NCBI RefSeq assembly: GCF_051622035.1 | Contig: NC_135355.1 | Span: 27,017,486-27,081,485, forward strand | DNA: 64,000 nt | Direction: 5' to 3' | Origin: Arctopsyche grandis | Taxonomy: Eukaryota; Arthropoda; Insecta; Trichoptera; Hydropsychidae | In this document: positions 1 to 64,000 of the stretch, one piece after another | Layout of the letters: the number at the start of each line of letters is the position of its first letter | How positions within the stretch are numbered: the first letter of the stretch is position 1 | Made by a program: the position numbers and the translations under genes | The notes under the pieces: model-generated | Told to the model about the DNA's origin: nothing | The model's input: only the letters and a program-made list of their open reading frames with translations | The model's database searches: none

Positions 1-1005
1 CATTTTCGATGAAATCATCTTATCAAATCCTTTCAAAATATTGTTACATTCTACTGTAATACTTCATATATTGTGAATAAGATTTGTAGTTCGAAAATAT
101 GGAGAAACTTACATTTAAAAAAATAATTGACTCATTTTACCTCGACATTATGTATATCTTTCAAATTTTCTTCTATCTATATATGACGCAAGTTGAACCA
201 AAATTCTTTTATTCCTTTACTTACACAACTTTCCATCTATACATCAATCATATACCATTTCATTTTGTTTCAATCAAGTTTTATGTATAACTCATTACAG
301 CACACACACTTTGGAAGTCACCTGAATTGTTAATATTTTGCGAAGTTGTTTTATAGGCATTAGCGCAACACAGGAAATAAGGTGAGTGTCAAATTTGATG
401 TGTAAATCTGAATTAATAAGTTTTTAAAGTGGACATGACTGAAAAATTATATGCCATTAGGTGATATTGTTACTTGGATCAAACAATTGAAACATGACAA
501 AGCAATTTGTCAATAGTCAAAATTGGGGGGGGGGAGGGACATGCAAAGACAGTTGACCTTAATCTTTTGATAGAAAGACTTCTCCTGACAAACGAGGTGG
601 CATCGGAGAAAATACTGTCGTGCGTTTCGTGTAACTCTTTACGAGGCTGTTTCGGATCGTTCGATAACACAGGAACAGTTTGCGACCTCTTTATATTATG
701 TTTCTTCAACAGACGAGGTAATAGATAGTTAGCGGGATTCGCAAACCTATATGTTGAAAAAATAAAATCAAAAATCATCGGTGCAGTGCACTCTCGAAGT
801 CACTTTTCAGACAAAAACATGAAATTCTACAAGCAATATAATAAAATAAAAACGAGCGTCATTTTAAATGAAAAAAAAAAGGAACATCATTCATCAGAGC
901 ACACTAGTCATCGAAGTAAATAAATGTCATCGAAGATCCACTCAGTACCCAAAAATATCTTCAATATGGCAATATTCGAATAGTCCTTAAATACATGAAG
1001 CTTAC
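1..1005. other. Left edge: intron of the PIP4K gene, no assigned exon
   Basis: This stretch lies downstream of PIP4K exon 3 on the minus strand, so it should be intron; I could not find the next kinase exon here. An open stretch at 530-728 on the plus strand (63 codons, with a leucine-rich start and several cysteines) has an overlapping open frame on the minus strand and begins at a run of ten G, so neither frame is convincing. A 26-base A/T run and simple AT-rich sequence make up the rest. Confidence 0.4.
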
Positions 1006-4000
1006 CTGGTCATCGATTCTTTAAAATCCAAATCATCGATTCCGAACCGTTCCCTTAAATTTCGGAAGACTAATGGACAATATTCTTTAATTTTGAAATG
1101 AGACGGCATGTTCTCCCTAGAAAAGAAATTTGAAGTCAATTTTTAGCAATTAAAATTAAATTTTTTATGCATTGCCAAATTACAATACTTACTTATTAAA
1201 AAGATGATTGTCAACTTTCAATTTAGAAAACGCCCTAAAATCATCAGGTAAAAGCATCACAGGAATGGTAACATGACTCAATTCATTTATCTAAGAAAAA
1301 AATAATAGATTTATTAAATTCAATACAAAAACAATATCATACGTTAGTCTTATTCTTAACATAGACTTCAAATTTGCATATGCATGCAAAATATTTTAAT
1401 AATCACGTGAAATATTATAGTATGCGAATATGAAATGTGTAGTAGTGTCAATTATGTGGGTTAATTGGGGCAATGGCGTACATGAATAATTCAAATAAAA
1501 CTTGAATCTTCACGACCTACCAGTTGACAGTTTATTTTAATACTGCTGTCATTCAGATTCAATTTATTTGCAAATTGAATTCCTTCAAGTATCAATTTTG
1601 ACATATCAGGATAGTCTAAATATAAAACGAAAAAGAAAATATTCAATACTGAGTGTCAGTGAACTTGGAATTGAATTAACGAAATTGATTGATAAGCACA
1701 GATACGAAGGCAAAGTGATTGATACGTTTATTGATATATGAACATATGTATGTTTACTTTAATTTATAAGTATTATATTATTTGATGAATTGTATAATTG
1801 AAATGGTTATTTCGGAAGCACATGACACATTTAATCATTCATTTCAAGGGATTTGCAATACATTTTCATGAATTCTGATAGCCGACACTATGCTTATTTG
1901 ATTAAACGTTCCAGAGTGGACATATTAGATAGATAAAATGCCCGATATAATCTTGTGTAAACATGCAATTTTTTGAAATTAAATCAAATCAAATAAACCA
2001 ATTTTTAACAACTGAAAAGTTTATCATCTTTTTATGTAATGCATTTATAAATATTTTTTTTTTTATATTTATAAATGTATTTTTGTATTTATAAATATCT
2101 TTTTATGTAATGTATTTAAATAATAATTAACTATAGATTTTTGCTATAATTTATAGATTATTTTCGCAGTTTGATTTTATATGAAAAGAAACGATTCACA
2201 AAACCGAAGTTGTCAAAATCGGCACTTATTGAATATCCACATGTACCTGAATATTAACCCTTTGGATACTGACCAACGCCGATCAGGGTTTGGTCAGTAT
2301 CCAACAAGTCCATCGACCTGATAAACGCCGATTGACGTTGTATTTTGAGCATTTACAAAGTACATAAATAAGAATACTACCCACTAAGCCTTTCCAGGTA
2401 GCATTGAAAAAAAAAATGCATTGAACTTGGGTCGTGTAATCCGTGTCGTTCATTTGTCAACGTTTGTAAAGACTGGTTTACACCGGAATTTCTGAATTTA
2501 TAACCATAGCAGAATTTCCAAATAGAAATCCCTAAACTGCTGAATATTTTAGGTTAGGGCTTGGCATTTAGATTGTGAGCATTGCATTTTAACAACAATG
2601 AAGAAGATGGCACTAGTTTTGGAAAATTACATTCATTAATAAACTTCTTTTGTTTGTTTTATATTGTTGCAAGATATATTAGAGAATCTAAACACAACTT
2701 TACAAAACAAGAAATCCTCAGCGATAGTTATCTAGGGGTTCGTTTGGATTAGTTTCAATTTTTATACCTGATATCTATTGGATTTCAAAATAATTCTAGT
2801 TGGAAATGTTGGCGCAATTTTCAGTGTGGCGGGCTTTCAACAGAAAAGACATCAGCACTCAAGACGCAAGGGTCTATATCAGGGGTCATATCTTTCTATA
2901 TTTTAAGTATGCACGCCTGAAGATGGGTAAGCGAACTTGAAGCTACAGTTCACTTGGAAATGGCTTATACCTCCTGTCGATTTTGGTTGTTTGGTAGGCT
3001 TGCCAAGAATCACTAGTTACGTACCACTTGCATACCATCATTTTACTAAAACTGTTTGCGAAACCCAGAGGCCATTCAACTAACTGCCATGTATTTGTGT
3101 TACTCGATGCTGAGATGCGTCTGTGTAACCAACAAGTACCTCAAAAACTTCCTTCTGTGAATCGGTTCCATTAAATATACCCAAATACATACATACATAT
3201 ATTCAAAATTCAAAAAATCATTGTCTCGATATTTTTTAACGGTAGATTTTTCTTCACTTTAAAATACATAATTGGCATTTTATGATGTTTTTATATTTTT
3301 CTCATATATATATTTAATCATAATTATATATTGTTTGAAGTAAATTGAAAAATCGATTTTTTTTCTTATATTATACAAACATACATAAAATGTTGAAATA
3401 TGCAAACGAAAATATATTTTTATAAATGATTGATTGATAATAAGAGCACAGACGAGCAGAATTTATATGAGAAAGAAAACATTTATAAAAAAAAATGGAC
3501 GACAGAAGGAATCTTAACAATCCTGAAAACAATGAAAAAAGTTTCAGCTTATCAATTCATTAAAAAGCAATTCATGCAAGTTTTATATGTTTAAATACTA
3601 TCATAATCAATACACACATTCAGTTCAATGTTTTCATACAAAATATCAAATTTGTTTAATTTTACAAATAAAAAAAAGTATGGCAACACTGGCGAATCAA
3701 AATTTGAAGAAAAAAACATTTGAAATATTTAAAATCTTAACCAACAGATGGCGACATAGACTGGTCAAAATTTCAGTATATAATCAAAAACAAACAGACG
3801 GGAGGGAGGGGGTTTGCGCAGAGCGCTGGGAAGGGAGGGGGTGGGCAAAGTGTATAAATAGGGGTGGGGTGAGGAGAGGAGAGCAGAGGAGAGGTAGACG
3901 TGGGACGAGGAGGAGACTGACCGTATGATTGACGCCCCACATGAAGACGGAGAGCAGCGGCTCGTTGGCGCGGAACAACTTGACCTTCTGGTGTTTGACG

Positions 4001-4053
4001 CGGAAGTGCTTCTTCTTCAGCTTGCTGAGTCCACCCACGCCGGAGAGCGCCAT
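1006..4053 (-). CDS. PIP4K: Phosphatidylinositol-5-phosphate 4-kinase (PIP4K2 type), N-terminal part
   Basis: Lipid kinase that phosphorylates phosphatidylinositol 5-phosphate at position 4 to make PI(4,5)P2. Exons on the minus strand: 3922-4053 (44 codons from the ATG), 1193-1290 and 1006-1116; the gene continues off the left edge. Exon 1 encodes the basic N-terminus [20 protein letters not shown] followed by [12 protein letters not shown]. Exon 2 continues with [16 protein letters not shown] and ends KVDNHLFN(K). Exon 3 has [18 protein letters not shown]. All three match the start of animal PIP4K2 in order and spacing. Phases close: exon 1 ends in phase 0, exon 2 ends two bases into a Lys codon completed by exon 3. 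Donors are GTCAGT, GTAAGT and GTAAGC; acceptors end TTAG and CTAG. The catalytic lobe is outside the window. Intron 1 (1291-3921) is 2.6 kb and holds a piggyBac-like MITE and an orphan exon candidate. Confidence 0.93.
1521..1615 (-). other. Orphan exon candidate inside PIP4K intron 1
   Basis: On the minus strand a 95-base block is open and bounded by a TTTAG acceptor and a GTAGGT donor. It would encode about 31 residues, including [18 protein letters not shown] and a C-terminal INCQL. It enters in phase 1 and leaves in phase 0, so it cannot sit between PIP4K exon 1 (phase 0) and exon 2 without another upstream piece. It could be an alternative first-exon route, an exon of a nested gene, or chance. 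I do not recognise the peptide. Confidence 0.3.
2254..2875 (+). mobile_element. piggyBac-like MITE, copy 1
   Basis: The left end reads TTAA followed by CCCTTTGGATACTGACC, the classic TTAA plus CCCTTTG start of piggyBac-type elements. The body (2256-2870) aligns in reverse with 15391-16825 on either side of the hAT insertion there, including the blocks around CACCGGAATTTCTGAATTTATAA-like sequence (2493-2506) and CAGTGTGGCGGGC (2822-2834). The right end is eroded, reading CAGCACTCAAGACGCAAGGG instead of a clean inverted copy. No transposase frame is present, so it is non-autonomous. Confidence 0.65.
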
Positions 4054-4260
4054 CGTCCCGACCTGGAACTGGAAACCGGAAACCGCAAACCCTCTCTAGT
4101 GGCTCTAGTGGCTCTAGTGGCTCTAGTGGCTCTAGAAGCTCTAGAAGCTCTAGAAGCTCTAGTGGCCGACGGCTGACGAATGACGACTAAACCGCTGGAG
4201 AGATCAGACGACTCGCACTCGCACTCGCACTCGCACTCGAAACCCTCATCGCACCGCCTC
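4054..4260 (-). promoter_or_regulatory. Upstream region of PIP4K with two short tandem arrays
   Basis: Just upstream of the PIP4K start codon the sequence turns GC-rich. It contains a 9-base tandem array (GGCTCTAGT and GAAGCTCTA variants, 4099-4163) and a 6-base array (CGCACT, about 4210-4238). It probably includes the 5' UTR and promoter. No TATA box was assigned. The 9-base period keeps a frame open on the plus strand, which I regard as an artefact. Confidence 0.45.
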
Positions 4261-4789
4261 CACTACTAGTGACAGCACGAACTCGACTCGCAACACACTG
4301 CGCCAGCGCCAATGCCAGTACTCACTACCACACTCGGGGATTCACACTTGCACAGTGGCGCCGCCTTCGCCGCAAAACCGACTCTCGCTCCCTGCTTTGC
4401 GGCTTATGGCCAAATCTCATACGGTTGCGCAATTGTGTACCACTAGTCGTCGATGTATACTACGCATCGCAACTTTATGCAAATTACAAATGCGCTCGCT
4501 CTAATCCGTTTTGACGTGCCTAAGTAAATAAAGTAAAAGACGCTTTTATGAATATATATAGCAAAATCATTCAGGCTAAATGGGAAATGAGATGGTTCGG
4601 ATTATCGAAACCAAATTGGATTACTTCCTCTGTACAAACGTAATTTTTATCGGAAATTAAAAAATACCAGATTTGTTTATTTCACTATTCGCTCGTGAGC
4701 ATCGTTGGAATTGGGACCGCATAATAATATAAAAAATCCGATGTGACCAAACCATGACTTTATCTATGTATTTGAGGAATATAAGAAGG

Positions 4790-5045
4790 GGTTCGGTGAT
4801 TACTAGTCAAATGTGAACCGGTCACTCTATATCGGTCACACGGGATCACCCGTCACACTAAAATTGGTCACGAGAAAACTGGTCACACCCTAAAACTGGT
4901 CACACCCTAAAATCGGTCACGAGAAAATTGGTTGACCGATTTTAGGGTGTGACCAGTTTTAGTGTGACGGGTGATCACGTGTGACCGATCTTGAGCGACC
5001 GGTTGTCCTGTGACTGATTTACATATGACTAGTAGTCCGTTTACC
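4790..5045. mobile_element. GGTCAC foldback MITE, copy 1
   Basis: A self-complementary element made of spaced GGTCAC / GTGACC words. The ends read GGTTCGGTGATTACTAGTCA and (inverted) GGTAAACGGACTACTAGTCA. It is flanked on both sides by ATAAGAAGG, a 9-base target duplication. Two more copies lie at 14435-14702 and 59463-59739. It has no coding capacity. Length of the duplication points to a Mutator-like or hAT-like mobiliser, but no transposase copy is seen here. Confidence 0.75.
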
Positions 5046-5079
5046 ATAAGAAGGACACAAAACAACATTCAATAATTCA

Positions 5080-5860
5080 ACAGACATGCCGGTTATGAGA
5101 GCATTTTCGATACAAATTGAGCGCAAATGTAGGGAAACTTACACAACACGAAAGTTCTACTTCCGGTTTTCGGATTTTGTTCAAAATTTTTTTATTACTT
5201 AAAGTTACCATAATTATTATACACATTAAATATCAATAAAATAAAAATAATTTAAAAGGTCAAAATAAAATAATGAAATATTGTTTTAAAAAAAATACTA
5301 CTTCCGGTTAATGAATTCTGACCAAATTTTATACATAACTTGACATTAAGCTTAAACTTCTATATATGAAATTCCAGTTGAATAAATTAAAAGGTTTCTG
5401 AGAAAAACATAAAAAACCTCGATTCTCTAGAGTAAAAGTACTACTTCCAGTTTAGGAAAAAATATTTAAAAATATTGGGGTATAAAATTTACAATTTCTA
5501 TTACATGTAAAAAAAATTTCAATCCGATTCGATTAGCCGTTTGGGAGATAATTGAATTCAAAAACTTAAAAAAAAGAGGACACTTATAAGGGGAGGTACC
5601 ATTTCCGGTCAACTTAAAAATTTGAAAAAAAGTTGCGTCATACCGATAAGAATTTCAGTAACCAATACTAAGTTTCAGTTCGATAGGAGTAACGGTGTTC
5701 AAAAAATCCCCAAAATACACAGACACACACAAAATTTTTTCTAGATCATGAAAACGTGGTCAGTGATCGATTCCGAGTTCGAATCAGTCAAAATCTCGAG
5801 TTCGAATTTTCGCATGATCACAAAACTTCATCCATTGTTACTACGTACATAGATAAAGTA
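5080..5860 (+). repeat. Dispersed TTCCGG-type repeat, copy 1
   Basis: The block contains repeated ACTTCCGGTT modules separated by 130-150 bases (5157, 5301, 5446 eroded, 5603). It then holds a conserved stretch with GATAAGAATTTCAGTAACC and TCGATAGGAGTAACGG (about 5646-5693) and ends near GTGATCGATTCCGAGTTCGA (5762-5781). Partial copies lie at 41155-41280 (first part), 37485-37570 and, inverted, about 47585-47665 (last part). It looks like the 3' region of a dispersed retroposon, but I cannot name the family. Confidence 0.5.
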
Positions 5861-6502
5861 AAAATCAGATCACCGTACAAAAAGGAACCATTTATAGCCG
5901 GTGGTTCTTATGGCATTAACTCTGAGTTTATGAAGACCCAAAAAATGAACTCGTACAAATATGCGTATAAGTACGGCCCGTATAAGCCCACTCTTAATCT
6001 TAGGGCTTGTACACACTCAGTCATTTCAAGGGAACATTTTGACGATGAGTTCATTTTTTTCGAGTTCGTTTTTCGGATCAATCAACTTGGAGTTTGTAAC
6101 GTATAGTGGACCCATTTACAGCTGTGGTTTTTAAGAGGGCTGTACACCAGCGCCTTGTCCATTCAAACGTATTACACTTTTCTCTTCCTCAATAATGGCA
6201 CTAGAGAATTTATTTTTTAATATGCTATGGATATCCACCATTGGCATGTTTCTGTGGTTTTATTTTTTTGATTAGTTATTTTTTATATGAGTTAGGAGCC
6301 GCCAATCATTCCAGCGTGTTTATTTAACGGTTGATTTTTAAAAAAATACGACCACACAAACATAGAAAATATATTTCTCATACCGATGATGATTTTTTTT
6401 TTAAATTGGTTCACTTTCGGGGGAGAAAACTGGAGAATACGAAACCTCGATTTTGTCGATTTAAAATAGATATTATCTGGTCAAGGCGCAACTGTCGCAT
6501 TC

Positions 6503-6505
<3 letters not shown>

Positions 6506-6586
<81 letters not shown>
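6506..6586. repeat. (TA)n microsatellite
   Basis: About 40 TA units directly abutting the 5' end of the RTE-type LINE. The Ile-Tyr repeats that it appears to encode on both strands are meaningless. Confidence 0.95.
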
Positions 6587-6590
<4 letters not shown>

Positions 6591-8570
6591 CCAGAAGCAG
6601 ACATCGAGGAATTGAACACTGTAATTAGTTCGGTTCTAACCTCAACAGGTAAGAAATTAGGTGGATTCAGGAAACAGATTAAATTAAGCAAAATTTCAGC
6701 GGAAACAAAAAACCTAATTAAGCATAAAAGGAATTTAGATAGGGATAATAATAAGCAAGAATACAATCTAGTAAATAAGGAAATTAAAAAGAGAATAGTC
6801 AGGGATGTCAGGGATTTTAACAGCAAGCTAATAGAAAATACCATTAAGAATAACCGTAGCCTGAAAAAGTGCAAACAGGATCTTTTCTTAGGCAAAAACC
6901 AAATGATCGCAATCAGATCAGAGAGCGGAGTAATAATTAGGAATAGAGAAGAAATCATAGACAGAGTTTACACGTTCTATGCAAAACTATACGAGAACGA
7001 CAACGGCCAATTCCCCGCTCTGGAATCGACACACGGCCAAAGGGTTCCTGCAGTATTGCCTAGCGAAGTAGAGGCCGCGCTAAAAACTGCAAAGAACGGT
7101 AAAACCCCAGGGGAAGATAATATTCCCATTGACTTACTAAAATGTGGCGGCCCCCCCCTAATTAATATCTTAGCTAGGCTTTTCAGCAAATGCATCCAGA
7201 ACCAAGTTATACCAGAAGGATGGAATAACGCAACTATCATTTTAATACACAAAAAAGGCGACAAAAGCGATATCAAGAACTACCGACCCATTAGTCTACT
7301 TTCAGCGGTCTACAAGCTCTTCACGAAGGTTATTACAGAAAGGCTGAAGAATATCCTCGACGAGAACCAACCTATAGAGCAGGCAGGGTTTAGGGCAAAT
7401 TTCAGCACAATGGACCACCTCCAAGTAGTTGGCGAACTAATCGAGCGCGCCAACGAATATCAACGGCCATTGTGCCTAGGTTTCGTCGATTATGAGAAAG
7501 CCTTCGATACAGTTAGTCATAATGCAGTACTTAACGCTCTAAAAACACAGGGAGTGCCGGAACCCTATGTGGGACTGTTAGCTGCAATATATAAGAATGC
7601 CACAGCTTCGGTTAAAATTTTTTCAGGTACAGATAGATTTAGCATAGGAAAAGGAGTAAGACAAGGAGATACAATCTCGCCCAAGTTATTCAATGCGGTG
7701 CTTGAGGGAGTTTTCAGGAAATTGGATTGGGATACAGCCGGAGTAAGCATCAATGGTCGCTTTTTGAGTCACCTTCGGTTCGCAGACGATATAGTTTTAG
7801 TAGCTCGTGATTCAGCTGACCTACTTATCAGACTAACACAGCTGGACAGGGAAAGTAGAAAAGTAGGATTAAAAATTAACGTAGATAAGACTAAACTAAT
7901 GTTCAATAGTTATTGCATGCCTGATAGCATCCCCTTAGATGATAAACCAGTAGAAGTAGTAAATAATTATTTATATTTAGGTCAAATAATTGACATGTCT
8001 GGTAGTAAAAATGAAGAGATAAAGAGACGTATGAAATTAGGGTGGAGTGCATTTGGACGGATGAATGCTGTTTTTAAATCAAAAATGCCACTCTGCCTGA
8101 AGAAAAGGATCTTTGATCAATGCGTTTTGCCAGTGATGACGTATGGATGTGAAACTTGGACACTGAACGCCAAGATGCAAAATAAAATCCAATGCACTCA
8201 AAGAAGTATGGAACGCTGTATGCTTGGCATAACGAGGAAAGACAGGAAGCGGAACACGTGGGTGAGAAATATGACAAGGGTAGTGGACATAGTGGATAGA
8301 GTGAAGAGATTGAAATGGCAATGGGCGGGTCACGTAGCTAGGAGGATGGACGAAAGGTGGACAAAAGAAGTGCTTGAGTGGTACCCGAGAGAAGGCAAAA
8401 GAGTAAAAGGAAGACCGCAAGGAAGATGGGTGAACGAAATTAGGAAAATGTGCGGAATGAGATGGATGAGTGTTGCGCAAAACAGAGACGAGTGGAAGCG
8501 TGTTGGAGAGGCCTTCATCCAGCAGTGGATGGCGAATGGCTGTAAATGATGATGATGATGATGCGTAAGT
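6587..8570 (+). mobile_element. RTE-type LINE, 5' truncated
   Basis: A non-LTR retroposon that begins immediately after the (TA)n tract, in the linker between endonuclease and reverse transcriptase, and ends with a short ATGATGATGATG tail (8545-8563). Short simple-repeat tails instead of poly(A) are usual in the RTE clade. The apurinic endonuclease is missing, so the copy cannot move by itself. A clear target duplication was not found, as the 5' junction lies in TA repeats. Related 3' fragments lie at 10672-11031 and, more diverged, 54555-55235. Confidence 0.85.
6588..8549 (+). CDS. RTE-type reverse transcriptase (5'-truncated ORF)
   Basis: One uninterrupted frame of about 650 codons. It opens upstream of its first ATG (6612) with ADIEELNTV, so the ATG is internal to an older, longer protein. 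Seen in order: a basic linker, the RT fingers (KNYRPISLLSAVYKLFTKV), the palm aspartate in GFVDYEKAFDTV, GVRQGDTISPKLFN, the active site RFADDIVLV, then YGCETWTL and WAGHVARR in the C-terminal part. These are the standard RT motifs of the RTE/BovB kind of element. It would copy element RNA at a nicked target. No stop or frameshift is visible, so the insertion may be young. Confidence 0.9.
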
Positions 8571-9783
8571 CCCCTTGATATGTTGAAAAGCTTGAAAAAC
8601 AAAAATAAATGTGTTTTTATCGATTTTTTGATTTATGAAATCTACTCCAGGTATAAAAAAAAAGTTAATTTTTACTCCAAATTTACAATGATTCCCCTCA
8701 TAATGTTATCTATTGTCGAAATCGCTATTTTTTGGCTGCATATTGATGAAGAGGAGTTGTAGAAAGTAATACGAAAACTGTTATTTTAAATTCCTTTCCT
8801 AGTCTTTTAAAATATATCGTTATTTGCATGTGATACAAATGATAAGCTTCGCTTTGCGCTGGGTGTATATATATTTTTTTGTTATAACAAGCTGTAGGCA
8901 TATAGTACAACTGAAATGATCTCATCAGGTCACTGCGACACATATCCAGGAAAGTCATTAACGCATGGCACACGCTCGCCTCGTCAAAAGGTCGACACGT
9001 GTTTCTATACACGTGTCTTGGAAACAAAGGAAGAACTCACTGAACCCATAAAAACCACGAACTACGTCTAGGCGTATGAACCCATAAAACCACGCTCGCG
9101 AGTACCAAGAACAAAAGATGTGCACACGACACACTTCAACCCAAAACGTTTATAAAGCAACGCAGCAACCTCCACCGGCAGAGTGAGCCTCTAGAGTTCA
9201 ACTAGATCACATCTCCGAAGAAACCTCTTCGTACATACAATAACCATTGTACCAAATTGAACGAAAATAAATATCCTCTTTCAAACTACACAACACGTGT
9301 TTCGTTAGACCGGGATACGGTCAACATACCTTCCCTTTCTTACACTGATGACCGCCGACTACTAAATTGGCGATCTTACAAAGCATATTTTTCTTATTGA
9401 GTTTGGCCACCCCGGTCACCTTTCCTACCTAATTGTCATCGCGACGGCCTTAGATGAGTCGCACGATTAAAATAAAGCATATCTTATCTAGCGAACGAAT
9501 GTTATAATCAGAGGGTAAGTATGTTTAATTGTATAATTGGGTGTCCACCTATACTGATGTACTACCAATATAATTGCAGATATAATTAGTCACGTGTGAT
9601 TATGACGGTAGGGATAATCGGTGTGGCAACATTCGTATTATGGATCGGACGTGTTTAGAGATAAAGAGTGCCGATAGTGCGATAGTGCGATAGTGCGCCG
9701 TCGAGCCGGGGCGACAAGGACTATATTGGCGTGGGGGTGGTGCGTGTGTTGCGTGTGTTGCGAGTCGCGGCCACCGCCAGAGC
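8571..9783. other. Region between the RTE LINE and HACD3
   Basis: No host exon recognised. It holds one copy of a dispersed LTR-like repeat (8925-9335). Near the HACD3 start there is a GC-rich, probably promoter segment, with three CGATAGTG units at about 9672-9696. Confidence 0.5.
8925..9335 (+). repeat. LTR-like dispersed repeat, copy 1 (possible solo LTR fossil)
   Basis: Shares long stretches with 20665-20985, such as CTCTTCGTACATAC, ATAACCATTGTA, TTGAACGAAAATAAA and a final GGGAYACGGTCAA. It carries TATAAA (9151) upstream of AATAAA (about 9268), the usual promoter-to-poly(A) order of an LTR. No internal virus-like genes are present, so it would be a solo fossil. The family is not assigned and the ends are approximate. 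The two copies differ enough that I judge them old. Confidence 0.4.
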
Positions 9784-14240
<4,457 letters not shown>

Positions 14241-14434
14241 ATTTTGTTATTTCTTTTTTTTAAGTTTTTGTTTGTATAATATTGTTAGTCTTTTCTATTT
14301 TTGGTATGAATTTAATATTTTAAGCGAATTATATTTATAAAGAAAAATATTTCTATTCTTATTTTGAAATTTATGTGTTTATTGTGATATCTGCTAGGAA
14401 CACGCTGGAACGACTGACTTATGTACAAATTTAG

Positions 14435-14702
14435 GGTAAACGGACTATTAGTCATATGTGAACCAGTCACAGGACAACCGGTCGCTCTAGATCGGTCACA
14501 CGTGATCACCCGTCACATTAAAACTGGCCACGAGAAAACTGGTCACACCCAAAAATTGGTCGAATTTTTGGGTGTGACCAGTTTTTTCGTGACCAATTTT
14601 CGGGTGTGACCAGTTTTAGTGCGACGGGTGACCACGTGTGACCAATGTAGAGCGACCGGTTGTCCTGTGACCGGTTCACATTTGACTATTATTCACCGAA
14701 CC
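14435..14702. mobile_element. GGTCAC foldback MITE, copy 2
   Basis: Same family as 4790-5045, in the opposite orientation. It starts GGTAAACGGACTATTAGTCA and ends TTCACCGAACC. AAATTTAG flanks both sides, an 8-base target duplication. GGTCAC-containing arms face each other around 14555-14570. Confidence 0.78.
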
Positions 14703-15300
14703 AAATTTAGATAAGCGATTAAATTTTGCTAAAACGATTTCTAATTAATCAATTCTATTAATAAACTCAGGCTACTTTTTCCTTTTTTTGTAAACTTTAG
14801 AATTTATCTTTCTGTTATTTAAATGTAGTAAAGCTAGTATAGTATCAACATAAATAATAATTTTTAGTGTAGAAAGCGTAGATGATAAAATTGTATTGAT
14901 TCTCATCTCTTCTAACCTATTGAGGAATTTTTATTTATATTTTACTATCCTCTTATATTTATCAGCAGGTTTTAACTGACAAATGATTTATATTGAAAAG
15001 ATTTGTATTTAGAAATACATGATAATAAATTGAAATTTTGGCATAAAATTTTTATTTGTTACTGCTTAAATAATTTTCTTTATTATATGTCGTATTTTTA
15101 TCGATTTTCAAAATGTATTTTTTACTCTATTCTTAAATATGCATATAAGCAATATTATTAAATATTCGGCATTTAGGTAAATCGATTATGGTGTTGCCTA
15201 GCAATAGGTTTACATATATATGTACACATGGTTTTTGTGGACATTTATATTTCCATAGCATGTACTTTTGTTGATTAGAAATTTGAAATTTTGAAGTTTA

Positions 15301-15390
15301 TTAACCGCTTAGACGCCCAGCCGACGCGCTGAGCGTATAATAGATACGGCTGTTTGCGCCTTAAGGCGCTTTGGGCAGCTAAGCGGTTAA
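15301..15390. mobile_element. Tiny TTAA-flanked piggyBac-like MITE
   Basis: A 90-base unit: TTAACCGCTTAG and GCCC at the left, GGGC and CTAAGCGGTTAA at the right, so the termini are inverted and flanked by TTAA. Its right TTAA (15387-15390) is also the left TTAA of the next piggyBac-like element. Confidence 0.6.
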
Positions 15391-16829
15391 CCCTTTTGGG
15401 TGCTGACGTATTTTCTGTTGAAGGCCCGCCACACTGAAAATTTGTCAACATTTCCAACTAGAATTATTTAGAAATCCAATAGAAAGTAGGTATAATAAAA
15501 ATTGAAGCTAATCTGAGGATTTCAAGTTTTGTAAAGGTGTGCTTAGACCAGAGAAATGTTATAATTAGTCACTGGAGCCTGAGGGGGCCGTGTATTGTTC
15601 AAAGGTTGTAAATGCATTGTTAAAGGTTTGCCGAACAATGGATAGCACTGTGACTATCCTACCTCTAGTTATAATAATAGAGGTACCTTTACCAATAAAT
15701 TGCCTGTGTCAATAATACGCGATTCGTCTCCATAACTACGCTACAACGCACGGAATACAATCAGGGTCATCACTACAGATATTAAAGTTTCATTCTGATA
15801 TAGATTTATTTACAATTTTAGTATATGGTTGTGATGGGCGTTGGTGGCCAATCCGTTTCTTTTCTCGGTTGGCGGATTATATTTATCCACTTTTTTTGTA
15901 TTTGTGTGTCCTTGGGAACTCTTAAATTAACGTGTAATGTATAGTTTCAACAAAAATATGTATAATATAAAATGAATGATGTTTATATTAATTAAACTTA
16001 AATAATTGGTTATTAATATAATTGAGTATTCGGCGCCATCAAGAGAAATGTTTTAACTTTTATTTAAAAATAACTTTTACATTTCTCTAGTGCCACCCCT
16101 GAAATTTTATGTAGAATGTGGACGATCGACACTTTTAAAAACTGTGAAACTACGATGTTAATTGAATAATATGTTACTTAAATGATCAATTTACTTATAA
16201 AAATGTATCCCATGTTGTTTAATGTGTGTTTTTGGATGCATCGTGCAATTTTCAACTAGTAATATAAACAAACAGAGAAGTTTTTATTTGACATACGTCG
16301 AGTACCAAGCATCAAATACGACCAACGCTAAAATTATTTGAAAAGGTCTGTGGACATTTCTCATTTGGCAACAATATGACGCCTAAAGCCACTTCTATTA
16401 CTATAACATTTCTCTGGTTTAGACTCTCTAATATATCTTGCAACAATATAAAATAAACAAAAGAAGTCTATTAATGAATGTATTTTTCCAAAACTAATTC
16501 CATCTTCTTCATTGTTATTAAAATGCAATGCTCACAATCTAAAATACTCATCAGTTAGGATCTGCATCGGGAAATTCTTCTATGGTTATAAATTCAGAAA
16601 TTCCGGTGTAAACCAGTCTTTATAAACGTTGACAAATTAATGACACGGATAACATGACCTGTGTTCAATGCATTTTTTTCAATGCTACCTGAAAGGGCCC
16701 GGCGGGTAGTATTCTTGTTTACTTTCTACATGCTCAAAATACAACGCCTATCGGCGTTTTTCAGGCCCATGGACTTGTTGGCAAAACGCCGATCGACGTT
16801 GGTTAATGTATTAACTGTCAAAGTGTTAA
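15387..16829 (-). mobile_element. piggyBac-like MITE, copy 2, interrupted by a hAT element
   Basis: Reverse-oriented relative of the element at 2254-2875. The left end is TTAA plus CCCTTTTGGGTGCTGACG (15391-15408). The right end is (inverted) TTAACACTTTGACAGTTAA, with TTAA at 16826-16829. The body is split between 15541 and 16424 by a hAT-type insertion (15549-16416); removing that stretch restores collinearity with copy 1. No transposase frame. Confidence 0.72.
15549..16416. mobile_element. Non-autonomous hAT element nested in the piggyBac-like MITE
   Basis: Terminal inverted repeats CAGAGAAATGTTATA and TATAACATTTCTCTG, flanked by GCTTAGAC (15541-15548) and GTTTAGAC (16417-16424): an 8-base duplication with one change, as hAT elements make. 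The intact site in copy 1 of the host MITE reads GTTTAGAT-like, consistent with the insertion. It is 868 bp with no transposase frame. A smaller pair with the same AGAGAAATGT / ACATTTCTCT words sits inside at about 16042-16094. Confidence 0.82.
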
Positions 16830-17314
16830 TGTATGTTAATTTATTAATGTATGTTTGTTAATGTATTAACTGTCGTACATCCTATTCGCCAGATAATTCT
16901 TATTTTTTATTCAATGCTCTTGCATGGTAACTACCAATATTCTAGTTGATATTCGATTATTTTTTTTGAAAAATGAATAAAAACCAGTGCCTTATATAAC
17001 ATTTGTAAAACGAATCAAACAATACTTGACGTACTTTTCGACATCACAACAATCTGCATTTTTAGGCTCGCTTGATTACTTACATATGTATGTATGTATA
17101 TGTAGCAGATGACACGTAATTTATCAAATCGTAATAATGTGCTTATTTGACAATGTATGTATTATATATATTAAATTAAATAAATGCAGAAAATGGCATT
17201 TGTAAGAAATATTTTTTCTTTTTTTAATTTAGCTATACTTTTTACAAATCAAATACGATTTACATTAAATATTAATGTTATGAATATTTTTTCTTTCGAT
17301 TGATGATAACGTGT
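16830..17314. other. Downstream of NDUFA13, no gene seen
   Basis: AT-rich spacer between the piggyBac-like element and the NDUFA13 stop codon. It holds TATGTA-type simple sequence (about 17085-17105) and nothing else I can support. Confidence 0.5.
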
Positions 17315-19953
17315 TTATGTGTAATGTCTCATGTTGGCCACTCGGTCAGTATCCTTTGTTGAACAGTGAACATAGTATTCGTCGAATATTGGCCGAATGT
17401 AGGTATCGTTTCCGAGTGTTTTGTAAATAGGCTCTCCGTACCACGTTCCAACCTGGAAATAATTCGATTTCAATATCAGACAGGGCACTTAAATATGCAA
17501 AAGAAAGTAACATAGATGACAATATTTCACCTTCCAGCCTTCGACGTTCGCCATGAGTTTTTTTTCCTCCTCGCGATTGCGATACAACGTTTTCAGATGT
17601 TCCCTCTCTGTCTCCGCTAACAACATTGGATATATAGCCAACTTAGAGGATCTCATCTCGACCAGTTCTTTTTGGATTTGACGATTATTAAAATAATACA
17701 AACAACCACCGGTAAAGGTTATAGCACCGTATATGGCAAATAAGGTCCTACCTGCAAAATAATGTACAAAATGATAGTAATAACTATATAATATATTTTT
17801 GTTTGTGTGTATGTACATATATATTTTTATTTTTTTCATTAGGGATTCTTTTAATGCCACAAACTCCTGTAATGGTCCAAACTTAAATAAATAAATGTAG
17901 GGTTGAAATTGAACGAAAGGCTGATGTATGGGCTATGGCTGAGAAAGGGTATGCTACGACTGATTGTGAGAAGGGGATGAAAAGGGGCAGGGATGTAACG
18001 GTTAGTCACAGTTGGACCTGTGCTCCGCGCGGTTGGTCGCTAAGCCCCCGCACGTATCATCTTAATAAACAACATGACTGAAAACGCATGTGTTTGGTCT
18101 TCATCTCAACCGCCACATCCCAACTGTGGTCCTTAACAGCGTCATCTGTCAGGATTCTCTACCACATAAATATCTGTAATAAAGAGGCACGATCAAGGCA
18201 AATGAATTGGCAGAAACCGAAGTATATTCATCAACTTGAAAAAGCTGAATATGAATATAATATTAAAATTTCTCCATTTGATATGAAAATTTTAATTTAC
18301 AAATTTTACTGTATTTATTTCTATTGAATAGAAGGTCTAAACTTACTGATGTGTGTGTGTATATATGTATGTACATATGTATTTTCAGGATACAGAGAAA
18401 GTTCACGAATCAAATGTTTTGAGCAAGTTATGTTTGAAGAATTTGACAATATTTATTTATTTGTACCCATTTAAGTAAATCGTATAATATAAAAATTAGA
18501 AATAATAGAAAACAATATCAATAGAAAAAGTAGAGAAACACAATAATATGCAGCTTTATCACATGATATACTTATATGACAAAAAAAACATAGAACATAT
18601 AAATGAAAAATAATGATAATATTACTAAATATGTCGACGTCCGTCTGATCAGCTATACGGTTAAATAGCCCTAAGGCTATTATTAATAAAAACCAATTTA
18701 CTTTTTGGGAAGTAAATATCAACCCTTTTTCATTAGGGGTTATTATACATACATATACAATACAATATTGTGCATACGCATATGTAACTAGTTTTTCGTG
18801 AGCAAGATTTTAATTTTTTCTCATTCGTACTGGTCTTGTGCTTATGCACCTGCACGGTATGTTTAATGTGACCATTTATTTTTGTCCTCAAAATGGGACA
18901 TCTATCAATTTTTACGTAATAGTATGTGTATTCAAGAAAATGCGTATTTTTTCATAGTTTTTATTTATTAATAAAAAGAACAGGGCTGTTGATGAAGAAA
19001 AGAAAATAACAGGAATGAATAATATAAATATAAAAAATTTATCTTGTTTTATATTTTTCTGATGAACAAACTTTCTTAAGTATTACTGGGTTTGCTTTTA
19101 AATAAGAATGACATTCTTGGCAGGATTTCTTAATTTTCTTGATTCCGTGGTTTGAAGCATCAGTTAATATAGTAACACAAGTGCATTCGTAGGGACGATC
19201 TTTTAATTCACCTATTACTATTGGCGCTAAAATATTTACAACAATAGCTTCTGTTTTCGTGCGAGCACATCTAAATTTTTGTTCAAACCATGTTTGAATT
19301 AACTTAGAGGCACAATCGTTTGAGCGAAAACTATGGTTCTCTTGCACCGTATGAAAAGCCCAGGCGCGTTCAGTCGCAGCAACTTTGAAAGATCTGGAAG
19401 TTGGTGAATCCGTTTTCTTAAAAAAATTCGGAATTTCTATGTTTTTCTGATCTTAAGTGTTGCTCAATATCGCACTTTTTTAAAATTATTACCATGTGTT
19501 GCTCTCTTTTTGAAAACGTTCCGAAGCTGGGCTTGGGGACAATGGGACAGGCTACCTAAAAACGGGACGGTCCCGTTCAAAACGGGACGTATGGTCACTT
19601 TAGGTATGTTGCACACTATTCAATATTTTTCTTGCAATAGAATTGCAATTTTGTCAATTGTAAGAATACAATTTTTGATGGAATTAAAAAATAAGATAAA
19701 GATTTAGATATCCGGTGCATGCTGACGATATGATTAAGACGATCTAGTGCTAGTGGTAGTGCTAAACATGCGCGTTGACTGTTGAGGGAAAAGGAAATGG
19801 AAATGGAAATGTTACGTAAGTGTGCAGATGAGTAGAGAGGGATACATGCATACGCATACCCTTGAAGTAAGTCTTCGCCGGTTGTCTGATGTATGGAATG
19901 GGACGATAGCCTCCGGGCGGAGGCAGGTCCTGCTGCCTCACCAGCTCGCTCAT
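17315..19953 (-). CDS. NDUFA13: NADH dehydrogenase 1 alpha subcomplex subunit 13 (GRIM-19)
   Basis: Accessory subunit of mitochondrial complex I. Minus-strand exons: 19860-19953, 17531-17751 and 17315-17452, giving 150 residues with all phases closed. Exon 1 has the family's QQDLPPPGGYRPIPYIR near the N-terminus. Exon 2 has one membrane segment (about residues 34-50, TLFAIYGAITFTGGCLYYF), then the helix KLAIYPMLLAETEREHLKTL and NVEGWK. Exon 3 gives VGTWYGEPIYKTLG and ends MRHYT. Length fits the usual ~145-150. The donors are GTATGC and GTGAAA and the acceptors TTTTGCAG and TTTCCAG. Intron 1 (17752-19859) contains a hAT insertion (18864-19602). The gene faces HACD3 tail to tail, with transposons between. 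Confidence 0.95.
17900..18170 (+). repeat. Possible LTR-like or other dispersed fragment
   Basis: A locally GC-richer patch in NDUFA13 intron 1, with AATAAA (about 18064) and an adjoining CCACATCCCAACTGTGGTCC. It differs in composition from its surroundings and resembles a transposon end, perhaps a fossil LTR. Only one copy is in the window, so the family and borders are unknown. Confidence 0.2.
18864..19602 (-). mobile_element. hAT element with transposase remnant
   Basis: Termini TAATGTGACCAT and ATGGTCACTTTA (inverted TAAAGTGACCAT), flanked on both sides by GGTATGTT (18856-18863 and 19603-19610), an exact 8-base duplication. On the minus strand (about 19420-19039) an open piece reads VAATERAWAFHTVQEN.. 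then CARTKTEAIVVNIL and CTCVTILTDASNHG. This resembles the N-terminal catalytic part of hAT-family transposases found in insects (KCKRTKCTAIVKNV..). The rest of the transposase is missing, so this is an internally deleted 739-bp copy. It sits in NDUFA13 intron 1. Confidence 0.88.
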
Positions 19954-21729
19954 CGTGGACGCCCGACGCTCACTGACAGCAGACTAATCGTTTGACAGCC
20001 GAACCCACTTCGAACAGCCACAGCCACGACCACTGCTACCACTCTATTTCTACTGTTTCAGATTCAGACGTTTTGAACCATAAGCACTCTCTTTTCTGGC
20101 AGTAGCTCGATGTGTTGACAAGGGTTCACGGAACATCTGGCACTTGACTTCTCGTTACTACAATATTTCGTGAGATTTTAGTGACTTCTGCGAGATCGCT
20201 TTTTGCGGAATAATCATCGAAACATTGAAAATAATAAACGGATTATTTAACGCACACGACAATCTAGCACCCGAGCGCTCGTTAGTATGATAGTTCGCGT
20301 GTTTATCTCTCGATGGATGGAATTTTCAGGTGCCGGATGTTCCGTGATTGAGATATTAGTGACGTGTGTGAGATCTCTGTGTGGAATAATTACCCAACCC
20401 TTGAAAATCTTAAATTGTAGTAATGATTAACGGGTGGGGTGCGGTTGACTCAATAAAATTACTTGTAGGAATCTAGCACGACTTGTGCTAATACTAATCA
20501 AAGCCAGTGATATCATCATCGATCCTGTACAAAACACGCATAACTCAAGGGCAACGACCCTTCGACCGTTCCAGAAGAAAGAGTTCATCGTTCGATCGTA
20601 AAACAAACGATACCCCACAGTGATGTCATCAGGATACCGAGCACACGTATCGTAAAAAGACATTTACTCGTGGCAAACGAACGACATCCCGACGCCGACC
20701 CCACAGCTATAATACACGCGCCTCGTTAATAGGTCAACGCATGTACCGAAAACACGCGCCCCATAAAACACACGTGTCCTGGAAACGAAGACAAAGGATA
20801 TGCGCGCGGCACGCTCCAACCCAAACACCAGAGTGAACCTCTGGAGTTCAACCAGAGGTTCACCAGAAATCACTTCTCCGAAGCAACAACCTCTTCGTAC
20901 ATACTATAACCATTGTAACAATTGAACGAAAATAAACGATCCTCTTACAAACTTAGACTGGGACACGGTCAAATCTGTCCCGCGTACTAAATACTCTTTA
21001 ATGAAACTATCATCCAATTAGAAATCACTGCTAAATTATACTGAATTCGTTAACCGACTATTTTTTATTATAGGTAGACCAGGGACTAAAAACGATTTTT
21101 TTTTGTTTTTTCAATACGCACCTACACCTTTAAATTGTTTTCGTGGACAGTGGGAATCTAATCTGTAAGTTTTAAAATTCACTTTTTGATTTTCGATTTT
21201 AACATCACCTTGCGTCATATTTTAACAATATAACAATGCATTATGACCTATCGGTTTGTTGTGTTAAGGTTTATTTAGTGTATTAAAGAAACGTGATAAA
21301 TTGGCGAAAAAGTTAATTTGTGCGCTTTTTACTAACCTCTTTTTACTTTCACTTATTATTTCCATATCCAGGTTCAAATATTGGACCCGATGCATTTTTC
21401 CAATAAATTACTATTATAATATAAGGGAGATAATAAAGGTTTAACCGCTAACTATAAGTATTTATCAATCGAAATAAGCATATCGTTTCCGTTTTCTATT
21501 CGTTTTTAAGGGTCCGGTGTTTTCTTTCCTGGAAAATTTTATAAAAGATTTTATAATATTTTATAATAAAATCGGGGCTACCTATAGAACCGATATCAAA
21601 AGAATTGGTCAAAATATATCATGTTATGACCAACGATTGCTTATTTGGTTCGACTTAGCAACGGTTGTGACGTGAAATTCTTTGTATAAAAAACATTTAT
21701 TTTAAGTACGGAATATATAAAATTGAAGA
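19954..21729. other. Region between NDUFA13 and the 21.7-kb gene
   Basis: Immediately upstream of NDUFA13 (19954-20060) is its probable promoter. A repeat at 20150-20420, with words such as GTGACGTGTGTGAGATCTC, recurs inverted at about 26030-26240. An LTR-like repeat occupies 20665-20985. Remaining DNA is AT-rich with no exon that I recognise. Confidence 0.5.
20665..20985 (+). repeat. LTR-like dispersed repeat, copy 2 (possible solo LTR fossil)
   Basis: Same family as 8925-9335: ACACGTGTCCTGGAAACGAA, CTCTTCGTACATACTATAAC, GAACGAAAATAAA and a final GGGACACGGTCAA. It also has a short inverted pair, GTGAACCTCTGG / CCAGAGGTTCAC (about 20834-20861). No internal genes. Ends are approximate. Confidence 0.4.
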
Positions 21730-22477
21730 ATGTCACGTCATTATTTGAGGCATTTGAGATGCTTTACCACCGAATATAATGAAAATGATAGATCAATGTT
21801 TCCCAAAAACCTACCTTCAAATACTACTATATTTGATACAATCGCAAATTATAATCATTTTCCTATATTTGAAGACGAAAATGACGACAAATATGACACG
21901 GAAATGAGAAGTAATTACATTACACCCAAACTATCGACTAATAATAATGAACAAGGTATGTTTTTACTTCCCACCTTTTCATTTAAGAAATTTGATTTCT
22001 GTTATACGTCTCGTTATTTTTCAATTTTATAGGATTAAGAAAACAAACTCTTCGAAAATTTTTTTGGAGACACTCAACCAAAGAACGTGAACTTTCCGCT
22101 GTTCCTAAATTCGAGAAATATGATACTGAATACAATTTCAATTATGCGGTTGATTCATATCAAAATCAAACTGAAAATTTGGAAGTAAGTATTTTATTTT
22201 AAAACATCATAGAAATTTAAAATATAATAAATTTGGATATAAAATGTATGTTTTTTCATAGTTAATGCTAAAATATCCATTAACCGGAAGATCAAACGTT
22301 ACCACATTTTACACAAGAAACTGCATTTGTGGTGACAAGGTAACTTTTATAGCTATACAAATATTTTTTTAATTTGAAATATTTTTTTATTAATAGATAA
22401 TTTTATTACAGAGAAATATTTTGGAACCATTTAAGAAAACGTGTCATTTTACTAAACCGCTAGAAGAAAGAATGTGA
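21730..22477 (+). CDS. Unrecognised 173-residue protein
   Basis: Four short exons join cleanly: 21730-21955, 22033-22184, 22262-22339, 22412-22477 (stop TGA), with GT-AG introns of 72-77 bases and matching phases. The product starts MSRHYLRHLRCFTTEY, arginine-rich and short of acids for 13 residues, which could be a mitochondrial presequence or chance. An Asp/Glu/Asn-rich middle follows, then RKQTLRKFFWRH, and a C-terminal part with NCICGDK and FKKTCHFTKPLEE. No membrane segment or known domain is visible. AATAAA lies about 40 bases after the stop. Compact exons, tiny introns and a poly(A) signal argue for a real gene. It converges with the CRAL-TRIO gene. I do not recognise a family. Confidence 0.7.
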
Positions 22478-23529
22478 ATGTTGTGAAACATGCATTTAAA
22501 AATCTTTGCTTTAAATAAAACAAATATATATTTTTTAATACTGATGACAGAAATTTCATATTATACATACATATATACACAGTACTTCATTTGTAATGTA
22601 ACGCACTGGAACAGCGTTCCGGCACCTTGAGTCAAGATTTTAGATAGAATAATAATACCTATTATTTATATAATCGTTTCTTGAACAAATATAAAAAAAT
22701 GAACCAAAGAAAACCACAGATAAAGTAAAAAGACAGTCGGTAGAAATTTAATAAATTGATATTTTTTTGGCGATACAGTTTGATTGATTAAAATATATGG
22801 AAAAAAATTTCTTTCGCCTATTTGCTTATTTTACACTAGCTGTTTTACCCGACTTCGCTCAGGATTTGTAATATAAACAGCGGAAACATGGCGAATCATA
22901 GAAACTTTGTATTGTTTACGAAGTTCCCAACCAATTTACATATGTACATATATACAAAGTCTCTTTCGAAATTTATTTTACATAATACAAAATATGAACT
23001 TGAATGTTTAAATTTGAAAATTTTTCTAAAATAAATTCGATGTATAATTATAATAATAATAATATTGTTGTTTCTTTATAACCATTATTATTTATTATAA
23101 TAGTACGAAAAAGAAACACATATTCTATATGAAAATAATACAAAAATGAAATATTATAAAAATATCCTTATTTTGTTTAATGTCGAAATAATTAGATTAG
23201 TTACAAAGACACATAGACACAAACAGATTAAAAAAAAAAATCACTATTAACTAATATAAAAAAACAACGAAAATAATTTGTGTGGGTGGGGGGTGTGATA
23301 AAATAAGTAAATTTAGCGTTCCGAGACTTATTATTTTAGCACAACTTCCCTGGTTATGTGCAATTTGTGTAAAAGTCACATTTCTTTAGAATGGAAGTAA
23401 GTTTCCTGCCAAAAAAAAATGTTATACTGTTTTTTTATTACCCCCCCCCCTCCATTAAAAATTACTGGATCTGTCCCCGGTTCCAGCACCTTTTTTTTTT
23501 AAAGCACTGCACATTCATATTTATATATT
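22478..23529. other. Spacer with Helitron-like fragment
   Basis: AT-rich DNA between two convergent genes. It includes a short Helitron-like copy (22836-22982), a G-rich run (about 23283-23298) and a run of ten C (23442-23451). A possible further transposon begins near 22605 (CTGGAACAGCGTTCCGG), but its borders are unclear. Confidence 0.45.
22836..22982 (-). mobile_element. Short Helitron-like element, family 1, copy A
   Basis: Read on the minus strand it ends GAGCGAAGTCGGGTAAAACAG then CTAG followed by T. That is a GC hairpin some ten bases before a CTRR end, as in Helitron 3' termini. The other side has CGAAAGAGACTTTGTATA, matching the 5' region of the copies at 26531-26769 and 42588-44344. 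It has no coding capacity, and the 5' limit is approximate. Confidence 0.6.
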
Positions 23530-26500
23530 TCAATCGATGCAAAGTGACCTAAAAGTCCCCTGCATTCCAGAAAATTCGTTCATTTCAGATTCTTTCACCC
23601 TCCTTTTTTCATCAGACTTTTGATTCTCTTCATTTAAAAACCAATTTCGGTATTCCGGAGTGCTCATTGCCTTCTTCCACTCATCTGAAAATAAAAAGAT
23701 CAATTTAAGTTTTCTGTGTACATCATTTTTTTCAAATGTCATAAGCAAGACAATTTAATTAACAGTTAAATTGTCAACTATTTAATCACGTTCATAAATA
23801 ATAACACTCACCGATAATTTCTCTTCGCGAAATTTGTTTACCACCTAAATCACTAGGCAATAGTTCTTGGGGTATGTGCTCATAGAACTCCTCCAAAGTT
23901 TTATGCACGTGCAATCTTTCGGCAATTTTCTTTTTGAGAGATGTTTTGAAAAATGTTATGATGTTGTGAAGAAACGTAGGACAATTTAAAACGTGGATTC
24001 CCTTAATTCTGGCCGAATAACATTTCTGCAATTTTTAAAAGTTTTTATTATACGTATGTATGTACATGCATTTACAAAGTATGAATTAACATTTAAAAAT
24101 AATAAAACTAATTCCAGACATTTTCGTTTTTTTGTATTTATTTTTCTTGTATTAACATTTCAAAATAGCAAGATTGCAAAATATACATATATATCAGAAG
24201 ATATAAATTGTGTTTCATCTAAAAGTGTTAATTTACGAAGTGTGAAAAATCCCAATCGCAACTTGTTTGATATCCATTCATGTGATACATTCACCTCAAA
24301 ATGTCTATGACGACGAGAAACAATATTTTTCTATGGAATGTTAATTTCAAACAACGAAAGATGGAATTTAGCATGTTGATGGCGGTATCAATTGTATATA
24401 GAACCATTTTGATAAATTAAAAAAGTCATCAAAGTTGTAAATAAAATTTTGAATTGATTTTCATTGAGGAAAATCAAATAATTTGTTTTAAAATCTATTG
24501 ATATTAGAATTCTATGCTTTTAAGTCGTCAGCTAAACACACTGTCTGTAACAATAATAAAGCTAATATGTATTTACATATAACTTGAACTAAGTACCTGT
24601 AATACAAACGCTTGTCGCTTCATATATGGGACCCATTTGGAAGCATGAGCCAGTGACATGTTATTGCAATCTAACACATAGTGGTCAGTAGTACTAGTTT
24701 CAAATTTCATCCTAAGATCACCTATCATGAATCCAACTTTAATCCAAGACAGTGGATCAAACATTTCAACATTGTCGTTCAGGATGCTGTATATGAACAA
24801 AACAAAAATATTTATCACGCAAAAAATATCACATTTATAAAACACGAATGGTTTGACAAGGAAAAATTGCAATTCTATTGCGTTAGTATGTATTTTTATT
24901 CGGTTATTTTATTTATATTTTGTATTTGTCTTTATATTTGACCTTGTGTTTACGTTGTCCGCATGCAATAAAACTAATATATAAAGAAGGTCACCGATTA
25001 ATATAAACTTGTATAGATTTGCAATGTCAAAGGTATTTTACTATATTATAATAAAAGCTTTAAAAAACAAAGTTCTTTAGGAACAATATATCATATGTAC
25101 AGGCCACTTGTAAAGTATGCTGAAATATAAAGTTGGACGAAAATATTCGGGTATTTGAAACAGTATTACCTGTATCGTATTTTACTATTGATTCCAATAT
25201 TGTTTAACTCTACTTTCTCTTCCTTGGGTTGCTTATTATAAAAACAAGAAATTGACCCTTTTACGCAAATCACTGTTTCGAGCAGGGCTGTGGTGTCAGT
25301 TAATTTACCAACTCCGACTCTGAACTTTGACTTCAACTTCAACGATTTTAGAAAGGCTGACTTTTCTTGCCATAAAATTGTTAGTAGTAAAAATAATAGC
25401 GATTTTCAAAATATAAAAAATTAAAAGATTTAAAAATAATCACTTAAAATTTACTTGTAACCCAACTTAATCAATAATTAAATATGTATAAACAAAAAGA
25501 AAGTACATTCATACACAAACAAATCAATTTAATAAAAACATGAGGATAAAAAAGGATGAGACGTTGGAAACAAAAGGTTTTGATCACAACGCATCAAAAT
25601 ACGTGCAATTCAATGATTTTATTTAGTATATAATTTAAATTCCTCATTTTATAAAGAAATGATTAAATTTCAGTTTATTGATGGATCTACATATGTACTT
25701 CAATAAAATAGGTGATATAAACTGTAATACTATACATTACAGAAAATAATAAAAAGGAGTCTGAATTGGTTGGTTTTTTACGACTCCGATTTCGGGTGTC
25801 AAATACTCGAGTATTTTGAGTCACAAGCACTTTTTACAAGTGGGCTAATACATTTGTCTACGGCTGAATATATGTATATGAGTTCGGTGATTACCAGAGA
25901 TAGGCGCATGAGGGTGCTTTTCCAGGAAAGAAGGCAAACTACGAAGCGACAGAGCAAAAAAAAGGTTCACAATAGAAAAAAGGACAATGGGGCACCCTCA
26001 TGCGCCTATCTCTGATGATTACTCCGCACAAAACGATCTCGCACACGTCATTCAAATCTCGATCACGGAACATCAACATTTCATCCATCGAGATTTACCC
26101 ACGTGAAATATCATACTAACGAGAACTCGAGTGTCAGATAATACGTATTCGCGATTTTCGTGGCAAAAATTGTCGTTTGCGCAATCGCAATGTGCGAAAT
26201 AATTCATTTACCGTATATATGATATTTTTTGTGACTTTCGTGAAAGTGCTAATGACAACAGCTACGAAAGGGAAATTTTTGACGTTTGTAATTATTAAAA
26301 TTGCAACTATGCATATTTAGAAATTGTGGTTTATTAGGGGTGCTCAAGGTACATTAGGACTAATGAAATAAAATAAGTAATGTTGCTAGGTATACGTTTT
26401 TTCGATCGCCGGTAAACAGAGTCTATATTAGAAGCCAGCGCCACTGTGTAGGTTGTGCGTCACAAAAATACTTGAAGTTTGGAATATGTATTATTACGTG

Positions 26501-28021
26501 TGAATCAATTTGTGACGATTTTATTTAAGACTGGTGGTTTTACCCGGCTTCGCTCGGTATTTGTAATATAAACCGCTTAAACATGGCTAATCTAATAGTA
26601 CCTATAAACATTTTATTAAATTTATTTGAATAGTTTTATTTTATTTAAACATATTAGAATTTATTTATTTGTTTTTTATTAAATTTAACGTCACGGATTC
26701 TACCACCCAAACCTTACATAGTTACATACATTAAACCTTACGAAGTCTCTTTCGAAATTATATATTAGAATAAGCCTGACATTGCATTTGAATCTGGCAT
26801 TTTATAGTGTCAAGTTTTTACAACTACTATTATTTTTTTCATAATTCAGCTAATCTTACCAATACAAGGACATTATGATTAGGTTTTTACTTCCAATAGT
26901 AAAATCATTATTATAAACATTATTATAAATCAGGTGATTACATTACCCCATGAAAATAATTCTGCCATTTTCCGGAGTTTTTTTTGGCAAGACACACCAG
27001 CCACCCACTTCCATGGACTTGGACATTTCAGACAGAGTGACGTCACGATCAGTAAAATATTCAGGTAGTGTTGATCTGGCCGTATACATGTTGTCGATTT
27101 TTGATTTTGCCTTTTCAACATTGAAGTTGTTGCAAAGAAGATACCTTTTCAAGACGTTGTCTTCTGAAAGGGTTTACAGTGATGTAAGTTTTTGTCAGGA
27201 TTTTTAACTGCATATGTATCTTCAGTCCACGATCCCTTTATTACGGGTCTTCCTCACGGGACCGAAAGTGAAACGCCCAAAAAACGCAAATATCGGAAGG
27301 CAAAGATCGAAAATCGAAAGATCTTAAGTCGAAAGATAAAAAAAGGGTCTCTCCCCCCCTTCGTACATCCTCACTTAATTTGCGCGAGCAGGATACAACA
27401 GGAACAAGAGGAACAGGCTTTTCCTCCCGTATTCTGCACGCGCACATTGAACAAGGCTGTATGACAAACAGAGAGATAATTCCACCGCATGCCACTCATA
27501 TATATTATATATACATAGTACCGTTTACCATGCACCCTTTTTTTTGATCTTTCGACTTAAGATCGTTCGATTTTCGATATTTGCGTTTTCGGGCGTTTCA
27601 CTTTCGGTCCCGTGAGGGAGACTGCTTTATTAAATATATACCTATACATATGTAAATTCAGATCATTTACATATGTACTTATCAAAAAGTAAATAAAATC
27701 GGAAGAAGCTATGTGTGTACATATGATACCTATTTGTATTTACATACATATGCTTGTACTTTAAAATGACTGAATTAGAGTTTTTATGATATTAAAATAT
27801 ACATATATGTATATGTATTTATAGACCATTGGTTAAGAATACTTATTTCAATTTAACTAACCGATTTTGATTTCGCAGAGATGTGGCTGAACTTTAAGCC
27901 AACCCCTTATACGCTCCAAATTTTCTTTCAATATTTTATCAGTTGCCTCGAATTCCTTCAGCACAACTTCATATTCATCCTCGGAAGTGTCCAATAAAAG
28001 TTTTTGGTAGTCGACAGTCAT
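23530..28021 (-). CDS. CRAL-TRIO domain lipid-binding protein (alpha-tocopherol transfer protein-like)
   Basis: Cytosolic carrier of small hydrophobic ligands (tocopherols, retinoids or related lipids). Minus-strand exons: 27862-28021, 26947-27163, 24597-24786, 23812-24025, 23530-23684; phases close to 311 residues, the usual length for this insect family. The N-terminal CRAL-TRIO-N helices end RIRGWLKVQPHL; exon 2 has CNNFNVEKAKSKIDNMYTAR. The lipid pocket region includes IGDLRMKFE, MKRQAFVLQ, RIKGIHVLNCPTFLHNIITF and the LHVHKTLEEFYEHIPQE..LPSDLGG block that ends CRAL-TRIO domains. I start at the second Met of the open frame (MTVDYQK). The bound ligand cannot be told. Introns hold a hAT MITE (25895-26014), a Helitron-like copy (26531-26769) and a long-TIR MITE (27244-27624). 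Confidence 0.93.
25286..25800. mobile_element. Possible degraded hAT MITE of the GGAGTCGG kind
   Basis: Begins CAGGGCTGTGGTGTCAG followed by ACCAACTCCGACTC and ends in a region with GACTCCGATTTCGG. This is the layout of a common animal hAT MITE type with CAGGGCTGTGGAGTCGG ends. The far terminus is not intact and no duplication was found. Within CRAL-TRIO intron 2. Confidence 0.35.
25895..26014. mobile_element. 120-bp hAT MITE
   Basis: Perfect terminal inverted repeats of 23 bases starting CAGAGATAGGCGCATGAG. The flanks are GTGATTAC (25887-25894) and ATGATTAC (26015-26022), an 8-base duplication with one change. It is inserted into another dispersed repeat that recurs near 20340-20400. Confidence 0.85.
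26531..26769 (-). mobile_element. Short Helitron-like element, family 1, copy B
   Basis: On the minus strand it runs from TCTAATATATAATTTCGAAA to ACCGAGCGAAGCCGGGTAAA then ACCACCAG followed by T. Both ends match the 1.76-kb copy at 42588-44344, but the middle has no GC-rich arrays. The hairpin CCGAGCGAAGCCGG is intact; the terminal CTAG is changed to CCAG. No protein frame. Confidence 0.7.
27244..27624. mobile_element. Long-TIR hAT-type MITE, copy 2
   Basis: Inverted arms start CGGGTCTTCCTCACGGGACC and (inverted) CAGTCTCCCTCACGGGACC. CTTTATTA flanks both sides exactly (27236-27243 and 27625-27632), an 8-base duplication. It is the same family as 12550-12939, but the centre differs (a short unrelated stretch about 27440-27525). 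It lies in CRAL-TRIO intron 1. Confidence 0.85.
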
Positions 28022-31000
28022 ATCGATCACAATCTTTAAAAAAATCATATGCCACTAATTGTATAGGTACATAATTTGTGACGAAAAACAGTAGTTGCGG
28101 AAATTTCGATGTGTACATTTTTTATTTTCAAATATTTGACCTTCGTACAGCACACTGTTTATTTTTAAGAATTCGTTTTAGACAATTTTGATGTCTGCCT
28201 AGTGTAAAATAGAACTATGTATGTATGCATGTACATATTGAACTTGAGTTAACATTTATTCGATTTTAATTTCACGTCCAACTTTTTTTTTTTTCATTTA
28301 AATAATCACCGTTAATGTTTTTTCACGCTAACCTTACTTAAAATATTTAACGAGCATTAAAATTTCAGTTTGGTGTATGTATGTCTATAATATGTCAATA
28401 GTATAATATTTACCGATCGTTGAGATTCTGGTGAAATATGTGTGTATGCAAATTCTAAAAAAATCTATAATACATATGCATGTATGTTTTAACATTGTTC
28501 ATGAGTTAAATATTACAAGTGTATTACAAACAATTTATTAAAGCGTGACTGATGGGAGTTAAAATAATAATTAATTTTATATATAGGGATGCAAGGAAAC
28601 TTGATATATGATATTATTTATTTATATCATAAATATTTTACGTACATACATACATACATAAAAAATCATGATATGAACTTTGTACTCGTTATATTTTGAA
28701 TATGAAATTGTTGTGCAATACGGTGCTTAGAGAAGAGAAATGTACATAGTCGTTCTATTTCACCATTACATTGCACAATAAAATAGCCAGAAGGTGTTTG
28801 AGATCATACATACATACATAGGTACATACATATATAGAATTTTTTAGATTGCAAAATTTAGATGCAAAATTTTCAATCATATATTTCAACATAAATTTTT
28901 TTTGTTCATAGACAATAGCTGCTGGTTTATTTTATATTTCATTAATTGAATATTGAATAAATTTAATTTAAAATGAAAAAATATTAAATATAATTTACAG
29001 CCAGGCATATTTACATCACTTCATAGCTGGTTGAAGATGTTACTAATTACAATAACGAATGATTGTCAAAATAGACTATGGGCTACATTCGTCCATTGAT
29101 CTTTGGAAGATTAGTTTTAGATGAACGTAATATTTTATAAATATTTTTATGTGCATATGTACAGGGCCATAGCGTGGGTGGAGGCGGGTAGGGGGGGGAC
29201 TTTTAAAATGTTGATTATTTACTGAAATTTTACATTAAATGTTTATTTAAAATGCAGACGAGTGCTACAAGGGGGGGGGGGCAACATTTAATTGAAATTT
29301 ACGAAAATGATAATATTATCCTTTTAATTGAATTCATTATTTTGAATTAATTAATTTATTTATTTGTTAAGAAAACGATAATTTATTTATTTCATTTAAT
29401 GTACGCATTCGAAAATTTTAAATACAAAAAAATATATATAAATGAATAATGGGGGTGGGGCAATATGTTTGCCCTTAAGAGAAAACTACCCTAGCTATGG
29501 CTCTGTGTATGTATATATGTATTTTAGTCTTTAATCCTATAAGTAATTAAGTAATATTTATATTTCTTTAACAAATTTATGTATTTATTTAGTTCATTTA
29601 AATGTCTTTTTATTTAGATTTTTGTTTTATTTGGATTAAATTATCAAAATTTCAAAAATGCATATATGTATGTATATAATGATTCAGTAACAAATAACTC
29701 ACATTAATGTAAACGAGTGTCAAAACGTTTGGAGATGACCGGTTTCTTCAACCTCTTGGACACGATTGATGTGGTAACGCTCAGAGCACTACTTAAATAA
29801 TAAAATACTCCATACGACTTTGGAAACTAATCTTTTTTTATTTAACTTGTTTCTTCGGATAGTTAGTAAAAAGTGGAAATTATTACAAATTGATATTGAT
29901 GATATTCCTCATGCCGGTCTTATGTACATTGTATATATCTACCTATACATATGTATAAAACATATTGAAAATATTCTGCCTGGCTATTAAATATTCTATG
30001 CAGCATTTTCAAGATGCTCATGAACTTCTAATTATTTACTGATGCTGATATTTAAACCATTTCACGGGTAAATTACCCATTAAAAACATATCCACAAAGT
30101 TTTAACGCATTGTACTGATACAAATTATCAATATGACATTAACAAGTCCTATATATTTATACAAGTAAAATTTAGCTAAATAAATATGAATAATTAAAAA
30201 AAACAATATTTGATTTAGAGAAGGAAAAATTATTTAAAAAATAGTCGCGTCTAATATGAAACAGTTGAATTAGATGAAATTGATGTTAAAGGCTTGCGTC
30301 ATCGAAATGTATATAAATAAGTATTAATAAGGACCAAGAGAAAAATTAAAATATGCGATTGTACCATTAATATGAACAAATTTTTGTTATATTTTTTTGT
30401 ACGTACTGAAATTTCACTAAATGTAGACTTTCACTCATATACGGCGTATTTAAGTTAATTTCAATAGGTCACAAAGTGAAACAAAGTGCATTAATTGAAA
30501 AACCTTCGGGTTAAATAAAAATGTACCAATAAGGTATTTTAAATTTAAAAATCGAAAGCATATTGATAATTTTAAAATTGTTATGAATTATTGAATTATT
30601 GTTATTATTGAAATCGTTATGAAACGTTAAACATAATATGTACATCAATATACAGTGATAAAAATAAACATAAAACGTAATAGTTATATATAATAGATGA
30701 TCTTAAAAACAATACAATTGATGATAAAACCCATGTCAAAATAACAATTTTAGCCAGTTTCATATCTATGCACCGGAAGACTAAAATGATTAGTAAAAAC
30801 CTCTTTAGCGATAGTGGACTTTTGGCTACCTTTTTTTAAATAAGGGAAAAACCACAAGTTCCTTTTTTATAGGTAAAGTACATTCAGTCTTAATTCAACT
30901 TTCAATTAAAACATTCATCCGTTATTTGTTTCATTTCATTTCACATTTATCCGACCTGTTTTTTTATTGATTCGCGACTATTGAACTTATCTACTTGACT

Positions 31001-31249
31001 TCCCGCTACACATCTACAACCTGGACCGCCCTTGGAGAGTGCAGTAATTAAATAAATGTATGAATATAATTTTTCTTTTAATTAATCATTTTGAGATTTT
31101 TTATGTTGATGTGGTGAAATCTTAAAATTAATTAATATTGGGTATCCTATTGGCAGCGTTAACACTAGAGGTATCTACCACGGTATTTGATAGACCTATC
31201 AAATACAGCGTGTTCCAACGCTATTTCTTGTTTTCCAAGGCAGTAATCT
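28022..31249. other. Gene-poor AT-rich region
   Basis: No exon recognised over 3.2 kb. It is mostly AT-rich sequence with scattered TACATACATA and TATGTA words and one hAT-type MITE (29162-29505). It ends at the target duplication of the R1-like LINE (31239-31249). Confidence 0.5.
29162..29505. mobile_element. hAT-type MITE with G-rich subterminal runs
   Basis: Ends CAGGGCCATAGCGTGGG and (inverted) CAGAGCCATAGCTAGGG, with long G runs inside each end. The flanks CATATGTA and TGTATGTA agree at six of eight positions in a TATGTA-rich setting, so the duplication is only suggestive. Confidence 0.6.
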
Positions 31250-31251
31250 AA

Positions 31252-31281
31252 CCCACGAGTAGCTTTATAGCTACTCGTGGG
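31252..31281. promoter_or_regulatory. 5'-terminal hairpin of the R1-like LINE
   Basis: CCCACGAGTAGC and GCTACTCGTGGG are perfect inverse arms of 12 bases around TTTATA. The hairpin starts within three bases of the element's 5' end and stops eight bases before the ORF1 ATG at 31289. Confidence 0.85.
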
Positions 31282-31288
31282 AATCACA

Positions 31289-32602
31289 ATGGAGAATAGT
31301 AAATTAAACGAAATAATAAATAGTATAGAAACTGAAGTGAATGAACTCATAACCTTCATCAGCAATCATGATAACGTCCACAAACCAATTAAAAAAGGTA
31401 TTTCAATAATGCTGTCGTTAACAAATAAACTGAGAGAAGCGGCAGAAAAGAACTATACCACAGAATGCCGTTGTCAAAACAATGTAATGGCTGCAGACAA
31501 CATTGTGAATGCTGGAAAGACTGCAGAACCGATTCCAAAAGAAAACACTGATCGGAATAAGAAAGGAGCCCGAAAGCTAAATCTTACCAAAAAAGAGATT
31601 ACATCAACAAGAAAGGTCAGAAAAAGTTTACAACACGCGGAAAACGCAATTATGGGATTAAAAAAGGCAATTGCCACCATTGAACCCGCAGTGCCCACTC
31701 ACAATGACCACACAGAAGACGACTGGAACCTGGTTCAAAGCAGACGTCACACACGACAAGGCAATGGTATTTGCAAGGACAAAGACAAGAAGAAGGAAAA
31801 AACTTTAAAACAAAGGAAGCCACGTTACAAGAGAGATGCTGTCCTCATCAGCAATCAAGAAAGTGGGAAAACATACGCAGAGATGGTGAAAATGCTCCGA
31901 GAGGTAAAACCGGACGAGATTGGATACGAATTAACAGCTATCCGCAAGACGCGCAAAGGCGACGCCATTATAGAGCTGGCAAGAGGCTCAAAGGATCCAG
32001 CGGACCTGGCAGGGGTAATAGCTGGAGCACTGGGAAAGCCAAACGCCGCGAGAGGACTTGTACCAATCGAGACAATAACAATCCTCGACATCCCGGAAGG
32101 CGAAGAAGAAAGTGACATCGTTACTGCATTATGCGAGAACAACAGCGCTTTGAAAAAAGAGGATATCACAGTTAGATACTTAAAAGCTGGCACGAGAGGC
32201 ACCCAAATAGCAATAGTTAGCCTTCCTGCCAAAATTGGAGTCTATTGGAGTCTAAAATTGGAACTACTACAGGCAGGGAAAGTAAAAATAGGATTCCTGA
32301 GGTGTAGGGTGCGCCGAAGAATCAGCGTCATGAGGTGTTATCGGTGTCAGGGCCTTGGCCACAGATCGACGACTTGCAGCAATCCACAACGAGAGACATG
32401 CTTCAGATGCGGGGAAGAGAACCATAAGATAGCTACCTGCCAGAACAAACTATGTTGTCTGACCTGCAAAAACAAAGAAGGAGCCGACACTGAACACCGC
32501 AATGGCACAAAGGAATGTCCCATATACAGGCAAGAAGCAAGAAAAATGCAAATAAACCTAAATGGCCCTAACATTCCTACAAATAAATCTCCACGGTTGT
32601 AG
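31289..32602 (+). CDS. R1-like LINE ORF1 (Gag-like RNA-binding protein)
   Basis: About 437 residues from the ATG at 31289; an upstream in-frame GTG is ignored. The first half is lysine-rich. The centre has the R1-type domain with ITILDIPEGEEESDIVTALC, and RRRISVMRCYRCQGLGHRS begins the knuckles. Three zinc knuckles follow: CYRCQGLGHRSTTC, CFRCGEENHKIATC and CLTCKNKEGADTEHRNGTKEC-like (positions 32459-32519). It packages element RNA. It overlaps the ORF2 start (32562) by 41 bases in another frame, as is common in this clade. Uninterrupted. Confidence 0.92.
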   Translation: MENSKLNEIINSIETEVNELITFISNHDNVHKPIKKGISIMLSLTNKLREAAEKNYTTECRCQNNVMAADNIVNAGKTAEPIPKENTDRNKKGARKLNLTKKEITSTRKVRKSLQHAENAIMGLKKAIATIEPAVPTHNDHTEDDWNLVQSRRHTRQGNGICKDKDKKKEKTLKQRKPRYKRDAVLISNQESGKTYAEMVKMLREVKPDEIGYELTAIRKTRKGDAIIELARGSKDPADLAGVIAGALGKPNAARGLVPIETITILDIPEGEEESDIVTALCENNSALKKEDITVRYLKAGTRGTQIAIVSLPAKIGVYWSLKLELLQAGKVKIGFLRCRVRRRISVMRCYRCQGLGHRSTTCSNPQRETCFRCGEENHKIATCQNKLCCLTCKNKEGADTEHRNGTKECPIYRQEARKMQINLNGPNIPTNKSPRL

Positions 32603-35547
32603 GGTTGCACAGGACCTTATGCATAAGGTGGCTGAAGAAAATGGGGCTGACTTGGCACTTATTTCTGAGCAGTATCGCGGGAATACCCCACCTCGCTGGT
32701 TTTCTGATGCAGATTCTAGAGCGGCCATATGTGCCTTCTCCCCTCTGCTGCATATTACTGATGTAGATAGTGGTAGCAAAAGCGGCTGGACTTGGGTTGA
32801 GATGGACAAGGTGAGGATATATTCTTGCTATTTTTCCCCGAATTCAATATACACCGACTTCGTAGAAGGTCTCACCCGACTGGGAGATAGCATCAGCGCT
32901 TCTCCTCTACCTACGATTGTCGCTGGTGACTTTAATGCAAAAGCTCCTGAATGGGGGTCTCCACACACGGATAGAAGAGGTATATTGCTTTCAGAGATGG
33001 CTTCACAGCTGCGACTACACGCTATAAACACCGGATCTAGCACCTTCGTGCGCGGGAACAGTGCTTCGGTTATAGATGTTACATTTGTACACGAATCGCT
33101 ACTGGGAAGAGTTGGACATTGGGAAGTTCTTGACACCCATTCTTACAGCGATCATCTATACATCAAATTTACAATAAAAAATTGCCTAAAGAAGACAAAA
33201 AATAAAGCACTCGAAGGGTGGGCAGTCAGGAAATTGGACGCACCAGCACTCGAAGGGGCCATAGCGCTCAAGAGAGAGACTGTTTTCAATGGTATATCTG
33301 GGAGAGGGGCTGAAGAAGTTACTCAATCGCTCAACGACCTTTTCCGCTTTGCTTGCAACGCCTCAATGCCCAAGCTTGGCAGCGGCGTGCGTCGACCCCC
33401 CAGTGTACTGGTGGAATGACGGGATAGCAGAACTCCGACGGAACTGCACAGCTTGTCATCGCAGGATGCAACGACATCCCGACTGCGACGAGCGACGTCA
33501 AGCGTATAAAGAGGCTAGAAAGGCTTTGCGCAACGCAATCAAGAGAAGCAAATCGCAGTGCTGGGAAGAGATGTGTAACTCTGTCAACGCCGATCCATGG
33601 GGTACACCTTATAAGATTGTGAGGAGGAAACTTCGGCGATCGATAGATGATCCTTACCTCAACAAGCAATCAAATCTGGAGATGATAGTTGATGGACTCT
33701 TCTCGACCCGGGAAAATTTTGACGTCATCGTCAGAAGAAATATGGACAATGATATAAGCGAACAAATACCCATCTTTACTGATGAGGAACTAAACATGGC
33801 TGCCAGACGACTACAGACTAACAAAGCCCCAGGACCGGACTGCGTCCCAAACGCAATCATCAGACGGGTCGCTGACTCAGATCCTGCACTACTACTTGCA
33901 GTCTACAACTCTTGTCTGACAGAAGGGACGTTTCCTTCTTCTTGGAAGAGACAAAGATTGGTACTTATTCCGAAGGGAAACAAGGTCCAGAATAGCCCAT
34001 CTGCATACAGGCCGCTTTGCATGCTGGACGGACTCGGCAAGCTTTTAGAGAGACTGATTCTCCAGCGGCTACAGAAGTACCTTGAGGATCCTACGAAGGG
34101 ACTTTCGCCACACCAGTTTGGCTTCCGCCCGGGGCGCTCGACAATTGAGGCAATACAACAGGTCATTGACACTGTTAAGAAAGCATGGGAGGGAAGTGTC
34201 AAAGCAAGCGGGCATGTCGTGATGATTGCACTTGATATTAAGAATGCATTCAACTCAGCAAAATGGAACCTGATCCTTGAAGCGCTCCAAAGAATTGAGA
34301 CACCAGCATACTTGGAGCGGATAATCAAAAGTTATCTTTTGGACAGACAGCTGGAATACAACTGTAATGGCATTCAACGACAGCGAACGATCACGGCAGG
34401 CGTTCCACAGGGCTCGGTACTTGGACCTGCACTGTGGAATGTCATGTATGATGGTCTTATACGTGTTCCATTTCGCCCAGAGGCGAAGATAATCGCCTTC
34501 GCCGATGATGTAGCATTGCTAGTTGCGGCGAAATCTGTAGAACTCTTGCGAGCTATTTGTGAAGACTCGATCGGAAAGATAAGGAGATGGCTGTCGGACG
34601 CTGGATTGGAATTAGCAGTTCAAAAGACTGAGGCCGTGTTCTTCACCAGACGAAGGAAGTTAATACCGCCGCAACTCTTCATCGACGGGCATGAGGTGAA
34701 ATATAATAGATCGATCCGATACCTGGGAGTATGGATCGATGACAAACTTCGCTTCACTGTACATACAGAAAAGGTGGCAGCAAAAGCAGCAGGAGTTGCC
34801 GAAGACTTGGCCAGGTTGATGCCCAACATAGGAGGACCCAAAACAAACAGAAGAAAACTTTATAATGAAGTAGTCCACTCGGTTCTGTTGTACGGCGCTC
34901 CGATATGGGCGGATGCAATGATAACGGAAAAGGCGAGACTCAACATAGCAAGAGTTCAGCGAAGAAGTGCGCTAAGAGTTGCTGCTGCATATCGCACGGT
35001 ATCCGAAGCAGCCATCCTCGCAATAACAGCCATACCACCCATCGATCTGCTCGCAGAAGAGCGGAAAGCGGTCTACAGAGGGGAGCAAAAAAATGACTCA
35101 AAAGAAAGAACTATGTCTTTGTGGCAGACTCGATGGGATGCGTCAACTAAGGGTCGGTGGACGCATCGACTCATCAGAGACCTGAGGGTTTGGAGCCGGA
35201 GAAAACATGGTGAACTGTGCTTTCACCTAACTCAGATTTTAACAGGACATGGCTGCTTCGGAAGCTATCTGCACAAGATAGGAAAAAGAGCAACACCAGG
35301 ATGTCATCACTGCAGTGCAGAAAACGACGATGCTGAACACACTGCATTCGATTGTCCAGCATGGAACGCACATAGAACCAATCTAAAAAATGAACTCGGT
35401 GTTAACTCATTAGCGACGACTAACATGATTCCTGCTATGCTTGAGAGTGCAGAGGCGTGGACAGCATGCACTACGTTTGCAGTATGCATCATGCGGGAGA
35501 AAGAAGAGGCAGAACGCGATCGAGAGAAAAAAAGTCGGACTTTGTAA
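32562..35547 (+). CDS. R1-like LINE ORF2 (endonuclease and reverse transcriptase), one frameshift
   Basis: The first frame (32562-33419) is the apurinic-type endonuclease: LQINLHGCRVAQDL, LALISEQYRG, TIVAGDFNAKAPEWGS, SVIDVTFV and HSYSDHLYI. The second frame (open 33289-35547) continues in the next phase with NKAPGPDCVPN, YRPLCMLDGLGKLLERL, ALDIKNAFNSAKW, GVPQGSVLGPALWN, the RT active site AFADDVALL and a CCHC knuckle CHHCSAENDDAEHTAFDC near the end. The two overlap around 33289-33419, so one small indel separates endonuclease from RT; both halves are otherwise open. The protein would nick the target and prime reverse transcription there. Confidence 0.92.
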
Positions 35548-35713
35548 AATGACGAGAGCCTAGATGGCTATTCTGGCTGCCACCCTTGAGCAATACTTAA
35601 TTAGTAGCCGGGTGGTAGCTGAAGAGGAGGGGGGTTTTAGTGGGTAAAAATCCCACACTACCACCGGAATTAAACACGTCGGTGGTGTCTTCTAGAAGAT
35701 TTCCCCCCGCCGG

Positions 35714-35751
<38 letters not shown>

Positions 35752-35759
35752 GTAATCTG

Positions 35760-36929
35760 AAATCTTTGGCGAGCCACACGCCCCTCCATAATTCCGGCAG
35801 TACCCATCGGATTGCCTTGGGAGGATGTCGTCGATATTTCAGAGAGCGTGTCCTTTTTTCAAGGAAAAAAGACAGAAGAATTAATTTTTTAATGAAATAA
35901 AATACATATAATGTTTAATTTTGATAAATTTGTTGTTGATAGTAAAATATAATCCAAATAAACATTTTTTTATTTTTAATCAACCGCAGGACCCCCAGAT
36001 ATCTTATCCACGAGCCGCCACTGCATATATCTATTTCGGAAAGTAATACAGCAGTTCTCGTTCTGTAGATACATACATATGTATGTATATAAATTTTTAA
36101 GAATCAAACCTCTTTGCAGCTGGACTTCTAGAAATACTACACATTGAGATTTTAAAGTGCCTTTAAAGTAATTCAGATGCGATATTACACAACAATGAAA
36201 ATAATTATAAAATTAATTTGTAAATAATAATCATTAATTCGTAAACAATAATCTTTAATTTGTAAATAATAATCATTAATTTGTAAATAATAATTAAATT
36301 AATTTGTATAAAATAGTAATTTGTAAATAGTAATTAAATAAAATTCTGTAAAACTAAAAAGTATAAAATAAAATAAAAACTGAAGTAAAAAAAAGTTTTT
36401 TAAAAACTAGCCTCTTCTATGTTTTGTATACAATATTAAGATTTATAAAATAAAAAAATAATTATAAAAAAAGTATATATAAAAAAACTACTAAGATTAG
36501 TAAATATAATATAAAATATATGTATAGTTTATATTGTCGTACGTTTTTTATTGAAATAATGTTTAAATTGTTTTTTTTTATTTTATATTTTATATACATA
36601 TGTACATATATTTTATATTATATTTATCAATCTTAAGTTCTTTTTATTTTTATAATTATTATATTTACTAATCTTAGTAGGTTTTTTAAAAATATGTATA
36701 TAATTTTTGTCACACAAGCACACGTCAGACATATACACATTGACACACACATACACACACGCACACATTCTATTTTTAAAAATAGACTTTCTTCAGTCAT
36801 CAGTAACATTTCTATCTATGAATTTTTGATTTAATAGAAAATATTGCTCTAAATTTATCAATATTTATATCTATCTAATTGCATCGGAACCCATCGAAAT
36901 AACTATATATTCAGAATAATTTACTGCTT
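35760..36929. other. AT-rich spacer with short tandem repeats
   Basis: The region downstream of the EcKL kinase stop. It contains four or five imperfect copies of a 24-base unit with TTAATTTGTAAATAATAATC (36218-36330) and CACA-rich sequence (36713-36765). No exon recognised. Confidence 0.5.
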
Positions 36930-39407
36930 TTAAATTAAACCGTAAGATGCGAAGTCTTTAGCAATTCCATTTATGCGTTCCCTGCAACTCTTGGATAGCA
37001 AGTCATCCAACGTATCCAAATTATATTCTCCTGGGATAACATCCAAATCCGGCACGTCATCTTTCTCAGATAGGATTAAAGGAAGCAGCATCATCGAAGA
37101 GATCAGTCCGAAGGGCATCGTCGATTTGATCTGATCCTCGTAAACTTCACGCGGATAGCATTCGCTTAACTCGCAACCCATCATAGTAAGGCTTTTGTTC
37201 AACATCTCGTAGTATAAATCTAATGATTTCGTGTAATAATCAGATCTTATTTGTTCGTCCGTGCTCATGAACATCATGTATGCTATGTCTGTGATCGGTG
37301 AAGCAAAGCGAGTGACCTGCCAGTCGATGAATCTCAAATCCATAACTTTGTCGTCCTGAAAAGTAACAAATGACATGGTTATTACGATGGCTAATATTTA
37401 GTAATGTGTCGATAAAATTAGTGGAAAAAAAATCGAAAACTGCCACTTCCGGTCAACGGATGTTCGAATACACACACAAACACACGATCAGTAATCGATT
37501 CCGAGTTCGAATCAGTCAAAATCTCAAGTTCGAATTTTCGCATCATCACAAAACTTCATCTATTGTTACTTTTTTGTGAAAGTGTTATATCTTCTTTTTC
37601 TAATCTATGTACATATGACAGCGTGTGCACACGTTGAAGCTCTAAAATGTAATGCTAAAATCAACATACTAATGAAAAAATCATTAGTCCATTTGATGTT
37701 TTCTTTTAAGGTTATCTCTTATTATTTATGACTGAGACTTTCAATATCTTTATTGATTGTAGACTGTACAACCATATGATCTACAAATTTTGTCTGAGGT
37801 AATTTTATGATAAAACTTACCGTTTTGCTGAAAATCGCGAAAAACCCATATTTTTGACCTTTGACCTCAGGAATTTTTTTTCCAGGTATCAGAACGATGA
37901 GGAGTTTTGACATATCATTTATAATTATGTTTTGAACAATTTTACTCACTTTCAGTTTGTTGTGAATTTATGTATCCTTGAATGTCTAAATTGACCGGAC
38001 TATATGTACGAGTAACTGTATTAATGATCAATTAATATACAAATCTTATATGTATGTTGGGTACAGTGATCGAGACTTTTTTGGGTTGAGAAAATATGTC
38101 CCTTTTACACTATAGAGATAAAATCCCCCTTACGAGCTAAAAACACTGCATTAGAGACCAAAGATAAGCGGATGCAAGGAGATACATAAAGTGCACGCCA
38201 TGAATCTCCATGCGCGCTTTATATCTCCATGTGTCCTAATTTAGACCAGGGGCATCATTTCACCTTTTCCCATGGGGAGGGGGCAACATTTTTGACCAGT
38301 AAGGAATGTCTTTCTAGGGGGAGGGGGTGTATTATATTATAAAATAATCTCCTGAAAATCTTTCAATGCAAGACAAACAACAAAACAAAATATATTTGGT
38401 AGTTTTCAGGAAAAAATCCACGTGTTTATTTTGTTGGTTTAGTATTTTAATTCAAACTTCATAATAATACAATCCCTTTCAAATCTAGGGCGGGGCGGTT
38501 GCCCACCCCAGCCTCTCCCCCACATGATGCCCTGATTTAGACACAGCTTAAGGAAGTAGTGTGTATGAACAATTATTTTCAGGGTTATTCATTTATGTAA
38601 GAAATTGGCTTTACTTTCTTCATATTTAAACATAAAGTTGTTGATCCAACTGTCACCGTGACATATGACTTTATAAGGCGCCGTCCTTTCGGGATTTATA
38701 AATTTTTTGTACATTTGAACAGTATTGTTACACGCGTCTTCAACTCTTTTCCGGATTTCAGAATCCTCGATCACCCTTGTACACTTATTTTTCCCCATTT
38801 CTATCATTGCATCGCCAGCTTCGAAAATGAATGGCTTTGAAATCTCCTGGGTGAGTTTTTCAAACAACTCCGGATTGGTTTTCTTTATGACAAAGGAAGT
38901 GGCATGTAAATGGGCCATAGTCTTTATCACAAGCTCCAAGTGTTGTTTATCAAAAGGTGTCTGTCGGATGTACATCTTGTACCCTTCCACGGCCAAATCA
39001 CTGATGAAAATGCACTTCTTCTCTGCTTCATCGCTACTTCCATAGTACTTTGCGTGATAAAACCTATCTTTCTTGGGTATCTCAAAATCGTCCTGAAGTG
39101 CGTCTAGTGCCGGAAGTACTTCTGAATAGGTAAAGATTTCCCTTTCATAGAGGGAGCCTATAGGAAAAGTCTCACTCGATGCTTTAAATACGGGGGAACA
39201 TTTCACAATCACACTGATAGATTTTCCGTACTTATCGCTTGCTTTCACACGGTAAAGGTTTCCCATATAGTTATCACCTTTATCAGTAGCTTCCGAAATG
39301 TCCAATTTGGCATCTTCGATATTTTCACTTGTAGATATTCTATTGATGATTTCAATTATATCGTCTTGCAGGACTATGGGAGTTTCTTGGCGTTCATCCA
39401 TGTTCAA
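36930..39407 (-). CDS. Ecdysteroid kinase-like (EcKL / CHK-type) protein kinase-fold enzyme
   Basis: Insect small-molecule kinase family, known for ecdysteroid 22-kinase and linked to detoxification; the substrate here is unknown. Exon 1 (about 38615-39407) starts MNMDERQETP; exon 2 (36930-37355) ends GLI. Exon 1 has the N-lobe with ISVIVKCSPVF, KKCIFISDLAVEGYKM, then HLHATSFVIKK, and ends at the catalytic-loop motif ICHGDSWINNFMFKY (His250-Asp252). Exon 2 gives LRFIDWQVTRFASPITDIAY with the metal-binding Asp. Together about 405 residues, the family norm. Oddity: the only sensible donor (GAAA|GTAAAG) leaves phase 1 whereas the acceptor (TTTTCAG|GACGAC) needs phase 0. So there is an unseen mini-exon, an unusual junction, an assembly error or a one-base lesion. 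The intron holds a hAT MITE and another repeat fragment. Confidence 0.87.
37440..37580 (+). repeat. Dispersed repeat fragment in the EcKL intron
   Basis: Contains CGATTCCGAGTTCGAATCAG and GAATTTTCGCATCATCACAA, nearly identical to 5762-5840. It starts in the intron close to exon 2 (CACTTCCGGTCAACG, about 37443). Only the end part of the family is present. Confidence 0.6.
38247..38534. mobile_element. hAT MITE in the EcKL intron
   Basis: Ends CAGGGGCATCATTTCACC and (inverted) CAGGGCATCATGTGGGGG, with G-rich subterminal runs. ATTTAGAC flanks both sides exactly (38239-38246 and 38535-38542). It is 288 bp with no frame. The exact duplication suggests a fairly recent insertion. Confidence 0.88.
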
Positions 39408-39837
39408 TTCAGTGAACTAATTTAAATTTTAAAAAATAAAACAGTTAAAAAAATAGCTTTATAAATGTACATCTCATCATATGAATGGAATAATTTTACA
39501 TTAAAAAAACCTCATATGGGATGCTTATTCACGTTGCTAAGGTACGAAAACAATATGAAACTTTGTCGCGCGTATCTTAAACACAAGTATTAACGCGTCT
39601 CTAGTCCATTGTTGATGTTGTTTAAACATCGTTTCTCACGTCTACTATTTACTAACTAGTGTTGGACCCGTTGATTTCAACGGGTGGTTTCGAAAAGGAA
39701 TTGAAACTCGAATAAAAATAAAGTTAAAGATATTGAATCGACTGGTTTCGGAAAGAAATTGATGCACGAATTACGAAGTGATTACGAATTACGAACTACG
39801 TTTTGTGCATCGCCGACCTCCTGACGCCTTTGCCCCC

Positions 39838-40377
39838 GATGCCTCCGTCGCTCCGGGGCCTTCGGCCCCAGCGCCGCCGACGCCTCCGGCGCCCCCGACG
39901 CCTTCGGCACCCCGGGGGCTTCGCCCCCAGCGCCGCCGACGCCTCCGGCGCGCCCAGCACCCCCGATGCCTTCGGCACCCCGGGGGCTTCGCCCCCAGCG
40001 CCGCCGACGCCTCCGGCGCCCCCGACGCCTTCGGCACCCCGGGGGCTTCGCCCCCAGCGCCGCCGACGCCTCCGGCGCGCCCAGCACCCCCGATGCCTTC
40101 GGCACCCCGGGGGCTTCGCCCCCAGCGCCGCCGACGCCTCCGGCGCCCCCAGCGTCCCCGATGCCTTCGGCACCCCGGGGGCTTCGCCCCCAGCGCCGCC
40201 GACGCCTCCGGCGCCCCCAGCCCCCCCGATGCCTTCGGCACCCCGGGGGCTTCGCCCCCCGCGTCCCCGATGCCTTCGGCATCCCGTCGCCCCCAGCCCC
40301 CCCCGATGCCTTCGGCACCCCGGGGGCTTCGCCCCCAGCGTCTTCCCAACGCCTTCGGCGCCGCCAGCGCCCCCGGC
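39838..40377. repeat. GC-rich hairpin minisatellite I
   Basis: About nine copies of units of roughly 59 to 65 bases. Each contains CGCCGCCGACGCCTCCGGCG, GATGCCTTCGGCACC and GGGGGCTTCGCCCCC. The last two are perfect small hairpins, one with a TTCG loop closed by C-G. GC content is extreme compared with the flanks. Long ORFs cross it in five frames with Pro/Ala/Arg or Gly/Ala/Arg repeats; I regard them as composition artefacts. Confidence 0.9.
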
Positions 40378-40818
40378 AATGAAAAAAATGAAAAAACTGA
40401 AAAAATGAAAAAAATGAAAAAACTGAAAAAATGAAAAATATGAAAAAACTGAAAAAATGAAAAAAATGAAAAAACTGAAAAAATGAAAAAAATGAAAAAA
40501 CTGAAAAAATGAAAAAAATGAAAAAACTGAAAAAATGAAAAAAATGAAAAAAATGAAAAAATGAAAAAAATGAAAAAAATGAAAAAACTGAAAAAATGAA
40601 AAAAATGAAAAAACTGAAAAAATGAAAAAAATGAAAAAAATGAAAAAACTGAAAAAATTAAAAAAATGAAAAAACTGAAAAAATGAAAAAAATGAAAAAA
40701 ATGAAAAAACTGAAAAACTGAAAAAAATGAAAAAACTGAAAAAATGAAAAAAATGAAAAAACTGAAAAAATGAAAAAAATGAAAAATATGAAAAAAATGA
40801 AAAATATGAAAAAAAAAA
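40378..40818. repeat. A-rich tandem array (GAAAAAATGAAAAAA type)
   Basis: About 440 bases of TGAAAAAAA and CTGAAAAAA words with no other base composition, abutting minisatellite I. The Phe-rich frame on the minus strand is an artefact. Confidence 0.93.
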
Positions 40819-41154
40819 ATTTTGTTCCCCATACTGGTTGATGGTTGATCGTCCGTCACATACAAATATACAAATATATTTAGCGACAGTCCGTTTTTAT
40901 ATATAGTATAATCATTTACTAATAATCATATTGGATATTTTGAAATAATTTTATATTTTGATCCAATTTGGAAAAAAAACACATTTTTTTTAATATAAAT
41001 CGATGAAAATAAATAATTGTGTATCAAAATTAACAAAATCTCACTACGAAGAAATACATTATTTGAATAGATAGAGATAGATATATTTTTTAAAAATTGA
41101 TCAAATTTAAAATTATTTCAAAATAATATAATATTTTGGTCTGGAGTCTGAATC

Positions 41155-41285
41155 TGGTCCATTTCCGGTCAATTTAAAAATTTGAAAAAAATTAACGTCG
41201 TGTCGATAAGAATTTCAGTAACCGATACTAAGTTTCAGGTCGATAGGACTAACGGTGATCAAAAAATCCCCAAAATTCACAATAA
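41155..41285 (+). repeat. Dispersed TTCCGG-type repeat, copy 2
   Basis: Matches 5600-5735: CCATTTCCGGTCAA, GATAAGAATTTCAGTAACCG, AAGTTTCAGGTCGATAGG and CAAAAAATCCCCAAAAT. It is about 130 bases, followed by unrelated AT-rich DNA. Confidence 0.7.
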
Positions 41286-41489
41286 TATATACTTCTACCA
41301 AAATTTCACGACTGCACGAAGGGAAATAATAAATCAAATACACAAAGAATCGTAAAATATTCTCAAAAATTAAAATCGAAGAAAGAAGAAGCCTAAAACT
41401 GATTTTTTTAACACGAAATTTAAATAATTCTGATTTTATACCGAGCAAAACATTCTTTAAATGTTGTAATAAAAGCGAATGTACATATA

Positions 41490-42095
41490 TCCTACGGTGA
41501 AATTATTATGAAACGAGTATATCCTTCTTGTATTGACGATTCCACAATGGAAGAAACACTTTTAGATTCGGATGAAGATGAAACAATTGTGTGTTTGACG
41601 ATGAGTGAAGAATTAAATAAGGAGTTATCATAAACGAATATACAAAATAACGTAAATAAAAATAGCCTCGACATAATAAAAAAGAAAATAAAATATACAT
41701 GCTGACAGGAGAAAAAACCGTTAATTTAAAAAAAATGTTTTCGTCTCTTATAACAATAAAACAAACTTCGACCGAAACTGAAAGAGTTATTTCCATTGCT
41801 GGAAATTTTTGTACCAAATCTAGAATTAGACTTTCGGATTATTATTTAAATATTTTAGTATTCTTAAGACGCTACTTTAAATAAGTTTACTTTTATAATT
41901 ACATTTTTTCGAGTTAATAGATATATTATGTATTGTTTTGTAAATAAATAATTTTTTTTATTAATAAAAATATATTAAATTGAAAAAAAAAATTTTTTAC
42001 ATGTGTCCCGGGATCCCGGGAATCCCGGGAACGATCCCGGGCTCCGTCCCGTGTCCCGGGAATTGAAAAAGTCCGGGAAATCAGAAACCCTAGAC
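41490..42095 (+). mobile_element. hAT element, 3' transposase remnant
   Basis: An open piece at about 41509-41631 ends in an acidic stretch (LDSDEDETIVCL). A second at 41720-41884 reads TSTETERVISIAGNFCTKSR then LSDYYLNILVFLRRYF, the conserved hATC dimerisation domain at the C-terminus of hAT transposases. Downstream, 42005-42062 has CCCGGGAATCCCGGGAA repeats, typical subterminal motifs of this hAT type. A stop separates the pieces and the catalytic core is absent. The right end is near CAGAAACCCTA (42085-42095); the left end was not found. Confidence 0.7.
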
Positions 42096-42894
42096 TATAT
42101 ACATATGTATATGATAAGAGTATTCACGTTTTTACAATAATGAATTATAAATCAAACTAAGCCGTGTCAGTGTAAATAAGAATTTAAGAAATTCACTTTT
42201 CAATTCTCAAAAAAAATTCATTTAATAATAAAATTGAATGTTTTTGAGAATTGAAAATTTGAATAATTTTTTTTTTTAATATTTTTTTATTCAATCAATC
42301 AATCTATATACACTCGTCATTACAGATCGATCCAATGCGACGAGTGTATTACATAGATCAAGAAACACACCAAATTATATATGTAAATAATTATTAATTC
42401 GAAATTATACATGACATCTATGATCAAACATAGCAAAGTGCATTGCAGGTATCCGGACATATACCCACGAACACGTACCCCCCGGACACATACCCCCGGC
42501 CAAAGACCTCCTGGACATTAAACCCCCGTGCAAATAACCCCTGCCATGGATAAAAATTGTTTAAAAATAGTAATAAATGACTAATAATCTAATCTATAAT
42601 TTGGAAAGAGACTTTGTATGTATGTAAATATCTTCTAATCTATAATTTGGAAAGAGACTTTGTATGTATGTAAATATCTTCTAATCTATAATTTGGAAAG
42701 AGACTTTGTATGTATGTAAATATCCTTGGTCGTCTTCGTCGTCTTCGTCGTCGTCTTCGTCGTCGTCCGTAGATCGGTGACGTCATCGAACACGTGATTC
42801 GATTTTTTTTTTTTTCGATCCATGGGCGCCGATTTGTTTTTTTCGATTCAATGGATTCACCCCCGCGGGGGCGCAAAGCGAGTAGTTTCATGGG

Positions 42895-43500
42895 GCCCCG
42901 CCAGGGGCGCCACAAGGGGCGCAGCCCCGAAGGGGGCCCGGGGGGCGCAGCCCCGTGGGGCCCCAGCCTCATGGGGCGCAGCCCCATGGGGCTCAAAAGG
43001 GGGCGCCACAAGGGGCGCAGCCCCGTGGGGCCCCGAAGGGGGCCCGGGAGGCCCAGCCTCATGGGGCGCAGCCCCATGGGGCTCAAAAGGGGGCGCCACA
43101 AGGGGCACAGCCCCGTGGGGCCCCAGCCTCATGGGGCGCAGCCCCATGGGGCTCAAAAGGGGGCGCCAACAGGGGCACAGCCCCGTGGGGCCCCGAAGGG
43201 GGCCCGGGGGGCCGAGCCTCATGGGGCGCAGCCCCATGGGGCTCAAAAGGGGGCGCCACAAGGGGCGCAGCCCCGTGGGGCCCCGAAGGGGGCCCGGGGG
43301 GCCCAGCCTCATGGGGCGCAGCCCCATGAGGCTCAAAAGGGGGCGCCACAAGGGGCGCAGCCCCGTGGGGCCCCGAAGGGGGCCCGGGGGGCCCAGCCTC
43401 ATGGGGCGCAGCCCCATGGGGCTCAAAAGGGGGCGCCACAAGGGGCGCAGCCCCGTGGGGCCCCGAAGGGGGCCCGGGGGGCCCAGCCTCATGGGGCGCA
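42895..43500. repeat. GC-rich minisatellite II, 90-base period
   Basis: About 6 to 7 units, each with GGGGCGCAGCCCCATGGGGC, AAAAGGGGGCGCCACAAG and GGGGCCCCGAAGGGGGCCC (identical phases at 43261, 43351 and 43441). Because 90 is divisible by three, several frames on both strands stay open, giving GAPRGPEGG-type repeats. These are unlikely to be genes. Confidence 0.92.
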
Positions 43501-44127
43501 AGCCCTAATAGGCATTAACTAAGGGGGGCGAAGCCCTAGACGGCAATTAATCATGGGGGCGCGGAGGGGCGAAGCCCTAAAAGGCAACTGATCATGGGGG
43601 CGAAGCCTTAGACGGCATTTAATCATGGGGGCGCGGAGGGGCGAAGCCCTAAAAGGCATTAACTAAGGGGGGCGAAGCCCTAAACGGCAATTAATCTTGG
43701 GGGCGCGGGGGGCGAAGCCCTAAAAGGCATTAACTAGGGGGGGCGAAGCCCTAGACGGCATTTAATCATGGGGGTGCGGAGGGGCGAAGCCCTAAAAGGC
43801 ATTAACTAAGGGGGGCGAAGCCCGAAACGGCAATTAATCTTGGGGGCGCGGGGGGCGAAGCCCTAAAAGGCATTAACTAGGGGGGGCGAAGCCCTAGACG
43901 GCATTTAATCATGGGGGTGCGGAGGGGCGAAGCCCTAAAAGGCATTAACTAAGGGGGGCGAAGCCCTAGACGGCTTTGAATCATGGGGGCGCGGAGGGGC
44001 GAAGCCCTAAAAGGCAACTGATCATGGGGGCGAAGCCCTAAACGGCAATTGCTCATGGGGCGTGGAGGGGCGAAGCCCTAGAAGGCAAAGGCTCAGGGGG
44101 GTGCCGAGGGCGAAGCCCTAGAAGGCA
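43501..44127. repeat. GC-rich minisatellite III, about 70-75-base period
   Basis: Units of GGGGCGAAGCCCTAAAAGGC, ATTAACTAAGG and GGGGGCGCGGAGG, with each unit holding two GGGCGAAGCCC hairpins. The hairpin word is the reverse complement of GGGCTTCGCCC in minisatellite I and overlaps the GCGAAGCCGGG word at the element's own 3' end. Confidence 0.9.
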
Positions 44128-44273
44128 AAAAAAAAAAAAGATTTTTTTTTTTGATTTTTTTAAATTTTTTTTTTGATTTTTTTTTTATTTTTTTTTTTAT
44201 TTTTTTTTTTGATTTTTTTTTAAATTTTTTTTAAATTTTTTTTTTAATTTTTATTTTTATTTTTTTTTTTTTA
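44128..44273. repeat. T-rich tract
   Basis: About 146 bases of T runs broken by GA, AAA or A (TTTTTTTTGATTTTTTTT type), lying between minisatellite III and the Helitron-like 3' end. Confidence 0.9.
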
Positions 44274-44344
44274 ATTAAATTAGCTTAGTCATGTTTAAGC
44301 GGTTTATATTATAAACACTGAGCGAAGCCGGGTAATACAGCTAG

Positions 44345-45019
44345 TTAATAATAAAATAAAGTAACAAATAAGAATAAATTGAGTGTGGTAGAGCATATTG
44401 AATTTCAATTTATAAACAGTATTTAATTTCAAGTTATTGTTGTAAATAGAATAAATATAAATTTAAAAGACTAAAAAGTCACCAGTTAGGGTTTGCGTTT
44501 TGTGGTATTGAAAGTAAATTTTAATAGAAGTATATATTATTGTTATACTATTATTATTATATTTTAAATATTTTTGGACTATCCATGATGGAATTTGTAA
44601 AATCGAGAAAAGGAAAAGAAATAGAGATTAAAATACAATTGATTTTGGAGTTTTGTATATTTTAAATTTCTATTATTAATTGCTGATTTTTTATTATTCA
44701 TTATTGATTTCTTATAAATAATCTGATATATGTATTATTAATATCTGTATTTCTGATTAGCAAAAATTAACACTGATACTGACTTTTTATTAAAGATTTA
44801 GTTTTTAAAAAATATTAGCTGAACTCATGCAACGATAACGCATGCAATCCCCGTTCCCGTTATTACAGTAATGATAGTTTGTCGCAAAAACGCAGGCAGT
44901 GAACATATTTGAAATTATTTAATTGTTTGTTTATTTTACCCTAACAACGCAGATGGATACGGGAAAACATTTGAAATTATTGACAAATAGACAAACAGAC
45001 AAACTTGATTTATATATAC

Positions 45020-45091
<72 letters not shown>

Positions 45092-47681
45092 AGTAAGGAC
45101 CGGGGGTGTGTGTCCGGGGGGTATGTGTCGAGGGGGTAAGTGTGTTAGAACCTGCATTGCAAACATTGTATACAATACGATCAACAAACATTTATACAAC
45201 GATACAAATTTTTATATAACAGTAATCCACAGAGACATCTATGCAGAGAAACCCAGTAAATCCTGGAGATACAACACAATAACTCAAGATTTCGCGAGAA
45301 AAATGGGAAGGAAAGAGCCAATTTTACAGTAATCGTTTCAATGAAAATCAGAAAAATTGGCAAACTCTGATAGGAAACGACCGACCTGGTCACAAACCAA
45401 GGTCTGGACAGCAGCAACCAGTGTGACTCGAACTCATAATCACACTGACCACAGCAATATTTATTTATTTATTTAATAGTTTTGGACCATTGTGGCATTA
45501 CAGGAAGAACCTAATGCGCCACAATGGCCTACATTTGAAAAAGATATAAAAACAAGTAAACTGTAAATAAAGGAAAAAATCAAAAGCAGAAAACATGGTA
45601 AAATAAAATAATAAAAAATTAACAAAAGGAAAATAATACATCATTCAGAGAGAAAGAAAAAAAATAACAAAAGTGTAAAAATCAAAAATAAAATCCATAA
45701 ATCCCATTCTTTGTTTACAATGAACAAAATTTAAATTGTATATAAAATGTACAATGGAGAAAGAAAAAGTAAAATAAAATAAAACAAAATATGAATAAAA
45801 AATAAAATCACAGCGAGGCCCAAATGGAAGAATATATGCTAACTACTAGTCCATGTTGCTGGTTTAAAGCAGCGTAAGCGATGTTTGATACAATTATTGA
45901 TACAATGTTATATAACAAATGTAAATTATAAGAAATGTGCAAAATATATATTCTGAAATAAGGGGTGTGAGTGTGTATATTACCTCAAATTTAGCAGCTG
46001 AGTTACCTGAATCCATTGTCTGCGTTTTACTAAGATCTCTTTCTATCAGCGACACGTACGAATATCTCGATAGACAAAAGCAATGTCTGCATTGGCGGGT
46101 AGCTGGCTGGCTTTTAGCTAGCGACGTTTCCGATCAACGATAATCGTAACAATCTGTTTTCCAGCCATTGCAAAGTTTGACAAAAAGAACATAAAGATAC
46201 ATTTATCTAGTTATGGCATGTTCATTTATTCAATAAAAAAATATTATTAAAAATTGCAAAACAAAACAATTATTAAACTGCCACTTATTTTTCTAAATAC
46301 CTGAATTTGCTAATTTTAAAATCGTTTTGAATTTTTCGTATAATTTAAAAATTGCAATACTCTCATGATTTCAAGTCGCGATCTGCTAATGACTATTATT
46401 AAACGTATTTTATGTACATACATAAATCTATATACATACATATATAAAAATCAATGTTTGTCTGTTTGTCTGTTACGTATGCTTTCCTATACCATTCAAC
46501 CGATTGCGATGAAACTTACAGGAGTGATTGTGTGCATGGCCGCGATGGTTTACTATGATTTTTTTATCAAATTATATATTTTTGAACTCTTTTTTTTTTT
46601 TACTTCCCAGTTGGCAACCCTAATGTATGTACATACCCAAAAGTGTTGAAAAAAATGAAAACTAAATTGAAGCGGCGTTTTATATATGTTTTTTTTTCTA
46701 AATAAGTGATTTTTTATATAAGTTTTTTACCTTTATAATCTTTTAAAATACATACATTTGTACATTATTTATATCCCATCATTTTTATTATCTTAAAAAC
46801 TGCAACCAACATATTCCATAATAATTATTAACATCTGTACATATGTACATACATATTAAATTGTTTTTTGTTATTGAAAATTAAATTATTATAATAATTA
46901 ATTGCGATTTATTACTATATAGTACGGAAGATCGATCGATATTGACATTCAAAGGTCAAAACCAGTATACATATATGTATGTACATACATATATATGTAC
47001 ACACAGTTATATTATAATGTCTATCTATTGATCATCAAGGTAAATAAATGAATTGAGTTATTGCCAGCAATACTTTATTGTATTGTATTTATCACGAATA
47101 CAATGACAAATGATTAATTAAACATGATAAATGAAAGAATGAATATTTTTTCCTTACAGTAAATACTTGTATTTTTTTAAGAAAAAATTACAATATACTT
47201 TAATTTTATATATTTTTTGCATATTTTAAAATTGACATTTCATTGATCAACTGCTAAAATAAATATTGTATTTTCTATATAATCACTTTAATCATTTATC
47301 ATGCTAAAATCACTAGTCAAGTGGGTTTTAAATAATAAAAACTACATAAATATTCTTGTTCCTTGGACAAGGAACAAGGAATTCAAGAAAGGAACAATAA
47401 ATGCGCAGAATGTGCCGAGGAGGACAGACAGCTGCATGTTAATTGGAAAAAAAGCATATTGTATCATATTGCTAAATAAACAATGCAAAAAATGTTAATG
47501 TAGTAGTTTAATTGAAATAGCCAACGAATATCGCATGGTCAACGACTAATGTGTTTTTTTTTTGCTTTATCCATGTACACAAGTAGTAACAATAGATAAA
47601 CTTTTGTGTTTATGTGAAAATTCAAACTCTGACTGATTCAAAATCTGAATCGATCACTGATCACGTTTTATTGAACTAGAA
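44345..47681. other. Gene-free repeat-rich spacer
   Basis: Contains (TA)n at 45022-45088 and a possible tRNA-type SINE (45300-45470, a B-box-like GAGTTCGAGTC on the minus strand). A hairpin of CCATTGTGGC / GCCACAATGG lies at 45485-45531. A dispersed fragment sits around 46440-46530 (GTTTGTCTGTTTGTCTGTTA, CCGATTGCGATGAAACTTAC). An inverted fragment of the repeat at 5762-5840 lies near 47585-47665. No host exon recognised. Confidence 0.45.
45022..45088. repeat. (TA)n microsatellite
   Basis: About 33 TA units. No associated gene. Confidence 0.95.
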
Positions 47682-48256
47682 CAGTGCTACCAAAACGCTG
47701 GTCCGCGGCCCAGTACTGATCCGTGACCGGCGGTGGCCGGTCTGCGGACAAAGACGTAATTGAAAATTAAAACAATAGCTTATGACAATATTTAATCATC
47801 TCATCCATTATATAAATTATATACAGATAAGCCCTGCAAACAAAAAAAATATTTGGGATACTATGCCCAGATATGAGGGCTGATTATAAACGACTAAAAT
47901 CACATGCTGCCATACGTTGGTTGTCAAGAGGTAAAGTACTGAAGAGAGTATTTCAGCTCAGGGATGAGATCGCTATATTACTACAACAAAACCAACAACC
48001 TATGTCAGAACTATTTCAAAACATAAACTGGATAGCCAAGCTAGCTTATTTGACAGATCTTTTTTGCATTTTGAATGGCCTTAACTTATCCATGCACGGA
48101 AGAATGTCATCTTATTTTACAATGGCAGACAATACAGATGGGTTGAAACGAAAATTAAAAGCATGGAAGATTTTTGTTTCTAAAGATTGCTATGACATGT
48201 TTCACATTTTGGCTGATATTATTCACGATGAAGGAGAGGAGCTTAATATGACATGA
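47682..48256 (+). mobile_element. hAT (Charlie/ZBED5-like) transposase remnant
   Basis: The left end CAGTGCTACCAAAACGCTGG followed by GGCCC and CCGGTCTGCGG is typical of hAT termini. The open frame 47873-48256 has LKSHAAIRWLSRGKVLKRVF, LRDEIAIL, WIAKLAYLTDLFCILNGLN and LKAWKIFVSKDCYDMFH, a block of the ZBED5/SCAND3 type of hAT-derived transposase. Upstream and downstream domains are missing and no right terminus was found. It is a dead fragment rather than a host gene. Confidence 0.75.
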
Positions 48257-49242
48257 CGTCTCTGCGCGATGTAATCAGTTGTCATTTGACAAATTTCGAC
48301 TGGATAAGTTTTATAAATACAAATAAGCTCATATGTCTCATTGTTTTTTTTTTCATTTACATTTTTCATTTTTTAAAGTGAATTGACATTCGTAAAGTGA
48401 CGTAGTATGAACGATTGATTAAACAAGTCTAGCATACATTAAATGTAAGAAATTATAATCGGATTATAAGTTCACGCGCATGCGCAGAAAGCTTTGCGCC
48501 TGTCGCAGATATAGTACCTGCAAATAGCCAATAATTCGCAGATACAGTACCTGCAAATAGCCACAACCTATATTTATTGGCTAGCGTACAGTTATTGGCC
48601 AGTTGAATGAAAACAATACACAAATTTTATCACACAATTTATGGACGGTCCCTAATAACTAAGATGACCTCATTTCCCATTACTCAAAATGGGACGCTAC
48701 GAAAAACAATTGTTTCCTCTCCATATATATGTATGTATAAAAAAAATGTGTTGCACGTCCAAAAATTTTATAATTTTTCCCTCAAATAACCATTAGTATA
48801 CAATTCTTGTGTACAAGGAAAATAGAGACAAAACAAAAGAAATTTAATATAATAAATGATGTTTATGAATACAAGTTTTATAAAAAAATATTCTCGGTTT
48901 CGTTTAATTGAAAAAACTATGTGCAACTGAAAATTTTTATTTATTTTATTTTCATTTCTTCTTTTGTTAGGTAATAATATATTTTTTACCAGAACGTACA
49001 CTTCTTCAAAAGAAGAAAATAAAAAAAAGATAAAAAATGAAATATAACATAATGCTTAAATTGAAACAGAATGCTTAAATTGAAATCCGGTCAAAATACT
49101 GAATATGTACATATATACATAAATACAAATTTACATTTTTTTTAGTGGTGGTGATATATGGTCGTCAAATATAGTTTTATTGCCGTTAAATTTCAAACGG
49201 CTGTCATTTCGTCAGTTGGTCGTTAACCCTCACAGTGATAAG
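48257..49242. other. Spacer and probable promoter of TOPK
   Basis: Holds a direct duplication of a 35-base unit with CGCAGATA.AGTACCTGCAAA (48509-48570) and AT-rich sequence. The last 100 bases before 49243 are the likely 5' UTR of TOPK. Confidence 0.45.
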
Positions 49243-50536
49243 ATGTCTGAATTGATAGGAAGCCCCCAGAGAGCCGCGGCCCCCAGAGAGTCTCTCGCTG
49301 CCCCTCCAGCCACACCCCTACCCCTCTCCAAGTTGCATCATCAACTAGGCTTCGGAGCCGGTACTAATTCACTACTTAATTGATGACCATTCAACTTTCG
49401 GCATAACTTTTGTATACTGATTGTATGTAATTGTAGGTGTTTCCGTGTTTGAAATGGTCCGTTCGCCTCGAGTCAACCAATTCCGATCGCCTTGGGCCGT
49501 GAAAAGTATCTTAAAAACACACGTGAAGACGACTATATATGGGAAGCGCTTAATGGCCGAAGCCGACTTACTCAAACAGATGAATCATCCCAATATCGTC
49601 GGTTTCAGAAAATTAACAGCTATGACTGACGGACGACCATGCTTAGCAATGGAAAAGTGTGGCAAATCTCTCGGTGATATGAACGAGGAACGTAGAGAGA
49701 ACGGACTGGCAGCATATCCTAAGGAAAACATGCTCAAGGCTAGTATTTCAAATAGAACTTTTTCTTATTGAAATAATAAGGCCACATAATATGAAGTTTT
49801 GTCATTTTTTTTCAAAAATATTTAGATGATGTTCGATATAAGTAGCGCACTTGATTACATACATACGAAAGCATTTCTATTACACTGTGATGTGAAATCT
49901 TACAATGTCTTAGTCAACGGCAATTTTGAGATATGTAAACTGTGTGATTTCGGCGTAAGTCTTCCCTTGGACAAAGATGGGAAATTGGATCAAAGTAAAG
50001 GCAAAGCAGATTATATCGGCGAGTATTGTTATTGCGACTAATTATTATTAGTGAGTGATCAAAGATGTATAATTTTGAAATATGATTATAATGGTTTAGG
50101 CACGGAATGTTGGGCGGCACCAGAAGTGCTACTAAACGATTCTCCAATTACTAATAAAACCGACATATTCAGTTTCGGTCTGACGATTTGGGAAATGATG
50201 TCTCTGGTATTGCCACATTGTGACTATGCCGCAGACGAGAGTTGTGTAACAAATGACTCGATGCAATCAATTGACGGAAGTTTTATAGATGAACCTAGTC
50301 AAACATACGGTATGATATACATATATTTTTAATGTTTATATTATGAGTAGGATACCAGTTTAATAGTGTAAGGATTTAATTTTGTAGGTACACGTCCACC
50401 AATTCCAGACGACATAGATGAAAAGGAATATGATGATGTCTTATCGATATTCCTTCTCGCTACTGAAGATAACCCTGATAATAGACCATCAGCTTATGAA
50501 ATATATAAATATGTTAAAAAAGTAATTGGATCTTGA
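49243..50536 (+). CDS. PBK: PBK/TOPK-type serine/threonine kinase
   Basis: Mitotic MAPKK-like kinase (lymphokine-activated killer T-cell-originated protein kinase). Exons 49243-49360, 49437-49738, 49826-50018, 50100-50309, 50388-50536; total 323 residues, the same as human PBK within one. Seen: N-terminal PLPLSKLHHQLGFGAG, beta-3 Lys62 in SPWAVK, MNHPNIVGF, catalytic loop HCDVKSYN (Asp162, Lys164, Asn167), CDFGVSLPLD (Asp181), APEVLL, DIFSFGLTIWEMM and the C-terminal TRPPIPDDIDE..DNPDNRPSAYEIY. Start chosen at the ATG opening MSELIGSP. Introns 2 and 3 only close in frame with GC donors (AAG|GCTAGT and ATCG|GCGAGT). AATAAA lies at 50582-50587. Convergent with the syntaxin gene. Confidence 0.94.
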
Positions 50537-50697
50537 ATTTCGAATGAAATATACATATGACAAATGTGACTGGTATTCCAAAATAAAATTCCACATATCA
50601 GTCGAATATAATTTACTTATTTTTTAAGTTAAATTTATAATAAAAAATAAAAATCCAATGAAATATTAATTTTAAATATACATATTATGTATGACGT

Positions 50698-52685
50698 TTA
50701 CATTATTAATATGAGAAATAATACAATGAGAATTCCGGCTCCTGTGCATATCAATATTGATTTTGTCTGAAAGGTGAAAACATATGCATTTATTATACAT
50801 ATTGAAAATAAATGTAATTATAATATACACTTTGTTACTTTTCTAACCTTGTTAGCACGCTTTTTTAATTGTATTCCTTTTTCAAGTTTCACATTGCCAG
50901 TGTCCACCCAGTCAGATGCTTGAGTTGCAAAATATTCTACAGAATTTATTTGTTCTTGCTAGAAAATAGATCCAAATGATAATTATGTATAATTTTAATC
51001 AACAAATATCAGTTAAAGGTGTTGTTTAATTATCAATATTGTTATCGATTACCATTGTAGTGTTCCGTAATGTATGTATGTATGTACAGGCTCTTCATAA
51101 CATACTTATCAGATTAAAATAATTATTCACGAACGTTGTTATATAGTAGAAATAGTATTTACCTGTTTGTTAACTAAAAATGCTAGTTGGGTGAACATAT
51201 CTTTCACATCTCTCAAAGAGTTTTCGATTTTTTTTAGTTCTTTATGTCTAACTTCTAAATCTTGTAATTGTAATAACGCTTCTTTCGTCTCCATTTGATA
51301 CTGAAATAATTCAAATAATCATTAAAACGCAATCTAAATAATACACTACGTTTTCACGAACTGTTTCTCACATTATCTACAAATATTGAAGTCTTATTAT
51401 TTTCTAAAAGTTTATGGCATTCTTCGTCTGTTATGGATTGATTAGCTGCAATGAGAAATGTGCGCATACATTTTGTAATCTCATAAAAATACACACAAAA
51501 GGTCATAAACGTACAATGCAAAGAGCAAAATTACATTTGTCAGATAAATGCAAATTATTAATTCGCTTTTTGCACATTGATTAATTCGTCAATGCAAAAC
51601 AACATTATTGTCACACTCACTCAGTTTTATTTGTTGACGCAATAGTGACATTTTACTATTCTTAAATTTGTTTAAAAAACTCTCGTGGCTGTGAAGAGCG
51701 TCTGAACACAGTTGTTTAGTCGTGATATATTGTATTCTAGTAATCCTAGATATGGCACTTTCATCGTTCAAGCGATCCAAGCGTGTTTCGAATTCTTTTA
51801 AGGCTCCACATGCTTTTAATCCCAACGCGATACACATTGTCATATTTGAGTCCATTTCGGCTTGCATATCTGAAGTGGAAAAAAATATATATACATATAT
51901 ATAAATATAAAAAAAATCATCTGAAATTACAGTACTAACCTTTAGAAACATTATATAGTGGATCACTATATATATTTTTCATATTTTGAGTTTTATCATT
52001 TATTTCATTTAGCCATCCTCGTATTCTTTCGACCTGTAACATCGGTATATGTGATTGTTATCTCAACGTCAAATTATTATCAATGATACTTGGAAACATA
52101 TTCAATCAATAGTAGCTGAATTCAATGTCATAAAATTCTGCATATAATATTTAGGATGACAATAATCATGAGTGCATATTGCGTACATTGACCTCGTTGA
52201 GACGAAGCTCCGGATAAACGTACTAATAAAACTGCTAGCATTGTTTCTCCAATTAGCACGCGAGCACTAGTTTATATCCGCATATGTCTGACGTTTCATC
52301 AAAGTGTACGGCTATATCTAATATATTAGGAGACATTTTAGGTCAAATGTGTTAGTCCGACTTTTATAGAATTGGATGAACTCAGTGTTAACTCTATTTA
52401 ATTGAATAATAGGTGTTTATATAGCTTCGTCCTGTTTGTTGACTGTTTAAAAATCGATGTGATCAATCAATGTGGTTTAAAAAATCAAAAATAAATTACC
52501 TCTGATAAAATTTTATGTAGTTCGCTGTCGTTGAATATGTCCATTTCGATTTCTTCGGTGTCTTTGGTGTACTTAACGCTTAAAACCTTAAAAATTGAGC
52601 GAGTGAATTTAGTATTATATGTTTTGATTAATGTAAGTGACGTTTTCAATACCTTTTGAAGGTCTGGAAGTCGATCTCTCGTCAT
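50698..52685 (-). CDS. Syntaxin (plasma-membrane Qa-SNARE, Stx1-4 group)
   Basis: Membrane-fusion SNARE. Minus-strand exons: 52653-52685, 52500-52586, 51940-52033, 51621-51869, 51372-51445, 51163-51300, 50848-50958, 50698-50766; 284 residues with phases closed. It starts MTRDRLPDLQK like syntaxin 1. A Habc bundle follows, then the SNARE helix: VDNYQMETKEALLQLQDLE, IENSLRDVKDMFTQLAFLV and NKQQEQINSVEYFATQA, with Gln at the zero layer (third residue of NKQQEQI). A single C-terminal anchor, SILICTGAGILIVLFLILIM, ends the protein. Divergent from Drosophila syntaxin 1A, so orthology within the group is not settled. Intron 1 is only 66 bases, stop-free and a multiple of three, so retention would add 22 residues. 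Confidence 0.92.
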
Positions 52686-54015
52686 GATGTTTAGTTACTC
52701 TGTGTAACACGAGTTTTCTTGTCCTCAGTCCACGCTCTTATGCTTATCTAACCAGTATGGCGTTGGCTAGGTGACTGAATTGTCATGTATTCTTATCATA
52801 TTTAAACAAGGATTTGTGTATTGCTAGCTCAATAAATTTGATCAAATAAATAGATTTCGGCTTTTAAATTTTCTCTAATTCAAACATACACTTTTAATAT
52901 GCTTCAAAATTAATGTTATTTATTTTAAAATATGGTGAAAGTAAATTTTGTTTGCAAGTCATTTCAAATATTGATTTACATATGTATTCGTTTCCCTTGA
53001 TTGATACAATTTCCTTATAGAATGTGTCCGAGGGGGGGGGGGGGCTGATATTGAAATTATCCAGTTTTTCCTATTTGGAAATAAATCATGATTTCATCTT
53101 ATCTTTATGTTTTAATATGTATTTTTTACTTTATCTTTAAATACTTGATTCTGTCATTAGAAGTCAATTCTTCGTAGGAAGAAAAAAAAAATTAAATATA
53201 TTTTCCAAATTTTGCAATAGGAATATCCTTTTTGAATTAATTTTGATTTCATGTATTGTTTTAAATGTATAGTAGCTTTCATTATTATTTTTTGTGATGC
53301 GTAAAAAGGAAAATAAGCAAACAAAATTGAAACAGACGTTCACAATAAGATGTGCAGAAATGATGAAATATTGCGATTGAAACAATTTTTGAAAATAAGT
53401 TGTATATTTAATATTTTCTTTTGCATATATGTACATACATACATGCATGTTTTTAAACATATTATTCTCACAAACTTTATCACTATGATAACATTTCTTA
53501 TTTACTAAAATAACATTCTAACTTATGGCCTTTTAATACTGTAGTTGTAATAGTTTTCCTGCACATATACTTGTGATGAGAATATAAATTAAATATTGTT
53601 TTGTTAGACATATTTTTATATGCGTATTTAAGTTTCTGATTCCTAAAAACTATTTATTAAAATTCTGTGAGAAAGAATTATGGTATTTGAGCATTTTATA
53701 GGCGTTTACTTATATTTACGTTCGTAAACATTATAAATATTCATAATGCATTGTTAGGCTAATTTTATTCGATAAAATATCAACGCAAGTTTAAATTATT
53801 TGTAAATGTGCTACTCGGCTAAATACTACTTTATGAAGTATATTTGTTAACATAATTTTTCAATATCAATACAAGCAGCTTACATACATTTCAAATAGTT
53901 AATTACACAGGTACATTTTAGAGTTGAAACAATATATCATATTCTCACGTAAACGCTTTACAAAATTAAACAATAGATGCTTGAACTTCATTGTATGCTT
54001 TTCTTCTGATTTTTG
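52686..54015. other. Spacer between syntaxin and ANKRD29-like genes
   Basis: Promoter side of the syntaxin gene and 3' side of the ankyrin gene. AT-rich, with a run of twelve G (53032-53043). No exon recognised. Confidence 0.5.
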
Positions 54016-60521
<6,506 letters not shown>

Positions 60522-63109
60522 CTGCAAATTAAAAAAAAACTAAATTGTAACATGCAAAACAGTGAGAATTACGCAATATCAAAAACGAATGTGTTTTTAT
60601 GTTTGCAAAACGTTTACGTTTTGACCTTCACACTCTGCATACACTTTACTATCTTTCAGACAAAATAATCGCTCTGCAGTAATTATACTAAACTTGTTTC
60701 TGATGATTTTGTGGCAAGAAGAATAGGACCAGAGGAATAGTACTAGTAAACACACATAGCGATTCTTTTTAGTCATCTTATCAAATTGGTAGGGATTAGA
60801 TAAAACTTAAATGTTGATTGAAGTGAATACGAATTGCGAATCTAATATTGAAAATTTTGGCAATAGAACCGTATTTTCAGCTACATTCTTTTTACTAAAT
60901 ATTTATTTTACTGTGTTTAAAACGCGCACAAATATTTAATTGGTTTAGATGTAATTAAGCGATTTGAAAAATGGGTCAATTTAAATTGTTTATGATCTAA
61001 TTTATCCCGGTACATATGTATGTATGTAGTTGCAGAGAACATCAAACACTATACCATATTTTTTTCATTATCTGTAGCTCAGTTTAAGCTATACTAATTC
61101 TCTCTAAATCTAAGATGTGAGACCTAGAGCTAGGGAGAGGGGCTTTTTAATTTTTTAGAAAAATTATTTTTACTAGCTTTTTTGGTCTCTTGTTTTGAAC
61201 ACTGATGAAATTGTCATTTACAATTGCCCCGATCCCTAGCCTAAGGGCGAAATCACACAGGGAAGAACGGCACGTCGTGTGCTTGGCTCCTCGATGTGGG
61301 GGTTCTCCTACATTTCTTCAAATATGGGATACACCATTATCGATCACTGTCAAGCAAGGATAAATACAAGGATTTTACCGAAAACACTCCAGGGGGGGGG
61401 GGGTTTTGGGACGATGTGTGCTGGGCGTGCCATGAATATGTGCTGGACATGCCACATTTTTTCGCATGTTTAAAAGTATCTAAAAAACCACGTGCCACGT
61501 TCCTCGCTGTGTGTTCTTGTCCTAAGTCTGATGAGAACTCCCATTTTCTTCACTGTGAAGTTTTTTGATATTCTCACAATAGAATGGCCAGTAATAAGAG
61601 TGCGATTTCTTGTAAATAAGACGAGTTTCTTAAAACTAGATTTTACTCATAGAATATGTTCCTTCTAAGTATGTATGTACTTTAAATGTTTTCCTTTGAA
61701 TTTACTTTCTAATTAGTCAATACGTATTTAAATGAGGATTATGTTCAAAGATAGGTCCTTTCAATTCCCCGATTTTCCTACTCTCAACTTTAAACATGGT
61801 TATTGAAAAAATATTGAAAGGCCACCTTGAGTATGAAACGATTGAAATAGTCTTGGATCTACTGCTATTTTATTTGATTTTTAATAATAATTGTAAGATT
61901 AAAATAGCTCGAGCCACGTATTTATCTCGGATAAAATCACTTCTTTCTCATTGTTCTACCGTCGGCCTTGTCCGACAAATTAAAACGTTCATGTAGACGT
62001 GCTTTGTGCAGAAGTGCCAGGTGACATTTAGGTATACCATTGTAGTCAGTCAGGCTATTGTCGTTTGTGAAGTTGGAGAACAAACAAATGCCGCAACGCA
62101 AATATAGTCCGAGAGAGATTCTAAAGATTGTTCGATGTTCTGCTTTCGGCGGTGATGTCTTTACATTCACAACAACATATTGCGGTACCAGATGACACCA
62201 TTGATGACATCAGACATCCATGGCCATCGTCGATACACATTGAGAGTTAACGGAAAATTTTCAACATATAAATAAATAAATATCTCAACGTGTATTATTT
62301 AAATTTGTCACATTTACGTAAAAAGGCAAAACAGCTAAGTTCAGTAACCGTCGACATTGTGCAACCAATTAAGAGAACCATTATTTGTACAATTGCCGTA
62401 GAAACAGTAATTCACTGACGGCACACCCATACGCGATAATTGACACACGATTGTGTAATACTCATATGAAATGAGCGAACTTGGTACTCAGAAATGATCG
62501 TTATAAAGCTGGGAGTAAACCAAATATGAGTATCTATAAATACTGACACAAGAAATTGCCCCAAGACTTTTCACTTTAAAACCAAAGTGATGTTGACGAT
62601 CGATAAGGTGGCACGTTCTAAAACAATAGTGTTCCAATAATAGAAGTACACGTGTCGAAGTGGTAGGTTTAGCACTAGATGTGTTTATTTTCAATGGTAT
62701 TATAGGTGCATTTACTTCAGAAACCAGCTTAGCCAATCAATTAGCGAGGTGAACGGAGTGCAAACTAGAATGCTAGTTATTTAACGAGCAGGAGTCATAA
62801 GTTATGAAGATCCAAGAAATGGATGGAAAATGTTGCTCTTGTACTGGAACATGTGGTATTTTTTTTTCATTGCTACTTCAGTTACATATCTAGGATTGTT
62901 TACAAAGTGCATGTACATACATATATGTTACAGACCAAGTGTACACCTCGTTCGTTTGTGAACATACTAGTTTATTCATACACGAACCAATATGGTCAGT
63001 TTACATAGGTGTACACAAAAAAAAAAACAATTTACAAACGAGCTAGATTGCTCATGCACAAACTACATATTAGGCAATTCTCAATCGTTCTATGTACATA
63101 CATATATAC
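60522..63109. other. Right-hand region, no assigned gene
   Basis: Should contain the missing first exon and promoter of the ANKRD29-like gene. A frame at 60776-60600 on the minus strand opens MTKKNRYVCLLVLFLW but cannot be joined with confidence. A G run (61393-61404) and an eroded possible zinc-finger relic (minus strand, about 61950-62110) are also present. Otherwise AT-rich DNA with no recognised exon. Confidence 0.35.
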
Positions 63110-63426
63110 GGTGACACGACAACTCGTTCACAGATTTTCCGTAAACCGAGGATGCGCTCCAGGCATTACGTATACGGCCATCTCTTTCTCACCCCGTTTG
63201 TTCACCAAGATCTCGTTTACTATGCCATTACGTATGCAGCCATCTCTTTCACAAACCGTCTGTTCACCGATAACAGACGGTCTGTGAAAGAGATGGCTGC
63301 ATACGTAATGGCATATTAAACGAGATCTTGGTGAACAGACGGGGTGAGAAAGAGATGGCCGTATACGTAACGCCTGGAGCGCATCCTCGGTTTACGGAAA
63401 ATCTGTGAACGAGTTGTCAGGTAACC
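63110..63426. mobile_element. 317-bp near-perfect palindrome (foldback MITE)
   Basis: Two arms of about 155 bases are almost exact inverse copies meeting near 63268 (ACAAACCGTCTGTT and AACAGACGGTCTGT, with a loop of six bases). Outer ends are GGTGACACGACAACTCG and (inverted) GGTTACCTGACAACTCG. ACATATATAC lies on both sides, a 9-10-base duplication within TA-rich sequence. One copy in the window and no conserved frame. Confidence 0.85.
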
Positions 63427-64000
63427 ACATATATACATATGTATACCCTGGGTTGCAATATTTTAAAAATTAGTGGAAACGGGAATTATCTATAGTAACG
63501 CTGTAATGTGGTTTCCATGGGATTTCTCTTTAAAATACTTGACGTTTTGACAGCTAAAAGTTTCATGCAACATATGATGAATTTATCTGAATAGTCAAAA
63601 TAACGTATACATACATACATATGTATGTATATTGCAATTCAGAAAAAAAATGAATCTAAGATATTTTTGAGAAAATGACTGACATGCTCGTAAGAATAAT
63701 TCAGACAAAAATAATAAATCCAAGTAAAAATTGAATTTCTACAGTATGTGAACTCCCATTTTGTGTTTCCCAATCACAATTTATTATCCCGAAAGTAATC
63801 TTGCCACACATCATTGAGAAAAAAGATGAAATGAGTTGTCGCTCCATCTCCATTCTTTCCACACCCAAAACTATGCAAGACCGAGTACCATACGTATAAA
63901 TTATTTGTACTTTGTTTTTTGTATTGTAATGATTTGTCTGGTCGCAATGGCGTATTGGATCGCTCTGAATTGCGACTGCGGAATAATTTGTATAAACAAA
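63427..64000. other. Right edge, nothing recognised
   Basis: AT-rich DNA with ATACATACATATGTATGTAT-type simple sequence near 63607-63631. No exon or transposon end that I can support. Confidence 0.5.

Follow-up and report, generated by a model that had tools for sequence, protein, structure and literature searches.

Strand-specific mini-hairpin arrays in Helitron-like elements of Arctopsyche grandis

Described rolling-circle elements and the element in the window

Rolling-circle elements with central tandem repeats are already known (PMC7492417, PMC4344730). According to the relevant passages of PMC4344730, the lepidopteran Hel-2/MITE01 elements resemble the family presented here (family A) in their 5'-TC, 3'-CTAG, A/T flanks and internal tandem repeats of variable length, and in a 3' hairpin for which family A has a candidate, whereas the Hel-2 repeat is a (CTGT)n microsatellite and family A carries long GC-rich hairpin minisatellites. 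Helentrons of the Cg_HINE/DINE-1 type are likewise non-autonomous rolling-circle elements with one or two central tandem arrays of variable unit number genome-wide, but prefer oligo-T sites, in contrast to the TC...CTAG ends and A/T flanks of family A, and strand-specific GNA hairpins go unmentioned in the passages concerned (PMC7492417). Two origins are discussed there for internal tandem repeats, i.e. capture of a satellite or growth from the element's own sequence.

The bat Helitron Helraiser and Helibat share with family A the TC...CTAG ends and insertion between A and T, and have a 3' hairpin comparable to the candidate one of family A; further likenesses are the movement of the plus strand, the only one transposed in Helraiser and the presumed one in family A, and exact head-to-tail junctions, which for Helraiser occur in circles with precisely joined ends. 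The Helraiser 3' hairpin acts as a terminator, and a change of its loop behaved like deletion of the hairpin, while a stem swap left about 90% activity; internal hairpin arrays, however, are not mentioned in the passages on these elements (PMC4778049, PMC5876387). By analogy only, GC-rich short hairpins tied to single-strand transposases are described for the REP/BIME sequences and RAYT transposases, which are bacterial and lie outside any Helitron (PMC2817692).

The window, i.e. the whole stretch of 64,000 nucleotides analysed here (C1:27017486-27081485), contains at 42588-44344 on the plus strand a real, complete non-autonomous Helitron-like unit of 1,757 bp, A/TC...CTAG/T, where the slash marks the element boundary. 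Its ends and flanks were read directly (A at 42587, start TCTAATC, end AGCTAG at 44344, then T) and confirm the start, end and span given in a preliminary description; the same ends recur in 27 further copies. The extra DNA listed in that description is also all present, i.e. three 46-bp repeats of the 5' terminus (42588-42725), two successive GC-rich arrays and a T-rich tract (75% T, preceded by a run of A; 44129-44275). The inner joins of the 46-bp repeats read GTAAATA/TCT-TCTAATC, an A/TC step with a TCT prefix, and the third repeat differs in its last base. A TCG/TTC microsatellite follows at 42729-42767. In array 1 (42936-43505) the hairpins are C(GCA)G and C(GAA)G and the units 90 bp (and 70 bp) long; array 2 (43493-44129) is built of 72-bp units (31 + 41) with two GGGC(GAA)GCCC hairpins per unit. 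The conserved 3' end (44279-44344) comprises the GAGCGAAGCCGGG candidate terminal hairpin and CTAG; in three copies the hairpin has a conserved GAGCGAAGYCGGG with a C(GAA)G loop on a short, bulged stem, and the fold z values were -0.45, 0.39 and -0.39 for three family A ends. All these features lie on the plus strand.

Helentrons and HINEs are not known to carry TC/CTRR ends. They insert into oligo-T (PMC7492417), and with its TC...CTAG ends and A/T rather than oligo-T flanks, family A was not assigned to them. At the 5' flank, A/TC was found at 26 of 30 loci (21 directly, five with a TCT-type prefix) and CTAG/TC at the other four, and at the 3' flank a t followed GCTAG in 28/28 elements, the search pattern having required GCTAG but not the t. 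As protein, the reading frame of the array gave 0 matches among 960 candidates at E <= 0.001, and an Rfam search gave none at the gathering threshold. The patterns of the 3' end, 5' end, arrays and family B had no match in viral contigs, and one match in a prokaryote genome (L001, a Bacteroidales contig) was judged to be due to chance. An explanation of the arrays by G-quadruplexes was rejected, with no motif on either strand of the window's family A element, one on the top strand of the family B element and three outside.

This second family, B, is represented in the window at 39656-40908 on the minus strand (A/TACTATATAT...CTAG/T), with a T-rich array of TTTTTTCA type (40378-40822) followed by a GC array (39832-40377) whose hairpins, of the types C(GAA)G and C(GGA)G, lie on the strand of the element itself. 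Its ends, A/TACTATATAT...ACCCGTTGAAATCAACGGGTCCAACACTAG/T, are unlike those of family A: the 5' terminus is TA instead of the Helitron TC, reading A/TACTATATATAAAAACGG in all five copies (the window, L052-L055), and the 3' terminus is CTAG/t, again in 5/5. The 3' end of family B folded with z -2.75, and its 3' 145 bases were perfect in 40 of the best 40 of 1,487 candidates.

As to possible partners, Helitron_like_N has 16 matches in the genome. In four stretches taken from three of these places, two of the stretches with flanks of only 1.5 kb, the sole match to the ends of either family was a weak one of 49 bp (E 0.001). An 836-codon open frame at 3275-5785 (minus) of L061 overlaps a Helitron_like_N match on C13 and is a candidate autonomous Helitron gene; no element ends were found around it. 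At C3:20710636-20738225 (L060, L062), four Helitron_like_N matches are spaced exactly 9,032 bases apart, which would fit a tandem series of RepHel-bearing units.

The remainder of the window holds a non-LTR retrotransposon with zinc knuckle, endonuclease and reverse transcriptase frames (31271-35547), which we take to be R1-like and a piece of which (32562-33419) has an 87% match, covering 93% of the query, to an Arctopsyche grandis protein, and a second retroelement with a long reverse transcriptase frame (6588-8549). There are also related, partly inverted repeats of AAAACTGGTCACACCC type (4771-5057, 14431-14695, 59451-59727), an inverted repeat with 174-bp arms, 92% complementary and 7 bp apart (63091-63445), and frames matching PTPLA, GRIM-19 and ecdysteroid-kinase-like families (13785-14240, 17489-17932, 36930-37397, 38589-39416).

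Copies, short relatives and array length

The genome (475,669,232 bases, 189 contigs) was searched with the 5' 173 bases of the element, and the best 40 of 963 first-look candidates were scored, giving 42 matches; this choice of the best-matching places biases the sample towards the youngest copies. Twenty of these 40 places were examined as long stretches and make up, together with the window, 21 loci, none of whose stretches contains an N. Elements were counted on the basis of an exact 33-base 5' match plus a 3' pattern match on the queried strand, a count that omits at least the third member of L044 (variant 5' end) and an inverted copy in L048, as well as the end of the incomplete upstream member in L046.

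This count gave 28 complete family A elements at the 21 loci, with lengths of 935-3,222 bp (27 of them 1,471-3,222 bp, one 935 bp). The two ends, first described from the window, thus stand together at all 20 of the other loci, a part of the family that was picked by 5'-end match. C(GNA)G hairpins lie between both ends in 28/28 elements, 9-68 per element (3-27 in array 1 and 4-40 in array 2), and core length takes 27 distinct values. Instead of arrays lying mostly outside such ends, all clusters of at least three hairpins in the window and the 20 loci were inside family A or B elements, these host elements being complete, truncated where the stretch ends or, once, without a 3' end. For the 3' 75 bases, the best 40 of 998 candidates were all perfect copies, all listed at 0.65-17.1 Mb of C1; by extrapolation, perfect 3' ends would number roughly a thousand genome-wide if the density of C1 held.

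When the blocks outside the arrays, microsatellite and T tract were compared (46 + 144 + 75 = 265 bases), 13 of the 28 elements were identical, and all 13 had different pairs of array hairpin counts. Therefore, unit number changes faster than single bases, in line with the expansion within the element proposed in the preliminary description. Coded as letters for unit types, the array ends were mostly conserved and the interiors altered by blocks. The array-1 string CDEABA is common to six copies that differ in array 2, and in unit types L050 is L040 with one internal block missing. L036 and L047 have an array-2 string in common and a different array 1, a mosaic that suggests exchange between copies. 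Among the swollen copies, L033 departs furthest from the majority, with 20 differences in 302; units of the common type are few in its arrays, and it carries a 15-bp repeat of its own around a GGCGCNGCC core.

Two array-free relatives of family A lie on the minus strand of the window, i.e. one of 239 bp at 26531-26769 and a shorter, older one at 22836-22983, which ends in CTAG/T and has a decayed 5' end, its 5' limit being set by offset from the 5' core. The similarity of the window element to these two was 90% over 60 bp (E 6e-19) and 86% over 56 bp (E 5e-14) at the 3' end, and 91% over 34 and 32 bp (E 3e-8, 4e-7) at the 5' core, so that the end similarities among the three copies, as judged by these alignments, are beyond chance within the window. 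The 239-bp copy had been described as having the same clean ends; the relationship holds, but its ends read T/TCTAAT...CCAG/T. In the two short copies (22835-22899 and 26530-26596) the terminal hairpin may be flanked on both sides by an outer inverted repeat (GCTGTTT/AAACAGC or GGTTT/AAACC), which is imperfect in the long copy (44280-44345).

A search with the 239-bp copy returned, as the best 40 of 2,334 candidates, the window copy and 39 others, the latter 85-91% identical over unbroken matches of some 200-250 bases that leave no room for arrays. Since there are at least 39 such array-free relatives of about 240 bp, and their divergence exceeds that among the 13 identical swollen copies, the arrays most likely postdate the small unit, which supports the order originally proposed; they would have been added in one branch.

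Mini-hairpins on one strand

Hairpins were scored if they had a three-base loop and a stem of four or more pairs, with three G-C pairs among the inner four. By this measure, C(GNA)G mini-hairpins make up most of the arrays, and every one of them lies on the strand running from 5'-TC to CTAG-3': 34 were counted in the family A element of the window, against 11 other triloops and no C(TNC)G, and the 28 family A elements together have 1,108 C(GNA)G, no mirrored C(TNC)G and 306 others (1,414 GC-rich triloop stems). In the family B element of the window all 21 of 21 are C(GNA)G on its own strand, and five family B elements have 13-21 each, with none mirrored. Outside the two window elements, only one of 21 GC-rich triloops belongs to either class. 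For single array units, the observed hairpin count was reached by none of 5,000 dinucleotide shuffles in each of four tests. By comparison with Helraiser, the hairpin-bearing strand would correspond to the transposed one; the agreement in strand comes from two or three independent arrays and is by itself weak statistics.

Variation within the arrays was unevenly distributed. Variable cells were fewer in hairpins than in spacers in array 2 (1/192 vs 41/384, permutation 0.0001) and in family B (11/315 vs 24/161, permutation 0.0034), while array 1 showed the reverse (38/288 vs 11/252), confounded by a shortened unit; its four clean units gave 1/196 in hairpins vs 5/164 in spacers. When anchored on spacer words, 256/266 hairpins were intact, and when anchored on hairpins, 153/299 spacers. 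Array 1 (z -12.2) and the family B array (z -5.9) were better folded than their shuffles, and for array 2 as a whole (z +2.47) 20 of 20 shuffles folded at least as well; the energy model may not reward GNA loops. Descent of the arrays from the 3' terminal hairpin is not claimed, as only eight bases are in common with array 2 (76/400 shuffles, not significant), and the lowest of 12 comparisons between ends and arrays was 22/400 shuffles. Words of 15 bases are shared by array 2 and family B on the strand of the element, with no such words on the opposite strand.

Extraordinary stability is described for hairpins that combine a GNA or GNNA loop with two or more G-C pairs, GCGAAGC melting at 78 C (PMC4686876). 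In the open-licence literature, as judged from its listings, we found no work that joins Helitrons with GNA mini-hairpins. Both 'Helitron' and 'GCGAAGC', the latter three times, occur in the text of PMC2817692, unconnected in the passages concerned. What is new here is the strand-specific C(GNA)G mini-hairpin arrays in two families with different ends.

Joined copies and the origin of array variation

Exact CTAG/TC joins between family A copies were found in six of the 20 loci (L037, L038, L043, L044, L046, L049), and 11 of the 40 listed perfect 3' ends lie within 3.3 kb of another, on the same strand in each case. Neighbours belong to different subfamilies in L043 and L049 and are alike in L037, L038 and L044. 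Because the members of L043 and L049 differ in subfamily, single-event rolling-circle multimers were rejected as the sole, general cause of head-to-tail copies; some tandems may stem from repeated insertion at a resident A/TC, others from copying past the end. An ordering with the upstream members as the younger ones was dropped, since the loci were picked by best match and the pattern is biased. Short array-free forms also stand head to tail (C5:32374329-32374983, with three adjoining matches; C3:3284229-3284677; C3:29161289-29161745), and therefore tandem joining does not need arrays. In L009, the 5' end of a family B element directly adjoins a family A copy, and the head-to-tail junction of two family B copies reads CTAG/TTATATATATAAAAACGG.

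Partial 5' repeats of 35, 40 and 59 bp were found in L032, L033 and L038, respectively. In these and in the window (4/4), the repeat breaks at an A/T step of the normal 5' end and then continues with TC, i.e. with a plain 5' end in L032 and, in the other three, first with a prefix (TCT, TCTTC and a longer one in L038). For the 46-bp repeats, partial 5' ends joined at A/TC fit better than slippage; a copy would have inserted within the 5' end of a resident one, and a later transposition would have run from the outer 5' end to the inner 3' end. A single case, L015, has an upstream copy with 28 array-1 hairpins and without array 2, T tract and 3' end, which breaks off right at the 3' margin of a C(GAA)G loop and passes directly into the next TC, as though an array hairpin had halted synthesis.

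Taken together, family A is probably a recently active, high-copy non-autonomous Helitron whose hairpin arrays, lying on the presumed transferred strand, were altered during rolling-circle copying, and expansion of the arrays at this step is plausible. The ancestor of the family would be a short unit of about 240 bp, such as the array-free ones still present today. The arrays would change at the moment when the top strand is displaced and copied in rolling-circle transposition: stable hairpins could form in the single strand, synthesis would stall there, and the growing end could re-pair with another unit, so that blocks are added or dropped. Head-to-tail copies and partial 5' repeats would result from joining at A/T steps at or inside a resident 5' end, in an order of events that we infer. 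A bolder form of this reading, in which rolling-circle transposition itself breeds arrays, blocks change at nearly every jump, the unit string is a running record of transpositions and two families with different ends have converged, is tentative and seems doubtful to us.

The most serious competitor, to which we give close to an even chance, is ordinary minisatellite instability in the chromosome, i.e. slippage or unequal exchange after insertion, with transposition uninvolved. Mostly conserved array ends with interiors that change by blocks are what ordinary minisatellites show, and the L036/L047 mosaic suggests exchange between copies; however, 13 copies without a change in 265 bases all differ, so that a high rate would be needed at every site, and the confinement of GNA hairpins to one strand also speaks against it. 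It is rather unlikely that the short unit instead took up existing GC-rich minisatellites, once per family, the hairpin type being that of the genome's GC-rich repeats generally: the words shared by array 2 and family B would agree with this, as would the capture of filler discussed for insect Helitrons in passages of PMC7492417, but the 64 kb and 20 loci contain no free-standing cluster of at least three such hairpins, and GC-rich triloops outside the two window elements almost never belong to these classes (1/21).

The lower variability of hairpins than spacers in array 2 and family B, and the L015 copy that stops at a loop edge and runs into the next 5' end, could also mean that the hairpins are kept as an aid to the element, e.g. 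as a nuclease shield for the single strand or as spare or decoy terminators, and the tolerance of the Helraiser terminator hairpin to a stem swap but not to a loop change (PMC4778049, passages on the hairpin) would fit. Yet array-free short copies have multiplied too, the match to the terminal hairpin is eight bases only and the loops vary in the 15-bp array of L033, and we regard such a function as improbable. That array lengths are an artefact of assembly is very improbable indeed; long GC-rich arrays are hard to assemble and the lengths are known from the assembly alone, but the strings of unit types differ in ordered ways, some are common to several loci, and the 21 stretches are free of N.

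Since otherwise identical copies differ in array length at many sites, the question of how such arrays originate becomes directly testable, and family A offers a testing ground in the comparison of insertions, individuals and reads. The exact head-to-tail copies suggest either that insertion favours the 5' end of a resident copy or that copying can continue beyond the end. The strand-specific mini-hairpins would provide a physical reason for growth in a single-stranded intermediate, and copies that are otherwise identical but differ in hairpin number may serve as a natural test of how Helitrons grow during copying.
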